NCBI RefSeq assembly: GCF_023061285.1
Contig: NZ_JAKGAM010000002.1
Span: forward strand, 124,001 to 188,000
DNA from: Chromohalobacter nigrandesensis
GTDB lineage: Bacteria > Pseudomonadota > Gammaproteobacteria > Pseudomonadales > Halomonadaceae
Reading direction: 5' to 3'
DNA: 64,000 nt
This document shows positions 1 to 64,000 of the stretch, piece by piece. Both the position numbers and the translations under genes were made by a program. The notes under the pieces are model-generated. The model did no database searches. It worked only from the letters and a program-made list of their open reading frames with translations, and was not told the origin of the DNA. Every line of letters starts with the position of its first letter. The first letter of the stretch is position 1.

Positions 1-36
1 CGAATGCCAATCACAACAGATCCCGAGGAGGCCTCC

Positions 37-474
37 ATGGCTGTCAGCGATCCCTTCCATCTTGCCGTGCAGGTCCGCGATATCGACGAAGCCCGGCGTT
101 TCTACGGCGACTTCCTGGGCTGTCCCGAAGGTCGCTCATCGGAGAGCTGGGTGGATTTCGACCTTTTTGGTCATCAGTTCGTCTGCCACCTCAATCCTGC
201 ACTGAAGGACACCGCCGTCGCTAGCCACAAGAACCCGGTGGATGGCCATGGCGTACCGGTACCGCATTTCGGCGTGGTCCTCGAGATGAGTGCCTGGCAA
301 GCCCTGGCCGACAAGCTGCGCGCACACGACGTGGCCTTCGAGATCGAACCCTACGTGCGCTTCAAAGGCGAACCCGGCGAGCAGGCCACCATGTTCTTCT
401 ACGACCCCTCAGGCAACGCCCTGGAGTTCAAGGCCTTCAAGGACCGCGAGACGCAGTTGTTCAAGAAAACATAG
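37..474 (+). CDS. VOC superfamily (glyoxalase/dioxygenase-like) protein
   Basis: A soluble protein of about 145 residues with the two beta-alpha-beta-beta-beta modules of the vicinal oxygen chelate fold. It opens with a HLAVQV strand, has an internal PHFGVVL strand, and closes with FYDPSGNALEFKAF; the two His and the last Glu are the expected metal ligands. Family members are glyoxalases, extradiol dioxygenases or resistance proteins, and the reaction cannot be chosen from sequence. The ATG at 37 is preferred over the in-frame ATG at 4 because GAGGAGG sits just upstream and homology starts there. A LysR gene and a TRAP transporter follow on the same strand, so it may act on the transported compound (inference). 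Confidence 0.8.
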   Translation: MAVSDPFHLAVQVRDIDEARRFYGDFLGCPEGRSSESWVDFDLFGHQFVCHLNPALKDTAVASHKNPVDGHGVPVPHFGVVLEMSAWQALADKLRAHDVAFEIEPYVRFKGEPGEQATMFFYDPSGNALEFKAFKDRETQLFKKT

Positions 475-536
475 TATCCGCCGCCGCTTCCCTTCCGCCG
501 CGCGGGGATCGCGCGGCGACCTGTGCAGGATCACCG

Positions 537-1481
537 ATGTTCGACTTCAAGGAACTCGAGGCCTTCGTCTGGGTGGTGCGCTTGGGCTCGTTTCGCAAGG
601 GCGCGACCAAGCTGCACGTCACCCAGCCGTCGATCTCGGACCGCATCACCCGGCTGGAAGACAGCGTCGGCGAGTCGCTACTCGACCGCTCGGCGCGTCC
701 CGTGCAACCCACGCTTCGCGGCCGCGAGTTCTTCACGCATGCCGAGCGCCTGCTCGAGGGCCGCGACGAGGCCATGCGCCTGTTTCAGGACGAAGAATCG
801 TTCTCCGGCACACTGCGTCTGGGAGTCATCGAGACCATCGCCAGCAGTTGGTGCCCGACCTTCATGCGTCGTCTGGCCGAGCGCTACCCACAACTGACCA
901 TCGAGTTGATGGTGGATATTTCCCCCTTCCTGCATCAACGCCTGGCCGAGAACGACCTCGACATGCTGTTCGCCATGGACGGCCTGGCGCCGGGGCTCTG
1001 CGCCATCCAGACGCCGCTTTGCACCTTCGAGATGGGCATGTTCGCGGCCCCCGAGCTGGCCGCCACACTGCGCCATGGCGACATGGAAACCTTCGCCGAC
1101 ACGGCGTTCATTTCCTTCAGCAAACAGGCACGGCCGTACAGCGAGCTGGTCGCCTACCTCACCGCACTGGGCATCGACACGCCACGCATTCACTCCACCA
1201 GCACGCTGATGACGATCATGCGTATGAGCATCGAGGGACTGGGCATCGGTGTATTGCCGGTTGCCACGGTTCGCGATGCCGTGGACGCAGGCAGCCTGGA
1301 ACGCCTGACGCTGGAAGAACCGTTGCCACCGATGATCTATGACGCCATCTGGCGCCGCTCCAACTACCCGAGCTTCTGCGCAAGCGTGGCTCGCCTGGCC
1401 AAGCAGTGCGCCGCCGATTACGCCCAAGATCACGGAAAGCTTTCATCGCCTACCACTGTGAAAGGCTACGTCGATACTTGA
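537..1481 (+). CDS. LysR-family transcriptional regulator
   Basis: A 314-residue LysR regulator. The N-terminal winged helix-turn-helix (about residues 1-60) has the typical FVWVVRLGSFRKGATKLHVT and QPSISDRITRLE helices, followed by a type 2 periplasmic-binding-like effector domain (about 90-300). It lies 62 bp after the VOC gene and 86 bp before the TRAP solute-binding gene, all on the plus strand, so it is a plausible local regulator of the TRAP operon. The effector is unknown. The C-terminal tail after about residue 290 is poorly conserved in this family. Confidence 0.88.
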   Translation: MFDFKELEAFVWVVRLGSFRKGATKLHVTQPSISDRITRLEDSVGESLLDRSARPVQPTLRGREFFTHAERLLEGRDEAMRLFQDEESFSGTLRLGVIETIASSWCPTFMRRLAERYPQLTIELMVDISPFLHQRLAENDLDMLFAMDGLAPGLCAIQTPLCTFEMGMFAAPELAATLRHGDMETFADTAFISFSKQARPYSELVAYLTALGIDTPRIHSTSTLMTIMRMSIEGLGIGVLPVATVRDAVDAGSLERLTLEEPLPPMIYDAIWRRSNYPSFCASVARLAKQCAADYAQDHGKLSSPTTVKGYVDT

Positions 1482-1567
1482 CATCAGAATTAACGATTTG
1501 ACGCCAGTGCATCGCCACTTGAAGAATGAATCCGTCTTCCGAGTTCAATAACAATGAGGAATTGAAC

Positions 1568-2557
1568 ATGCGTACGATGCATTCTTTCGTCTGGCTGGCG
1601 GCAATCGGCTCGCTCGGCATTGCCGGCAGCGCCATGGCCGCGCAATGGAACCTCGCCTCTCCCTACGGCGATGCCAGCTTTCATACCCAGAATACCAAGC
1701 AATTCGCCGAGAACGTCGCCGACGCTACCGATGGCGAACTGGATATCAGCGTGCACAGCGGCGGCTCGTTGATCGCGCACTCCGAAATCAAACCTTCCGT
1801 TCGGCGTGGCACCGTGCAGGCGGGCGAAGTGTTTCTTTCCTCGCTCTCCAACGAATCGCCGATCTACGAAGTGGATACGTTGCCGGGGCTGGCCGGTAGC
1901 TACGAAGACGCCTACGACCTCTGGCAAGCCTCCAAGCCGATCATCACCCAGATGTTCGCCAAGGAAGGGCTGATGCCGCTGTATGCCGTGCCATGGCCGG
2001 CGCAGGGTATCTATACCGACTTCGAGCTGACCGATGTCTCGCAGTTCGAGGGGCTGCGTGTGCGCGCTCCCAACATCAACACGCAGCGCTTCGTCGAAAA
2101 TCTCGGCGGCACGCCCACGGAAACCGAAGAGGCCGATATTCCCACCGCGTTCAGCACTGGGCGCGTCGACGCCATGATCACCTCGGTCTCCACCGGCAAG
2201 TCGATGTCCGCCTGGGACTATGTCTCGAATTACAGTGACGCCAACCTGTGGCTGCCCAAGAACATCGTGTTCATCAACAAGCGCGCCTTCGATCGCCTCG
2301 ATGACGAGACGCAGCAGGCCGTGCTGGATGCCGCCGCCGAGGCCGAACGGCGTGGCTGGCAGGCCAGCCGCGAGGACAGCGCCGAGAGCGCCAAGGCCTT
2401 GAAGGAACATGACATCACGATTTCCAAGCCCAGCGGCCAGCTGGCTGATGATCTCGAGGCCGCCGGCGACTCGCTGTTCGAAGACTGGCAGGAACGCGCC
2501 GGCGATCAGGCCAAGACGCTGATCGAGCGCTACCGCAAACGCCAGGCCGCCGAATAA
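1568..2557 (+). CDS. dctP: TRAP transporter solute-binding protein DctP
   Basis: Periplasmic substrate-binding subunit of a tripartite ATP-independent (TRAP) importer, 329 residues. The first 24 residues form a Sec signal peptide ending SAMA before AQWNLAS. The mature part has DctP-family features: the HSGGSLIAHSEIKPSVRRGTV region, VDTLPGLAGSYEDA, and the LRVRAPNINTQRFVENLGG stretch carrying the conserved Arg that usually binds a substrate carboxylate. The ATG at 1568 is chosen because of the GAGGAATT ribosome-binding site and the signal peptide; an upstream in-frame ATG at 1526 would destroy the leader. dctQ and dctM follow. The ligand is presumably an organic acid. Confidence 0.9.
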   Translation: MRTMHSFVWLAAIGSLGIAGSAMAAQWNLASPYGDASFHTQNTKQFAENVADATDGELDISVHSGGSLIAHSEIKPSVRRGTVQAGEVFLSSLSNESPIYEVDTLPGLAGSYEDAYDLWQASKPIITQMFAKEGLMPLYAVPWPAQGIYTDFELTDVSQFEGLRVRAPNINTQRFVENLGGTPTETEEADIPTAFSTGRVDAMITSVSTGKSMSAWDYVSNYSDANLWLPKNIVFINKRAFDRLDDETQQAVLDAAAEAERRGWQASREDSAESAKALKEHDITISKPSGQLADDLEAAGDSLFEDWQERAGDQAKTLIERYRKRQAAE

Positions 2558-2649
2558 CGCATCCACGCCTTGAAGCAAGACCTGCAAGCCCCGCTCACGC
2601 GTCGTTATCGACGGTGAGCAGGGCCCCGTCCTCACCCTCGCATTCGTGA

Positions 2650-3213
2650 GTGACCGACATGACCTATCGACTCGACAGACTCTATCGCCTCGGTGCCTGG
2701 GGCGCCGCGGCCTGCATGTTGGCGATCTGCGCCATCGTCACTTTTCAAGTGCTGCTGCGCTGCCTGGATGCGCTGCTGGCTGCGGTGGGCAGCGCACCCC
2801 TGGGGCTCGAAATTCCCGGTGTCTCGGAAATGGCCGCCTACCTGCTGGTGGGCGCCACCTTCCTGAGCATGGCCTATACCTTCACGCATCACGCGCATAT
2901 CCGCGTGACGCTGGTCATTTCACGCCTGCCGCCGCGTGCTCGCGTATGGGTCGAGACGCTCTGTCTACTATTGACGATGGCGCTGAGCATGTTGCTCACC
3001 TGGGAGCTGGTGGGCCTGGTACGCGAAAGCATCAATTACGAGGATGTTTCTTCGGGTTTGCTTTCCATCCCCCTGTGGATACCGCAAAGCGTTCTCGTCG
3101 TCGGCATCGCGCTGATGTGCCTGGCATTGATCGAGACACTGATCGGCACGCTGCGCATCGCCTTTACCGCGCCCGCTTCCTATGTGGCACCCGAAACGGA
3201 CGGTGACTCATGA
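2650..3213 (+). CDS. dctQ: TRAP transporter small permease DctQ
   Basis: The 187-residue small membrane subunit of the TRAP transporter, with four predicted transmembrane helices (about residues 12-35, 58-80, 98-120 and 140-162). The family segment MAAYLLVGATFLSMAYTFTHHAHIRV is seen around residues 60-85. It pairs with the large permease DctM to couple sodium entry to uptake of the DctP-bound ligand. It follows dctP by 92 bp and is only 28 bp from the preferred dctM start, so the three are one operon. A second open frame over the same bases is a shadow. Confidence 0.88.
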   Translation: MTDMTYRLDRLYRLGAWGAAACMLAICAIVTFQVLLRCLDALLAAVGSAPLGLEIPGVSEMAAYLLVGATFLSMAYTFTHHAHIRVTLVISRLPPRARVWVETLCLLLTMALSMLLTWELVGLVRESINYEDVSSGLLSIPLWIPQSVLVVGIALMCLALIETLIGTLRIAFTAPASYVAPETDGDS

Positions 3214-3241
3214 CCCACCATACGCGAGAGGATGCCTTGTC

Positions 3242-4543
3242 ATGCTGACCCTTACCCTCGTCACGATCCTCGCCCTGGCGCTGCTACTCGGCGGCGGCGT
3301 GTGGATCGCCTTTGCCCTGCTGGGTACCGGCTGGATCGCGCTGACGTTCTTCGGCAGCTTCGAGCCCGGACCCATCCTGGCGTCCGACTTCTGGGGCGCC
3401 AGCTACGGCTGGGATTTGACCGCTCTGCCAATGTTCGTGTGGATGGGCGAAATCCTGTTTCGCTCGGGTCTTGCCGACAACATGTTTCGTGCCCTGGCGC
3501 CCTGGCTCAACCGCCTGCCGGGACGCTTGCTGCACTCCAATATCATCGGCAGCGGCCTGTTCGCCGCCGTATGCGGCTCCTCGGCGGCAACCTGCGCCAC
3601 GGTCGGCAAGATGACGCTGCCCGAGCTGGAACGCCGCGGCTACGACGGCAACCTTGCCATCGGCACGCTGGCCAGCGCCTCAACGCTGGGCCTGCTGATT
3701 CCACCCTCGATCATGATGATCGTCTACGGCGTAGTGACCGAGCAGTCCATCTCGCGGCTGTTCATGGCGGGTATCGGGCCCGGCCTGCTGTTGCTGGGCC
3801 TATTCATGACCTACCTGATCGGCTGGTCGTTACTAATCGGCAACCGCCAGCAGCGTGCCGGGCAGGCAGAGGCCCGCATGCCACTGATATCGAAAATCCG
3901 CAACAGCGCTCAGTTGATACCGCTGCTAGTACTCATCGGTGGCATCCTGGGCAGCATCTACGGCGGGCTCGCATCGCCGACCGAAGCCGCCGCCGTGGGC
4001 GTGGTGCTCTCGATGCTGATCGCGCGAGGCAACGGTCATTTCAACAAGGCCATCTTCCTCGATTCACTCTTCGCGGCGCTACGCACGGCCTGCATGATCG
4101 CCTTCATCATTGCCGGCGCCTCGTTTCTGTCCTCGGCGCTAAGTTTCACGCAACTGCCCATGCAACTGGCCAACGCTATCACCGAGATGGGGCTTTCACC
4201 GACCATGCTGCTGGTGGTGCTGACGCTCTTTCTGTTGGTGCTGGGCTGTTTCCTCGACGGCATCTCGCTGATCCTGCTGGTCACGTCGATCATCATGCCG
4301 CTGATCGAAGGCGCGGGCATCGACCTGATCTGGTTCGGCATCTACTTGGTCATCGTAGTGGAGATGTCACAGATCACACCACCGGTCGGCTTCAACCTGT
4401 TCGTCATTCAGGGCCTCATCGGCAAGGACATCATCACCATCACCCGCGCTACCCTGCCGTTCTTCCTGCTGATGATCCTCGCCGTGGTGTTTTTGCACCT
4501 GTTCCCCGAGATCGTGCTCTACCTGCCACAAGCGATGAACTGA
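3242..4543 (+). CDS. dctM: TRAP transporter large permease DctM
   Basis: A 433-residue membrane protein with about 12 hydrophobic segments. It matches the TRAP large subunit: the ICGSSAATCATVGKMTLPELERRGYD-like region, STLGLLIPPSIMMIVYGVVTEQSI, the repeated ASPTEAAAVG motif, and FLDGISLILLVTSIIMPLIEGAGID near the C-terminus. It forms the sodium-coupled channel. The ATG at 3242 is chosen over one at 3182 because the earlier start overlaps dctQ and adds a non-homologous leader; GAGAGG precedes 3242. It is the last gene of the operon before a strong terminator. Confidence 0.9.
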   Translation: MLTLTLVTILALALLLGGGVWIAFALLGTGWIALTFFGSFEPGPILASDFWGASYGWDLTALPMFVWMGEILFRSGLADNMFRALAPWLNRLPGRLLHSNIIGSGLFAAVCGSSAATCATVGKMTLPELERRGYDGNLAIGTLASASTLGLLIPPSIMMIVYGVVTEQSISRLFMAGIGPGLLLLGLFMTYLIGWSLLIGNRQQRAGQAEARMPLISKIRNSAQLIPLLVLIGGILGSIYGGLASPTEAAAVGVVLSMLIARGNGHFNKAIFLDSLFAALRTACMIAFIIAGASFLSSALSFTQLPMQLANAITEMGLSPTMLLVVLTLFLLVLGCFLDGISLILLVTSIIMPLIEGAGIDLIWFGIYLVIVVEMSQITPPVGFNLFVIQGLIGKDIITITRATLPFFLLMILAVVFLHLFPEIVLYLPQAMN

Positions 4544-4568
4544 CCGACGTCTTTCCCCGCCTCAACGC

Positions 4569-4600
4569 CAACGGCCGCTGGAATGCTCCAGCGGCCGTTG
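4569..4600 (+). terminator. Rho-independent terminator after dctM
   Basis: A perfect 14-bp inverted repeat (4569-4582 and 4587-4600) with a 4-base loop ATGC, followed by TTAT. It lies 25 bp after the dctM stop and also between dctM and the convergent GguC gene, so it may stop transcription from both sides. Confidence 0.85.
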
Positions 4601-4655
4601 TTATATCGAGCCGAAAGGGCTCGAGAGGTTGGCTCGCGGGGCTTACCCACCAGAC

Positions 4656-5663
4656 TTACAAAGGTTTGACGCGCGGCACCGGCGCGGTGGCGTCCTTGGC
4701 CAGCGGATTGCGCAGCGGCAAGGCGAACGGCTTGGCGTCGATCTCGAAGACATCCCCCGGCTGGGCGCTGATGCCGTCGCTGAAGCTCAGCGTCGCGGTG
4801 CCGAAGAAATGTACATGTACGTCCCCCGGGCGGCAGAACTGCGCGTACTTGAAATGATGCGCCTCGAGATTGGCGAGGCTGTGGCACATGTTGTCCTCGC
4901 CGGAGATGAACGGCTTCTCCCATAGAACACCGCCATCGCGCCGGATGCGCGAGGTGCCTTGCACGTCGCTGGGGAGTTCGTCGACGAGCAGCGTCGGCCC
5001 GAAGGAACAGACACGCAGCTTGGAATGCGCCAGGTACAGGTAATTCTCGCGCTCGGTGACGTGATCAGAGAACTCGTTGCCCAGCGCATAGCCGATGCGA
5101 CGCGGCACACCGTTGTTGTCGATAAGGTACAGGCCGGCGACTTCCGGTTCCTCGCCGCCATCCAGCGCGAAATGCGGCATGTTCAGAGCCTCGCCCGGCG
5201 CCATGACGATGCCGCCGTCGCCCTTGTAGAACCACTCCGGCTGTACGCCGAAATCATCGCCGGCCGGCTTGCCGCCCTCGAGTCCCTTGCGGAACATCTT
5301 CATCGAGTCGGTGAGCGGCGCTTCGCTCTGGTCCGCCTCGTTCATCTGACGGTGCATCTTGTCGCGACCCTCGGCGCTGCCGAGATGCGTCAGCCCGGTG
5401 CCGGTGACCAACAAGTGTGCCGGATCGGGATGATCGAGCGGCGCCAACAGTTGCCCTTTATCGGACAACGCCACAGCATCAACGCGTGCGTCTCCCGGCC
5501 ACTCATCGATCAGCGCGGACAGCCCGACGCCACGCTCAAGCGCCGTGAGCGCCAGGGCATGCACGCTTTCCACGCCTTCCAGGCGGCGAGCCTGAGTCGG
5601 GTCATCGTCGATCGCCAGGACCACACGGTCTCCACTGTCGATTCTGGCTTGTGCGAGTTGCAT
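4656..5663 (-). CDS. gguC: GguC/AraD1-family sugar-acid protein (FAH-like fold)
   Basis: A 335-residue protein of the GguC/AraD1 family, related in its C-terminal half to fumarylacetoacetate hydrolase-type enzymes. Typical segments are LLVTGTGLTHLGSAEGRDKM (about residues 85-105), QPEWFYKGDG, GEEPEVAGLYLIDNNGVPRRIGYALGNEFSDHVTE, and a C-terminal GDVHVHFFGTATLSFSDGI. GguC was named in the Agrobacterium chvE-gguAB sugar transport operon, and AraD1 genes occur with arabinose/galactose oxidation genes; the exact reaction is not settled. It is divergent from a LysR gene, and a decayed aldose dehydrogenase lies just beyond it. The family call is confident; the substrate is inferred. Confidence 0.8.
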   Translation of the reverse strand: MQLAQARIDSGDRVVLAIDDDPTQARRLEGVESVHALALTALERGVGLSALIDEWPGDARVDAVALSDKGQLLAPLDHPDPAHLLVTGTGLTHLGSAEGRDKMHRQMNEADQSEAPLTDSMKMFRKGLEGGKPAGDDFGVQPEWFYKGDGGIVMAPGEALNMPHFALDGGEEPEVAGLYLIDNNGVPRRIGYALGNEFSDHVTERENYLYLAHSKLRVCSFGPTLLVDELPSDVQGTSRIRRDGGVLWEKPFISGEDNMCHSLANLEAHHFKYAQFCRPGDVHVHFFGTATLSFSDGISAQPGDVFEIDAKPFALPLRNPLAKDATAPVPRVKPL

Positions 5664-5786
5664 GTAATGGGCTCTCCTGAAGTACTTTGCAGTCTACGGT
5701 AACGTTTTTACATATAACCTACTAATGGCTCTTGACAGAAATACCGATATCCATTTTGTTATTGTTTTGTCCTGAGGCCAGACATA
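5664..5786. promoter_or_regulatory. Divergent promoter region between gguC and LysR
   Basis: A 123-bp AT-rich gap between divergent genes. It contains TTGACA at 5732-5737 reading towards the LysR gene, a possible -35 box, but no convincing -10 at 17 bp. LysR proteins usually bind such divergent gaps, so autoregulation plus control of gguC is likely but not shown. Confidence 0.4.
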
Positions 5787-7676
<1,890 letters not shown>

Positions 7677-7740
7677 GCGTTAGCCTTATTGGGTCGCAGC
7701 ATCATGACGAAGGAGTATATCAGGCCTGTTCGCTGGCATG

Positions 7741-7764
7741 CCGCCGCCGCACGTTCGGCGGCGG
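7741..7764 (-). terminator. GC-rich stem-loop downstream of the GntP permease
   Basis: A perfect 9-bp inverted repeat (7741-7749 and 7756-7764) with a 6-base loop, 13 bp beyond the stop of the permease gene. On the minus strand no T-run follows, so termination is possible but not typical. Confidence 0.45.
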
Positions 7765-7776
7765 CTTTGACGGTGC

Positions 7777-9174
7777 TTACGTCAGCACGGCGAAGAGTAT
7801 CCAGGCGAGACCGAAGGCCATCAGCGAAATCGCTGTGGAAACCACGCTCCAGGTCTTGAGCATGGTCTTGGTTTCCATGCCCAGGAAACGCCCGACCAGC
7901 CAGAAGCCGGAATCGTTGACGTGCGAATAGCCAATGGCGCCCGCCACCACGGCGACCACGACACATGCCAGCGGCATGCCACTCAGCGAGGAGTCGAGCA
8001 CCGCCGGGGCGAGAATACCAGCCGCTGTGGTCCCGGCAACCGTCGCCGAGCCTTGCGCGATGCGGATCACCGCCGCGATCACATACCCCGCCACGAGGAT
8101 GGGCAGCCCCAGTGTCTGCAGGCTATCGGCCAATGCCTCGCCGATACCACTGGCGGTGAGCACGCCACCGAACATGCCGCCCGCGCCGGTGATCAGGATG
8201 ATGCTGCACACCGGAGCCAGCGCTTTCTCGATGGTCTCGTTGACGGCGCCCATGGCGCCTTTCTCATGGCCGCGCAACAGCAACAGCCACATTGCCAGGC
8301 ACAAGCTGATCAGCAACGCCACCGGCGTCTCGCCGATCAGCGTCAGCGCGCCAAGCACGGGATTGTCTTCCGGCAAGGTACCCGCGCTGATCAGAGTGGT
8401 GATGCCGGTATTCATGAAGATCAGCACCAGCGGCAACAGCAACACCAGCAGAATCGTCGAGAAACGCGGCAGCGTGGTGCGCTCGACTTCGTCGCTGTCG
8501 GCGCCGCCCATCAAGTCCGGTACCGGATGAAACGGCGTACGCTTGGCCAGCCACAGCGATAGCTGATAGCCCGCCAGATACCAGGTCGGCAGCCCCACGA
8601 TAAGCGCCACCAGCAGCACCATGCCGATGTCGCCCTCAAGGAAGACCGCTGCCGCCACCGGGCCGGGGTGCGGCGGTACCAAAGCGTGCATCACCAGAAA
8701 CGCACCCGCCGCCGGCAACGCATAGATCAGTAACGAGCCGCGCAGCTCGCGCGCGATGGAATAGATCACCGGCAGCATCACCACGAAGGCGGCATCCAGA
8801 AAGATCGGAAAGCCGAACAATAAACTGGCGATGGACAGCCCCAGTGGCGCTTTGTCCTTACCGCAGATTCGAATCAGGGTATCCGCCAATACCTTGGCGC
8901 CACCCGAGATCGCCACGATACGACCGAGAATCGCACCGAAACCGATCAACAATGCCACGTTGCCCAGGGTCTCGCCGAAACCGGAAAGCAGTGTCGAGAG
9001 CAAATCGTCTACGGTCACGCCGGTCGCCAGCGCCGTGGCAATACTCACGATTACCAGGGCAAGGAAGGGATGCAGCTTCACCTTGATAATCAGAAATAGC
9101 AGGATGGCGATCGCCCCGGCGGCCACTGCAAGCAGACCCGGCGTCGATAGAGAGAAAGCGAATGCGGTGTCCAT
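7777..9174 (-). CDS. GntP-family gluconate/organic acid permease
   Basis: A 465-residue membrane protein with about 12-14 transmembrane segments from the gluconate:H+ symporter family. Diagnostic regions are FGETLGNVALLIGFGAILGRI, SLLFGFPIFLDAAFVVMLPVI, the ALVPPHPGPVAAA loop (about residues 165-177), and the C-terminal RIAQGSATVAGTTAAGI with YSHVNDSGFWL. It imports sugar acids such as gluconate with protons; related proteins carry other hydroxy acids. It stands alone on its strand with no kinase or regulator beside it, although the sugar-acid gene and dehydrogenase remnant are only 2-4 kb away. Confidence 0.9.
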   Translation of the reverse strand: MDTAFAFSLSTPGLLAVAAGAIAILLFLIIKVKLHPFLALVIVSIATALATGVTVDDLLSTLLSGFGETLGNVALLIGFGAILGRIVAISGGAKVLADTLIRICGKDKAPLGLSIASLLFGFPIFLDAAFVVMLPVIYSIARELRGSLLIYALPAAGAFLVMHALVPPHPGPVAAAVFLEGDIGMVLLVALIVGLPTWYLAGYQLSLWLAKRTPFHPVPDLMGGADSDEVERTTLPRFSTILLVLLLPLVLIFMNTGITTLISAGTLPEDNPVLGALTLIGETPVALLISLCLAMWLLLLRGHEKGAMGAVNETIEKALAPVCSIILITGAGGMFGGVLTASGIGEALADSLQTLGLPILVAGYVIAAVIRIAQGSATVAGTTAAGILAPAVLDSSLSGMPLACVVVAVVAGAIGYSHVNDSGFWLVGRFLGMETKTMLKTWSVVSTAISLMAFGLAWILFAVLT

Positions 9175-9492
9175 ACGGTCCTCGCATTGGTGGCTGAACG
9201 CCGCTCAGCGACGGCGAGACGACAACCTAATGCGTTTACCGATAGCCATCTAATGTGTTTTGTGGCTAAAAGTGATATCTATTCGATCATCATATTCATA
9301 CGCCCCCTAAGTATTGGGGATCACACCCATCACAGTCGACCAAAGACGTAAGACCAAAGTCTGCAGCGCAGCGTGGGGCTACCTCAGGAAACCCGCATCG
9401 GCCCGGGGATGATGGTCGAGGTGGATATCGACGTCAGCGACGCCGAACCGCGCGATCACGACTGATCGCACGGGCCGAGCGCAAGCGATCGC
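9175..9492. other. Intergenic gap with a short possible gene relic
   Basis: A 318-bp gap upstream of the GntP gene, so its promoter must lie near 9175-9300. Near the far end, plus-strand bases 9382-9465 stay open with coding-like bias (GLPQETRIGPGMMVEVDIDV, then TGA) but have no start site or recognisable domain. This could be the tail of a lost gene or chance. Nothing else is visible. Confidence 0.3.
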
Positions 9493-10098
9493 TCATTTCA
9501 AGCCTTCGGCCTGCATGGCGCGCTGAACCGAGCCTCGCTCGGCGATGCGCGCCACGAAGCGCTGCAGATGGGGCCACGCGTCCAGTGAAATATCCACCAC
9601 CCGCGCCCAGCCGAGGACCGTAAACAGGTAGGCGTCCGCGACGCTGAAGTGCTCGCCCACCACGTAGTCGCGCGACGCCAGGCGCTCGTTCATCAGCGAC
9701 AGGCGCGTCTCGAGGTTCTTCTGCGCGATGTTGCGCCAGGTGTCGCCACTATTGGGCTTGAAGAAGGGGCTGAAGTTCTTGTGCAATTCGGTGGAGATAA
9801 ATACCAGCTGGCTCAATAGTTCAAAATACGCCTTGCTCCCCGGCGTGGGCGCCAACTTCGCCTCCGGCACGACATTGGCGACGTAGAGAAGAATCGCCGC
9901 CGCCTCGGTCATCACCTCGCCGTCGTCCAGCACCAGGGCGGGTACGTAACCGTTGGGACTGATCGCCAGGTAATCCTCGCCGCTCTCCGTCTTCTTGGCG
10001 ACCAGATCCACTTTCTCGATCTCGTAGGTCAACTCGGCCTCTTCCAGCGCGATGTGCACGGCCATCGCACAGCTACCCGGCTTGAGATACAGCTTCAT
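9493..10098 (-). CDS. gst: Beta-class glutathione S-transferase
   Basis: A cytosolic 201-residue protein with an N-terminal thioredoxin-like domain (residues 1-80) and a C-terminal helical domain (90-200). MKLYLKPGSCAMAVHIALEE places a Cys at residue 10, the hallmark of bacterial beta-class GSTs. ISPNGYVPAL has the conserved cis-Pro that binds glutathione, and LTEAAAIL-like TEAAAILLYV follows. It conjugates or reduces electrophiles with glutathione; the substrate is unknown. It runs in the same direction as the MBL-fold gene 45 bp upstream, possibly as one unit. Confidence 0.9.
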   Translation of the reverse strand: MKLYLKPGSCAMAVHIALEEAELTYEIEKVDLVAKKTESGEDYLAISPNGYVPALVLDDGEVMTEAAAILLYVANVVPEAKLAPTPGSKAYFELLSQLVFISTELHKNFSPFFKPNSGDTWRNIAQKNLETRLSLMNERLASRDYVVGEHFSVADAYLFTVLGWARVVDISLDAWPHLQRFVARIAERGSVQRAMQAEGLK

Positions 10099-10143
10099 AT
10101 CATGCGCTCCAAGATTGTCATATCGTGTTGCAAAGGTGTGCGT

Positions 10144-10950
10144 TCACTTCTCCCGAGACACCCTCAATGCCTGGCAATGACGTGCCACCGACAGAGCCAC
10201 CACGGTGCTGGCATCGCCGATGATCTCACTGCCCCAGAATGCCGCGTAGGCGGCCTCGAATTCCAGAGTGCGCAAGCGTTCGCCGATGCGTGACACCTCA
10301 TCGGCAGGCAGCGGAATGTTATTGGGATACGACCACATGAACGACGCCATGCGGTCCGGCGTCACCAGCAGCGTGTCTCCCGTCAACAATAGCCCCCGTG
10401 CTTCCCAATGCAGCACGCTGGCGCCGGGGAAATGCCCGCCCAGGCGGTGCGCCGTTATCCCCGGTAGCACCTCCAGTGTCTCGCCCTCCCACGGATGCAG
10501 CGCCTCGTCCGGCACCATGATCCACTCGCGGTCCGCCGCGTGCACGTACACCGGGCACTCGAACGCGCGGCCCCAGCTCGCCATGGTGGCGTAGTAATGC
10601 GGATGCGAAATGACGATAGCCTTTAGCCCGCCCAGCGCCTCGATCAACGTGACCGTCGCCGCGTCCAGCAGGCTCAGGCAATCCCACAGCACATTGCCCT
10701 GCGGCGTGCGCAACAAGAACGCCCGCTGGCCGATGGCGAATTTCGGTACCGTGCCCAACGCTAGTAGATCCGGCGCCATCTCGCGAAAGGTATTGGTATG
10801 CCCCGCCATTAACGCCGCCGGCGTCGTCCACTGCTGGCCCGATGCCGGCACGTACTGCCGCTCGTCCTCACACACCGGACACCGCGACGGCGGTGTCTCG
10901 CTCGCGGGGTACTGCACCCCGCATGTCGCACATAGAAATCCTGGTAACAT
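10144..10950 (-). CDS. MBL-fold metallohydrolase with N-terminal zinc ribbon
   Basis: A 268-residue protein. The N-terminus has a rubredoxin-like ribbon (CATCG at residues 7-11 and CPVCED at 24-29). A metallo-beta-lactamase fold follows, with SHPHYYATM in place of the usual HxHxDH, then GGHFPGASVLHW and LLTGDTLLV. The first two His, the GGH His and the GD Asp are kept, while the second-metal Asp-His pair is absent, so it may bind one metal or act differently. This HPHYY form recurs in a family of unknown substrate. Nothing in the context indicates its function. Confidence 0.75.
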   Translation of the reverse strand: MLPGFLCATCGVQYPASETPPSRCPVCEDERQYVPASGQQWTTPAALMAGHTNTFREMAPDLLALGTVPKFAIGQRAFLLRTPQGNVLWDCLSLLDAATVTLIEALGGLKAIVISHPHYYATMASWGRAFECPVYVHAADREWIMVPDEALHPWEGETLEVLPGITAHRLGGHFPGASVLHWEARGLLLTGDTLLVTPDRMASFMWSYPNNIPLPADEVSRIGERLRTLEFEAAYAAFWGSEIIGDASTVVALSVARHCQALRVSREK

Positions 10951-11248
10951 TATCCTGTCCCTCCCTCGCGTTAGCGCTTGGAACGAGTGTGGGTGAAGGG
11001 CGGGGCTGGAGCTAGATTAGTAATGACTCACCTCCAACGCATGTCACCGATCATCAATACAAAAACCGGCGTTTCTCGGCACCCGGTTGAGAGTGAGCAT
11101 TGACTTGTTTCTTGGCCAGGGCGGCTTATGCCGCCAGAGCGGTCATGCGCCGCGCCTGTCTCACTCTATGCCCGACGAAGGTCGATCTCCAAGCCCGGTG
11201 ATGTTGCCGGTCGGTTTCAGCGTGTCGACACGACGGGCGCGCTCCAAG
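10951..11248. other. Gene-free gap with one short hairpin
   Basis: 298 bp between the MBL-fold gene start and the tetR stop. It must hold the promoter of the MBL-fold/GST pair near 10951-11050. A 6-bp stem with a TTAT loop (11120-11135) may end the tetR transcript, but no T-run follows. No coding frame here is convincing. Confidence 0.4.
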
Positions 11249-11839
11249 CTATGTCGCATACGACTGGAGTAGACGCTTGGCCATGCCCTTGGCAACGAGA
11301 GCCGCTTGAGGGTCCGCCATGACATGCGCCTGGACAATCGCGCCTTCCTTTAGAAAGACGAGTTCTTGAGATAATTCGTCGGCTCTCTCGGCATTAACCT
11401 GGTATGCATGACGAAATAGCATCTCACGCACAAGGCGCTTATGCGTTTGGCACTGCTGATGATGAACGTTCTGCGGGTCGGTGTATTCCGCGCAGGTATT
11501 GATGAAGAAGCACCCATGGAACGGCATGATGGCCTCGTCACGCTCGTTGAACCAGTCATCTAGCGCATCGAATACCGCTAAAAGCGCACCTTCTCCTGGC
11601 GGCGCCTGCTCTATGCGTGCTTCAAGCCATGTGCGGAATTGCTGATCTCGATACACCAGCGTCGCCGCGATCAATGCTTCTTTGCTATCGAAGTGGTGAT
11701 ACAGCGTTCTTTTTGCGACTCCCGCCACGTCGATAACCTGATTGATACCGACGGCATGTATGCCATAGCGATAAAAAAGTGAAAACGCCGTGGAGATCAG
11801 TTGGTCACGTTTTTCCAATCTGTTGCTTGCTTGAGACAA
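11249..11839 (-). CDS. TetR-family transcriptional repressor
   Basis: A 196-residue TetR regulator. The DNA-binding domain (about residues 10-57) contains FSLFYRYGIHAVGINQVIDV and AGVAKRTLYHHFDSKEALI. The C-terminal ligand domain is of the type seen in YcdC/AcrR relatives, with FHGCFFINTCAEYTD. The start is a TTG at 11839 with GGGGAG 7 bases upstream, and no better ATG fits. It is divergent from the HPP-family gene, and the gap carries a perfect 18-bp inverted repeat, so it very likely represses itself and the HPP gene. The effector is unknown. Confidence 0.88.
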   Translation of the reverse strand: MSQASNRLEKRDQLISTAFSLFYRYGIHAVGINQVIDVAGVAKRTLYHHFDSKEALIAATLVYRDQQFRTWLEARIEQAPPGEGALLAVFDALDDWFNERDEAIMPFHGCFFINTCAEYTDPQNVHHQQCQTHKRLVREMLFRHAYQVNAERADELSQELVFLKEGAIVQAHVMADPQAALVAKGMAKRLLQSYAT

Positions 11840-11876
11840 AGCCCTGCTCCCCGTGGATCAACATAGCTTGATATTT

Positions 11877-11921
11877 GTATACCGATCTGTCTACCATACA
11901 CAAGTAGACAGATCGGTATAC
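11877..11921. promoter_or_regulatory. Double TetR operator (perfect 18-bp inverted repeat)
   Basis: Bases 11877-11894 and 11904-11921 are perfect reverse complements separated by 9 bp. Each arm is itself a near-palindrome of TetR type (TATACCGATCTGTCTA, 6 of 8 positions symmetric), so the site looks like two facing repressor sites. It lies 38 bp before the tetR start and 24 bp before the HPP start. Confidence 0.8.
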
Positions 11922-11944
11922 ATCCACCTTCAGGAGTCGGCTCC

Positions 11945-12430
11945 ATGAAATCTCTCCTCCCTCCTATCTTTTCAGCCGCCATTGCGGGATTCGGCGCCAT
12001 GGCGTGCATCACGCTGCTTGCCTATCTTGAACATCTCGACACATCGATAATGTGGTTGATGGCGCCATTTGGAGCGACGATGGTGATCTTGTTCGGCTTG
12101 CCCTCAAGCCCTCTCGCCCAGCCCCGTAATATACTGTTTGGGCATCTCATCACTTCCATGGTAGGTGTCATCATTCTGCATGCCTTAGGCGTGACGCCGC
12201 TGTCACTAGGGCTCGCGGTAGGATTGGGCGTCTTTTTCATGCTGATGACCAAAACCACTCACCCACCCGCTGGCGCCAACCCGCTCGTAATCATGTTAAC
12301 CGGCCAGTCTTGGCAGTTTTTAGTTTTTCCCGTAGGAGTGGGTGCTTTGGCTATATTAGGATTCGGTTTGCTATATCATCGCTTGATCAGCCGTCACGAA
12401 TATCCGGCGGCCATTCGCGCTCATTCATAA
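11945..12430 (+). CDS. HPP-family inner membrane protein
   Basis: A 161-residue integral membrane protein with four to five helices. It carries the HPP signature THPPAGANPLV (about residues 105-115), preceded by LMAPFGATMVILFGLP and QPRNILFGHLITSMVGV, all standard for the family. Some HPP proteins transport nitrite in cyanobacteria and chloroplasts, but proteobacterial functions are largely unknown. AGGAG precedes the ATG. It is controlled by the divergent TetR gene through the palindrome between them (inference). The stretch appears less GC-rich than its neighbours by eye. Confidence 0.88.
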   Translation: MKSLLPPIFSAAIAGFGAMACITLLAYLEHLDTSIMWLMAPFGATMVILFGLPSSPLAQPRNILFGHLITSMVGVIILHALGVTPLSLGLAVGLGVFFMLMTKTTHPPAGANPLVIMLTGQSWQFLVFPVGVGALAILGFGLLYHRLISRHEYPAAIRAHS

Positions 12431-12463
12431 AAAGCTGCTCACTCATGAACGGAGATTAGTTCC

Positions 12464-13102
12464 ATGGAACTGACGACGTGGTTGACCTATGTCGGCGTTA
12501 TCGCCGCATTGATCGCCTTTCCCGGCCCGGTGGCCTTGTTATGCATGCATCATGGGCTGCGCCATGGTCGCCAACGTGCACTGGCGACGGTGATCGGTGG
12601 GGCGACGGCATCGCTGGTGCTCATGGGGCTGTCGTCGTTAGGGCTGGGGGCGATTCTGGCCACGTCGGAGCTCGCCTTCACGTTGCTCAAGGGTGTAGGC
12701 GCGGCGTACTTGATCTATCTGGGCGTGCTGGCCTGGCGCGCACCGGTGACGGCGTCGATGACGGACGATACCGCGCAGAGCCCACAGCACGTCGAGCGCA
12801 CCAGCACGAGAGCCCTCTTCCGGCGCGGTTTTACAGTGGGTATCAGCAACCCCAAGGACCTGCTCTTCTTCGGCGCATTGTTTCCCGGCTTCATCGACCT
12901 CGGCGCCCCGCAACTGCCGCAATTCGCGATCCTGTCGCTGACCTGGTTGGCCATCGACCTCGCCACCATGTCGAGCTACGCCACGATGGGGTCGGGGATC
13001 GGTCGCTGGTTCCATAGTCCGCGCCGCGTGAAGCTCTTCAATCGCACCACGGGCAGCTTGTTCATCGCCGCCGGTGGGACCTTGGCAGCCTCGCATCGCT
13101 GA
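12464..13102 (+). CDS. LysE/RhtB-family amino acid exporter
   Basis: A 212-residue membrane protein with six helices of the LysE superfamily. The N-terminal FPGPVALLCMHHGLRHGRQRALATVIGG and the mid-protein FRRGFTVGISNPKDLLFFGALFPGFID are characteristic. Members export amino acids or derivatives such as homoserine, threonine, leucine or lysine. It follows the HPP gene by 33 bp with its own GGAG site and could be co-transcribed with it. Convergent with the DUF533 gene, 11 bp apart. Confidence 0.85.
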   Translation: MELTTWLTYVGVIAALIAFPGPVALLCMHHGLRHGRQRALATVIGGATASLVLMGLSSLGLGAILATSELAFTLLKGVGAAYLIYLGVLAWRAPVTASMTDDTAQSPQHVERTSTRALFRRGFTVGISNPKDLLFFGALFPGFIDLGAPQLPQFAILSLTWLAIDLATMSSYATMGSGIGRWFHSPRRVKLFNRTTGSLFIAAGGTLAASHR

Positions 13103-13113
13103 AGATCCGGGCA

Positions 13114-13842
13114 TTAACCGGCCTGCTGTGCCTGGTTTTCAAGTTCGACGGTCATCTCTTGAGGCAAATCAAGGGCACTGGCCAATTGATCGAGCCAGGC
13201 GCGTTCCATCGGGTTTTGTTCATCGATCACGGCGACGCTGATTAGATACATTTCCCGCGCCGCTTGGGGCGAGTCCGCTTCACGGGCCAGCGCTTTGGCA
13301 TCCAGCGGCGCATTTAGCTGTTGTTCGACCCAGCGGTGCATTTCGTCATCGGCCCCTAATGCATCGATCTGCTCGGTGATCATCGCCTGTTCTTGCTCGT
13401 CGATGTGGCCATCGGCTCGGGCCGCCATGATCATTGCCTGCAATAATTCCAGACTCCGCCGCTCCTGGTACTCGCCATTGAGCGTCTCGACACGCTCGCC
13501 CTCGCCAGCGGCTTGTGGCTCGCTGCCCGAATTTTTGTTTTGAGAACTTTGCCACGCTTTCCAGGCCAATACGCCGACACCGGCAATAGCACCGTATTTG
13601 AGTGCTTTACCGCCCAGCTTGCGGCCCCGCTTGGAGCCGACCAGCATGCCCATGGCACCGCCGCCGAGCAGGCTTTTCATATCGAAGCCGCCCGAAGACC
13701 CACCGCTGGATTTATCACCTGAGGCATTGCCGCCCAGTTGTTTCGAGAGGCCACCCAACATGCCTTTTACATCGACACCGCTGCCCTTCTGACTGCCACC
13801 GGCTTGTTGCATCAATTGCTGCAGTATTTTGCTTGCGTTCAT
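13114..13842 (-). CDS. DUF533 / TerB-like protein
   Basis: A 242-residue protein of the DUF533 (YebE) family. It starts MNASKILQQLMQQAGG. A low-complexity Gly/Ser linker (about residues 20-70) is followed by a short hydrophobic segment GKALKYGAIAGVGVLAWKAW, and a C-terminal TerB-like helical domain (about 130-235) has MIMAARADGHIDEQEQAMI and ANPMERAWLDQLA-like motifs. It is probably inner-membrane associated. The ATG at 13842 has AGGAGTCGAGGG upstream; an in-frame start at 13944 adds a leader without homology. The function is unknown in all bacteria. Confidence 0.82.
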   Translation of the reverse strand: MNASKILQQLMQQAGGSQKGSGVDVKGMLGGLSKQLGGNASGDKSSGGSSGGFDMKSLLGGGAMGMLVGSKRGRKLGGKALKYGAIAGVGVLAWKAWQSSQNKNSGSEPQAAGEGERVETLNGEYQERRSLELLQAMIMAARADGHIDEQEQAMITEQIDALGADDEMHRWVEQQLNAPLDAKALAREADSPQAAREMYLISVAVIDEQNPMERAWLDQLASALDLPQEMTVELENQAQQAG

Positions 13843-14090
13843 CCCTCGACTCCTTCGGTAGTCACTGACAACGCTGTTTAACGGATCGATCTTTATGCAG
13901 ACGGTGCTTTTTAATTCAACAGGCTTCCCTGACGACGGGCCCACACATCAATACGGACCGATGTAGACACCTTGAGTTCGTAGAGCATAGCAAGAACGTG
14001 ATCAACGCTGCCTCAACGAAGCGGGACATCCTGACACTAGTGCCGACACCGTTGCTTTTAGCGAGATCGCCACGCCGTTTCCCTTCCACA
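13843..14090. other. Intergenic region upstream of DUF533 gene
   Basis: Gap between the DUF533 start and the terminator of the next minus-strand gene. It should contain the DUF533 promoter. I see no coding frame, repeat or hairpin of note. Confidence 0.35.
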
Positions 14091-14115
14091 AAAAAGCCAC
14101 ACCCGAAGGCGTGGC
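14091..14115 (-). terminator. Rho-independent terminator of the PHP metallohydrolase gene
   Basis: On the minus strand an 8-bp stem (14108-14115 with 14096-14103, one G-T pair) and a TTCG-type loop are followed by six T. It lies about 80 bp beyond the stop of the gene. Confidence 0.85.
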
Positions 14116-14193
14116 ATTCCCTTGAAGCCCCTTTGAACAGGGGTCTTGACGGCGCATTATCGTAGTTGTGGTGACGCGGGCCGGATCGCGCGA

Positions 14194-16497
14194 TCAGGCA
14201 TCTTCCTCGTCGTCGCCGTCTTTGTCACCGAGATAGTCGGCCTTGCTGGAGCGCTCGATCCATAGCGGATTCGTCCAGGCGATGTCGCCATCGGCATCGT
14301 CGACTTCCAGCGCGACCCAGCCCTCAGCGTCGCCGGGAATCTCGAAGGTCAACGTCGCGTCAGTGCCGTCGAGGGATTGCGTGGCAATCACCTCGCCGCC
14401 CTCGCCGATCAGGCGCGCTTCCTCGAGGCCATTGACGGCGGTGGCGTTCACCGTCCATTCGCCCTTGGCGTCTTCCACCAGGCGCAGGCTGTCACCGAAC
14501 ATGTGGTTCTCCGGGAACAGCAGCGGCCCCTGGGTCGCATAGCCATGGCCGTCCTTGAGGGCTCGGGCGAAGGCGCGCGGGCTCAGTTCGCCAGGCACGT
14601 AGCCCATCATGCGGATGCGGCCGGTAAGGTCGTTCCAGGCGTCATGAGTATCGGTACCCGCCGTGAAGTACACACGCGTGCCTTGGTCCCACAAACGGTG
14701 TGCAGCCTTCAAGGTCGGCGCATTATCTACCTCGGCGTTCAGCTCGAGCAGATCGAAGCCCGTAGTGAAGCCGCCGGGCACCTTGCCATCACCCAAATTC
14801 TGCAGATAACCGTAGGCGTTGTACGGGTGATTCATGGGAATCACCTCGGCACCCAGGCGGTGCGCATCGGCGACGATGTCCTGCACGTCATCGGTGCCGG
14901 GGTCGACGTCGAGCTCACCGTTCATTTCGATGGGGAACGGATTCATGTGGCCCCACGAGGGCGAAATCTCGATGGAGGGAATGAACGGCACGCCGCGCTC
15001 GGCGGAGAGCTCGCGGAAGGTGTCGTGGTTGGTAGTGGAGTCGTGATCGCTGATGAAGGTCAGGTCGAGATCCGTGGCCAACTGCGCACGCACTACCATG
15101 TCCGGCGGCGTGGTGCCTTCCAGCACATTGGCGTGGTGGTGGAGATCGGCGCCGTACCAGTGTTCGTCGTTGGGTTCGACGAGACGCTCGATCTCGACGG
15201 TCTTGTCTATCTCTTCGCCGGTTTCGAGGCTGACTTCCAGCGTCTGCTCACGCGCCGTAAAGCCGGCGCCGGCGTTGACGCCCAGGCGGTAATCGCCAGG
15301 CGCCAGCTTGAGCTCGGCATGCCCGGCCGGGTCGAGTTCGGTAAAGAAGGTCTGCTTGCCGAGGAATTCCACCGGCGGCTGCTGGCCTTCGAGCACGGTC
15401 AGCCGTGCATCGCGCGGGGTGTCGTTGTCGGCGCCGCGAATATCCAGCGACAAGGTGCCGGGGCCGCGCATGTCGTCAAAGGTCAGCTCGCGCTCGCTGC
15501 CGGTGGTGACATTCAGTTCGACCGGCTCGGCGTTGGCGAAGCCTTCCGCAGTGGCGTAGGCCTGATACTCGCCTGCCGGCAGCGGCATCGAGAACTTGCC
15601 GTCGTCGGCCAGCGTCCAGGCGTAGGGCGCGCCTTCCTTCTCGATCATTACCAGGCCATTGGCGGGTGCTTCGCCGTCGCCATCGCGTAGTTGGCCGTGA
15701 ATCTCGCCGCTATCGAGATTCTTGCGCTCTATCTCGCTGGCCACCACCGGCGACAGATCGCCTTCCGGCACCACCTGCAACCAGCCCTCGAAACTGCGCG
15801 ACTCGCCGGCCTTCAGGCTGTGCTCGAGGTACATGTCCTGGCCTTCGTAATTGATGCGGTCGAAATACGGCGCATGCAGGGCGAAGGCCCAGCCCTGGTC
15901 ATAGGCGACCATGCGGTCGGTGAGCGCGTCGCTGGCCTCGGTTTCCTTGGCGTCGCCCAGGCCGGGTACGCCAAACAGATAGCCGGTATCCGGCCATAGC
16001 GTGAAGCCGGAGCGAATGGCTTCCAGCGGCTCGTCGCCCTGGTTGTCGAGCACCGTTTCCAGATGCACGCGGTCGCTGTCGGCGTCCAGCGTGTAGGTCG
16101 TCTTGACCATCGTCTCGCCGAAATTGCGGCTGACGCGGATCACCGCGCGCTCGGGCGACTTCTCAACGACCTCGACCTTCTTGCCGTCGTTGGGCCAGGC
16201 GGACCAGTTGTTGGGGATGAAGTCGGCGAAGGCGACGCGATCGAGATCGATCTCGCCGGCCTTCACCGCCGCCAGGTCGACCAGGGTGCCACGCGGCACG
16301 CCCCAAGGTGGCCGCGACTCGACGGCCAGCGCGAAGGCCAGCTTGTCGTTGGCAACGGTAATGTCTTCGGCGTTAGTCGCCTCGCCATCGGGAATGTCGG
16401 TCGCGCCGCGCGTAACACTGACATCGGCCTGCGCCAGCGAGGCGGCGCCCAGCGTCAGTGCCGCCAGCGGCGCGAGGTGCCATCGAAAATGTGTCAT
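14194..16497 (-). CDS. Exported CehA/McbA-family PHP metallohydrolase
   Basis: A 767-residue protein with a Sec signal peptide (residues 1-24, ending SLAQA) and thus periplasmic or exported. Residues 25-430 hold beta-rich domains including a carboxypeptidase-regulatory-like repeat (GLVMIEKEGAPYAWTLADDG and a PAGEYQAYATAEGF segment). The PHP metal-binding domain (about 450-690) has DLHHHANVLEG, FISDHDSTTNHD, PSIEISPSWGHMNPF, MNHPYNAYG and TAGTDTHDAW. The C-terminus is acidic. CehA and McbA hydrolyse carbaryl, but most relatives have unknown substrates. It is a single-gene unit with its own terminator, divergent from the CDF-like gene. Confidence 0.82.
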   Translation of the reverse strand: MTHFRWHLAPLAALTLGAASLAQADVSVTRGATDIPDGEATNAEDITVANDKLAFALAVESRPPWGVPRGTLVDLAAVKAGEIDLDRVAFADFIPNNWSAWPNDGKKVEVVEKSPERAVIRVSRNFGETMVKTTYTLDADSDRVHLETVLDNQGDEPLEAIRSGFTLWPDTGYLFGVPGLGDAKETEASDALTDRMVAYDQGWAFALHAPYFDRINYEGQDMYLEHSLKAGESRSFEGWLQVVPEGDLSPVVASEIERKNLDSGEIHGQLRDGDGEAPANGLVMIEKEGAPYAWTLADDGKFSMPLPAGEYQAYATAEGFANAEPVELNVTTGSERELTFDDMRGPGTLSLDIRGADNDTPRDARLTVLEGQQPPVEFLGKQTFFTELDPAGHAELKLAPGDYRLGVNAGAGFTAREQTLEVSLETGEEIDKTVEIERLVEPNDEHWYGADLHHHANVLEGTTPPDMVVRAQLATDLDLTFISDHDSTTNHDTFRELSAERGVPFIPSIEISPSWGHMNPFPIEMNGELDVDPGTDDVQDIVADAHRLGAEVIPMNHPYNAYGYLQNLGDGKVPGGFTTGFDLLELNAEVDNAPTLKAAHRLWDQGTRVYFTAGTDTHDAWNDLTGRIRMMGYVPGELSPRAFARALKDGHGYATQGPLLFPENHMFGDSLRLVEDAKGEWTVNATAVNGLEEARLIGEGGEVIATQSLDGTDATLTFEIPGDAEGWVALEVDDADGDIAWTNPLWIERSSKADYLGDKDGDDEEDA

Positions 16498-16665
16498 GAG
16501 ACTCCTCTGATATTGAATTATTATCCAAAACTGTCCTTTCCATTATTCATAATTTTGATTGTGCGTTCAAATTACGCTCGCTTGCGAACGAGCGCTTGCC
16601 CTGAAGCGCACTCCAGGGTTGTAGAATCGAAATATATTGGCCGACGAACGATACGAGGTTTTCTC
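16498..16665. promoter_or_regulatory. AT-rich divergent promoter region
   Basis: 168 bp between divergent genes. The first 60 bp are clearly AT-rich, suiting the promoter of the PHP gene. A 6-bp inverted repeat CGCTCG/CGAGCG with an 8-base spacer (16575-16594) could be an operator or chance. Confidence 0.4.
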
Positions 16666-17316
16666 ATGGCATGCTGCTGCGGTTCTTCCCCTTCTCCACA
16701 ATCAACGCCGCGTTACCGGCGCGTGCTGTGGATTGCGCTGCTCGTCAACGCGGTAATGTTCGGCGTCGAGATGCTGGCAGGCATGAAGGCGGATTCGACT
16801 TCGCTGATGGCCGACTCGCTCGATTTCCTCGGCGATGCGGCGAATTACGCCATCAGCCTCGGCGTACTGGGCATGGGCCTGATCTGGCGTGCTCGCGCGT
16901 CGCTGGTCAAGGCCGCGACCCTGGCCGGGTTCGGTGTCGTGGTGCTGGGCGTGACGTTGCATAACCTGCTGGCGGGTAGTTACCCGGATGCACCCACCAT
17001 GGGTGCGGTAGGGTTGTTGGCGCTGTTCGCCAACCTCGCGGTACTGCTGCTGTTGATGCGCTATCGCGAGGGCGACAGCAATATGCTAAGCGTGTGGATC
17101 TGCACGCGTAACGACGTTATCGGCAACGGAGCGGTGCTGCTCGCCGCACTGGGCGTGTTCGGCAGCGGCACCGCCCTGCCCGACCTGATCGTCGGCGGGG
17201 TGTTTGCGTTTCTTTCGCTGTCCGGCGGGTGGAAGATCGCCCGTCAGGCACGCGGCGAGCTGCGCCAAGCGCGCGAGGCAGAGAGACTCGGCATGCCGTC
17301 CACCGAGCCTCGTTGA
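16666..17316 (+). CDS. Short CDF-like cation transporter
   Basis: A 216-residue membrane protein with six helices related to cation diffusion facilitators, but lacking their C-terminal cytoplasmic domain (usual length near 300). After a cysteine start (MACCCGSS), helix 2 has LMADSLDFLGDAANYA, matching the Asp-rich metal site. Helix 5 has CTRNDVIGNGAVLLA, where canonical members have HxxxD. The altered helix 5 site makes metal specificity uncertain; zinc is the default guess. ACGAGG precedes the ATG at 16666, and homology starts there. It is convergent with gbcB. Confidence 0.8.
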   Translation: MACCCGSSPSPQSTPRYRRVLWIALLVNAVMFGVEMLAGMKADSTSLMADSLDFLGDAANYAISLGVLGMGLIWRARASLVKAATLAGFGVVVLGVTLHNLLAGSYPDAPTMGAVGLLALFANLAVLLLLMRYREGDSNMLSVWICTRNDVIGNGAVLLAALGVFGSGTALPDLIVGGVFAFLSLSGGWKIARQARGELRQAREAERLGMPSTEPR

Positions 17317-17348
17317 ACGGCGCCTCGCGCGGGGCATTCTGCCTCTTC

Positions 17349-18455
17349 TCAGAACTCGATAGCGACGTTGCTCTTGGGCGTGCTGCAGCAACTCAGGATA
17401 TAGCCATCCGCTTCGTCGTCCTCGGTGATGCCGCCGTTGTGCTCCATGTTGACGTCGCCCGAGAGTTTCTTGACCTTGCAGGTCCCGCAGATGCCCATCC
17501 CGCAAGCCTTGGGAATATGCAGGCCAAGCTTGGCGGCGGCGGAATGCACGGTTTCCTCGGGTAGAATACGAATGCTCTTGCCAGTATTGCTGAATTCGAC
17601 CTGCAGCATATCGGCAGTATCGACGGCCTCCATTTCTGCCTCGGCCTGCTCGGCGAGTTCCTCCACATCCGCCCGGACATCGGCGGGCGTGGCGCCGAAC
17701 ACCTCCTCGTGATAATGGCTCATGTCGAAGCCATGGCTCTTCAGTACCTGCTTGATGGCATTCATGTACGGCGTGGGGCCGCAGCAGAATATCTCGCGCT
17801 CCAGATAATCCGGCGCCATCAATTCGAGCATCGCCTGCACCAGATAGCCGCGAAATCCTGCCCAGGCCACGCCGTTTTCATCATCGCGCTCGCAGACGAT
17901 ATGCATCCGAAAATCGGGAATTCGCGAGAAGATATGTTCCAGCTCACGGTGGAAGATGATGTCGCGCGGCGAGCGCGCACTGTGCACGAACTGCAGGTCG
18001 ACGTTGGCGTTGGTATCGAAGAACCAGCGCGTCATCGACATCAGAGGTGTGATCCCGACGCCACCGGAGAGCATGAGCACCTTGTCGGCGGGATAGTCGA
18101 TGACGTTGAAATCCCCCACCGGGCCATGCACCACCAGCTCATCGCCGATTTGTAGATTGTCATGCAGCCAGTTGGAAACACGCCCACCGGGCAAGCGCTT
18201 GACCGTGATCGAGAAGCTGTAGGGCACCGAGGGTGAACTGGAAATCGTGTAGGAGCGCATGATCGGCTCGCCGTCGATCTCCAGTTCCAGGGTCACGAAC
18301 TGCCCGGGCTTGAAGAAGAACAGCACCGGCTGATCGGCCATGAAGCAGAAGGTGCGGACATCCCAGGTTTCCTGGATGACCTTCACGCAGCGCACGTTAT
18401 GGCGCCCATTGGTCCAGGTCTGAGTAGTGACGGGATTGAAGTAGTTCAAGCTCAT
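17349..18455 (-). CDS. gbcB: Glycine betaine demethylase reductase subunit GbcB
   Basis: A 368-residue electron-transfer partner of the Rieske oxygenase GbcA. An FAD/NAD(P) ferredoxin-reductase module (about residues 18-240) has RSYTISSSPSVP for FAD, MLSGGVGITPLMSM for nucleotide and CCGPTPYMNAI. A plant-type 2Fe-2S ferredoxin domain (about 285-368) has ligands Cys318, Cys323, Cys326 and Cys356. NAD(P)H electrons pass through FAD and this cluster to GbcA. It is divergent from gbcA across 289 bp, the same arrangement known in Pseudomonas. Confidence 0.92.
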   Translation of the reverse strand: MSLNYFNPVTTQTWTNGRHNVRCVKVIQETWDVRTFCFMADQPVLFFFKPGQFVTLELEIDGEPIMRSYTISSSPSVPYSFSITVKRLPGGRVSNWLHDNLQIGDELVVHGPVGDFNVIDYPADKVLMLSGGVGITPLMSMTRWFFDTNANVDLQFVHSARSPRDIIFHRELEHIFSRIPDFRMHIVCERDDENGVAWAGFRGYLVQAMLELMAPDYLEREIFCCGPTPYMNAIKQVLKSHGFDMSHYHEEVFGATPADVRADVEELAEQAEAEMEAVDTADMLQVEFSNTGKSIRILPEETVHSAAAKLGLHIPKACGMGICGTCKVKKLSGDVNMEHNGGITEDDEADGYILSCCSTPKSNVAIEF

Positions 18456-18744
18456 GAGATGGCTACCTGGTCGCGCGGCGGTATCTGACTGTCAAACGCA
18501 TTGTGGCCGCCCTCCGCATCGGCCACTTACCTGCCAACGACACGCGCATGTCTGCTCCAGCCGCCGCCACGCGGACAGTCGCCAACTGACGTCGTCACGG
18601 CATCGGCGGATGTCGCGGGCAGACAATTCACACTAGTGGCGATACGCCACACTCCTCGACATACACGCCTCTCACGCCCACTCACCCAACGTCATGGCGC
18701 CCCCGTTATCCGACACGGCGCACTAAGAGGAAGAGGATGCCTTC
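18456..18744. promoter_or_regulatory. Divergent gbcA-gbcB control region
   Basis: 289 bp containing both promoters. In Pseudomonas, GbdR activates these genes when betaine or dimethylglycine is present, and a gbdR homologue is in this window, so a GbdR site is expected here. I could not pick out a convincing site by eye. A short open frame at 18454-18636 has no coding character. Confidence 0.45.
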
Positions 18745-20031
18745 ATGGATCTGATCGCTACATCCACACTCGACGATCCCTTGGCCGCCGCGCGTGACGC
18801 GACCGCCGACATGCTTCGCCAGCGTCGGCGCACGTATTCGCTGCCGCAACCCTTCTATAACGACCCACGCGTGTTCGCGCTGGATATGCAGGAAATCTTC
18901 ACCCATGAGTGGCTGTTCGTCGGCATGACCTGCGAGCTGCCCGCCAAGGGCAATTACCTGACCGCGCAGATCGGCGACAATCCCATCATCGTGGTGCGTG
19001 GCGATCAGGGCACACTACATGCCTTCCACAACGTGTGCCGGCATCGCGGATCGCGGCTGTGTACGCAGGAGAAAGGCAAGGTCGCCAAGCTGGTCTGCCC
19101 CTATCATCAATGGACCTACGAGCTCGACGGCCGTCTGCTGTTCGCCGGGCAGGACATGGGCGAGAATTTCGATCTTTCCGAACATGGCCTCAAGCCGGTG
19201 GCAGTGAAGAGTGCCGGCGGCTTCATCTTCGTCAGCCTCGCCGAGCAGCCGCCGGCCATCGACGACTTCCTGGCCACGCTGGAGGAGTACCTGGCGCCTT
19301 ACGAGATGGACAACGTCAAGGTCGCGGCGGAATCGAATATCGTCGAGCAGGCCAACTGGAAACTGGTCATCGAGAACAACCGCGAGTGCTATCACTGCAA
19401 CGGCGCCCACCCGGAGCTGCTCAACTCGCTGATCGAGTACGACGACACCGACGACCCACGTGCCACGCCTGCCTATCGCGAACTGGTCGCCCGCCAGCAA
19501 GCGCATTGGGATTGCCAGCAAGTGCCCTGGGCGCTTCAACGGTTCGGCAAGCAAAACCGTCTGACCCGTACACCGATGATCGACGGCGTCGTGTCGATGA
19601 CGATGGACGGCAAACCCGGCTGTGGAAAGCTGATGGGGCGTCTGCAAAGCCCGGACATGGGCTCGCTGCGCATTTTGCACCTGCCCAATTCCTGGAACCA
19701 TTTCATGGGCGATCATGCCGTAGTCTTCCGCGTACTGCCGCTGGGCCCGCAACAAACCCTGGTGACCACCAAGTGGCTGGTCCGCAAGGACGCCCAGGAA
19801 GGCGTCGACTACGACCCAGAGTGGCTACGCAAGGTATGGGACGCCACCAACGATCAGGACCGGCAATTGGCCGAGGAGAACCAGCGCGGCATCAACTCCA
19901 TCGCCTACCAGCCCGGCCCCTACTCCGAGACTTACGAATTCGGCGTGATCGACTTCGTCGACTGGTACAGCGAAACCCTGCTCTCCTACCTGGAATCGGA
20001 AACGCCTTCGTTGCAGGTCGTGCAGGGCTGA
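18745..20031 (+). CDS. gbcA: Glycine betaine monooxygenase, Rieske subunit GbcA
   Basis: A 428-residue Rieske non-haem iron oxygenase that removes one methyl of glycine betaine as formaldehyde, giving dimethylglycine. The Rieske 2Fe-2S ligands are Cys98, His100, Cys118 and His121. The mononuclear iron site lies around ENNRECYHCNGAH, with Glu210, Glu214, His217 and His222. The MEDNV-like bridging segment and C-terminal FGVIDFVDWYSETLLSYLE are also typical. It takes electrons from GbcB. The gene is followed by a strong hairpin and is monocistronic. Confidence 0.94.
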   Translation: MDLIATSTLDDPLAAARDATADMLRQRRRTYSLPQPFYNDPRVFALDMQEIFTHEWLFVGMTCELPAKGNYLTAQIGDNPIIVVRGDQGTLHAFHNVCRHRGSRLCTQEKGKVAKLVCPYHQWTYELDGRLLFAGQDMGENFDLSEHGLKPVAVKSAGGFIFVSLAEQPPAIDDFLATLEEYLAPYEMDNVKVAAESNIVEQANWKLVIENNRECYHCNGAHPELLNSLIEYDDTDDPRATPAYRELVARQQAHWDCQQVPWALQRFGKQNRLTRTPMIDGVVSMTMDGKPGCGKLMGRLQSPDMGSLRILHLPNSWNHFMGDHAVVFRVLPLGPQQTLVTTKWLVRKDAQEGVDYDPEWLRKVWDATNDQDRQLAEENQRGINSIAYQPGPYSETYEFGVIDFVDWYSETLLSYLESETPSLQVVQG

Positions 20032-20062
20032 CCCCCGGCGTCATGTAATAGTATGGCATGCT

Positions 20063-20090
20063 AACGCCGCGCTGAAATCAGCGCGGCGTT
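20063..20090 (+). terminator. Terminator hairpin after gbcA
   Basis: A 13-bp perfect stem (20063-20075 with 20078-20090) and a minimal AA loop, 31 bp after the gbcA stop. The T-run is poor, but the stem is very strong and lies between convergent genes. Confidence 0.75.
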
Positions 20091-20117
20091 GGGCATATTG
20101 GGCGTTAAAGGCTGTGC

Positions 20118-20366
20118 TTATTCGCTCGCCCGCAGGCGAGGCAGTAAATGGGTGTCGATTGCCTGACGAACCGAGGGCAGCATTTCATCGCTGTGCTGCA
20201 ACATGTCGTGAATGGCTTCGGGCAAGCCTTCCACACCGGCTTCGTTGTATTTGCATGCCGCCATACGGGCACAGGTTTCAGGACACGCGCCGTCGGGAAT
20301 GCGCACGCCCAGTGCCTGCAAGCGCTGGCGAAAGTCGTCGCCGTCGATCAGATCCGCGAGCATCAT
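20118..20366 (-). CDS. Small Cys-containing protein of unknown function
   Basis: An 82-residue soluble acidic protein I do not recognise. It has a C-PETC-ARMAAC cluster (three Cys at about residues 28, 32 and 38) and otherwise looks helical. GAGGAGG lies 7 bases before the ATG at 20366, one of the strongest ribosome-binding sites in the window, which supports a real gene. It is downstream of purU on the same strand after a 169-bp gap and beside gbcA, so a link with betaine or one-carbon metabolism is possible. The cysteines could bind metal. Confidence 0.65.
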   Translation of the reverse strand: MMLADLIDGDDFRQRLQALGVRIPDGACPETCARMAACKYNEAGVEGLPEAIHDMLQHSDEMLPSVRQAIDTHLLPRLRASE

Positions 20367-20535
20367 GTCTTTCCCTCCTCGAGTGACCGCGCGCTAGCCA
20401 GTATCGTCTGTCGCGGCCGCAATGGTCGTTGTTGTGGCTTACCACTGGCGCGAACGCTTGTCGCCAGAGACGTTATCCAAAGTTTAGGAGAGCGGGGACA
20501 AAATGCCCGCTCCCGCCATCAGTGTGCAAACATAG

Positions 20536-21402
20536 TCAGTGCGTGAACACCACGGTACGCCTGGCATGCAGAAACACCCGGCGCTCCAGATGTAGCGAGA
20601 CGGCGCGCGCCAGGGTCAGACATTCGACATCGCGCCCCTTGGCCACCAGATCCTCGGGGTCATCGGCATGGCTGACCGGCTCCACGCCCTGGGTGATGAT
20701 CGGCCCTTCGTCGAGATCGTCGTTAATGTAGTGCGCGGTGGCGCCGACCAGCTTGACGCCTTTTTCGAACGCCTGATGATACGGCTTGGCACCCTTGAAG
20801 CCCGGCAACAGCGAGTGGTGGATATTGATCGCGCGGCCGCTCAGCAATTCGCACATCTCGGGTGAGAGCACTTGCATGTAACGCGCCAGGATCACCAGCT
20901 CGGCGCCGGTGGCCTCGATCACTTCGCGAACCCGGGCTTCCTGCTCTGCCTTGGTCTCGGGCGTGATCGGGAAGTGGTGATACACCAGGCCATGCCAGGC
21001 CACCAGCGGTTCGAGATCGGGGTGATTGGAAACCACCGCGCGAATGTCCAGTGGCAGTTGCCCGGTACGATAGCGATACAGCAGGTCATTGAGGCAATGA
21101 TCGGCCTTGGAAACCATGATCACCACCGGCGTGCGGCGCTCGGGCGGCGTCAGCTCGAAATCCATCTCGAATTCCAAGGCGCGAGGCGCGAAGCCGGCCT
21201 TGAAGGCCTCGGCATCGAAGTCGGACGCCTGGGGCCGAAACTCGGTACGGATGAAGAAACGCTCGCCCAGGCGATCGTCGAAGGACTGCTGTTCGGTGAT
21301 GTAGCAACCGCGCTCCTTGAGGAAGCGGGTCACGACATCCACGGTGCCCAGGCGACTGGGACACTGCGCGGCGAGGATCCAGGTATCGTCACTGCGACTC
21401 AT
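20536..21402 (-). CDS. purU: Formyltetrahydrofolate deformylase PurU
   Basis: Hydrolyses 10-formyl-THF to formate and THF, freeing folate when methyl groups from sarcosine load the one-carbon pool. The 288-residue protein has an N-terminal ACT domain (about residues 5-80) and a formyltransferase-like hydrolase domain (about 90-270) with AINIHHSLLPGFKGAKPYHQA and HYINDDLDEGPIITQ, holding the catalytic Asn, His and Asp. The ATG at 21402 gives the usual family length and overlaps the soxG end by 14 bp; an upstream start at 21447 would lengthen the overlap. It is the last gene of the sox operon, as in Pseudomonas. Confidence 0.92.
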   Translation of the reverse strand: MSRSDDTWILAAQCPSRLGTVDVVTRFLKERGCYITEQQSFDDRLGERFFIRTEFRPQASDFDAEAFKAGFAPRALEFEMDFELTPPERRTPVVIMVSKADHCLNDLLYRYRTGQLPLDIRAVVSNHPDLEPLVAWHGLVYHHFPITPETKAEQEARVREVIEATGAELVILARYMQVLSPEMCELLSGRAINIHHSLLPGFKGAKPYHQAFEKGVKLVGATAHYINDDLDEGPIITQGVEPVSHADDPEDLVAKGRDVECLTLARAVSLHLERRVFLHARRTVVFTH

Positions 21403-22063
21403 GGCGGCTTTCTCGGGCGACACCGATGCCATATTCCTCGCCGGCATCCAGCAGCCAGCGATACACGTAGTCGGCGAAACTGCGCCGTACGATGAGTTCC
21501 CAGCGCGACTCGTCAGGGCGACGCAGGATCACGCTGGTCTTGGCGAAGAGCGTGGTCACGCCCTTGCCCACCGTGAAGGCATGCGGATCGACATCATAGA
21601 CCGTCGACTTCATCAGCACTTCGTGCGCCGCTTCCCCAGTGAGTTCGATCAGCGTCTGCCCCGCGCTGACGTCGACGATAGCGACATGCGCCCCGCCGAG
21701 CTGCGCGCGCAGCCGCGTCTCGAGGCCGAAGGTCTCATCGCCGGGCACGATCAGCAGCCACTCGTCGGGCGACAGCCATTGCACGGAGCGCTGGCCCTCG
21801 GCGTCTACGTTGAGCGAATTGGGACGCCCGGGCAGGCCGATGCCGAGCACCTCGCGCAATGCCTCGTCGAGAACGATGGCACCGCCGCGCAGGATGAGAT
21901 GCCCCAGGAATGCTCGCTCGCCAATCACCGCACAGCTTTCCTCGCCAGACGCCTCTCCGGGCGCGGGCATACCGCTGCGCTGGTAGGAATACGCCAGCGG
22001 TGATTCGGCGGTGACGGTGGCGTGATCGGCACGGGCGTCGTAGACATGGACCGAGTTAGACAT
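21389..22063 (-). CDS. soxG: Sarcosine oxidase gamma subunit SoxG
   Basis: A 224-residue subunit of heterotetrameric sarcosine oxidase, which turns sarcosine into glycine while giving 5,10-methylene-THF and hydrogen peroxide. Recognisable segments are CAVIGERAFLGHLILRG, WLSPDEWLLIVPGDE, HVAIVDVSAGQTLIELTGEAAHEVL and SVILRRPDESRWELIVRRSFADYVYRWLLDA. The ATG at 22063 has GGGAG upstream and overlaps the end of soxA by 8 bp, showing translational coupling. An in-frame start at 22237 lies inside soxA and is rejected. Confidence 0.92.
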   Translation of the reverse strand: MSNSVHVYDARADHATVTAESPLAYSYQRSGMPAPGEASGEESCAVIGERAFLGHLILRGGAIVLDEALREVLGIGLPGRPNSLNVDAEGQRSVQWLSPDEWLLIVPGDETFGLETRLRAQLGGAHVAIVDVSAGQTLIELTGEAAHEVLMKSTVYDVDPHAFTVGKGVTTLFAKTSVILRRPDESRWELIVRRSFADYVYRWLLDAGEEYGIGVARESRHESQ

Positions 22064-25000
22064 GCTGGCGTTCTCCCTTGGGGTCGACGAATTGGGTGCC
22101 GACGATCTCGGCTTCATGCACGCGACCATCGGCCATGGGCAGGTAGACGCTCTCGCCCATGCGCTGGTGCCCGCCCTTGACCACCGCCAGCGCGAAGCCG
22201 CTTTCCAGCGTCGGGCTGTAATAGCTGGAAGTGACATGGCCCACCATGGGCATGGGGATGGCGTGATTCGGCTCGAAGACGATCTGAGCGCCCTCTTCCA
22301 GCACCACGCCCGGGTCCTTGGGTTTGAGGCCGACGAGCTGCTTGCGCCCGTCGCGGCGCGTATCGGAACGCGTCAGCGCCCGCTTGCCGACCCACGGGAA
22401 CGGCTTGTCATAGCCGATGGCCCAGTGCATGCCGAGATCCTCCGGTGTCACCGAGCCATCGGTGTCCTGGCCGACGATGATGAAGCCTTTTTCGGCACGC
22501 AGGACGTGCATGGTTTCCGTGCCATAGGGCGTCAGATCGAAAGCCTCGCCACGGGCGAAAAGCGCGTCCCAGACGTGCATGGCGTAATGCGCCTGAACGT
22601 TGATCTCGAAGGCCAGCTCGCCGGTGAAGGAGATGCGGAACACCCGCGCCGGCACGCCGGCCACATGCCCCTCGCGCCAGTCCATGAACTTGAACGCCTC
22701 GCGGTCGAGGTCGATATCGGTCAAGTCGGTGAGCAGCTTGCGCGCCTCGGGGCCGGTCACGGTCATCGTCGCCCAGTGATCGGTGACCGAGTTGAAGTAC
22801 ACTTCGAGTTCCGGCCATTCGGTCTGGTGCCAGAGTTCGAGCCATTCCAGCACCGGCGCGGCGTTGCCCGTGGTGGTGGTCATCAGGAAGTGATTCTCGG
22901 CCAGGCAACTGGTGGTACCGTCATCCATCACCATGCCGTCGTCGCCGCACATCAGTCCGTAGCGCACGCGACCGGGGGCCAGCTTCTGCCACTTGTTGGT
23001 ATAGATGCGCCCCAGGAACTCGCGGGCATCCGGCCCCTGGATATCGATCTTGCCCAGCGTCGAGGCATCGAGGATGCCCACACCTTCGCGGACCGCGCGG
23101 CATTCGCGGGCCACCGCTTCTGCCATGCTCTCGAGCCCGCCATCGGTGCGCTTGCGTGGATAGTACCAGGGGCGTTTCCACTGGCCGACGTCCTCGAACT
23201 CGGCGCCTCGAGCGACATGCCAGGCCTGCATCGGCGTGTAGCGTTCGGGATCGAAGAGCTCGCGGCAGTGGCGACCGACGATGGCACCGAAGGTCACCGG
23301 CGTGTAGTTGGGCCTGAACACCGTTGTGCCGGTTTCGGGAATGCTTTGTCCCAGGCAGCGCGCGGCCACCGCCATGCCGTTGATGTTGCCCAGCTTGCCC
23401 TGGTCGGTGCCGAAGCCCATGGCGGTGTAGCGCTTGACGTGTTCGATGGATTCGAACCCTTCGCGCGTGGCGACATCGATGGCGGCGGCGGTGACGTCAT
23501 TCTGCAGATCGACGAACTGCTTGGGCGCGCGCAGCGTGGCTTTCTCATGCGGTATCTCGAACAGTGCGCAGGCCGAGCCTTCATGGCGCGACGCGACCCG
23601 TGGCAGGTCCGCATCGTCCACGCTGGCGGCGAATCCCAGTGCCGTCGCCGCGTTGGTACCGGCTTCGACGCCGTCCGCCAATACCTCGCCCAGCGGATAG
23701 ACACCACGCGCAGCGCCCGTCGCGGCGACGCCCGCCACGGTCGAAGGCACGAAGCCGATGATGGCATCGTTCCATACCGGACGCGCGCCGGTATGCGAAG
23801 CCAGATGGATCACCGGGCTGTAGCCGCCGGAGCTGGCGATGGTATCGCACGCGAGCGTTTCGACCTTTCCGGTGACCTTGAAGGCGTCCACGTCGATGGC
23901 CGCCACGCGTGCCGCCGAGACGCGCTGTTCGCCCTTGGCCTCGAGCACGGCGCTGCCGGTGATGACACGAATGCCCGCCGCCTTGGCCTGCGCAACGAGA
24001 TCGCCTTCCGGCGCGGTGCGGGCATCGACGATGGCGACCACCTCGCGGCCCGCCTCCTTCCAGTCGAGAGCCGCGCGATAAGCATGGTCGTTGCTGGTGG
24101 AGAGTACCAGCTTGTGGCCGGGCGCCACGCCGTAGCGGCGAATGTAGGTCGACACCGCCCCCGCCAGCAGGTTGCCAGGGACGTCGTTGTTGGCATACAC
24201 CAGCGGACGTTCATGAGCGCCGGTCGCCAGGATCACCTGGCCGGCACGCACCCGGTGCAGACGTGAGCGCGGCTGGCGATGACCGGCCTGAGACGGCGCA
24301 CTATCGCCCAGATGCTCGGTGCGGCGTTCGTGGAGCGTCACGAAGTGATGATCGTGATAACCATGCGCGGTGGTACGCGGCAGCAAGGTGACGTTGTCAT
24401 GTTCCGCCAGCGCCGCCAGCGTCGTCTTCAGCCATTGAGCGGCGGGTTGATCGTCCAGCGTTTCGCGCGTGTCGAGCAGCGAGCCGCCCATCGTCTCCTG
24501 TTCATCGCACAGGAGCACCCGTGCCCCGGCACGCGCCGCCGTCAACGCCGCGCTCAAGCCCGCGGGGCCGGCACCGACGACGAGCAGGTCACAATGCCGA
24601 TGCATGTGATCGTAGATATCAGGATCGGGCTGTGTCGGGCTGCGCCCCAAACCGGCGGTCTTGCGGATGTATTTTTCGTAGGTCATCCACATCGAGGCCG
24701 GCGCCATGAAGGTCTTGTAATAAAACCCCGGCGGCATGAACGGGCCGCCCAACTTGCCGATCCAGCGCATCATGTCGCGCTGCGCGTCGGGCCAACCGTT
24801 GGTGCTACGCGCGACCAGACCGTCGTACAGCGCCTGCTGGGTCGCACGCACATTGGGCACCTGGGTCGCCTCCGTCGCGCCCAGTTGAACCACCGCGTTG
24901 GGTTCTTCCGCACCGGCGGCGACGATGCCACGCGGGCGCGAGTACTTGAAGCTGCGATTGACCAGGTCCACGCCATTGGCCAGCAAGGCCGAGGCCAGGG

Positions 25001-25115
25001 TGTCGCCGGGATGGCCGGTATAGGAGCGGCCATTGAAGGTAAACGTCAACGCCTGCGTGCGGTCGACCTGGCCGCCTTGCGTCAGGCGATTGGGCTGTGA
25101 TGCTGACTGGCTCAT
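22056..25115 (-). CDS. soxA: Sarcosine oxidase alpha subunit SoxA
   Basis: The 1019-residue large subunit. An N-terminal 2Fe-2S-like (Fer2_4) domain (about residues 20-110, with GHPGDTLASALLANG and FKYSRPRGIVAAG) lacks the ferredoxin cysteines, as usual in this family. A dinucleotide-binding domain follows (LLVVGAGPAGLSAA, glycines at 181-186), binding NAD. The C-terminal third (about 610-1000) is an aminomethyltransferase (GcvT-like) domain that holds THF and collects the methylene group. It overlaps soxD by 4 bp (ATGA) and soxG by 8 bp. Confidence 0.94.
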   Translation of the reverse strand: MSQSASQPNRLTQGGQVDRTQALTFTFNGRSYTGHPGDTLASALLANGVDLVNRSFKYSRPRGIVAAGAEEPNAVVQLGATEATQVPNVRATQQALYDGLVARSTNGWPDAQRDMMRWIGKLGGPFMPPGFYYKTFMAPASMWMTYEKYIRKTAGLGRSPTQPDPDIYDHMHRHCDLLVVGAGPAGLSAALTAARAGARVLLCDEQETMGGSLLDTRETLDDQPAAQWLKTTLAALAEHDNVTLLPRTTAHGYHDHHFVTLHERRTEHLGDSAPSQAGHRQPRSRLHRVRAGQVILATGAHERPLVYANNDVPGNLLAGAVSTYIRRYGVAPGHKLVLSTSNDHAYRAALDWKEAGREVVAIVDARTAPEGDLVAQAKAAGIRVITGSAVLEAKGEQRVSAARVAAIDVDAFKVTGKVETLACDTIASSGGYSPVIHLASHTGARPVWNDAIIGFVPSTVAGVAATGAARGVYPLGEVLADGVEAGTNAATALGFAASVDDADLPRVASRHEGSACALFEIPHEKATLRAPKQFVDLQNDVTAAAIDVATREGFESIEHVKRYTAMGFGTDQGKLGNINGMAVAARCLGQSIPETGTTVFRPNYTPVTFGAIVGRHCRELFDPERYTPMQAWHVARGAEFEDVGQWKRPWYYPRKRTDGGLESMAEAVARECRAVREGVGILDASTLGKIDIQGPDAREFLGRIYTNKWQKLAPGRVRYGLMCGDDGMVMDDGTTSCLAENHFLMTTTTGNAAPVLEWLELWHQTEWPELEVYFNSVTDHWATMTVTGPEARKLLTDLTDIDLDREAFKFMDWREGHVAGVPARVFRISFTGELAFEINVQAHYAMHVWDALFARGEAFDLTPYGTETMHVLRAEKGFIIVGQDTDGSVTPEDLGMHWAIGYDKPFPWVGKRALTRSDTRRDGRKQLVGLKPKDPGVVLEEGAQIVFEPNHAIPMPMVGHVTSSYYSPTLESGFALAVVKGGHQRMGESVYLPMADGRVHEAEIVGTQFVDPKGERQHV

Positions 25116-25522
25116 GCCTGCGCTCCCTTGATCGACGCCACGGCGGCGTCGCTGGCACCCACGGTTTGCTGGCCGCCCTCGGCGACCTGCGCGCTATCAG
25201 TTTTTTCCTCACGCGCGGTTTTTTCCTCACGCGCCAGATGCTCGGCAGTGATCGTCGGCTGTTCGCCCATCTTGTAGGTCTCGAGAATCTCGTAACTCAC
25301 GGTATTGCGTGTGATATTGAAGAACTTGCGGCAGCCCACCGCGTGCAGCCACATCTCGTGATGGATGCCGCGCGGGTTGTCGCGGAAGAACAGATAATCG
25401 CCCCACTCTTCGTCATTGCAGGCATCCGGCTCCTCGGGTCTGGCGATATGCGCCTGGCCCTTGGGGTGGAATTCCTCTTCCTCGCGCAATTCTTCGCAGT
25501 AGGGGCAGTAGATATGGAACAT
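25112..25522 (-). CDS. soxD: Sarcosine oxidase delta subunit SoxD, extended
   Basis: A zinc-binding small subunit that bridges the complex. MFHIYCPYCEELREEEEF places Cys6 and Cys9, and GIHHEMWLHAVGCRKFFNI supplies the other ligands. The family is normally near 100 residues; this one has 136, with a C-terminal tail rich in Ala, Glu and Thr after about residue 90. The tail contains an exact duplication of AREEKT, caused by an 18-bp tandem repeat at 25201-25236. It starts 176 bp after the soxB stop and overlaps soxA by 4 bp. Confidence 0.92.
   Translation of the reverse strand: MFHIYCPYCEELREEEEFHPKGQAHIARPEEPDACNDEEWGDYLFFRDNPRGIHHEMWLHAVGCRKFFNITRNTVSYEILETYKMGEQPTITAEHLAREEKTAREEKTDSAQVAEGGQQTVGASDAAVASIKGAQA
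25201..25236. repeat. 18-bp tandem duplication inside soxD
   Basis: Two head-to-tail 18-bp units (25201-25218 and 25219-25236, differing only at the last two bases) encode the duplicated AREEKT hexapeptide in the SoxD tail. In-frame slippage during replication is the likely origin. Confidence 0.85.
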
Positions 25523-25698
25523 GGTGGCTCTCCCTTGGAGCGTCTTTCACGATACGGCGACGATAAGCTTTTTCGCTGGCAGGGCTACGCGAGGGCGCTG
25601 TAACCCCTTCCATGGGCGCTACTTTTGCCTTCCATGGCAAAAGACCCTCGCACCGCCCTGCCACCGGCGCTCATCTCGAGGAATAAACAATCGCGCAT

Positions 25699-26949
25699 TC
25701 AATGGGCCACCCCGGCCGCGCCGTGTTCGTCGATCAGTGCTCCGCTGTGGAAGCGGTCGATGGAAAACGGCGCGGCGATGGGATGCATCTCGCCCTTGGC
25801 CAGGCTTGCGGCGAACACATGCCCCGACCCCGGCGTCGCCTTGAAACCGCCCGTTCCCCAGCCGCAGTTGAAGTAGAGCCCCTTGACCTTGGTCTTGGAG
25901 ATGATCGGACAGGCATCCGGGCAGGTATCGACGATGCCGCCCCACTGACGGTTCATGCGTACGCGCGAGAAGATCGGAAACATCTCGACGATGGCCTGCA
26001 AGGTGTGCTCGACGGTGGGATAGCTGCCCCGCTGACCGTAGCCGTTGTAGCCGTCGATTCCCGCGCCGATGACCAGATCGCCCTTATCCGACTGGCTGAT
26101 ATAACCGTGTACGTGATTGGACATCACCACGGTATCCAGCACCGGCTTGAGGGGCTCGGAGACCAACGCCTGCAGTGGGTGCGATTCCAGCGGTAGATTG
26201 AAACCGGCCATGCGCGCCAGCACGCTGGAATTGCCCGCCGTCACGCAGCCCACGGTCTTGGCCTCGATATCGCCGCGATTGGTATGCACGCCCTGGATCT
26301 GCCCGTCGCGAATCTTGAAGCCGGTGACCTCGGTGTTCTGCAGCAGATCGACGCCCAGCGCGTCGGCGGCGCGAGCGTAGCCCCAGGCCACGGCGTCGTG
26401 GCGGGCCACACCGGCGCGCGGTTGCCAGGAAGCGCCCATGACCGGATACCGAGCACGTTTAGAGCAATCCATGATCGGCACCAACGACTGCACGCCTTCG
26501 GCGTCGAGCACTTCACCGTCGATGCCGTTGAGGCGATTGGCGTTGACCCGGCGCTGAATGTCACGCATGTCCTGCAGCGTATGACCCAGGTTGAGCACCC
26601 CACGCTGGGAGAACATGACGTTGTAGTTGATGTCCTGGGAGAGACCCTCCCACAGCTTCATGGCATGCTCGTAGAGCGCCGCCGATTCATCCCAAAGATA
26701 GTTGGAGCGCACGATGGTGGTGTTGCGCGCGGTATTGCCGCCCCCCAACCAGCCCTTTTCCACCACCGCCACATTGGTGATGCCGTGCTCCTTGGCCAGA
26801 TAGTAAGCGGTCGCCAAGCCATGCCCGCCGCCACCGACGATAATCACGTCGTAGCGCGGCTTGGGCGTGGGATTGCGCCACTGACGTTGCCAATCCTCGT
26901 GGTGACGCAGCGCGTGCTTGACGAGCCCGAAGCCTGAATAACGTTGCAT
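25699..26949 (-). CDS. soxB: Sarcosine oxidase beta subunit SoxB
   Basis: The 416-residue catalytic subunit that oxidises sarcosine. The N-terminal FAD motif is [20 protein letters not shown] (residues 33-52), followed by [20 protein letters not shown]. His184 in [15 protein letters not shown] is the likely site of the covalent FMN seen in heterotetrameric enzymes. [15 protein letters not shown] near residue 360 completes the flavin site. The ATG at 26949 has GGAGAGAGG upstream and matches family length; an in-frame start at 27051 is rejected. First gene of the sox operon; no glyA lies before it. Confidence 0.94.
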
Positions 26950-27105
26950 AACCTCTCTCCTGCGCGGCCCCCGTGCTCTGGACTGGCACGACGACGTGTC
27001 TTCACATACCGCGATGGTAGCCCTGTCGCCCCTCCGGCGGAGTGCTTGCAAACGTCATGGCCGGATGCGTTTGCGACACGCCGATGAAGTCCAGCGGTCA
27101 GCGTT

Positions 27106-27903
27106 TCAGCACGACTTCTTCTTGATTGTCGAGGGTGGGTACCCAAAATGCCGGCGAAAGGCGCGAGAGAAAGAAGAGTTATCGGAGAAACCAAGATCCA
27201 TGGCAATGCGCCCTAGCGACAAGCGGGTGGTTTGCAACCATGTCATGGCCCACTGCAAACGTCGCTGCAGCACATATTGTTGCGGAGTTTTTCCGAAGTG
27301 GCGCAGAAACAGCATATGCAGTTGGCTTTGCCCCAAGTGCATAAAATCGGCAAGGGCGGCGTTGGACGGCGGTGTTTCCAAAGAAGCATCGATAAAGGCA
27401 TTGATTTCGTCAAGCGAGAAGCGTCGCTCCCTCGGCAGGGCATTATCACTGCCGAATTCCATCAATTCGTAAACCTGAGTGACGAACATCATGGCGAGCT
27501 GTCGACGCAGCAAATGATGCGGATCATGTGAGCCGAAAAAGCGCAGCTGCTCAACTGCCACGTTGATCGTCGACACCATGACGGGCGGCATCTCGAAAAA
27601 CCCCGAGTTCGAAAAAAGCCTTCCCACAAAGTCGACGCGGCTTGCTTCTTCTAGTGCTGTGAGGCAGCTATCGACGCTACTCAAGTCGACCACGAGTAGC
27701 TCGCTTCTATCATCGCAGCCGGCAAAATGATGGCGGGTATTGGCAGGCACTACTGCCGCCGTTGAGCTACATAGGCGCCGCGACTCGCGATCGAATGCAC
27801 ACTCCATCTCACCACGCCAACCGAGCAACAACTGCGGAAAGTCGTGGCAATGTTCGCCTTGTGTGCGAGCGATATGATTGCGTCGGGCCTGGGTCTGTTG
27901 CAT
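27106..27903 (-). CDS. AraC-family regulator, probably of the hydroxyproline genes
   Basis: A 265-residue regulator with an N-terminal cupin-like sensing domain (HCHDFPQLLLGWRGEMEC, PANTRHHFAG) and a C-terminal AraC DNA-binding domain (about residues 160-262: MHLGQSQLHMLFLRHFGKTPQQYVLQRRL, then LGFSDNSSFSRAFRRHFGYPPS). The ATG at 27903 has GGTGA five bases upstream; a GTG at 27912 is also possible. It is divergent from the OCD-family gene, 133 bp apart, so it likely activates the cassette at 28.0-33.6 kb. The inducer is unknown but may be cis-3-hydroxyproline. Confidence 0.87.
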   Translation of the reverse strand: MQQTQARRNHIARTQGEHCHDFPQLLLGWRGEMECAFDRESRRLCSSTAAVVPANTRHHFAGCDDRSELLVVDLSSVDSCLTALEEASRVDFVGRLFSNSGFFEMPPVMVSTINVAVEQLRFFGSHDPHHLLRRQLAMMFVTQVYELMEFGSDNALPRERRFSLDEINAFIDASLETPPSNAALADFMHLGQSQLHMLFLRHFGKTPQQYVLQRRLQWAMTWLQTTRLSLGRIAMDLGFSDNSSFSRAFRRHFGYPPSTIKKKSC

Positions 27904-28036
27904 AACGGTCACCGAAGAGGCATCAGAGCGGGCATCACACCGGAACTCAAGGCAAAGATTGCGGAGTTCGAGTCAAGCCACTCTGGTTGCAAGCATCATA
28001 GTCTACAGCGATAAACATCACTCACTGGAGACTGTC

Positions 28037-28993
28037 ATGTATTGCAACGCTGAACAAGTCGCTGACGCCCTCCCCTGGCCGGCACTCATCGACGCCCTCG
28101 ATGATATTTTCACCCACGAGGTAAACTCCCCCATTCGCCACCACCATCACCTGTCCGTGAGTGGCGATCCGGATGCCACGCTACTTTTAATGCCCGCCTG
28201 GATTGAAGACCGTTACTTGGGCGTCAAACAGGTCAACGTATTCCCCGGCAATACGGCGCGGGGCGAACCTGGTCTGACCGGCCACTATCTGCTTAGTTGC
28301 GCCCGTACGGGACGTCATCTGGCGCAGTTCGAGGCCAATGAGCTGACCTCGCGTCGCACCGCAGCCGCTTCGGCACTGGCCTCTCGCTACCTTTCCCGCG
28401 ACGATGCTCAAGAACTGCTCATGGTAGGCGCCGGACGCATGGCACGCCGCCTGGTACCGGCGCATGCCGCCGTACGACCGATTAATCGTGTACGCGTGTG
28501 GGATATTTATCCCGAGTCGGCCGCTACCTTGGTCGCGGAGCTGAAGGAACAGGGGTATCAGGCCGAGCAGGTCGCCGCAGACGATCTGCAACGGACAGCC
28601 GGTGAAGCAGACATCATCAGTTGTGCCACGCTCAGCCAGACTCCTTTGATTCACGGTGATTGGCTCTCGCCAGGCACCCACGTCGACCTAGTGGGCAGCT
28701 TCACGCCATCGATGCGCGAGGCAGACGACGAGGTCATGCGCCGAGGACAAGTGTTTGTCGATACCCGTGCCGGAGCACTGGCCGAAAGTGGCGATCTAAT
28801 CGACCCTATCGCCTCAGGTGCCATCAGTGAAGCCGATGTACTGGCCGACTTCTTCGACCTGTGCGCAACACGTCATCAAGGGCGTAGCGAATTGAGCAGC
28901 CCTGATGAAGCGATCACAGTATTCAAGGCGGTGGGCGCATCATGCGAAGACCTGGCAGCCGCCATTACCGCTTACGAAAGGCGCAGCCGCTAA
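28037..28993 (+). CDS. Ornithine cyclodeaminase/mu-crystallin family, likely Pyr2C reductase
   Basis: A 318-residue NAD(P)H enzyme of the OCD/mu-crystallin family. It has LKVVNVFP-like GVKQVNVFPGN, the substrate-side FEANELTSRRTAAASALASRYLSR, a Rossmann motif ELLMVGAGRMARRLVPAHA (about residues 130-150), and GTHVDLVGSFTPSMREADD. Members next to hydroxyproline dehydratases reduce delta-1-pyrroline-2-carboxylate to L-proline. With aconitase X downstream this is the best reading; ornithine cyclodeaminase or ketimine reductase are alternatives. TGGAG precedes the ATG at 28037. First gene of the cassette. Confidence 0.82.
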   Translation: MYCNAEQVADALPWPALIDALDDIFTHEVNSPIRHHHHLSVSGDPDATLLLMPAWIEDRYLGVKQVNVFPGNTARGEPGLTGHYLLSCARTGRHLAQFEANELTSRRTAAASALASRYLSRDDAQELLMVGAGRMARRLVPAHAAVRPINRVRVWDIYPESAATLVAELKEQGYQAEQVAADDLQRTAGEADIISCATLSQTPLIHGDWLSPGTHVDLVGSFTPSMREADDEVMRRGQVFVDTRAGALAESGDLIDPIASGAISEADVLADFFDLCATRHQGRSELSSPDEAITVFKAVGASCEDLAAAITAYERRSR

Positions 28994-29043
28994 GCACTTG
29001 CGTCAACATCCATCTTACTGCTGAACAAAAGGAACAATACAGC

Positions 29044-30570
29044 ATGAAAAATGAAACTCAGCCCATCGCGCTCCCCTCGCTAGGCATGGCACTGCTGCCA
29101 ATACTATTGACGATTGGCTTGCTTGCCATCCAACTCTTCTATTATGGCGACTTCACGCCCCACATACCGTTAGCACTCGGTGCCGCCATAGCCGCGATCT
29201 TCGGCTGGGCCCGTGGTTATCGCTGGCAAGAGATGCAAGCGGGTGGCTTCAAACTGCTCCACGTCGCCATGCCTGCAGTGGCTACTCTGATTGTGGTGGG
29301 CATGCTGATCGGGGTGCTGATTTCCAGCGGCACCGTCCCAACGCTGATCTACTACGGCCTCGAGTTACTCAGCCCACAATGGTTTCTAGCCGCCACCATG
29401 CTGATGTGTGCGGTAGTTTCATTGGTAGTCGGTTCTTCCTGGACCACCGTTGGTACGGTGGGGCTCGCACTGATGGGGATCGGTATAGCCCTTGAAGTGC
29501 CCGTCTACTGGACCGCGGGGGCCATCGTCTCCGGTGCCTTCTTCGGCGATAAGATGTCGCCGCTATCGGATACCACCAACCTGTCGCCAGCGGTGACCGA
29601 AACCAATATTTTCGATCACATCAAGAACATGCTGCCAACCACGGTGCCCGCCATGCTGATCGCACTAGTGATCTATGCCTGGGCGGGAGGCGGCGATCCG
29701 GAAGGCGCGTCATCACTGGCACGTATCGCCGATATCCGCGAAGGCCTGACCGATGCCTTTCAATTGGGCTTCTGGCAATTGATCCCATTGCTCGTCATTT
29801 TGACGCTGGCCTTCCTGAAAATTGCCCCCATTCCGGCCCTATTCACAGCAACCTGTCTGGGCGGCGTCATCGCCATGCTGACCCAAGGCGTTTCCTTCCA
29901 TGATGTGCTGACCTACGCCCATAGCGGCTACACGGTCGACACGGGCATTGGCCCGCTGGATACCTTGCTTAACCGTGGCGGCGTCACTTCCATGACCTGG
30001 GTAGTCACGCTGATCATATTCGCGCTAATTTTCGGCGGCATTCTGGAGAAGACTCGGTGTCTCGAAAAGGTCGTGACCACTATCACCGAAAAGGCACGCA
30101 GCTTCAGGGCACTTCAGACCAGCGCAGTCCTTACCCCGATTTTCGTCAACACCATCGCTGGCGATGTCTATCTCTCCATCGCTCTGCCAGGTCGCATGTA
30201 TGTCAGCGCCTATGATCGCCTTGGCTATTCACGACTCAACCTGTCACGCGCCATTGAAGAGGGAGGCACATTGGTCTCACCACTGATCCCCTGGAACGTC
30301 GGCGGGGCCTTCGTGATGACGACTCTGGGACTCACGGTAAGTGATGGTGACCTAAGCGCATTGCTCTACATTCCGTTTGCCTTTGCCTGCTGGCTATCCC
30401 CCCTTATAAGCATCATCTACGCACAGCTCGGGCTTTTTTCCCATAAAGCGGATCCTGAGAAGCGCCCTAACAGCGACCAGCCCGCACGGCTGTCCTCGCA
30501 GGACGAGGGAGAGGGGCCGATTCCGCCGGGCGATGAGAATATTGCACTACAGAACTCGGGTACATCATGA
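29044..30570 (+). CDS. NhaC-family Na+/H+ antiporter-like transporter
   Basis: A 508-residue membrane protein with about 11-12 helices. Family features are SLVVGSSWTTVGTVGLALMGIG (about residues 123-144), GAFFGDKMSPLSDTTNLSPAV, and the C-terminal LTPIFVNTIAGDVYLSIALPGR and RAIEEGGTLVSPLIPWNVGGA. NhaC proteins exchange Na+ with H+ or with organic ligands such as malate/lactate in MleN. Being inside a catabolic operon, it may carry the substrate, perhaps hydroxyproline, with sodium (inference). AAGGAA precedes the ATG at 29044. Its end overlaps the next start by 4 bp. Confidence 0.85.
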   Translation: MKNETQPIALPSLGMALLPILLTIGLLAIQLFYYGDFTPHIPLALGAAIAAIFGWARGYRWQEMQAGGFKLLHVAMPAVATLIVVGMLIGVLISSGTVPTLIYYGLELLSPQWFLAATMLMCAVVSLVVGSSWTTVGTVGLALMGIGIALEVPVYWTAGAIVSGAFFGDKMSPLSDTTNLSPAVTETNIFDHIKNMLPTTVPAMLIALVIYAWAGGGDPEGASSLARIADIREGLTDAFQLGFWQLIPLLVILTLAFLKIAPIPALFTATCLGGVIAMLTQGVSFHDVLTYAHSGYTVDTGIGPLDTLLNRGGVTSMTWVVTLIIFALIFGGILEKTRCLEKVVTTITEKARSFRALQTSAVLTPIFVNTIAGDVYLSIALPGRMYVSAYDRLGYSRLNLSRAIEEGGTLVSPLIPWNVGGAFVMTTLGLTVSDGDLSALLYIPFAFACWLSPLISIIYAQLGLFSHKADPEKRPNSDQPARLSSQDEGEGPIPPGDENIALQNSGTS

Positions 30571-31835
30571 GTGCTAGTACATCCTCACTCCGCCCCGACG
30601 TCGTGGTCGTCGGGGCTGGGTTGATCGGCATGACCAGCGCCTTGAAGTTACAGCAGGAGGGGCTTCGCGTGCTGGTGGTTGACCGCGATGACCCGGGCAA
30701 AGGGGCCTCCTTCGGCAATGCCGGGTACCTGGCTACAGAACTCATCGAACCGCTCTCGACGCCCGAGACCCTGCGCAAGGCACCAACACTACTGCTCGAC
30801 CCACATGGCCCACTGGCGCTACCACCGCGCTATCTGCCACGCCTGCTGCCCTGGCTTACACGCTTTGCGATGGCGGCGCGCAAACCCAGCGTGAATACTG
30901 GACGCCAGGCATTGGCCGCGCTCAACAGTCAGGCGCTGATCGCCTGGCAGCGTTGTCTGAACGGTATCGGCGCCGAAGACGAGCTGATCGCCTCGGGGTA
31001 CCTGATGGTGTGGGAAAATGAACGCACGTTAGAGAAGGCGCGCTACCACCAAGATAAACTCGGCAAGTATGGCATTCGGACCGATCTGCTGGATGCCGAT
31101 GCGGTGCAGGCGCAAGATAGTGGGCTGAGCAGACATATTCACCACGCCCTGCTATTTCCCAATGCCCACCAGGTCAGCGATCCATATCGCGTAGTACAAC
31201 GGTTGGTCGAGGCATTTCAAAGCGCCGGTGGCGAGATCGTGCGCGAGAGCGTCGAAAAGATCAGTGCGACCCATGAAGGTGTCGAGGTTCGTGCAAGCCA
31301 GCGTCGTATCGAGGCGAACCGAGTACTAATCGCCACTGGCGCATGGAGCAGTCGGCTTGCCGAGCAATTAGGCCTGAAGATGCCGTTGGAGAGCGAAAGC
31401 GGACACCATCTCACCATAGCCGATCGTGTTGATGCACTACGCCAACCGGTCGGATCAGCCGAGCGCAACGTGGTGATGGCACCTCTCAAGAGTGGGCTCA
31501 GGATAGTTGGCTTCTCCGAGCTGGGTGGGCTGGCACTCAAGCCCAACTCCAAACGTTCGCGTACTCTCAAGCATCATGCTTCAGCACTGTTGAGCGATAC
31601 CACCGGCATCGAACAAGCCAGCGACTGGATGGGCTTTCGCCCAACGTTGCCCGATTCCCTTCCGGTGATTGGTCAGCACCCACGACATTCACAAGTTCAG
31701 TTCGCCTTCGGGCACCAGCACCTAGGACTGACACAGGCCGCGATTACCGCCGAGTTGGTCGCCGATCAGCTAATGAATCGCACCCCGACAATTAATCTGA
31801 CACCGTTCCGGCCGGAGCGCTTCACGAGTGCTTGA
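30567..31835 (+). CDS. DadA-like FAD-dependent D-amino acid dehydrogenase/oxidase
   Basis: A 422-residue DAO-family flavoenzyme. The FAD motif is DVVVVGAGLIGMTSALKLQQ (residues 10-29) with RDDPGKGASFGNAGYLATE, and the C-terminal flavin motif is GFRPTLPDSLPVIG with FGHQHLGLTQAAITAELVA. This layout matches DadA-type D-amino acid dehydrogenases, including D-hydroxyproline dehydrogenases of bacterial hydroxyproline operons. Here it could act on D-proline, a D-hydroxyproline or another imino acid; no racemase gene is nearby, so its place in the pathway is unclear. Overlaps the NhaC-like gene by ATGA. Confidence 0.84.
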   Translation: MSASTSSLRPDVVVVGAGLIGMTSALKLQQEGLRVLVVDRDDPGKGASFGNAGYLATELIEPLSTPETLRKAPTLLLDPHGPLALPPRYLPRLLPWLTRFAMAARKPSVNTGRQALAALNSQALIAWQRCLNGIGAEDELIASGYLMVWENERTLEKARYHQDKLGKYGIRTDLLDADAVQAQDSGLSRHIHHALLFPNAHQVSDPYRVVQRLVEAFQSAGGEIVRESVEKISATHEGVEVRASQRRIEANRVLIATGAWSSRLAEQLGLKMPLESESGHHLTIADRVDALRQPVGSAERNVVMAPLKSGLRIVGFSELGGLALKPNSKRSRTLKHHASALLSDTTGIEQASDWMGFRPTLPDSLPVIGQHPRHSQVQFAFGHQHLGLTQAAITAELVADQLMNRTPTINLTPFRPERFTSA

Positions 31836-31942
31836 TTGACGCACGCCTCCCACCGGCGCCGTGACACTATTCGCCAGTACCGTACAGGCATAACGTTGTG
31901 CGCTCCGGCGCTATATCGAGTCATCACGCAGAGGAACAGAAC

Positions 31943-33625
31943 ATGTCACGACGTGTGATTACAGGTTACGCCGATGCCACTCTCCTCGCCTCCCATGAAG
32001 GCTTGAGCTTCTGGGGCGGCGTGGACGCCGCTACCGGCGAAGTAATCGATTCGCAGCACCCACTTAAAGGGCAAAACTTGGGTGGAAAAATACTGGCTAT
32101 GCCTACCAGCCGTGGCTCTTGCACCGGGAGCGGCATACTTCTCGAGTTGATCGCCAACGGTAACGCCCCGGCGGCGCTGGTGTTCAGTGAAGCAGAGAGT
32201 ATTCTGACCCTCGGGGCGCTCGTCGCTCGGCATCTTTTCGACCAAACGATTCCAGTGGTCCAGCTCGATTCCGAATCGTTCGAGCGGCTCTGGCGCTGTG
32301 AGCGGGTGTATATCGATGATCAGCGTCTGGTGGCCAATGGAATGGATGTTCCCCTCACGCCTCTTTCAAGCGAGGCGCTCATGTTGACAGACTATGATCG
32401 CGCACTACTCGAAGGCCACGAAGGCGACGCGGCACAGAGCGCAATGCGTATTCTCCACGACATGGCCGTGATCGAGGGTGCCACACGCCTGATTAATGTT
32501 TCACGGGTACATATCGACGGCTGTATCTATGCCAGTCCCGCTCTGCTGAGTTTTGCTGAAGTCTTTGCCGATATGGGCGGCCGCGTGCAAGTGCCCACCA
32601 CCATGAACTCGATCTCGGTCGAACACACCCAATGGCAGGTGCAAGGAGTCCCGGAGGCCTTCGGCATACCCGCCAGCCGCTTGGCAGATATTTATGTGGC
32701 AATGGGCGCACGGCCCACCTACACATGTGCGCCTTACCTGCTTCAGGATACGCCCGTCGCCAACGAGGTAATCGCCTGGGCCGAATCCAACGCTGTTATC
32801 TACGCCAACAGCGTGCTCGGCGCGCGTACCGCCAAGCACCCCGATCTCCTCGATCTATGCATCGCGCTGACCGGACGCGCACCTTGCCACGGCGTCTACC
32901 TTGATGAGGAGCGCCGTGCGCGGCGAACCATCGCCGTCAACGTACCCACCGAACACGACGATTCGCTCTGGTCGCTCTTGGGCTATCGGCTGGGACAACT
33001 CGCCCCCGATTGCATACCATTGGTCACCGGTATCGACACTCTAGCGCCCAGCGACGACGACTTGAAAGCACTTTGTGCCACCTTCGGCACAACGTCTGCC
33101 GCGCCCATGCTGCAGATTGAGGGCGTCACTCCTGGGGCCTCTGGTATCGCCCCGGACGCCGACCGGGCGACCATCACGGTTGCCGATCTGGCAAACGTCT
33201 GGCAGCAGTTCAACGCTGGCGCCGTCGACATCGAACTTGTCGCCTTCGGTAGCCCGCACTTCTCGCTTGCCGAGTGTCGAAAGCTTGCCAAACTGATGGA
33301 CGATCAGCGCTGCCACCCAACGGTTACCGGCATCGTCACCCTAGGGCGCGACACGCTCGAGGCGGCGCGGCAGGAAGGTAGCGCACAGTCACTTGAAGCC
33401 GCCGGACTGCGCCTGCACACCGATCTTTGCTGGTGTTCGATCTCCGAGCCTGTTTTTCCGCCGAAAGCACGCACATTGATGACTAACTCCGGCAAATACG
33501 CCCACTACGCGCCAGGCCTTAGCGGACGCGAAGTCCGCTTTGGAAGCCTCGCCGAGTGCGTGTCAGCACTTGTTACCGGGCATACGACAGACACTCTTCC
33601 CAACTGGTTACAGGCAACTTGCTAG
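31943..33625 (+). CDS. Aconitase X, probable cis-3-hydroxy-L-proline dehydratase
   Basis: A 560-residue single-chain aconitase X. The N-terminal DUF126 small domain (about residues 1-130) has HPLKGQNLGGKILAMPTSRG then SCTGSGILLELI, and the large DUF521 domain (about 145-560) has RVHIDGCIYAS, VPTTMNSISVEH, TCAPYLLQD, NSVLGARTAKHPDLLDLCIALTGRAP and VTGIVTLGRD. Fused bacterial AcnX enzymes dehydrate cis-3-hydroxy-L-proline to delta-1-pyrroline-2-carboxylate, which the OCD-family partner here would reduce to L-proline. The ATG at 31943 has GAGGAA upstream; an in-frame start at 31898 is rejected. It lies 107 bp after the flavoenzyme gene. Confidence 0.85.
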   Translation: MSRRVITGYADATLLASHEGLSFWGGVDAATGEVIDSQHPLKGQNLGGKILAMPTSRGSCTGSGILLELIANGNAPAALVFSEAESILTLGALVARHLFDQTIPVVQLDSESFERLWRCERVYIDDQRLVANGMDVPLTPLSSEALMLTDYDRALLEGHEGDAAQSAMRILHDMAVIEGATRLINVSRVHIDGCIYASPALLSFAEVFADMGGRVQVPTTMNSISVEHTQWQVQGVPEAFGIPASRLADIYVAMGARPTYTCAPYLLQDTPVANEVIAWAESNAVIYANSVLGARTAKHPDLLDLCIALTGRAPCHGVYLDEERRARRTIAVNVPTEHDDSLWSLLGYRLGQLAPDCIPLVTGIDTLAPSDDDLKALCATFGTTSAAPMLQIEGVTPGASGIAPDADRATITVADLANVWQQFNAGAVDIELVAFGSPHFSLAECRKLAKLMDDQRCHPTVTGIVTLGRDTLEAARQEGSAQSLEAAGLRLHTDLCWCSISEPVFPPKARTLMTNSGKYAHYAPGLSGREVRFGSLAECVSALVTGHTTDTLPNWLQATC

Positions 33626-33834
33626 CCTTCAGGACTCTCGCCTAGAAAGTGACGGCAGCACCAAAGGCAAGTGGCAGCTCCAAATGGAAATCGAACACAT
33701 AGGGGTGCTCTCCCTGGCGCGGCCAGCAGCACGCCACGACTTTCAAACAGCCATGCTGCTGTGCGGGTCAACGTCCCCCCACCCACCAAAGAGCAGGTGG
33801 TACGAGCACCAGGTTGCCACGCCGACGTACACGG
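33626..33834. other. Gap between convergent acnX and formate dehydrogenase genes
   Basis: 209 bp with no clear terminator hairpin. Several short frames remain open across it, but none has a start site or family resemblance. I see nothing else. Confidence 0.3.
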
Positions 33835-36672
33835 CTACCCAATGCTCAACCGGCTGGCGGCATACTTGAACTCGGGAATCTTGCCGAACGGGTCAAGCGC
33901 CGGGTTGGTCAGCATATTGGCCGCCGCTTCCAGATAGCAGAACGGTACGAACACCATGCCTTGCTGCATCATCGGGTCGGCGCGCGTCTTCAAGGTGATA
34001 CTGCCACGCCGGGTAGTGATGGTGATCGGCTCGCCCGGTGCCAGCCGCAGGCGCCCCAACTCCGATGGGGAGAGGCTTGCCACCGCCTCGGGCTCGAGAT
34101 CGTCGAGTACACGGGTGCGCCGGGTCATGGAACCGGTGTGCCAGTGTTCCAGTTGGCGTCCGGTAATCAGCACCGTGGGGTAGTCGTCGTCGATGGATTC
34201 ATCCGGCGGCAATGGCCGCGTCGGTGTGAACGTCGCCCGTCCGCTCGCGGTGGGGAAGGCGTCAGAGAACACCACATCGGCACCCGGGGCGTCCTCGGCC
34301 GGGCAGGGATAGGTCACCGAGCTCTCGCGCTCGAGACGCTCCCAGGAGATATGCTCGAACGACGCCATACCTTGCTTCATTTCGGCGAACACCTCACCCG
34401 GATGCGTGTACTCCCAGCCCAGCCCCAGGCGATTGGCGAGCGCTTGGATGATCCACCAGTCGGGCTTGGCGTCGCCAGGCAGCGGCACGGCGGCGCGGCC
34501 GAGCTGCACCTGGCGGTTGGTGTTGGTGACGCTGCCATCTTTCTCCGGCCAGCTCGAGGCCGGCAGGATCACATCGGCGAACTGCGCAGTTTCGGTGACG
34601 AACAGATCCTGCACCACCAGATGCTCGAGCTTGCCAAGCGCCTTGCGTGCATGCTCGAGGTCGGGGTCGGACATCGCGGGATTCTCGCCGAGAATGTACA
34701 TCCCCTTGATGGTGCCGGCCGCGATGGCATCCATGATCTCCACCACGGTGAGTCCCGGCGTCTCGTCCAGCGGCGTGTTCCATAGCTCCTCGAAGGCACT
34801 GCGCATCTGGGCATCGCCCACCGGCTGGTAATCGGGCAGCACCATGGGGATAAGCCCGGCATCGGAGGCGCCCTGAACGTTATTCTGACCGCGCAGCGGA
34901 TGCAGGCCGGTGCCGGGGCGGCCGGTCTGGCCGCAGGCCAGTGCCAGCGAGATCAGGCAACGGGCGTTGTCGGTGCCATGCACGTGCTGGGAGATACCCA
35001 TGCCCCAGAAGATCATCGCCCGCTCGGCCTGCGCATAAAGCCGCGCGAGCTCGCGAATCAACTCAGGCTCGACGCCACAGGCGGGTGACATCGCCTCGGG
35101 CGTCATGTCACGCACATGGGCCTCGAGGGCCTCGAAGCCCTCGGTGTGGGCATCGATATAGGCCTGGTCGAAAAGCTTCTCGCCGATGATGACATTGAGC
35201 ATGGCGTTATACAGCGAGACGTCGCCGCCAGGGGTAAAGCGCACGCTGCGGTGGGCGTAGGCGTCCAGCGACTGGCCACGAGGGTCGAGGATGATCAGCT
35301 TGGTGCCATTCCTGGCTGCCTGCTTGAAGAAGGTGGCCGCCACCGGGTGGTTGATCGCCGGGTTGCAACCGGTGAGGATCACCACATCGGCCTCGAGCGC
35401 CTGCATGAACGACGCCGTCACCGCCCCCGAGCCGATACATTCCATGAGCGCGGCCACCGAGCTTGCGTGGCACAGCCGGGTGCAGTGATCGACATTATTG
35501 CTGCCGAAGCCGGTGCGCACCAGCTTCTGGAACAACCAGGCTTCTTCGTTGGAGCATTTGGCGCTGCCGAAGCCGGCCAGGGCCTCGGGGCCATTAGCCG
35601 TCTTGAGGTCAGAAAGTCCTCCGGCGGCCAGGTCCAGCGCCTCCTCCCAACTCGCCTCGCGGAAGTGGGTCAGCGGCTGTGCCGGATCGAAGTCGGGATC
35701 GAGGCCCTTGGCCACGCCGGAGCGACGGATCAGCGGCGTAGTGAGCCGCGACGGATGGCGCGGATAGTCGAAGCCGAAGCGCCCCTTGACGCACAGCCGG
35801 TTCTGATTGGAAGGCCCCTCGCGTCCCTCGACGAAGAGGATTGCATCATCCTTGACATGGTAGGTGAGCTGGCAGCCCACGCCGCAATAGGGGCACACCG
35901 AGTCGACGGTACGGTCGGCGACGGCTGAATCGCCACGGCCCGTCTCGTCGATCAGGGTCGCCGGCATCAGCGCCCCGGTGGGGCAGGCCTGGACGCACTC
36001 GCCGCAGGCCACGCAGGTGCTCTCGCCCATGGGGTCGTCGAAGTCGAAGACGATCTTGGAGGCGGCCCCGCGATGGGCCAGACCGATGACGTCATTCCCC
36101 TGCACCTCGCGACAGGCACGCACGCAGAGGTTGCACTCGATGCAGGCGTCGAGGTTGACGTTCATCGCCGAATGACTGGCGTCATGGGTCGCCGAGGCCC
36201 TTAGGGAATGCTCGGGAAGACGCACATGATTCACCGTAGGCGCATCTCGATAGGCCCGCGCCGGCAGTCGCTGGCGCACTGCGGTGGCGTCGATGGCCAG
36301 TTGGTCGGCCATGTTCCAGAAATGACTCGAGCGGTCGGGACTGTCGCCGCGCTCGGGCTGATCGGCGATCAGCAACTCCAGCACTCCCTCGCGGGACACC
36401 CGGGCCCGCTCGGAGGTGGCGCTCTTGACCACCATTCCCGACGTCGCCTCGCGCAGACAACTGGCGGCCAGGGCGCGTTCGCCCTCGATCTCCACCATGC
36501 AGGCGCGACAATTGCCGTCGGCGCGATAGCCGGGCGCGTCTCGAAAGCACAGATGCGGAATGGTCTCGCCGGCGCGCTTAGCCACCTGCCACAGGGTCTC
36601 GCCGGGACAGGCGCTGACCTCGACGCCATCCAGGGTCAGGGTAAAACCTTCGTTCCAGCTCTGCTCGCTCAT
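33835..36672 (-). CDS. fdsA: NAD-type formate dehydrogenase, molybdopterin alpha subunit
   Basis: A catalytic subunit of 945 residues that oxidises formate to CO2, the end of the one-carbon route. It has an N-terminal 2Fe-2S domain (PHLCFRDAPGYRADGNCRACMVE), then two 4Fe-4S motifs CIECNLCVRAC and CVACGECVQACPTGAL, then CPYCGVGCQLTYHV leading the molybdopterin domain. The likely Mo ligand is the second Cys of HCTRLCHASSVAAL. A molydopterin-dinucleotide domain closes the chain. The second of two close ATG codons (36672) is chosen because GGGAG is then 6 bases away; 36678 leaves no spacing. Follows fdsB by 11 bp. Confidence 0.92.
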   Translation of the reverse strand: MSEQSWNEGFTLTLDGVEVSACPGETLWQVAKRAGETIPHLCFRDAPGYRADGNCRACMVEIEGERALAASCLREATSGMVVKSATSERARVSREGVLELLIADQPERGDSPDRSSHFWNMADQLAIDATAVRQRLPARAYRDAPTVNHVRLPEHSLRASATHDASHSAMNVNLDACIECNLCVRACREVQGNDVIGLAHRGAASKIVFDFDDPMGESTCVACGECVQACPTGALMPATLIDETGRGDSAVADRTVDSVCPYCGVGCQLTYHVKDDAILFVEGREGPSNQNRLCVKGRFGFDYPRHPSRLTTPLIRRSGVAKGLDPDFDPAQPLTHFREASWEEALDLAAGGLSDLKTANGPEALAGFGSAKCSNEEAWLFQKLVRTGFGSNNVDHCTRLCHASSVAALMECIGSGAVTASFMQALEADVVILTGCNPAINHPVAATFFKQAARNGTKLIILDPRGQSLDAYAHRSVRFTPGGDVSLYNAMLNVIIGEKLFDQAYIDAHTEGFEALEAHVRDMTPEAMSPACGVEPELIRELARLYAQAERAMIFWGMGISQHVHGTDNARCLISLALACGQTGRPGTGLHPLRGQNNVQGASDAGLIPMVLPDYQPVGDAQMRSAFEELWNTPLDETPGLTVVEIMDAIAAGTIKGMYILGENPAMSDPDLEHARKALGKLEHLVVQDLFVTETAQFADVILPASSWPEKDGSVTNTNRQVQLGRAAVPLPGDAKPDWWIIQALANRLGLGWEYTHPGEVFAEMKQGMASFEHISWERLERESSVTYPCPAEDAPGADVVFSDAFPTASGRATFTPTRPLPPDESIDDDYPTVLITGRQLEHWHTGSMTRRTRVLDDLEPEAVASLSPSELGRLRLAPGEPITITTRRGSITLKTRADPMMQQGMVFVPFCYLEAAANMLTNPALDPFGKIPEFKYAASRLSIG

Positions 36673-36683
36673 GTTCATCTCCC

Positions 36684-38402
<1,719 letters not shown>

Positions 38403-38570
38403 GGCGTGCTCATTATTATCGGTAGGCTCTTACTCGACTTGCCCGGGAGTGTGTTATCCGGCGGGACAGACCACCATGGAAAACGCCACCCGGCTATCGG
38501 CATCCTGTCCGCAGACAGGCGCCTCGTTGCATGTTAGCCCCGGTCTCGCACCGGGGCCATTGATTGCCGC

Positions 38571-39764
38571 TCAGGCGGCCACACTGCCGTGCGGGTCGAT
38601 GACGAATTTCTTGGCCACGCCACCGTCGAAGTCCGCATAGCCGCGCGGTGCTTCGTCCAGAGAGATGACCTCGACATTGACGGCGTCGGCGATGTTCACC
38701 TTGTCGAACAGGATCGCCTGCATCAGTTGCCGGTGATACTTCATCACCGGGCACTGGCCAGTATGGAAGGAGTGGGATTTGGCCCAGCCCTGGCCGAGAC
38801 GCATCGACAGGTTACCCTGCTGGGCTTCCTGGCTCTCGGCGCCGGGGTCTTCGGTAACATAAAGCCCGGGGATGCCGATCTGACCGCCGGCACGAGTGAC
38901 ATCCATGCAGGCGTTGAGCACCGTGGCGGGCTGCTCGTGCGAGTGGTTGTGGCCATGACAACGCGCCTCGAAGCCCACTGCATCCACCGCACTGTCCACT
39001 TCACGTGCGCCGAGGATGGGTTCCAGCATATCGGCCATCGGCGTGTCCTGGCGCAGATCCAGGGTCTCGCAGCCGAAGCTTTCGGCCTGACCGAGACGCT
39101 GCGGGTTCATATCGCCGACGATGACGCAGGCGGCACCCAACAGTTGGGCAGACACCGCTGCGGCCAGACCGACCGGGCCAGCCCCGGCGATGTAGACGGT
39201 ACTGCCGGGGCCGACACCGGCGGTGGCACAACCGTGGAAGCCGGTGGGGAAGATATCGGAGAGCAACGTCAGGTCGCGAATCTTGTCCATGGCGATGTCG
39301 CGGTCGGGGAACTTCAACAGATTGAAGTCCGCGTAGGGCACCATGACGTACTCGGTCTGACCACCGACCCAGCCGCCCATGTCGACATAACCATAGGCAG
39401 CGCCCGGACGCGCGGGATTGACATTGAGGCAGATGCCGGTCTGGCCTTCCTTGCAGTTGCGGCAACGCCCGCAGGCGATGTTGAAGGGCACCGAGACGAC
39501 GTCGCCGACGCCGATGAACTCGACGTCACGTCCACACTCGACGACTTCGCCGGTGATTTCGTGCCCGAGCACCATGCCGCTCGGCGCGGTAGTGCGCCCG
39601 CGCACCATGTGCTGATCGCTACCACAGATGTTGGTGGTGATGACCTTGAGAATCACGCCGTGCTCGCATTTGCGATTGCCCAGCGCCAGTTCGGGAAAGG
39701 GGATCGGTTGGACCTCGACATGGCCGGCACCCATGTAGATCACGCCGCGGTTGGCTGCACTCAT
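38571..39764 (-). CDS. fdhA: Glutathione-independent formaldehyde dehydrogenase
   Basis: A zinc-dependent NAD enzyme that oxidises formaldehyde directly to formate, as in Pseudomonas putida. The 397 residues carry the catalytic zinc ligand Cys in NICGSDQHMVRGR, GHEITGEVVECG, the structural zinc cysteines in CGRCRNCKEGQTGIC, and the NAD motif VYIAGAGPVGLAAAVSAQLLG. It detoxifies formaldehyde from GbcA and DgcA. It is transcribed alone upstream of the formate dehydrogenase genes (168-bp gap), which take its product. Confidence 0.93.
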   Translation of the reverse strand: MSAANRGVIYMGAGHVEVQPIPFPELALGNRKCEHGVILKVITTNICGSDQHMVRGRTTAPSGMVLGHEITGEVVECGRDVEFIGVGDVVSVPFNIACGRCRNCKEGQTGICLNVNPARPGAAYGYVDMGGWVGGQTEYVMVPYADFNLLKFPDRDIAMDKIRDLTLLSDIFPTGFHGCATAGVGPGSTVYIAGAGPVGLAAAVSAQLLGAACVIVGDMNPQRLGQAESFGCETLDLRQDTPMADMLEPILGAREVDSAVDAVGFEARCHGHNHSHEQPATVLNACMDVTRAGGQIGIPGLYVTEDPGAESQEAQQGNLSMRLGQGWAKSHSFHTGQCPVMKYHRQLMQAILFDKVNIADAVNVEVISLDEAPRGYADFDGGVAKKFVIDPHGSVAA

Positions 39765-40063
39765 GGTGATTGTCCTTTATTTCGTGGTGAGAGGCGTCGT
39801 GGCGTCAAACGCCACTCTTCGACCATAGCCCTCTTGCTGGCGCGTAATGTTCCCAGCGAGTCATCGCCATGCCCAAAAGAGACATCGAAGAACGCAATCC
39901 GGCGTTCTTGCCGCCCGACGCATAACGCCACACAAACGTCGACCTACCACGATTTGCTTAGTCGTCTTATCGTAAGCAGGGCTTGTTCCCGCTGTAGAGC
40001 CATGTTATTCAAGCCAATACTCAAAGATGCCCCATGAGGCATCGCCCGCCACCGGAGTTCGCC
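39765..40063. promoter_or_regulatory. Divergent control region of fdhA and the MFS gene
   Basis: 299 bp between divergent starts, expected to hold both promoters. I find no strong palindrome or -35/-10 pair by eye. A start at 40034 for the MFS gene would lie in this gap but lacks a ribosome-binding site. Confidence 0.35.
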
Positions 40064-41230
40064 ATGGAGGCCTCGACCGCCACCGCCTCGCCTCGTTCCC
40101 ACTCACATCCCGCTCGCCTGACCGGCATGAGCTGGACGCATTTTCTCAACGACGGCGCCGCCAATTATCTGCCGGGCGTGCTGCCGGCGATTCTGATCTC
40201 GCTCAACCTGTCGGTGGCGCTGGCCGGAACGATCATGGCGGCCTTGTTGATGGGCCAGGCACTGCAACCGCTGGTGGGGATTTTCGCCGACCGGGTCGGT
40301 GGCCGCGTCATGGTCGCTCTGGGGCTCGCCGGTTCGTCACTGGGCGGCGCCCTGGTAGGCTTTGCTTCGGGTTTCTGGCCTCTGCTCGGCATTCTGATGC
40401 TGATCGGGATCTCCAACGCCTTCTTCCATCCCCAGGCACTGGCCGGGATTCGTCGCCTGGGTGGCGAACGCCCGGGGACCGCGATGTCGATCTTCATGGT
40501 CGGCGGCGAGGTAGGACGTGGTGTGTGGCCGGCTCTGGCAAGCTGGGTGGTGGTGCAGTGGGGCCTGGGGTATCTGTGGCTGCTCGCCCTGCCCGCGCTC
40601 GTCACGCTGCCGTTCGTGCTGCACTGGGCGCCGCGCCTGCCGCCGCGCGACGCGAATGCCACCCCCATCGCCTGGCGTCTGCATGCCGGCCCGCTCTCGC
40701 GGTTGGTGGCCTTTTCCGCCCTGCGTTCCCTGATGATTCTCTCGGTGGTGACCTATGTACCGTTGATGTGGGCTCAGGGCGGGGGCGATCTAACCACCGG
40801 CGCCAGCTTCATCACCGTCATGCTGGTCGTCGGCGTGATCGGCAACCTCGGCGGCGGACGGCTCTCGGATCGCTTCGGCCGACGCCCGGTGTTGATCGTC
40901 GCCATGAGTATTTCGGTCATCATGCTGGCGGCCTTCCTGATGGCCGAAGGCATCTGGCTGTGGATCGTGCTCGGCGTGCTGGGCATCAGCCTGTTCGCGA
41001 CCTTGCCGCTGGGCATCCTCATCGCCCAGGACATCCTGCCCGAGAACCGCTCGCTGGGATCGGGCATGGCGCTGGGCCTGGCCAACGCACTGGCGGCCCT
41101 CGGCGTGATGCTACTGGGGCCGGTCGCCGCGCTCTGGGCGCCCGCCGCACCACTGTGGATCGCCTTGGGCGGCGGCGTGGTCAGCATCTTCCTCGCCAGC
41201 GGGCTGCCCGAGCACGCCTCGGCTCGCTGA
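40064..41230 (+). CDS. MFS transporter, fosmidomycin-resistance-like
   Basis: A 388-residue major facilitator protein with 12 predicted helices. MSWTHFLNDGAANYLPGVLPAI opens helix 1, which resembles the Fsr group. The helix 2-3 loop signature GIFADRVGGRVMVALG and the mirror loop GGGRLSDRFGRRPVLIV are intact. It probably exports a small molecule; the substrate is unknown. CGGAG precedes the ATG at 40064. It is the only plus-strand gene between the formaldehyde/formate and dimethylglycine genes, and its end lies 8 bp from the convergent etfB. Confidence 0.83.
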   Translation: MEASTATASPRSHSHPARLTGMSWTHFLNDGAANYLPGVLPAILISLNLSVALAGTIMAALLMGQALQPLVGIFADRVGGRVMVALGLAGSSLGGALVGFASGFWPLLGILMLIGISNAFFHPQALAGIRRLGGERPGTAMSIFMVGGEVGRGVWPALASWVVVQWGLGYLWLLALPALVTLPFVLHWAPRLPPRDANATPIAWRLHAGPLSRLVAFSALRSLMILSVVTYVPLMWAQGGGDLTTGASFITVMLVVGVIGNLGGGRLSDRFGRRPVLIVAMSISVIMLAAFLMAEGIWLWIVLGVLGISLFATLPLGILIAQDILPENRSLGSGMALGLANALAALGVMLLGPVAALWAPAAPLWIALGGGVVSIFLASGLPEHASAR

Positions 41231-41238
41231 GCGGGACC

Positions 41239-42042
41239 TCACCGCAGTACGTCTTCTTCACGCAGTAGCGTCAGGATCGCCTCGGCGCCCTGTTCCGGGG
41301 TCACGTCTGTCAATACCTGGCCACCACCGCCTTCGGCTTTGGCGGCGGCGGCCTTGAAGCGGTCTCGTGCCGAGGCGGCCTTGACGATCTTGAGGCGTTT
41401 GGGACGCTGACGGGCGGGTTGCACTTGCCATGCGGCCCATTCTTCATCATCGCTCACCGGCCCTGCCGTCGTCTCGAATGTACCGCGTCGCGCCGGCCCG
41501 TAGGCGCTCTGGCGCGGCGTAGGGGCCGCGTTATCGACAGTGACGATAGCCGGCAGTCGAACCTTGAGGCGCCGCCGCTGCCCACGCGGCAGGGCCTGCA
41601 GCAAGGTCGCCACACCGTCCTCCACGCTTTCCACCGCTGCCAGACCGCTCACCAGGGGCCAACCGAGGCGCTCCGCAAGCAGGTAGGGTAGCAGACCCGA
41701 GCCTTCGCCCCGTTCGGCACGCTCGCCGGTGATTACCAGTTGCGGCGAGGTCTCGTCCAGGATCTCAGCGAGCGCGGGCAGCACATCGGCGCCTTCGGGC
41801 TGCTCGAGTAGCGACAATTCGGTGAAGCCCATGCCCAGATAGCCGCGCAATGCCGCGTCGCTGCTCACATCCCGCTCACCGGCATGCAGCAGACGTACCT
41901 CGGCATCCGTCAGCGAGCGCGCCAGCTCAACGCCTCGCGCGTCCTGGTCGGCACGCCGCGCCCTTCCTGTCAACGGGTGACGACCGACGGAAACCAGCAC
42001 CGTCACCTCGAGCGCTGGCATCGTGGTAACTTCAGGCTGCAT
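41239..42042 (-). CDS. etfB: Electron transfer flavoprotein beta subunit of the dgc operon
   Basis: A 267-residue EtfB homologue that with EtfA moves electrons from the dimethylglycine demethylase to the quinone pool. It has the ETF segments VTVLVSVGRHPLTGRARRA, ITGERAERGEGSGLLPYLLAERLG (AMP-binding side) and RRRLKVRLPAIVTVDN. It is more divergent than housekeeping EtfB, as usual for dgc-linked copies. GAGGAG lies 8 bases before the ATG, and it overlaps etfA by 11 bp. Last gene of the dgc operon. Confidence 0.87.
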   Translation of the reverse strand: MQPEVTTMPALEVTVLVSVGRHPLTGRARRADQDARGVELARSLTDAEVRLLHAGERDVSSDAALRGYLGMGFTELSLLEQPEGADVLPALAEILDETSPQLVITGERAERGEGSGLLPYLLAERLGWPLVSGLAAVESVEDGVATLLQALPRGQRRRLKVRLPAIVTVDNAAPTPRQSAYGPARRGTFETTAGPVSDDEEWAAWQVQPARQRPKRLKIVKAASARDRFKAAAAKAEGGGGQVLTDVTPEQGAEAILTLLREEDVLR

Positions 42043-43300
42043 CGCGTTTCTCCTCTCGCGCTTGTGCCACCAGGGTGACCAGCGCCTCGAGTATCTGGGT
42101 CGCGTCCCCGATCACCGCGAGATCGGCGCGCTTGATCATGTCGCACCCTGGGTCCATGTTGATCGCCACTACCTTGTCGCAGGTCTGGATCCCCTGCAGG
42201 TGCTGGATGGCGCCGCTGATGCCCACGGCGACATAGACTCTCGCCGTCACCCAGGTGCCGGTGGCGCCCACCTGACGGTCGCGGGCCATGAAGCCATCAT
42301 CCACCGCCACACGTGAGGCGCCTTCGGTAGCCCCCAACACCTCGGCGGCATGGTGGAAACCTGGCCAATCCTTGACGCCATTGCCGGCGGAAAGAATGAA
42401 TTCGGCCTCTGACAATGCCACGCCGGACGGATCGACGCTGACTTGCCCAAGATCCTGGATACGCGACAAGGTCGACGGCAACGGCTGAGGCAAGGCCAGT
42501 TCGGCGGCAGCATGACGCGTCTCGCTGACCGGTTCGGCACATTCGGCCAGCGCCAGGGCGACTCGCGACAAGGGGCGCCGAATGTCCAGCGACCCCGCCG
42601 CGCCCCGCGCGGTGCACTGCCAACCCATGACCGCCTCGGTATCCGCTGCGACCTGCCAGACGCTCGTCGCCGGCCGTTCGCCGAGACGCACCGCCAGGCG
42701 CCGGCCCAGCTCGCCGCCGCCCAGCTTGGAATCCGGCAGCAACCAATGGCGCGGTGCCCAGGCCTCCTCGACCAGGGTCAGCGCGCCCAGACGCGCCTCG
42801 GGGGCGTAGCCTGCGACATCCGGTGAATCGAGATGCAGCAGGCGATCGACTCCCGCCTCGGCGAAGCTCGTCTCCTTATGGGGACCGAAGATCACCGCGA
42901 CCACCGCGCCCCGGGCTACCGGATCGGCATCGGCGAGCTGGCGCGCCAGGCCGAGCAGATCGCGATCATGCCCGCTCAGGCGGCCGCCGGCCATATCCGG
43001 CACCACCGCGACCAGGAAGGCGGGCGCTTCGATCTCGACCAGCGGCTTACGCTCGGCAGCCGGTGTCGTCGCACCGCCGCCACCCGCACCTTGCTGCGTG
43101 CCGCTACGGTCGATGCGCTTTACGCCATTGGGACCGACGAACCCAATCGCGTGCGGATTCCTGCGTACGAGACCGTTGGGACCCTGCCATTCACTGGCCG
43201 CGCCCTGGCCCGCCGCCAGGAGCACTTCAGCATGGCGCGGATGCAGACGATTGCGGGCGATCCATTCCTGGCGGGGATCGCGACGTGGAAGATCGCTCAT
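42032..43300 (-). CDS. etfA: Electron transfer flavoprotein alpha subunit of the dgc operon
   Basis: A 422-residue EtfA homologue. The C-terminal FAD domain is clear: LSAGNGVKDWPGFHHAAEVLGA, ATGTWVTARVYVAVGISGAIQHLQG, and DKVVAINMDPGCDMIKRADLAVIGD. The N-terminal 100 residues, including QEWIARNRLHPRHAEVLLA and a Gly-rich linker, are an extension not found in housekeeping EtfA but usual in the dgc-linked form. It partners EtfB and probably receives electrons from DgcA/DgcB. Overlaps dgcB by 4 bp (ATGA). Confidence 0.88.
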   Translation of the reverse strand: MSDLPRRDPRQEWIARNRLHPRHAEVLLAAGQGAASEWQGPNGLVRRNPHAIGFVGPNGVKRIDRSGTQQGAGGGGATTPAAERKPLVEIEAPAFLVAVVPDMAGGRLSGHDRDLLGLARQLADADPVARGAVVAVIFGPHKETSFAEAGVDRLLHLDSPDVAGYAPEARLGALTLVEEAWAPRHWLLPDSKLGGGELGRRLAVRLGERPATSVWQVAADTEAVMGWQCTARGAAGSLDIRRPLSRVALALAECAEPVSETRHAAAELALPQPLPSTLSRIQDLGQVSVDPSGVALSEAEFILSAGNGVKDWPGFHHAAEVLGATEGASRVAVDDGFMARDRQVGATGTWVTARVYVAVGISGAIQHLQGIQTCDKVVAINMDPGCDMIKRADLAVIGDATQILEALVTLVAQAREEKRDAA

Positions 43301-45348
43301 GACATGACCTCCTCGGTGGCCTGCGGGGTCGAGGCATCACGCGGCGCCAGCGTCGCCGCAGGCGTGGTATCCAGCGCGACGGCAACCATCTCGGCGATAT
43401 CCTTGACCGCGACCTCTTCGTCGCCCGTTGGCGGGACGACACCTTCGAACATGGCCGTGCATTGCGGGCAGCCCACCACGACCTGCTCGGCCTGGGTTTC
43501 GCGCACATCACCCATGCGCATGTCGGGGATGCGCTGCTTGCCGGGAACATCGGTAATCGGCGCCCCGCCACCGCCACCGCAGCAACGCGAGCGATAGCCC
43601 GAGCGCTGCATCTCGACCAGCTCGACGCCCAGCGCTTTCAGCACCGCGCGGGGGGCTTCGTATTCGCCGTTGTAGCGGCCCAGGTAGCAGGGGTCGTGAT
43701 AGGTCACCCGCGACGCCTGGCCCGGCGCCAGTCGCAACCGACCGGACTCGATCAACTGATTGATGAAGGTGCTGTGATGCCAGACCGGGTAGCTGCTTTC
43801 CTGCCCTGGCGGATAGAAGGCGCCGTATTCATTCTTGAGCACATGGAAGCTGTGCGGATCGCAGGTAACGATACACTCGAAGCGATACTGGGAAAGCGTG
43901 GCGATATTGCGCCGCGCCAGCGACTGAAAGGTTGCCTCGTCGCCGAGACGGCGCGCCACGTCGCCGCTGTCGCGCTCTTCGTTGCCGAGCACGGCGAAGT
44001 CGACACCGGCGGCGCGCAGCACCTTGACCAGGGCGCGCAGCGTGCGTTGATTGCGCATATCGAAGACGCCGTCACCCAGCCACAGCAACACCTCGGCGCG
44101 CTCGACGTCGGCCATCAACGGCAGCTCGAGATCCGCCGCCCAGTTGAGTCGTCCGCCGGGGTCGAAACCGCCGGGATTGTCGGTGGCAATCAGGTTGTCG
44201 ATCACCTCGGCGCCCTTGCCGGGGGTCGCACCGTCTTCGAGGGTCAGATGACGACGCATGTCGACGATGGCATCGACGTGCTCGATCATCATCGGACACT
44301 CCTCGACGCAGGCCCGGCAGGTGGTGCAGGACCACAGCGTCTCGGCATCGACCAGCGCCTTGCCGTCTTTTGTGGAAGCTGGCGCGACAATGGGACCATG
44401 CGGTGAGCCCTGGTGCTCACCCACCGGCCGGTCCTCAAGCCCTTGTGAAGGGTAAGGGCTACCGGCATAGCCAGCATCGCTGCCTCCGGCCATACCCACC
44501 ACCATGTCCTGGATCAGCTTTTTGGGGTTGAGCGGCTGGCCGGCGGCGAAGGCCGGGCAGACCGCTTCGCAGCGCCCGCATTGCACGCAGGCATCGAAGC
44601 CCAGCAACTGGTTCCAGGTGAAATCGGTGGGCTGGCCGACACCCAATGGCGCCTCGGTATCGTCGAGATCGAGCGCCTTGAGGCCGGTGGATGGATAGCC
44701 ACCGTGTTGCGTATCGGCAAAGCGCTCGGGACGGCGATGAAAGGCCAGATGCAAGGCACCGGCGAAGGCATGCTTCATCGGCCCACCCCAGGTCATGCCT
44801 ACTACCAATTCCGCCAGCCCCCAGGCCACCACACCGGCCAGCAACAAGGCGACCAGCCAGCCGCCCACGCCTTGTGAAAAGCCGGATGGCAGTACGCCCA
44901 CCGCCGGCAGGGTGACGACGAAGATACCCAGCGAGAACGCCATCAGGCTCTTGGGAAGGCGCATCCACGGCCCCTTCGACAAGCGTGCCGGCGGGTTGCG
45001 CCGCCGCCGGACGACGAACAGGCTACCCGCAAACATGGTCGCGCTGGCCGCCAACAACAACCAGCCGAGCATACCCTCGGCCAGTCCCAGGCCGTGCACG
45101 ATGACTGCCAGCCCCAGCGCCGCGACGAAGCCGCCGGCGGTGGCCACATGAGTATTGGCCATCACCTTGTCGCGCGCCACCACATGGTGCAGATCGACCA
45201 GATAACGTCGCGGCATCGCAGCCAGGCCACGTAAGAAAGCCACCTTCGACGCCCGCCCCCGGCGCCACAACCGCACACGCCGCCAGGCACCCAGCGCCGC
45301 CAGGGCCAAGGCAGCAAAGATTAGGGTCGGCAAGAGGATATCGAGCAT
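43297..45348 (-). CDS. dgcB: Dimethylglycine catabolism membrane Fe-S protein DgcB
   Basis: A 683-residue inner-membrane iron-sulfur protein. The first 230 residues hold about five to six helices (DUF3483-like). A ferredoxin-type region (about 260-370) has CVQCGRCEAVCPAF and CTTCRACVEECPMM. The C-terminal half has cysteine-rich CCG motifs, including HDPCYLGRYNGEYEAPR and RCCGGGGGAPITD. With DgcA it is needed for growth on dimethylglycine in Pseudomonas, and it resembles ETF-linked quinone reductases. The ATG at 45348 is chosen over GTG 45357 because GAGGT then has proper spacing. Confidence 0.9.
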   Translation of the reverse strand: MLDILLPTLIFAALALAALGAWRRVRLWRRGRASKVAFLRGLAAMPRRYLVDLHHVVARDKVMANTHVATAGGFVAALGLAVIVHGLGLAEGMLGWLLLAASATMFAGSLFVVRRRRNPPARLSKGPWMRLPKSLMAFSLGIFVVTLPAVGVLPSGFSQGVGGWLVALLLAGVVAWGLAELVVGMTWGGPMKHAFAGALHLAFHRRPERFADTQHGGYPSTGLKALDLDDTEAPLGVGQPTDFTWNQLLGFDACVQCGRCEAVCPAFAAGQPLNPKKLIQDMVVGMAGGSDAGYAGSPYPSQGLEDRPVGEHQGSPHGPIVAPASTKDGKALVDAETLWSCTTCRACVEECPMMIEHVDAIVDMRRHLTLEDGATPGKGAEVIDNLIATDNPGGFDPGGRLNWAADLELPLMADVERAEVLLWLGDGVFDMRNQRTLRALVKVLRAAGVDFAVLGNEERDSGDVARRLGDEATFQSLARRNIATLSQYRFECIVTCDPHSFHVLKNEYGAFYPPGQESSYPVWHHSTFINQLIESGRLRLAPGQASRVTYHDPCYLGRYNGEYEAPRAVLKALGVELVEMQRSGYRSRCCGGGGGAPITDVPGKQRIPDMRMGDVRETQAEQVVVGCPQCTAMFEGVVPPTGDEEVAVKDIAEMVAVALDTTPAATLAPRDASTPQATEEVMS

Positions 45349-45368
45349 ATTAACCACCTCACTTTGGG

Positions 45369-45466
45369 GCTACGAGCTACGAGCTTCGGGCTTCGGGCTT
45401 CGGGCTTCGGGCTTCGGACTACAACAGTGTTGCTCGCGGCTCGTTGCCCGAAGCTCGTGGCTGACG
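45369..45466. repeat. Heptanucleotide tandem array between dgcA and dgcB
   Basis: Fourteen 7-bp units in one register fill the gap from the dgcB leader to the dgcA stop. The first seven read GCTACGA x2 then GCTTCGG x5; later units drift (GCTCGCG, GCTCGTT, GCCCGAA, GCTCGTG). GAGCTTCGGGC early in the array and GCCCGAAGCTC near 45446 are complementary, so the intergenic RNA can fold. No gene is present. Confidence 0.85.
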
Positions 45467-45476
45467 CGAAGCGCCT

Positions 45477-47561
45477 TCAGAAATCCTTGCAAATCCGCAG
45501 AGCGTCGTAGATCGCCGCATGCGTATTGCGCGGCGCGGTGCAGTCGCCCACGCGAAACAGCAGGAAGCCGGATTGTGCATCGTCGTCCAGCGTCGCCAGG
45601 CTGGGTTGCGGCGCGGCGGCGTAGTGCGCCTCGAGGTCGAGCTGACCGTGATTGCGCGCGCGTTCCTTGAGCGCGTAATACAGTGATTCATTCGGACGCA
45701 CGCCGTTCTCGACGACCACCTGATCGACCACGCGCTCTTCCTGGGCCCCGGTGTATTCGTTCTCCAATACCGCCACCAGCGATGTGCCCTCGCGATAGAC
45801 CTTATGCAGCGCCAGGTCCGAGGTCATGATGACCTCCTTCTCGTAAAGGCTGCGGTAATAGGTGGGAAAGGTCGTACCGCCGACCGCACTGCCGGGCTTG
45901 GTATCGTCGGTGACGATTTCCACCTGGGCGCCTTTGTCGGCCAGGTAGTCGGCCACCGAGACCCCGGTGAATTCGCAGAGGGTATCGAACACCAGCACAT
46001 TCTTGCCCGGCGCCACCTCACCGCCGAGGACATCCCAGGCGCTGACGACCAGGCTTTCGTCGCGGTCTTGTGCATAGCCCCATTCGGGTACCTGGGTCAG
46101 AAACGGCTGGCCGCCAGTGGCGAGGACGACGATGTCGGGACGCAGGTCCTCGATGGTCGCCTCGTCGGCGCGCGCACCCAGTCGGACATCGACTTTGAGC
46201 CGCGTCAGTTCGAGCTGAAACCAGCGCGTGATGCCGGCGATCTGATCGCGCTGCGGCGCCTTGGCGGCCAGCGTGATCTGTCCGCCCAACGCCTCGGCAG
46301 CCTCGAACAGCGTGACCGAGTGGCCACGTTCGGCGGCGACCCGCGCCGCTTCCATGCCGCCCGGCCCGCCACCCACGACCACTACTTGGCGTTGGGGGCC
46401 GGCGCTTTTCTCGATCTCGTGCGGCAGGCCCATGTATTCGCGGGACGACGCCGCGTTCTGGATACACAACACGTCGAGGCCCTGGTACTGGCGGTCGATG
46501 CAGTAGTTGGCGCCCACGCACTGCTTGATCCGATCGGTCTGGCCCATCTGGACCTTGGCGATCAGGTGCGGATCGGCGATGTGTGCGCGGGTCATGCCCA
46601 CCATGTCGACATAGCCGCCTTCGAGAATGCGGTTGGCCTGGGTGGGATCCTTGATGTTCTGGGCATGGATCACCGGGGCGTTGACCACTTCCTTGATGCC
46701 CGCCGCCAGATGCAGGAACGGCTCCGGCGGGTAGGCCATATTGGGGATCACGTTGGCCAGGGTATCGTGGGTATCGCAGCCCGAGCCCACCACGCCGAAG
46801 AAGTCGACCTGGCCGGTAGCATCGTAGTAGGCGGCGATGTCCTTCATATCGTCGTGGGTCAAACCATCCGGATGAAACTCGTCGCCACAGATGCGCATGC
46901 CGACCACGAAATCGTCGCCGACCTCGGCGCGTACCGCCTTGAGCACTTCCATGCCGAACCGCATGCGGCCCTCGAAGCTGCCGCCCCACTCATCGGTGCG
47001 CTTGTTGACGCGCGGGCTCCAGAACTGGTCGATCAGATGCTGGTGCACGGCGGACAGCTCGACGCCGTCCAACCCACCTTCCTTGGCGCGCCGCGCGCCC
47101 TGGGCGAAATCGTCGATGATCCGCCAGATGTCTTCTTCTTCGATGGTCTTGCAGGTCGAGCGATGCACCGGCTCGCGAATCCCCGAAGGCGACAGCAGCA
47201 CCGGCCAGTCGTGACCGTCCCACCGTGAGCGACGCCCCATGTGGGTGATCTGAATCATGATCTTGCCGCCATGCTTGTGGACGGCATCGGCGAGGTTCTG
47301 AAAGTGCGGAATGATGCGGTCGGTGGTCAGGTTCACCGAGCTCCACCAGGCTTGGGGGCTATCGATCGATACCGGCGACGAGCCGCCGCAGATAGAAAGC
47401 CCCACACCGCCCTTGGCTTTCTCTTCGTAGTATTTGACGTAACGCTCGGTGGTCATGCCGCCATCGGTGGCATGGACCTCGGCATGGGCGGTGCTGACCA
47501 CGCGGTTGCGAATCGTCAGCTTGCCGATCTCGATGGGTTGAAAAAGTGCGTCGAATGCCAT
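45477..47561 (-). CDS. dgcA: Dimethylglycine demethylase DgcA (TMADH-like flavoprotein)
   Basis: A 694-residue enzyme that demethylates dimethylglycine to sarcosine. The N-terminal old-yellow-enzyme barrel (about 1-345) has FQPIEIGKLTIRNRVV, ITHMGRRSRWDG, GVELSAVHQHLIDQFWSPRVN and RTDEWGGSFEGRMRF. The C-terminal part has FAD/ADP-binding folds with VVVVGGGPGGMEAARVAAERG. The iron-sulfur region reads CVGANYC...C: Cys348, Cys354 and Cys366 are present, but Ala351 stands where trimethylamine dehydrogenase has its second cluster Cys. GAGG precedes the ATG at 47561; an in-frame start at 47618 overlaps the upstream gene and is rejected. Confidence 0.91.
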   Translation of the reverse strand: MAFDALFQPIEIGKLTIRNRVVSTAHAEVHATDGGMTTERYVKYYEEKAKGGVGLSICGGSSPVSIDSPQAWWSSVNLTTDRIIPHFQNLADAVHKHGGKIMIQITHMGRRSRWDGHDWPVLLSPSGIREPVHRSTCKTIEEEDIWRIIDDFAQGARRAKEGGLDGVELSAVHQHLIDQFWSPRVNKRTDEWGGSFEGRMRFGMEVLKAVRAEVGDDFVVGMRICGDEFHPDGLTHDDMKDIAAYYDATGQVDFFGVVGSGCDTHDTLANVIPNMAYPPEPFLHLAAGIKEVVNAPVIHAQNIKDPTQANRILEGGYVDMVGMTRAHIADPHLIAKVQMGQTDRIKQCVGANYCIDRQYQGLDVLCIQNAASSREYMGLPHEIEKSAGPQRQVVVVGGGPGGMEAARVAAERGHSVTLFEAAEALGGQITLAAKAPQRDQIAGITRWFQLELTRLKVDVRLGARADEATIEDLRPDIVVLATGGQPFLTQVPEWGYAQDRDESLVVSAWDVLGGEVAPGKNVLVFDTLCEFTGVSVADYLADKGAQVEIVTDDTKPGSAVGGTTFPTYYRSLYEKEVIMTSDLALHKVYREGTSLVAVLENEYTGAQEERVVDQVVVENGVRPNESLYYALKERARNHGQLDLEAHYAAAPQPSLATLDDDAQSGFLLFRVGDCTAPRNTHAAIYDALRICKDF

Positions 47562-47571
47562 CGTGGAAACC

Positions 47572-48117
47572 TCAGCCGGCGGATTGAGAGCGGGGAGTGA
47601 CCTGGAAGCGCCCGACATCGCAGGCGGGCTCGGCGGCGCTCTGGGTCTGCTCGGCGACGGTGCGCAGCTCGCTGCCGCGCGCGGCGAGGATCTGATCCAT
47701 CGCCCCGGCGAACCAACCGGTGAACATGTAATCCACCTTGTGGCCGACCTTGCCCTGTTGATAAACGAAAGCGCTGTCTTCCAGACGCACGCAGGCAGTG
47801 CCCGCGTCGAGGTCGATCGCCTCGGTGAAGAAGCGACCCCAGCCTCGTTGCGAGAGACGCTTCATGTAATGTTCGAAGACGTCCACACCTGTGATGCCGT
47901 GGCATTCGGCTTCTTTCTCGCACCAGTGCCAGGCACTCTTGTAGCCCGCTTGATAGAGAATCTCGGCGTAGGTCTCGATGCCCAGCGCCTGCTCCACGGC
48001 GACGTGGTTGTTGACGAAAAAATGGCGCGGCACATAGAGCATGGGCAGCGCATCGGTGGTCCACACGCCGGTCTCGCTATCCACCTCGATGGGCAATTCG
48101 GGAGGCATCTTGGTCAC
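47572..48117 (-). CDS. DUF5943 protein of the dimethylglycine operon
   Basis: A protein of about 181 residues that regularly precedes dgcA in dimethylglycine operons (for example in Pseudomonas aeruginosa). It has LPMLYVPRHFFVNNHVAVEQALG, YQAGYKSAWHWCEKEAECHG and GKVGHKVDYMFTGWFAGAMDQILA, which resemble the V4R/haem-NO-type small-ligand fold. Its biochemical role is unknown. The GTG at 48117 is preferred because GAGGA lies 8 bases upstream; ATG 48108 and TTG 48132 are alternatives. It ends 10 bp before dgcA. Confidence 0.8.
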   Translation of the reverse strand: MTKMPPELPIEVDSETGVWTTDALPMLYVPRHFFVNNHVAVEQALGIETYAEILYQAGYKSAWHWCEKEAECHGITGVDVFEHYMKRLSQRGWGRFFTEAIDLDAGTACVRLEDSAFVYQQGKVGHKVDYMFTGWFAGAMDQILAARGSELRTVAEQTQSAAEPACDVGRFQVTPRSQSAG

Positions 48118-48161
48118 GGTCGTATTCCTCAAATCTTGCTGATTGTTATGGCCCTACCGCG

Positions 48162-48243
48162 GCTTCGGGCTTCGGCAGCATTTTAGCTCGCAGCCCGTAG
48201 CTCGCCGCTTATATCTCACGGCCCATGGCTCGCCGCTCGTGGC
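48162..48243. repeat. Second heptanucleotide array, between dipeptidase and DUF5943 genes
   Basis: Directly after the dipeptidase stop, the minus strand reads nine heptads in register (48243-48181), most of form GCNNCGA or GCNACGG. Facing them on the plus strand are two GCTTCGG units (48162-48175). It is the same family as the array at 45.4 kb, and again occupies a gap inside the same operon. Confidence 0.8.
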
Positions 48244-49221
48244 TTATTCTCCCCAAACATCCTTGAGCACTCGCATCCAGTTCTCCCCCATGATCTTGCG
48301 CACCTGTCGCTCGCTCATGCCGCGTCGCAAGAGCGCCTCGGTGAGGTTGCCGAACTCACCGATGGTGCGTATGCCCTCGGGATTGATGATGGTGCCGAAG
48401 TTAGTCAGGCGACGAGCGTAGCCCTTGTCGTGGGTCAGCCATTCGAAGAAGGCTTGATCCTGCCCTTGAGTGAAGTCGGTGCCGATACCGATGGCGTCCT
48501 CGCCGACGATATTCATCACGTATTCAATGGCTTCGACGTAGTCGTCGACGGTGGCATCGACACCCGCACGCAGGAAGGGGGTAAACATGGTTACGCCGAC
48601 GAAACCGCCATGTTCGGCGATGAAGCGCAACTCGGCGTCGGACTTGTTGCGAGGATGTTCCTTGAGGCCGGACGGCAGGCAATGGGAGTAGCAGACCGGC
48701 TTTTCGGACGTCTCGATGACTTCGCGAGAAGTCGTCTCGCCGACGTGGGACAGGTCGCACATCACGCCCACGCGATTCATCTCGGCGACGATCTCGCGAC
48801 CGAAGCCGGAAAGACCGCCGTCGCGCTCGTAACAGCCGGTACCGACCAGATTCTGGGTGTTGTAGCACATCTGAACGATGCCCACGCCGAGGCGCTTGAA
48901 GACCTCGACGTAGCCGATCTGATCCTCGAAGGCATGGGCGTTCTGAAAACCGTATATGATCCCGGTCTTGCCCTCTTCCTTGGCGCGAGTGATATCGGCG
49001 GTGGTATGCACGGGCCGCACCAGATCGTCACATGCCGCGAGCAGCGCGTTGGTCTGGACAATGTTGTCGACGGTGGCCTGAAACCCCTCCCAAACCGAGA
49101 CGGTGCAGTTGGCGGCGGTCAAGCCGCCCCGGCGCATGTCTTCGAGAAGCTCGCGGTTCCATTTGGCGATGATCAGGCCATCGATGACGATGGCGTCGTC
49201 GTGCAGTGCTTGGGCGGTCAT
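48244..49221 (-). CDS. Membrane dipeptidase family (renal dipeptidase-like) protein
   Basis: A 325-residue zinc amidohydrolase of peptidase family M19. It shows IVIDGLIIAKWN (in place of the usual DGHND-type metal motif), GIIYGFQNAHAFEDQIGYVEVF, YNTQNLVGTGCYERDGGLSGFGREIVAEMNRVGV, CDLSHVGETTSREVIE, YSHCLPSGLKEHPRNKSD and GIGTDFTQGQD. The loss of the first His-Asp pair suggests altered metal binding or a non-peptide substrate. The same gene heads dgc operons elsewhere, but its role in dimethylglycine use is unknown. It lies upstream of the DUF5943 gene on the same strand. Confidence 0.85.
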   Translation of the reverse strand: MTAQALHDDAIVIDGLIIAKWNRELLEDMRRGGLTAANCTVSVWEGFQATVDNIVQTNALLAACDDLVRPVHTTADITRAKEEGKTGIIYGFQNAHAFEDQIGYVEVFKRLGVGIVQMCYNTQNLVGTGCYERDGGLSGFGREIVAEMNRVGVMCDLSHVGETTSREVIETSEKPVCYSHCLPSGLKEHPRNKSDAELRFIAEHGGFVGVTMFTPFLRAGVDATVDDYVEAIEYVMNIVGEDAIGIGTDFTQGQDQAFFEWLTHDKGYARRLTNFGTIINPEGIRTIGEFGNLTEALLRRGMSERQVRKIMGENWMRVLKDVWGE

Positions 49222-49341
49222 GTCGTCGCTCCGGGGGATGGCTTCATGCGGCCAGCTTAGCCCCGTCGCCGCGGCCGCCGACGCTTGGAAGCGACGAGGA
49301 GAATTCCAAATGCGTCACGCCTTGTCGTCGACCTGAACGCA

Positions 49342-49372
49342 ACGGGGCCGCCCGATGATCGGACGGCCCCGT
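49342..49372 (-). terminator. Terminator hairpin after gbdR
   Basis: A near-perfect 15-bp inverted repeat (49342-49356 with 49358-49372, one G-T pair), 33 bp beyond the gbdR stop. No T-run follows on the minus strand, but the stem is very strong and separates gbdR from the dgc operon. Confidence 0.7.
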
Positions 49373-49405
49373 GGGTGGCACACGCCAGGTATCGCGTGGT
49401 GCGCG

Positions 49406-50539
49406 CTATCCCAGGCGCACACTCGCGTAGGTGGGTTCGCCTTGTGCCTGGGCCAGGGCCTGCATCGCACTGGAGGCGCGCGGCGCGACATAGGCGTCGT
49501 CTTCATTGCCCGCAGCCAGATTGGCGGGCGTCAATGTCACGCGAGCGCTTGCTAAACGCGTCAGACGCTCGTCACGCGGCGGCGTGCCGAAGTATTCCCG
49601 ATAGCACTTGGAGAAATGCGGTGTGGAAACGAACCCACAGACCGAGGCGATTTCGATGATCGACATCGAGGTCTGACGCAGCAGTTGTCGGGCACGGGTC
49701 AGGCGCAGCTTGAGGTAATAGCGCGACGGCGAGTAACTCAGGTATTTTTGGAACAACCGCTCGAGCTGACGCCGCGAAACGTTCACGTAGTGCGCCAGCT
49801 CGTCGAGGGCGATGGGCTCTTCCAGGTTGGCTTCCATCAGCGACACGATCTCGAGCAGCTTGGGCTGACTGGTGCCCAACACATGCCGCAACGGCACGCG
49901 CTGCTGGTCTTGCTCGCCACGCATGCGGTCGCAGATGAACATATCGGAGATCGCCGCCGACAACTCACGGCCGTGATCGCGGCCAATCAACGTCAGCATC
50001 ATGTCCAGCGGCGCGGTCCCGCCAGACGCCGTAGCACGGTCGCGATCAATCGAGAAAAGCTGCGTGGTCAGCGTGGCACGCGGATAGGCTTCCTGCGCGG
50101 CGGCCTGAAACTCCCAGTGAATACTGCATTCGTAGCCATCGAGCAACCCCGCCTTGGCCAGCGCCCAACTGCCTGTGCACAACGCGCCGATGCGTCGCGA
50201 CTGACGCGCCTGGGCCTGCAGCCACAGCACATGCTCACGCGTGACATGGCGCTGGATCCCAACCCCACCGCACACGAACACCATGTCGAGCGCGAGTGGC
50301 TCGTGCATGCCGTTATCAGGCGTGATCAGTAAACCATCGCTGGCACGCACCGCCTCACCGTCCGTACTCAACGTGGTCCACTGGTAGAGTTCACGCCCGG
50401 CCAGTTGGTTGGCCATACGCAACGGCTCTACCGCTGAGGCCAACGAGATCAGCGTGAAATTATCCATCAACAAGAAGCCCAACCGCAGCGGCGCATCGGG
50501 GGCGGTAGGCGGCGCGGGACGGTCACTCGTCATGGCCAT
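49406..50539 (-). CDS. gbdR: GbdR-like transcriptional activator (GlxA/AraC family)
   Basis: A 377-residue regulator with an N-terminal DJ-1/PfpI-like sensing domain (RLGFLLMDNFTLISLASAVEPLRMAN, then CTGSWALAKAGLLDG, about residues 15-190) and a C-terminal AraC HTH domain (about 225-320; YVNVSRRQLERLFQKYLSYSP, ASVCGFVSTPHFSKCYREYFG). This matches GbdR, which senses betaine or dimethylglycine and activates gbc, dgc and sox genes in Pseudomonas. The ATG at 50539 has GAGGAG upstream; an in-frame start at 50572 is rejected. It lies just upstream of the dgc operon, separated by a terminator. Confidence 0.9.
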   Translation of the reverse strand: MAMTSDRPAPPTAPDAPLRLGFLLMDNFTLISLASAVEPLRMANQLAGRELYQWTTLSTDGEAVRASDGLLITPDNGMHEPLALDMVFVCGGVGIQRHVTREHVLWLQAQARQSRRIGALCTGSWALAKAGLLDGYECSIHWEFQAAAQEAYPRATLTTQLFSIDRDRATASGGTAPLDMMLTLIGRDHGRELSAAISDMFICDRMRGEQDQQRVPLRHVLGTSQPKLLEIVSLMEANLEEPIALDELAHYVNVSRRQLERLFQKYLSYSPSRYYLKLRLTRARQLLRQTSMSIIEIASVCGFVSTPHFSKCYREYFGTPPRDERLTRLASARVTLTPANLAAGNEDDAYVAPRASSAMQALAQAQGEPTYASVRLG

Positions 50540-50716
50540 CAGCGGTTCTCCTCGGGTCACGTTCGGAGCCACTGGTAGTGCTTCACCAGGGATGTATTGT
50601 CATTGTAGAAAGTCAGGTTCAACGCCTTGAGTGTGACGAGAAGGCGCCCCCTCAACGTATCTAAAAGCGTCGCCTTACGCTATCAAAAACGACATCCGTA
50701 TGACGTTTTCAAGAAA

Positions 50717-50751
50717 ATGCCCCGCGCCAGTTCATCGCCTGAGCGGGGCAT
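50717..50751 (-). terminator. Terminator after fghA
   Basis: A 9-bp stem (50743-50751 with 50717-50725) and a 17-base loop, followed on the minus strand by TTTTCTT, 16 bp past the fghA stop. Confidence 0.8.
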
Positions 50752-50767
50752 CGATCCGGCGAGTCGT

Positions 50768-51625
50768 CTAACGCTTTCGCTGCAGATGCTCGGCATGATA
50801 GCGCAGGTGCTCTTCGATGAAGGTAGCGATGAAGAAATAGCTATGATCGTAGCCCGGCTGACGGCGCAGAGTCAGCGGATGGTCATGCTTCTCGCAGGTG
50901 GCTTCGATGCGCTCGGGCATCAGCTGCTCGTCGAGGAAGTTATCCGCCTCGCCCTGATCGATAAACAGCGGCTGGCGCGATGCTCCCTTGGCGATCAGTT
51001 CACAGGCGTCGTATTGCGTCCATTTGCCATGATCCTCGCCGAGATAGGCTGTGAATGCCTTCTGCCCCCAGGGCGAGACAATGGGATTGACGACCGGCGC
51101 GAACGCCGAGACCGAGGAATAACGCCCGGGTTGGCGCAGAGCCAAGACCAGCGCACCATGACCGCCCATGGAATGCCCACTGATGGCTTCCCGCCCATTG
51201 AGCGGGAAATGCTGACGCACCACCGAGGGCAGTTCCTCGGTGACGTAGTCGTACATGCGGTAGTGCTTGGACCACGGCGCCTGGTTGGCATTGACGTAGA
51301 AGCTCGCACCGGAGCCGAAATCGTAGCTTTCGTGCTCACCGGGGAGATCGGTGCCTCGCGGGCTGGTGTCAGGACAGATGATGGCCATACCCAGCTCGGC
51401 GGCCACGCGTTGGGCGCCAGCCTTCTGCATGAAGTTCTCGTCGTTGCAGGTCAGCCCCGAGAGCCACCACAACAGCGGCACCTTCTCGGTTTCCGCCTGG
51501 GGAGGCAGGTAAATGGCGAAGATCATCTCGCAGTCGAGCGCGCGCGAGTGATGCTTGTAGCGTTTCAGCCAGCCGCCGAACGACTTGGTCGCGGAGACCA
51601 GTTCCAGCGATTCGGATATGGTCAT
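50768..51625 (-). CDS. fghA: S-formylglutathione hydrolase
   Basis: A 285-residue alpha/beta hydrolase that splits S-formylglutathione to formate and glutathione, the second step of glutathione-dependent formaldehyde oxidation. The nucleophile Ser is in ISGHSMGGHGALVLAL. Other esterase-D landmarks are PLLWWLSGLTCNDENFMQKAGAQRVA, DTSPRGTDLPGEHESYDFGSGASFYVNA and the C-terminal GYDHSYFFIATFIEEHL with the catalytic His. The ATG at 51625 has AAGGAGG upstream. It is downstream of the class III ADH gene; a hairpin and repeats lie between them. Confidence 0.93.
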   Translation of the reverse strand: MTISESLELVSATKSFGGWLKRYKHHSRALDCEMIFAIYLPPQAETEKVPLLWWLSGLTCNDENFMQKAGAQRVAAELGMAIICPDTSPRGTDLPGEHESYDFGSGASFYVNANQAPWSKHYRMYDYVTEELPSVVRQHFPLNGREAISGHSMGGHGALVLALRQPGRYSSVSAFAPVVNPIVSPWGQKAFTAYLGEDHGKWTQYDACELIAKGASRQPLFIDQGEADNFLDEQLMPERIEATCEKHDHPLTLRRQPGYDHSYFFIATFIEEHLRYHAEHLQRKR

Positions 51626-51649
51626 GTATCCTCCTTGTATCATGCCGGG

Positions 51650-51672
51650 CGGGCGTCGGTTACCGACGCCCG
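51650..51672 (-). other. Strong hairpin just upstream of fghA
   Basis: A 10-bp perfect stem (51650-51659 with 51663-51672) and a TTA/TAA loop, 25 bp before the fghA start. On the minus strand no T-run follows. It may protect, pause or attenuate the transcript between the two genes. Confidence 0.6.
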
Positions 51673-51702
51673 CGTATCAGTCATACAGCGTCGGGCACGT
51701 CT

Positions 51703-51813
51703 CGAACGCCCTTTCACGCAGCATCGGGCGCGATGAATCAATAAGCGCCCTTCGCGCAGCATTGGGCGCGATAAATCAATAAGCACCCTTCGCGCAGCAT
51801 TGGGCGCGATAAA

Positions 51814-51816
<3 letters not shown>
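51703..51816. repeat. Three 38-bp tandem repeats at the frmA 3' end
   Basis: Units at 51703-51740 (degenerate), 51741-51778 and 51779-51816; the last two are nearly identical. Each contains GCGCCC and GGGCGC arms about 13 bases apart, so each can form a small hairpin. The final three bases of the third unit are the stop codon of the class III ADH gene, so the array seems to have grown out of the gene end. Confidence 0.9.
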
Positions 51817-52977
<1,161 letters not shown>

Positions 52978-53069
52978 CTAAGCGCGCGTGTTTAACCTCA
53001 CCAGTCTAGGCAGTTGGCGCGCTTGGATAAATACTTACAACGCCACAAGATTATTGCCGTGGAGCAACA

Positions 53070-53954
53070 ATGCAGCGTTGGGATCGTATCGAGGCTTTCA
53101 TTGAAGTCGCCCGCTTGGGCACGTTTTCCGCCGCCGCGCGGCATCTGAAAGTTTCCACCTCGCACGTGAGTCGCTTGATTGGGCAGCTCGAGAGCCAGCT
53201 CGGCACGACGCTGTTGTATCGCACCACGCGCCAGACGCGTCTTACCGACGCCGGCGCTCTCTACTACCGGCATTGCCGCCACTTGTTCGATGGCTTTCGA
53301 GAGGCCGAGGAAGCCATCGTCGACTTTCAGTCGCGGCCCAAGGGCACCTTGCGACTGACCTGTGCCACCACGTTCGGCGAGCGCTATATCGCTCCGCTGG
53401 TCAACGATTTCCAGCGCTTGCACCCGCAGCTCGAAGTCGACATGCATTTCACCAACCGCCAGGTCGAGTTGATCGAGGAAGGCTTCGACGTCGCTATCCG
53501 CATGGGCGTGCTGCGTGACTCGAGCCTTATCGCGCGGCGGCTGTGCGAGCGGCGCGAATATGTGGTCGGCACGCGGGCGTATTTCGAGCGCGCCGCGCCG
53601 CCACATTCGCTGGCCGAGTTGAGCCATCACAACTGCCTGCGCGGCTCCCGCGATAGCTGGCTGTTCGAGGTCAATGGCCAGCGTCGGGAGGTGCACATCG
53701 AGGGTTGCTGGCGCGCCAACTCGGGGCCGGCGTTGCTCGATGCGGTATTGAAAGGTCTGGGGCTGGCGCAGCTACCCGACTACTACGTGGCGCCGTATCT
53801 GGCGCAGGGACAGCTAGTGTCGGTGCTGGATAGCTATCAATTCACCGACACCGCAGTGTGGGCGATCTATCCGCGCCACCGGCACCTCTCGCCCAAGGTG
53901 CGTCAGTTCGTCGACTTCCTGGTCGCGCATTTGCCGGATACGCTACAGATCTGA
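53070..53954 (+). CDS. LysR-family regulator beside the formaldehyde genes
   Basis: A 294-residue LysR protein of the common CrgA/AaeR style. The HTH is AFIEVARLGTFSAAARHLKV with STSHVSRLIGQLESQLGTTLLYRTTRQTRLTDAG, and the effector domain has RGTLRLTC-like KGTLRLTCATTFGERYIAPLV. It is divergent from frmA across 146 bp, so it is a candidate regulator of frmA-fghA; this is positional inference. Convergent with the Crp/Fnr gene, 27 bp apart. Confidence 0.86.
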   Translation: MQRWDRIEAFIEVARLGTFSAAARHLKVSTSHVSRLIGQLESQLGTTLLYRTTRQTRLTDAGALYYRHCRHLFDGFREAEEAIVDFQSRPKGTLRLTCATTFGERYIAPLVNDFQRLHPQLEVDMHFTNRQVELIEEGFDVAIRMGVLRDSSLIARRLCERREYVVGTRAYFERAAPPHSLAELSHHNCLRGSRDSWLFEVNGQRREVHIEGCWRANSGPALLDAVLKGLGLAQLPDYYVAPYLAQGQLVSVLDSYQFTDTAVWAIYPRHRHLSPKVRQFVDFLVAHLPDTLQI

Positions 53955-53981
53955 TTCATGCTCCCGTGACAGCTTCGAGGT

Positions 53982-54719
53982 TCACTCCCCCGAGGTCGGC
54001 CATAGACTATCCCGCAGATAGCGTCCGGCGAATTCGGCTTCATGCGCCAGGGCGTCGGGATCGAGCAACTCGACCCACTGGCGTTCGCGGATCAGCAGGC
54101 CATCCTCGCGGAACCCGCTCAGCGTGCGGCTGACATGCACCGAGGTGAGCCCCAGAGCGTCGCCCAGTTGCTGTTGCGACAGCGGCAGACGGAAACGCCG
54201 CGTGGCGTACGGCATGGTGCGCTGCAGGCGTATGTACATCTCGTAGATCAGGTGGGCCAACTTCTGGCGCGCGCTACGCCGTGCCAGATTGATCAGGCGC
54301 TCTGTCAACAAGGCCTGCTGTTGTGAGGATACGGCGAAAAAGATCATCGAAAGCGTAGAGGATTCGCGAAACACCTCGACCAAGCGACGATGCGGGAAAT
54401 CGCAGACGACGCCATCATCGATCATCATGACCCCGGAGAGGCGCTCATGGAAGGCGAATTCGCGCAGACCGATGACATCCCCTGGAAGCAATATCTCGAG
54501 AATCTGGCGCGAGCCATCCTCCATGTCACGGAAGGAATACGCCCAGCCCTTGGAGAGCGTGCAGAAACGCCCCGCCGGGTCGTCGGTTTGCCACAAGGCT
54601 TCCCCTCGCTCGACCTCGCGCGGCTCGCGTTCTAGCGAGTCCAACAGCGCTTCGTCACTCTCGGTAAGGTTCGCGTAATGCCGAAAATGGCGGATGATGC
54701 AGCTATCTGTCTCGCTCAT
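53982..54719 (-). CDS. Crp/Fnr-family transcriptional regulator
   Basis: A 245-residue regulator with a cyclic-nucleotide-binding-like beta-roll (about residues 20-130; GRFCTLSKGWAYSFRDMEDGSRQILEILLPGDVIGL) and a C-terminal winged HTH (about 155-235; LPLSQQQLGDALGLTSVHVSRTLSGFREDGLL). It lacks the FNR cysteine cluster, and the cAMP-binding residues of Crp are not evident, so its signal is unknown. It is transcribed alone. Confidence 0.87.
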   Translation of the reverse strand: MSETDSCIIRHFRHYANLTESDEALLDSLEREPREVERGEALWQTDDPAGRFCTLSKGWAYSFRDMEDGSRQILEILLPGDVIGLREFAFHERLSGVMMIDDGVVCDFPHRRLVEVFRESSTLSMIFFAVSSQQQALLTERLINLARRSARQKLAHLIYEMYIRLQRTMPYATRRFRLPLSQQQLGDALGLTSVHVSRTLSGFREDGLLIRERQWVELLDPDALAHEAEFAGRYLRDSLWPTSGE

Positions 54720-54847
54720 GAGCGACCTTCTTTATCTTATCTCGTCGGACGTCGGGAGCAGTGCGCCGAGCCTACCCCGGCAACACCAAGCGCGCTATTT
54801 TCCGACGCAATAAAACCATAGAAGGCCGCGTGGTGCGATCCCGAATT

Positions 54848-54873
54848 AAAAAAAGGACGCCACGCGGGCGTCC
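54848..54873 (-). terminator. Rho-independent terminator of sdaA
   Basis: A 7-bp GC-rich stem (54867-54873 with 54855-54861) followed on the minus strand by seven T, 27 bp past the sdaA stop. Confidence 0.88.
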
Positions 54874-54899
54874 CAAAGGGTTGATCAAACGATTCAGTA

Positions 54900-56279
<1,380 letters not shown>

Positions 56280-56417
56280 GCGTGCCACCTCGAGCAGTCT
56301 TGATGAATCAAAATTACTAAACGAGCTTGTTAGGCGCTCGATTTCACTTTAGCTTGAAGCCAGCCTGCATGCCGGGCAACGGAGAATAATTCGACCAAGA
56401 TTTAGAATGGCTAAACC

Positions 56418-57341
56418 ATGAGCCGTACCCTGCACGCCCAAACCCACGCCTGGCTCAAGGTCTTCGCGATCAGCGCGCGGCACCTTTCCTTTACCCGCGC
56501 CGCCGAAGAACTGCACGTGACCACCGGCGCGGTCAGCCAGCAGATCAAGCAACTCGAGGCACGACTGGGCTTCAAGCTCTTCCGCCGCCTGCCGCGGCGT
56601 CTGGAACTCACCGACGAGGGCCAGCGCCTGGCATCGGTGGTCGATCAGGCCTACGATGCAGTAGGCATGGAGGTGCGTCGCCTGCGTACGGGGGTCATGA
56701 GTGGCGTACTACGCTTGCGTTGTGTACCCTCATTTCTCGCCAAGTGGCTGATGCCGCGATTGACGCGATTACAAGCGCGCTTTCCCGACATCGAGTTGCA
56801 TGTCGCTTCCGAAGACAGCAACCTGTCACTGCGCGAGGGTGAGTTCGAGCTGGCCATCGACCTCAACGATGGACGCTACCCCGGCTTCCAGATCACGCCA
56901 CTCATGGATGAAGAGATCTTCGCGGTATGTTCGCCGCAACTGTTGCGCCGACGCCCACCGCTGGTGCGTCCCGAGGATCTGGGCTACTACCCGCTGCTGC
57001 ATGACGTGACCGCGTGGCGCGGTAGCCACGACTACGCCGAGTGGGAGCACTACCTGCATGCACTGGGCGACGAATCGGTCAACGTGCGGCGTGGCTACAC
57101 CTTCAATCGCAATCACTTGACCGTGGAGGCAGCCATCGCCGGCATGGGTGTGGCAATTGCACGGCGCACGCTGATCACCGATGAACTCGACACTGGCGCA
57201 CTGATCGCGCCGTTCGTCGGCGCCGTCGCCACCGGCAAGCGCTATGGCCTGGTCTATCATCCCGGGGCACTGGACGATCGACGGGTGCGCGCCGTGCACG
57301 ACTGGATCGTCGAGGAGGCGACACGCAGCGGTGAACGTTGA
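56418..57341 (+). CDS. GcvA-like LysR-family regulator
   Basis: A 307-residue LysR regulator of the GcvA/AmpR type. The HTH is LKVFAISARHLSFTRAAEEL with HVTTGAVSQQIKQLEARLGFKLFRRLPRRLELTDEG. The effector domain has LRCVPSFLAKWLMPRLTRLQARFPDIELHVASEDSNLS. GcvA regulates the glycine cleavage genes in Escherichia coli. Being divergent from sdaA (138-bp gap), it probably controls serine/glycine breakdown; the BCCT gene follows on the same strand 187 bp later. Confidence 0.87.
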   Translation: MSRTLHAQTHAWLKVFAISARHLSFTRAAEELHVTTGAVSQQIKQLEARLGFKLFRRLPRRLELTDEGQRLASVVDQAYDAVGMEVRRLRTGVMSGVLRLRCVPSFLAKWLMPRLTRLQARFPDIELHVASEDSNLSLREGEFELAIDLNDGRYPGFQITPLMDEEIFAVCSPQLLRRRPPLVRPEDLGYYPLLHDVTAWRGSHDYAEWEHYLHALGDESVNVRRGYTFNRNHLTVEAAIAGMGVAIARRTLITDELDTGALIAPFVGAVATGKRYGLVYHPGALDDRRVRAVHDWIVEEATRSGER

Positions 57342-57528
57342 ATTCGTCGACGCCAGCGAGACATCTTTGCGAAACGCGCCACGAAACGTTTAAGGTCTTA
57401 ATGGCAAAAACGACTCAACTATGCAGACTTATTGAGTACGAGACGTTTTAACGACAATACGCTAGCCGCCAAGCGGCATATCTCGCGTCAACGACGCAAT
57501 CGATGCTTACCTGAGACGGAGAATTCTC
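57342..57528. promoter_or_regulatory. Upstream region of the BCCT transporter gene
   Basis: 187 bp, AT-rich in the middle, expected to hold the BCCT promoter. Osmotic or GbdR-type control is plausible, but no recognisable box could be placed by eye. GAGACGGAG lies upstream of the ATG at 57529. Confidence 0.35.
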
Positions 57529-59169
57529 ATGGACAAACGTTCGCAGGACGATACGCAAGAGCCAAATGAAGGCTCAGAGGGTATTCCGGCTCCGGATGGG
57601 CCGGCGAACCTGATCGATACCGACTATGTAATAGGCCAAGACAACATCACCTCCACGAAGTTCGGTATCGACTTCGATCTACACGGCAAGGTGTTCACGA
57701 TCTCCTCCCTGGTGATCCTGTTTTTCGTCATCGTGACGCTGGCGTTCCAGAACCAGGTGGCACCGGTCTTCAATGCAATGTTCTCGTTCCTGACGGGCAA
57801 CTTGGACTGGTTCTTCATTCTTGCCGCGAATATTTTCGTGGTACTCGCCGTCGTACTGATTTTCACCCCACTGAGCAAGGTCCGTTTGGGCGGCGCCAAC
57901 GCCACGCCGGATTTCAGCTATGCTGGCTGGTTTGCCATGCTGTTCGCAGCGGGGATGGGCATCGGTTTGATGTTCTATGGCGTTTCCGAGCCGCTGACCC
58001 ACTTCGGCACCTCGCTTGCGGGTGGCAGTAGCGCTCCCCTGGGCGGCGCCGAAGGTAACGAGCAAGCGGCAGCACAGTTGGGCATGGCGGCAACGATCTT
58101 CCACTGGGGACTGCACCCTTGGGGCATCTATGCCATCGTCGCCCTGTCGCTGGCACTGTTCTCCTATAACAAGGGCCTGCCGCTGACCATGCGCTCGATC
58201 TTCTACCCGATTCTGGGTGAGCGCGTATGGGGATGGCCCGGCCATGTCATCGATATCCTGGCGGTCTTCGCCACGCTCTTCGGTCTGGCAACTTCGCTGG
58301 GGCTAGGGGCATCGCAGGCCTCCGCAGGGCTGCATTATCTATTCGATACGCCCAACACCGACGTCACCATGGTGATACTGATCTTTGCTATCACGCTGGT
58401 GGCGCTGGGCTCGGTCCTTGCCGGGGTCGACAAGGGCGTGCAACGCCTCTCGCAGCTCAACATGGCACTCGCCTTCCTGCTGCTGATCTTCGTGATCTTC
58501 GTCGGGCCGACGCTGCTGATCGCGACCGGGTTCTTCGAGAATCTGTGGGGCTACGCCAAGAACCTGCCCGCCTTGTCCAATCCCTTCGGCCGTGAAGATA
58601 CCGGCTTTACACAAGGATGGACGGCGTACTACTGGGCCTGGTGGATTTCCTGGTCACCGTTCGTCGGGATGTTCATCGCCCGCGTCAGCCGCGGCCGCAC
58701 CGTGCGTGAATTCCTGATCGCAGTACTCCTGGTGCCGACACTCGTATCGATTCTGTGGATGACCGCCTTCGGGGGTACCGCCATCGAACAGGTCAACAGC
58801 GGTTTCGAAGGCGTCAAGGACGCGGCACTGGAGCTGCAGCTATTCACCATGCTCGGCCAGCTACCGCTGACGGCGATCACCTCGTTCGTGGGCATCGTAC
58901 TGGTGATGGTGTTCTTCATCACCTCCTCGGACTCCGGCTCGCTGGTCATCGACTCGATCACTGCCGGCGGCAAGGTCGACGCACCCAAGCCGCAGCGCGT
59001 CTTCTGGGCGTTGATCGAAGGTGCCATCGCCATCGCCTTGCTGCTGGGTGGCGGTCTCACAGCGCTGCAAACGGCGGTCATCACCACAGGACTACCTTTC
59101 ACGCTGGTCTTGCTGGCGGCCTGCTACGCCATCGTCAAAGGCCTGAAGAGCGAACCGCGCACCAACTAA
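57529..59169 (+). CDS. BCCT-family betaine/choline/carnitine transporter
   Basis: A 546-residue sodium- or proton-coupled importer with 12 helices. An acidic N-terminal tail (about 50 residues) precedes helix 1. Family motifs are AGMGIGLMFYGVSEPLTHF (glycine helix, residues 141-159), WGLHPWGIYAIVALSLALFSY and the BCCT signature YYWAWWISWSPFVGMFIARVSRG. A GMGIG motif is typical of Na+-coupled betaine carriers. It likely imports betaine as osmoprotectant and as food for the nearby demethylation pathway. The C-terminal tail is very short, unlike osmosensing BetP. Confidence 0.9.
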   Translation: MDKRSQDDTQEPNEGSEGIPAPDGPANLIDTDYVIGQDNITSTKFGIDFDLHGKVFTISSLVILFFVIVTLAFQNQVAPVFNAMFSFLTGNLDWFFILAANIFVVLAVVLIFTPLSKVRLGGANATPDFSYAGWFAMLFAAGMGIGLMFYGVSEPLTHFGTSLAGGSSAPLGGAEGNEQAAAQLGMAATIFHWGLHPWGIYAIVALSLALFSYNKGLPLTMRSIFYPILGERVWGWPGHVIDILAVFATLFGLATSLGLGASQASAGLHYLFDTPNTDVTMVILIFAITLVALGSVLAGVDKGVQRLSQLNMALAFLLLIFVIFVGPTLLIATGFFENLWGYAKNLPALSNPFGREDTGFTQGWTAYYWAWWISWSPFVGMFIARVSRGRTVREFLIAVLLVPTLVSILWMTAFGGTAIEQVNSGFEGVKDAALELQLFTMLGQLPLTAITSFVGIVLVMVFFITSSDSGSLVIDSITAGGKVDAPKPQRVFWALIEGAIAIALLLGGGLTALQTAVITTGLPFTLVLLAACYAIVKGLKSEPRTN

Positions 59170-59195
59170 GCGAATTCCTGAATTCGCGACACACA

Positions 59196-59219
59196 GAAGG
59201 CGGCCCACGGGCCGCCTTC
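59196..59219 (+). terminator. Rho-independent terminator after the BCCT gene
   Basis: A perfect 10-bp stem (59196-59205 with 59210-59219), loop CACG, followed by TTCGTTT, 27 bp after the stop. Confidence 0.85.
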
Positions 59220-59278
59220 TTCGTTTCCAAGCCTATCTCGCGACAGCGCCCTCTGTGCAAGACGCAACGTCCGCCTGA

Positions 59279-60004
59279 CTAGCTCCAGATCTCGCTCAGC
59301 GGCGTTTCGGGGCTGTAGCGATGCGCGATCTGAGCTTGCAGCAATTCGGCAGTCGCCAGTGCATCGATCAATGCATGATGTGCCTGATAAGGCGGCAGGC
59401 CATAACGCGTGCGACTATCGGGTAGGCGAATCGACGCCGGCGGACGCCCCAGCCAGCGCCTAAGACGTGCCCACCACGACTGACGATGCAGACGCGCCTC
59501 AAGCGACATGGTGTCAATCACCGGAAAATGAATCCCCTCGACACGCCGTGCCTTGACGGCGGCATTCAAGAAGGTGCGCTCGATATGGCGATAATGCACC
59601 ACGACGATGCGTCCGGCCATCGCGGCCAATAACTCATCGAGCACCTCGTCGAGATCGGGCGCCTGCTCGATCTCGCTATGGGTAATATGGTGAAAGGTGA
59701 TCGAGCGCTCATCGAGGGGACGCGGCGGCCTCACGATCCAGTAACGCCGCTCGGCGAGCCGGATACGCTGCAGGTCGAAAGGCACTACGCCGATACTGAC
59801 GATGGCGTGACGCTGCTCGTCGAGGCCGGTGGTTTCCATGTCCATGGCCAACATCGGCACATCACTGATGGGCGTCTCAGGTGAAGGTACGCCGACATCG
59901 AAGTAGCGTTCCAGTGCCGTATCACGCGTTTTCTCGCGACGCGCCGTGAAATAGTCCGCCCATGTCGGCGGCGCCGGGTATCGGCGTGGTAACAGTGGCT
60001 TCAT
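59279..60004 (-). CDS. DnaQ-like 3'-5' exonuclease domain protein
   Basis: A 241-residue RNase T/DnaQ-fold protein. ExoI is MLAMDMETTGLDEQRHAIVSIG (Asp and Glu present), and ExoIII is HHALIDALATAELLQA (His and Asp present). The ExoII region reads RIVVVHYRHIERTFLNAAV, where HNxxFD would be usual, so Glu replaces the ExoII Asp. It lies 7 bp downstream of the CNB-CBS-nucleotidyltransferase gene, a recurrent pairing in gammaproteobacteria, suggesting a joint nucleic-acid or nucleotide-signalling role that is not established. Confidence 0.83.
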   Translation of the reverse strand: MKPLLPRRYPAPPTWADYFTARREKTRDTALERYFDVGVPSPETPISDVPMLAMDMETTGLDEQRHAIVSIGVVPFDLQRIRLAERRYWIVRPPRPLDERSITFHHITHSEIEQAPDLDEVLDELLAAMAGRIVVVHYRHIERTFLNAAVKARRVEGIHFPVIDTMSLEARLHRQSWWARLRRWLGRPPASIRLPDSRTRYGLPPYQAHHALIDALATAELLQAQIAHRYSPETPLSEIWS

Positions 60005-60011
60005 TCGAATA

Positions 60012-61919
60012 TCAGCGTTTCTGAGAAGGCATGGGATAACGGAACTTCAGGAACTTCTGTGCGTTGCTCAGAACCTGGAAGGCATCCTTGAGATTGTGGC
60101 GCTCGTTATCAGAGACGTTTTCGGGCTCGATGTTATTGTCCGGTTTGCGCTCTTCCTGGATATCGATGACCTGGTGACGAATACGCACCATGGCGATAAA
60201 TTCCAGGGCGTAGCGAATCCGCTCGCCGGAATGACCCGCGAGCAAGCGAGTCTTGTTGATATCCTCAAGACGGTCGAAGGAATTCTGTGCCCGCGAGCCG
60301 CAGGCCAGCGCATGTACACGGATCAGATCAACCAAGGGCGCCGTACCGCGTCGCTTGAGATTGATCGTGTTGTTCTGCTCACCATCCTTTTCCATCACGA
60401 AGGTGCGGAAGAACCCGAGCGGGGGCGTACGATTCAGCGCATTGCGCGCCATCGCGGCCAAAAAGTGCGGACGCTGGGAGGCGCGTTCGGCGACAAGATC
60501 TTGCAGGCGCTCGACGAAGGCCTCGTCGCCATAAACGCTATCGAGATCGAAAAAAATGGAGCTATGCAGCAAACGCTCGGCACTGGGATCGTCGATCCAG
60601 TCACGGAAATATTGCTGCCACACGCGCAACGGCTGGCGCCAACGCGAATTGGTCGCCATGACATCACCCTTGCAATAGCTGTAACCGCAAGCCGCCAGCC
60701 CATCACTGACACGTTGCGCCAATGCCAGAAAGTAGGCGTCATGCTGCTCAGGGTCGAAACTGTCATCGAGCACCAAGGCATTGTCCTGGTCGGTGACGAT
60801 GGACTGCTCATTGCGCGCCATCGACCCCAGCACCATGAAACAATATGGCACCGGGGGCGGCCCCAGTTCTTCCTCGGCAAGCTCCAGCAAGCGGCGTGTA
60901 AACGCGCGTCCGATGCTCGACAACGAACTGCCCACCATCTGCGAATTGTCGTCTTCGTTGACCATGCGCACGAACGCTGCGCGCACATCGCGTCTCAACG
61001 CGGCCAGCCCCTCGACATTGGATTGGCGGAAGATATTGTCCACCAGATACAAGCTACTGTTGGTCTCGTGGCGCACGATATCGGATAGATGTAATACGCC
61101 GACCGGGCGCCGCCGATGAAGGACCGGCAGGTGATGAATATTATTGCGCAGCATGCGCAGCATCGCTTCATACACCGACTCGTCGGACTGAATGGTGATC
61201 GGGCGTCCTTCGATCAGCTCTCCTACAGTGGTGCTCGCCGGCCGTCCTTCGGCCAGAACACGGTTACGCAGGTCATGGTCGGTGAGGATACCGACCATAC
61301 GGCGCAGTTGCCCGTCCACATGCGTGAAGGCGTGCGAGTCATCCGGCACTTGCGGCATCGCCAGCACCAGCACCGAAGATGCGCTGTGCTCGCCCATACG
61401 CTGCGCTGCCTCCTGCACAGTGGCATCGTTTTCCACCATCACCGGGGCCCGGGAAACCAGCTTGCGCACCCGCGTCACCAGCATTTCGTGACCCTTGCGC
61501 TGCTGGTCGACGGTGGACTCCAGGCGCGGGCGCTCGACCTCGACGAAATCGGCGAAGTTATCGTCCGCTTCGCACAAGTGTTGAAACGTCGCGAAGGGAA
61601 TGAAGTAGATCAGCGTGTCTTCGATCGCCCGGGCCGGGAAACGCACGAGGCGGTCCCTGAGCAGGTCGAACTGGCCGAAAACATCGCCTTCGCTGAGACG
61701 GTTGTAAAGATCACCGTTGCGGCGATAAAGATCGATAGCGCCACTACGGATGTAGTGAAGATACTCGACGGCATCCCCATGGCGGTAAATATCGGTCTCG
61801 GCCTGGAAGTACCCGACCTCGACCTGACCGGCCAGCTCATCGAGCAAGTCGTCAGACAACTGCTCGAAGGGCGGAAACTGCGCCATGTGCTGACGAATCT
61901 CCAGCAATTCTACTTGCAT
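60012..61919 (-). CDS. CNB-CBS-DUF294 nucleotidyltransferase-like protein
   Basis: A 635-residue multidomain protein. A cyclic-nucleotide-binding-like domain comes first (about residues 12-120; VEVGYFQAETDIYRHGDAVEYLHYIRSG). A CBS pair follows (about 150-280; ATVQEAAQRMGEHSASSVLVLA, LTDHDLRNRVLAEGR, HLPVLHRRRPVGVLHLSDI), then a DUF294 nucleotidyltransferase fold (about 320-470; GSMARNEQSIVTDQDNALVLDD) and its C-terminal helical domain. The GS...DxD pattern suggests a GlnD-like transferase. The ATG at 61919 has GGAG upstream; a GTG at 61970 is rejected. The exonuclease gene follows. Confidence 0.86.
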   Translation of the reverse strand: MQVELLEIRQHMAQFPPFEQLSDDLLDELAGQVEVGYFQAETDIYRHGDAVEYLHYIRSGAIDLYRRNGDLYNRLSEGDVFGQFDLLRDRLVRFPARAIEDTLIYFIPFATFQHLCEADDNFADFVEVERPRLESTVDQQRKGHEMLVTRVRKLVSRAPVMVENDATVQEAAQRMGEHSASSVLVLAMPQVPDDSHAFTHVDGQLRRMVGILTDHDLRNRVLAEGRPASTTVGELIEGRPITIQSDESVYEAMLRMLRNNIHHLPVLHRRRPVGVLHLSDIVRHETNSSLYLVDNIFRQSNVEGLAALRRDVRAAFVRMVNEDDNSQMVGSSLSSIGRAFTRRLLELAEEELGPPPVPYCFMVLGSMARNEQSIVTDQDNALVLDDSFDPEQHDAYFLALAQRVSDGLAACGYSYCKGDVMATNSRWRQPLRVWQQYFRDWIDDPSAERLLHSSIFFDLDSVYGDEAFVERLQDLVAERASQRPHFLAAMARNALNRTPPLGFFRTFVMEKDGEQNNTINLKRRGTAPLVDLIRVHALACGSRAQNSFDRLEDINKTRLLAGHSGERIRYALEFIAMVRIRHQVIDIQEERKPDNNIEPENVSDNERHNLKDAFQVLSNAQKFLKFRYPMPSQKR

Positions 61920-62096
61920 GCGACCGCTCTCCGGCAATAGTAGGACAATACCGTTAGTCTGAGATTCCACTCGAGTTCTGTAAAGGACTATCCTGAAGAT
62001 TGGAAACGGTGTTTCTTAAGAGTCGTTTTCTTGCTAATATTCAACATCAATCGATACCCTAATCACCGTCGCTTCGACCCACGCTAGAGACTCCGT

Positions 62097-62741
62097 ATGA
62101 CGCATTCGCCCCTGCCTCCCGAAGTCACGATCAGCTTCAAGGCGACCTGCCTTCGCGCACTGTGCTATATCTTGATCGTCGCCGGCATCATGCAGTTAGT
62201 CATGTTGGACGCTCAATCCGGCGTCGACCGATTTTCCGAGACGTCATTGACCGAACTCACGCAGTCGACATTGCTGCTGCTGGGCGCGTTGTTGATGCTC
62301 TACATATACCGCCGTCCCGATGCCATTCCCAATGTCAGCCTGTTGCTCGGTGCCTTCATGTTCGCATCCTTCGTTCGAGAAAACGACGCCTGGCTGGACA
62401 GCTACGTCTTCGACGGTGCCTGGCAGGTCATCGTGACCTTAATCGTGCTGCCGACACTGTTCGTGGTGATTCGCCATCGGCATGCCTTCACCGAGGAGTT
62501 CAAATCGATCTCCAACAGCCTTGGCTTCGGGATGTTCACCGCTGGCTTCCTTACAACTTATGTCTTCTCGCGCCTTTATGGCCGTTCCACGTTCTGGGAG
62601 GCCATGCTCGGCGATCACTTTCAGCGCGTCATCAAGGATGCCGCCGAGGAGGTCACCGAACTTGCCGGCTATATGCTGCTCTTCTTCGCCTGCATCGAGC
62701 TGGTGCTACTAGTGCGTCGGCGCTTCCGCCATCATAGCTGA
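62097..62741 (+). CDS. Conserved inner membrane protein, function unknown
   Basis: A 214-residue protein with about six hydrophobic helices (roughly residues 20-36, 52-70, 78-92, 106-124, 142-160 and 185-205). I do not recognise the family. Notable polar stretches are SFVRENDAWLDSYVFDGAWQ and VIKDAAEEVTELAGYM, where acidic residues border helices. It is divergent from the CNB-CBS gene across 177 bp and ends before a terminator shared with rpoD. Good codon bias and a complete fold suggest a real gene. Confidence 0.75.
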   Translation: MTHSPLPPEVTISFKATCLRALCYILIVAGIMQLVMLDAQSGVDRFSETSLTELTQSTLLLLGALLMLYIYRRPDAIPNVSLLLGAFMFASFVRENDAWLDSYVFDGAWQVIVTLIVLPTLFVVIRHRHAFTEEFKSISNSLGFGMFTAGFLTTYVFSRLYGRSTFWEAMLGDHFQRVIKDAAEEVTELAGYMLLFFACIELVLLVRRRFRHHS

Positions 62742-62767
62742 CATGGTCGCTTTCATACGTGGCGCAT

Positions 62768-62799
62768 AAAAAAACCCGCGAGTGATCTCGCGGGTTTTT
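62768..62799. terminator. Bidirectional terminator between membrane gene and rpoD
   Basis: A perfect 12-bp stem (62771-62782 with 62787-62798), loop TGAT, with A-run on the left and T-run on the right, so it works on both strands for the convergent genes. Confidence 0.93.
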
Positions 62800-62813
62800 G
62801 GCTCGCGCCTGGT

Positions 62814-64000
<1,187 letters not shown>

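Follow-up and report, generated by a model that had tools for sequence, protein, structure and literature searches.

The cassette between the sarcosine-oxidase and formate-dehydrogenase genes of the window (the whole 64,000-nucleotide stretch of Chromohalobacter nigrandesensis DNA analysed here) probably turns two unusual prolines into ordinary proline via one shared intermediate, Δ1-pyrroline-2-carboxylate (Pyr2C), a reading that gives a place to its NhaC-family and flavoenzyme genes. A more fitting description is a Pyr2C hub whose purpose is probably D-proline use and to which a cis-3-hydroxyproline feeder was added. On balance we favour the joint reading of a mobile operon for catabolism that centres on Pyr2C, with a D-proline hub and AcnX as an added feeder. 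If true, this would be a dedicated D-proline route in halophiles, and it offers testable functions for two families whose present annotation goes no further than Na+/H+ antiporter and D-amino acid dehydrogenase.

Layout of the cassette

The following features were located in and around the cassette:

27077..27084, no strand, left copy of the 8-bp direct repeat CACGCCGA that bounds the cassette
27106..27912, minus strand, AraC-family regulator, divergent from the operon (PF12833, 82 bits; PF00165, 44.4 bits)
27938..27978, plus strand, probable AraC operator upstream of OCD, two direct repeats 21 bp apart (from conservation)
28037..28993, plus strand, OCD-family Pyr2C/Pip2C reductase, 318 aa (NF004793, 429.1 bits; equivalog cutoff 322)
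29044..30570, plus strand, NhaC-family carrier, 508 aa, proposed substrate importer (TIGR00931, 398.5 bits; cutoff 370)
30567..31835, plus strand, DadA-like FAD enzyme, 422 aa, proposed to oxidise D-proline to Pyr2C (PF01266, 202.7 bits)
31943..33625, plus strand, single-chain AcnX (NF051439, 888.7 bits, cutoff 700; solved homologue 7cnp; 15/15 active-site residues)
33688..33734, minus strand, 47-bp remnant of a malate/lactate-dehydrogenase-family (Ldh_2) reductase gene, downstream of AcnX
33818..33825, no strand, right copy of CACGCCGA, bounding the cassette

The five genes of the earlier note (AraC, OCD, NhaC, DadA-like and single-chain AcnX) are present in the order it gave, and its span of 27106-33625 matches the gene coordinates, with OCD, NhaC and AcnX probably starting a little downstream of the longest-ORF starts. 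The ATGA overlap between the NhaC and flavoenzyme genes was confirmed at 30567-30570, and the translations of the flanking genes agree with the sarcosine-oxidase and formate-dehydrogenase assignments. The remark that no racemase lies nearby also stands, the proline-racemase family being absent from the window's contig; two genes of this family (PF05544) were found elsewhere in the genome, on contigs C3 and C10.

A conserved core in Halomonadaceae

The search for the neighbourhood in other Halomonadaceae, which the earlier note had proposed, showed that AraC-OCD-NhaC-flavoenzyme, in some cases followed by PutA, recurs as a core. The core set was defined as the 18 best NhaC matches in 201 Halomonadaceae genomes (E<1e-200, at least 63% identity; the next match was at 2.1e-186). 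Because other genomes repeat this gene order, the five-gene unit is more than a chance arrangement. The flavoenzyme gene adjoins NhaC in 17/18 core loci, an OCD-type reductase gene is present in 17/18, an AraC-type gene is divergent in 15/18 with the window counted, and PutA lies directly downstream in 6/18; the PutA of L073 scored 1466.6 bits with NF008869 (cutoff 747). No gene of the epimerase family, LhpC (the DHDPS-family deaminase) or KGSA dehydrogenase was detected in the window or within 16-20 kb in any of the 18 core loci. Presence in core and flavoenzyme loci was counted with tblastn, because the codon-usage gene caller missed AcnX in 5 of 34 loci (L110, L117 and L120-L122).

Partial versions of the unit were also found. 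L257 carries NhaC alone, while L271 and L273 have a core-clade flavoenzyme with neither NhaC nor a reductase. The scan of named genomes for related loci gave two relatives only; outside Halomonadaceae the full unit is present in L299, and in L300 the OCD and flavoenzyme genes adjoin, with NhaC 4.6 kb off. Two of 14 newly listed genomes (G404 and G442) were left out.

AcnX is an added partner of the core rather than its centre. The earlier note had read the five genes as a cis-3-hydroxyproline cassette, and the part of that claim that concerns the AcnX assignment holds, while its central position does not, since AcnX was found in only 3 of the 18 core loci. AcnX was rejected as the gene around which the cassette is organised, since the other 15 lack it, and there no enzyme of the unit except the flavoenzyme could feed the reductase.

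Assignment of the reductase and AcnX

The proposal that an OCD relative reduces the product to proline agrees with the Pyr2C reductase model NF004793, passed by the window protein and matched at E<=1e-90 by 17/17 core reductases scanned. The genome also holds an OCD paralogue on C47 that is 50% identical to the window protein and might stand in for it.

The AcnX chain contains PF01989 (residues 21-106) and PF04412 (residues 147-540). The published active-site and cluster residues (PMC8184944) are identical at 15 of 15 positions, as judged by eye in the alignment to 7cnp. The curated model, the solved homologue and these residues rule out the mevalonate-5-phosphate dehydratase and uncharacterised branches, the outcome that the earlier note had named as fatal to its reading. 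On this strong family assignment, AcnX would dehydrate cis-3-hydroxy-L-proline to Pyr2C.

Other AcnX loci are built differently: 15 of 29 contain a putative ABC-transporter gene set, judged by gene appearance, whereas the window AcnX is joined to OCD-NhaC-flavoenzyme. These 29 are the loci with AcnX called among 34 fetched, and the AcnX tree omits 10 of the 34. Elsewhere AcnX frequently sits in a hydroxyproline cluster, as one study describes (PMC5144071) and as was also seen in the fetched AcnX loci.

Proposed pathway

The AraC-family regulator would sense the substrate and activate OCD-NhaC-DadA-AcnX from the two repeats upstream of OCD, and the NhaC-family carrier would bring in the imino acid. 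The DadA-like FAD enzyme would convert D-proline into Pyr2C by oxidation, with the electrons going to the respiratory chain; D-ornithine could be an alternative substrate, as its oxo acid cyclises to Pyr2C too. Pyr2C would be reduced to L-proline by the OCD-family enzyme, whose family assignment is strong, and L-proline would be taken to glutamate by PutA, whose gene forms part of the operon in certain relatives and lies outside it here, on contig C1. AcnX would be a second feeder, from cis-3-hydroxy-L-proline to Pyr2C, added to a hub that usually has no AcnX.

The chances appear to us evenly balanced for the broader statement: that AraC-OCD-NhaC-flavoenzyme(-PutA) is an unrecognised D-proline operon with flavoenzyme and carrier families of its own, in which Pyr2C is the hub, AcnX was plugged in with two or more lineages of the flavoenzyme, and two redundant reductases were lost in different species.

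Substrates of the flavoenzyme and the carrier

We infer the substrates of both the flavoenzyme and the NhaC protein. For the former the argument follows neighbourhood logic because no curated model was passed: it scored 207.2 with the D-amino acid dehydrogenase DadA model NF001933 (cutoff 383) and 64.1 with the archaeal D-proline dehydrogenase model NF040813 (cutoff 600), and it may work like the archaeal enzyme without belonging to its family. The conserved neighbourhoods speak for the earlier suggestion of a second, D-isomer branch made up of NhaC and the flavoenzyme. Core flavoenzymes form one clade (21 rows, 96/94) apart from the flavoenzymes of epimerase/LhpC clusters, in a tree that drew a long-branch warning from the program, also for the branch that separates the two groups, and that omits two own-genome paralogue loci with no usable row as well as L299 and L300. 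The predicted model (pLDDT 90.3) has an amino-acid oxidase fold, and the fold search pointed to the general amine/amino-acid oxidase fold only, with the best match to glycine oxidase (Z 44.7) and a match at Z 42.1 to P. horikoshii L-proline dehydrogenase (1y56_B).

We read the core as a D-proline operon, and D-ornithine as the less likely substrate. For D-ornithine, the flavoenzyme would give 2-oxo-5-aminovalerate, which cyclises to Pyr2C before the OCD and PutA steps, and NhaC would be an ornithine carrier. The Pyr2C reductase and PutA suit this route equally, and the near fold matches include P. aeruginosa D-arginine dehydrogenase (Z 38.8 and 39.2), although glycine oxidase and L-proline dehydrogenase score higher. 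NhaC scores 358.6 bits with the arginine/ornithine antiporter model ArcD (NF052307), under its cutoff of 650. The joining of AcnX in several loci and the kinship to hydroxyproline-type flavoenzymes favour a ring substrate, leaving D-ornithine unlikely.

The flavoenzyme could instead be of the hydroxyproline type, a cis-4-hydroxy-D-proline or 3-hydroxy-D-proline dehydrogenase, with the cassette as a hydroxyproline cluster that has been reduced; one version of this idea has the flavoenzyme act together with OCD to epimerise a 3-hydroxy-D-proline into the AcnX substrate. The flavoenzyme of the trans-4-hydroxyproline cluster in the same genome, where an NhaC-like gene is again a neighbour, is 38.7% identical to it, OCD is also found in two hydroxyproline-type loci, and the AcnX-containing hydroxyproline clusters described in PMC5144071 fit as well. 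This is distinctly unlikely, however, given the separate clade of the core flavoenzymes and the 15 core loci without AcnX. LhpC occurs in 0/21 core-clade loci of Halomonadaceae, whereas LhpC and an epimerase-family gene occur in 21/21 loci of the other, hydroxyproline-type flavoenzymes. Position 384 is Q in 21/21 core rows, but H in 13/14 (one gap) and G in 8/8 rows of the two other groups.

It is improbable that NhaC merely helps the halophile to balance salt or pH, as a co-expressed, ordinary Na+/H+ antiporter that carries no amino acid. It passes TIGR00931, but the NhaC-like protein of the trans-4-hydroxyproline cluster passes it more strongly (479.6), so this score cannot tell catabolic carriers from ion antiporters; NhaC adjoins the flavoenzyme in nearly all core loci, and a T-box study names tyrosine as a substrate transported by NhaC-family proteins (PMC2494555). 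A sequence search for a solved NhaC relative found none.

Putative operator

The operator was aligned in 15 loci. Its repeats have the family consensus GCGGAGCCTGnnnCAA, with degenerate copies in the window, where the site scores 37.0 bits against a matrix built including it. No other window site exceeded 8 bits, and the maximum in 133,425 shuffled bases was 8.3 bits. The site of L268 (17.4 bits) scored below a match of 18.1 within the AcnX coding sequence of L122, and was not counted as support. The AraC-OCD gap was searched for a sigma-70 promoter, with no match.

Comparison with known pathways

The enzyme logic is already known, and the operon is a new arrangement of it; no paper on this gene arrangement was found in the open-access library searched. 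D-proline catabolism in Pseudomonas putida reportedly combines a D-amino acid dehydrogenase with a Pyr2C/Pip2C reductase (Muramatsu, 2005). That route resembles the logic proposed here, with oxidation to Pyr2C and NAD(P)H reduction to L-proline, whereas the cassette has an OCD-type reductase and a flavoenzyme of a distinct clade, and its unit adds a dedicated NhaC carrier, an AraC regulator and sometimes PutA.

The trans-4-hydroxy-L-proline cluster comprises 4HypE, a DAAO-family oxidase, a DHDPS-family deaminase and KGSA dehydrogenase (PMC4113996). The cassette shares with it a DadA-like flavoenzyme, and the genome's own cluster on contig C3 also pairs a flavoenzyme with an NhaC-like carrier, but the cassette has a Pyr2C reductase in place of the epimerase, deaminase and KGSA dehydrogenase. 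In the trans-3-hydroxy-L-proline pathway, t3HypD acts with an OCD or MLD2 Pyr2C reductase (PMC4113996), so the intermediate and the two reductase families are the same, whereas the cassette lacks a proline-racemase-family gene, with AcnX and the flavoenzyme as proposed feeders.

Signs of mobility and reductase loss

The near relative G025 has an empty site with a single copy of CACGCCGA, an empty site was found in 8/8 congeners without the cassette, and the codons of the cassette are atypical.

Pathway assembly around a shared intermediate is visible in these loci, where feeders and reductases are swapped, the hub persists and damaged reductases remain as scars. The OCD gene is full-length in 14 core loci and damaged in 3 of 17: the frame stops about 30 residues short in L265, is frameshifted in the assembly of L071 (relative G001), and is reduced to 57 residues in L259. 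A second OCD type fills the reductase place in L263 and L268, and in L075 AcnX has an Ldh_2-family gene as its neighbour. The Ldh_2 remnant of the window is 87% identical to the G001 gene (L071:7255-8292), with 13/13 residues matching, and the G001 protein belongs to PF02615. G001 retains the Ldh_2 gene together with its frameshifted OCD. Pyr2C reductases also occur outside the core: among 21 hydroxyproline-type loci, OCD lies beside the flavoenzyme in two (L120 and L122), and six contain an Ldh_2-type gene.

Composition of the cassette and identity of AcnX

The cassette lies on contig C12 (124001-188000 for the window) of a 3.64-Mb genome. Every one of the five genes was recovered, in the order and with the ATGA overlap described in the earlier note:

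27106-33625: AraC-type regulator gene (minus strand), followed by OCD, NhaC, DadA-like flavoenzyme and AcnX genes (plus strand), between the sox and fdh sides

The roles that note gave AcnX (cis-3-hydroxy-L-proline dehydration) and OCD (reduction of the product to proline) agree with the functions predicted for both by family assignment. The window AcnX aligns over almost its full length to the solved A. tumefaciens enzyme (7cnp), and in this alignment it is identical at 15/15 of the residues named for substrate and [2Fe-2S] binding in PMC8184944. Of the two named relatives listed by the scan, Chromohalobacter canadensis is the closer by AcnX (86%).

Type-I AcnX (at least 49% identity, near full length) was found in 10 of 201 Halomonadaceae genomes, including 2 of the 10 from the window's genus; with the model cutoff as threshold, it was present in 16/293 genomes across the order and in 19/398 across the phylum. 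In a tree of 24 of the 34 AcnX loci plus the window, the window pairs with genome G001, then with locus L072, and L073 pairs with L074. In the flavoenzyme tree, L256, which is without AcnX, falls inside the window's group and L073 lies elsewhere. Because the two trees group the loci differently, the histories of AcnX and the core are partly separate.

NhaC and the flavoenzyme form a unit without AcnX

A search of the 201 genomes with NhaC gave 18 matches below 1e-200, with at least 63% identity (next match, 2.1e-186). All 18 neighbourhoods (core loci) were scored by tblastn, with the window's own sequence supplying its counts. The flavoenzyme gene adjoins NhaC in 17/18, and NhaC stands by itself in G007. 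OCD-type reductase genes are likewise neighbours in 17/18, 14 of them full-length: the frame stops about 30 residues early in L265, only the first 57 residues are left in G154, and in G001 a tandem duplication of 26 bp shifts the frame, with a shorter protein possible from a later TTG. The AraC-type gene is divergent in 15 core loci and co-directional in two. PutA is directly 3' of the flavoenzyme in six; that of L073 is a bifunctional proline dehydrogenase (1466.6 bits, cutoff 747). AcnX is present in three. Epimerase-family, LhpC-like deaminase and KGSA dehydrogenase genes were found in 0/18 (16-20 kb each; 64 kb for the window).

Searching the same genomes with the flavoenzyme yielded 21 core-type loci at E <1e-105, namely the 17 linked to NhaC and four more: L075 has AcnX and, beside it, a reductase gene of the Ldh_2 type, L272 has PutA with NhaC at a greater distance, and neither L271 nor L273 has AcnX, reductase, PutA or NhaC. 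AcnX occurs in 4/21, PutA directly downstream in 7/21 and LhpC in none. NhaC and the flavoenzyme thus belong together without AcnX.

In L259 (G154), the OCD stub (8337-8507) belongs to a core operon that is otherwise complete and includes PutA; the early-ending frame of L265 (G166, 11232-12101) likewise lies in a core operon with PutA. L074 (G160, 2969-7465) combines NhaC and AcnX with an extracellular solute-binding protein (PF13416); flavoenzyme and OCD were not found in the sequence examined for this locus.

Core-type and hydroxyproline-type flavoenzymes

Phylum-wide (398 genomes), a core flavoenzyme had a match in 16 genomes; two were already known, and 12 of the other 14 were fetched, G003 among them belonging to the same taxonomic family. 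Locus L299 has the order AraC-OCD-NhaC-flavoenzyme, L300 has AraC-OCD-flavoenzyme with NhaC 4.6 kb farther along, eight are clusters with epimerase and LhpC, and two have neither arrangement. These eight clusters and 13 tree loci (L067, the genome's own C3 cluster; L072, L076-L078, L120, L122, L146-L148, L150, L157; and L274 of S. meliloti) made up a hydroxyproline-type set of 21. All carry LhpC, compared with 0/21 core-type loci, so that LhpC separates the types. An epimerase-family gene is likewise present in 21/21, its exact activity being unsettled where identity to the query is just 25-37% (L146-L148, L157, L274) or 32-37% (several phylum-wide clusters). A Pyr2C (Δ1-pyrroline-2-carboxylate) reductase is not exclusive to the core type, since OCD adjoins the flavoenzyme in 2/21 hydroxyproline-type loci (L120, L122; 34%) and an Ldh_2-type gene occurs in 6/21.

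The hydroxyproline-type locus L122 (G287, 8976-14152), one of the two with OCD, also has a PutA-like gene (52% to L073 PutA) directly after AcnX. In L072, a TmpA/gamma-butyrobetaine-type dioxygenase gene (2379-3521; 350.2 bits, cutoff 400) lies 5' of AcnX.

In a 46-row flavoenzyme tree, the 21 core-type rows are on one side of a branch (96/94). Epimerase-linked enzymes fall outside it, including the own C3 enzyme and the S. meliloti pSymB homologue, as do nine further rows, with genome context known for one. The program gave a long-branch warning; the great length of the three outgroup rows from the genome itself makes the root unsure, and a long branch also separates the core from one other group. 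At the thresholds used, the groups differ at twenty positions. Position 384, immediately beside the residue that aligns to Arg329 of glycine oxidase, is Q in 21/21 core rows, H in 13/14 (one gap) of one group and G in 8/8 of the other. The predicted model (pLDDT 90.3) has a glycine/sarcosine/D-amino acid oxidase fold, which leaves the substrate undecided.

A putative D-proline operon

NhaC and the flavoenzyme are moderately likely to be the core of a D-proline operon that links up with AcnX at Pyr2C, the intermediate common to both. The flavoenzyme should make Pyr2C, because its usual partner is a Pyr2C reductase and PutA is next in some genomes. D-proline and D-ornithine are the D-amino acids known to give Pyr2C on oxidation. 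Where a core locus lacks AcnX, no enzyme of the unit other than the flavoenzyme could feed the reductase. The same D-proline logic was reportedly described by Muramatsu in 2005 in Pseudomonas putida. The reductase place is taken by the usual OCD, or in L263 and L268 by an OCD of another type; each of the 17 OCD-type partners that were scanned fits the Pyr2C reductase model (E<=1e-90). Both the OCD and Ldh_2 families are known Pyr2C reductases, according to PMC4113996. The D-proline reading is made slightly less sure by OCD in two hydroxyproline-type loci and by the shortened OCD of L265.

The genome's own trans-4-hydroxyproline cluster (L067, G000:C3:1-14000; 1038-7032) comprises epimerase, DHDPS-family deaminase, a GntR-like gene (by sequence) and flavoenzyme, and ends with a second NhaC-like carrier (34.8% to the window's NhaC), which suggests that NhaC proteins serve hydroxyproline uptake in this genome too. 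With this neighbour, and with NhaC-family proteins assigned to amino acid (tyrosine) transport in PMC2494555, a carrier role of NhaC is plausible. The parts are of known kinds; the novelty lies in how they are combined, in the flavoenzyme clade and in the role proposed for NhaC. No description of the AraC-OCD-NhaC-flavoenzyme/AcnX arrangement was found in the open-access literature searched.

Repeats upstream of OCD

Between AraC and OCD lie two direct repeats, 21 bp apart, with the consensus GCGGAGCCTGnnnCAA. They were aligned for 15 loci, L299 included, several of which, such as the window, have degenerate copies. The same 15 loci served to build a weight matrix, which by construction scores 31.8-59.2 on them and which found one site in the window:

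27938-27978: predicted repeat site, matrix scan

Outside the matrix, L259 scored 47.0 and L263, where the site precedes NhaC, 25.8; a site in L268 (17.4) was excluded from support. Simple shuffling (133,425 bases) gave a maximum of 8.3, and unrelated sites above 12 among all other loci scanned were one inside an AcnX gene (18.1) and one in L245 (12.6). No terminator-like sites were found in the OCD-NhaC or DadA-AcnX gaps, nor a sigma-70-like promoter in the AraC-OCD gap.

Cassette boundaries and reductase remnants

The sox and fdh sides adjoin in 8/8 other same-genus genomes without the cassette; G100, with an empty site, also lacks part of fdh. G025, whose flanks are 98.5% and 95.3% identical to the window's two sides, carries the 8-bp CACGCCGA once; in the window this sequence bounds the cassette. 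At third codon positions, GC amounts to 0.62-0.67 for the five genes of the cassette and to 0.71-0.82 for the eleven genes tested from the flanks. Empty sites, 8-bp repeats and lower third-position GC fit acquisition of the cassette; the repeats could also mediate its loss, and the patchy spread (present in G001, absent in the closer G025) allows either transfer or repeated loss.

A further feature follows AcnX:

33688-33734: remnant of an Ldh_2-family reductase gene; the same gene is beside AcnX in G001, L072 and L075

This remnant indicates that the window retained OCD and lost the Ldh_2 reductase. G001 is the reverse, with the Ldh_2-family gene kept and OCD frameshifted, in one assembly where an error is possible. 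The 26-bp duplication within OCD lies around 13866-13943 of its locus (L071), and the adjoining Ldh_2-family reductase gene looks intact.
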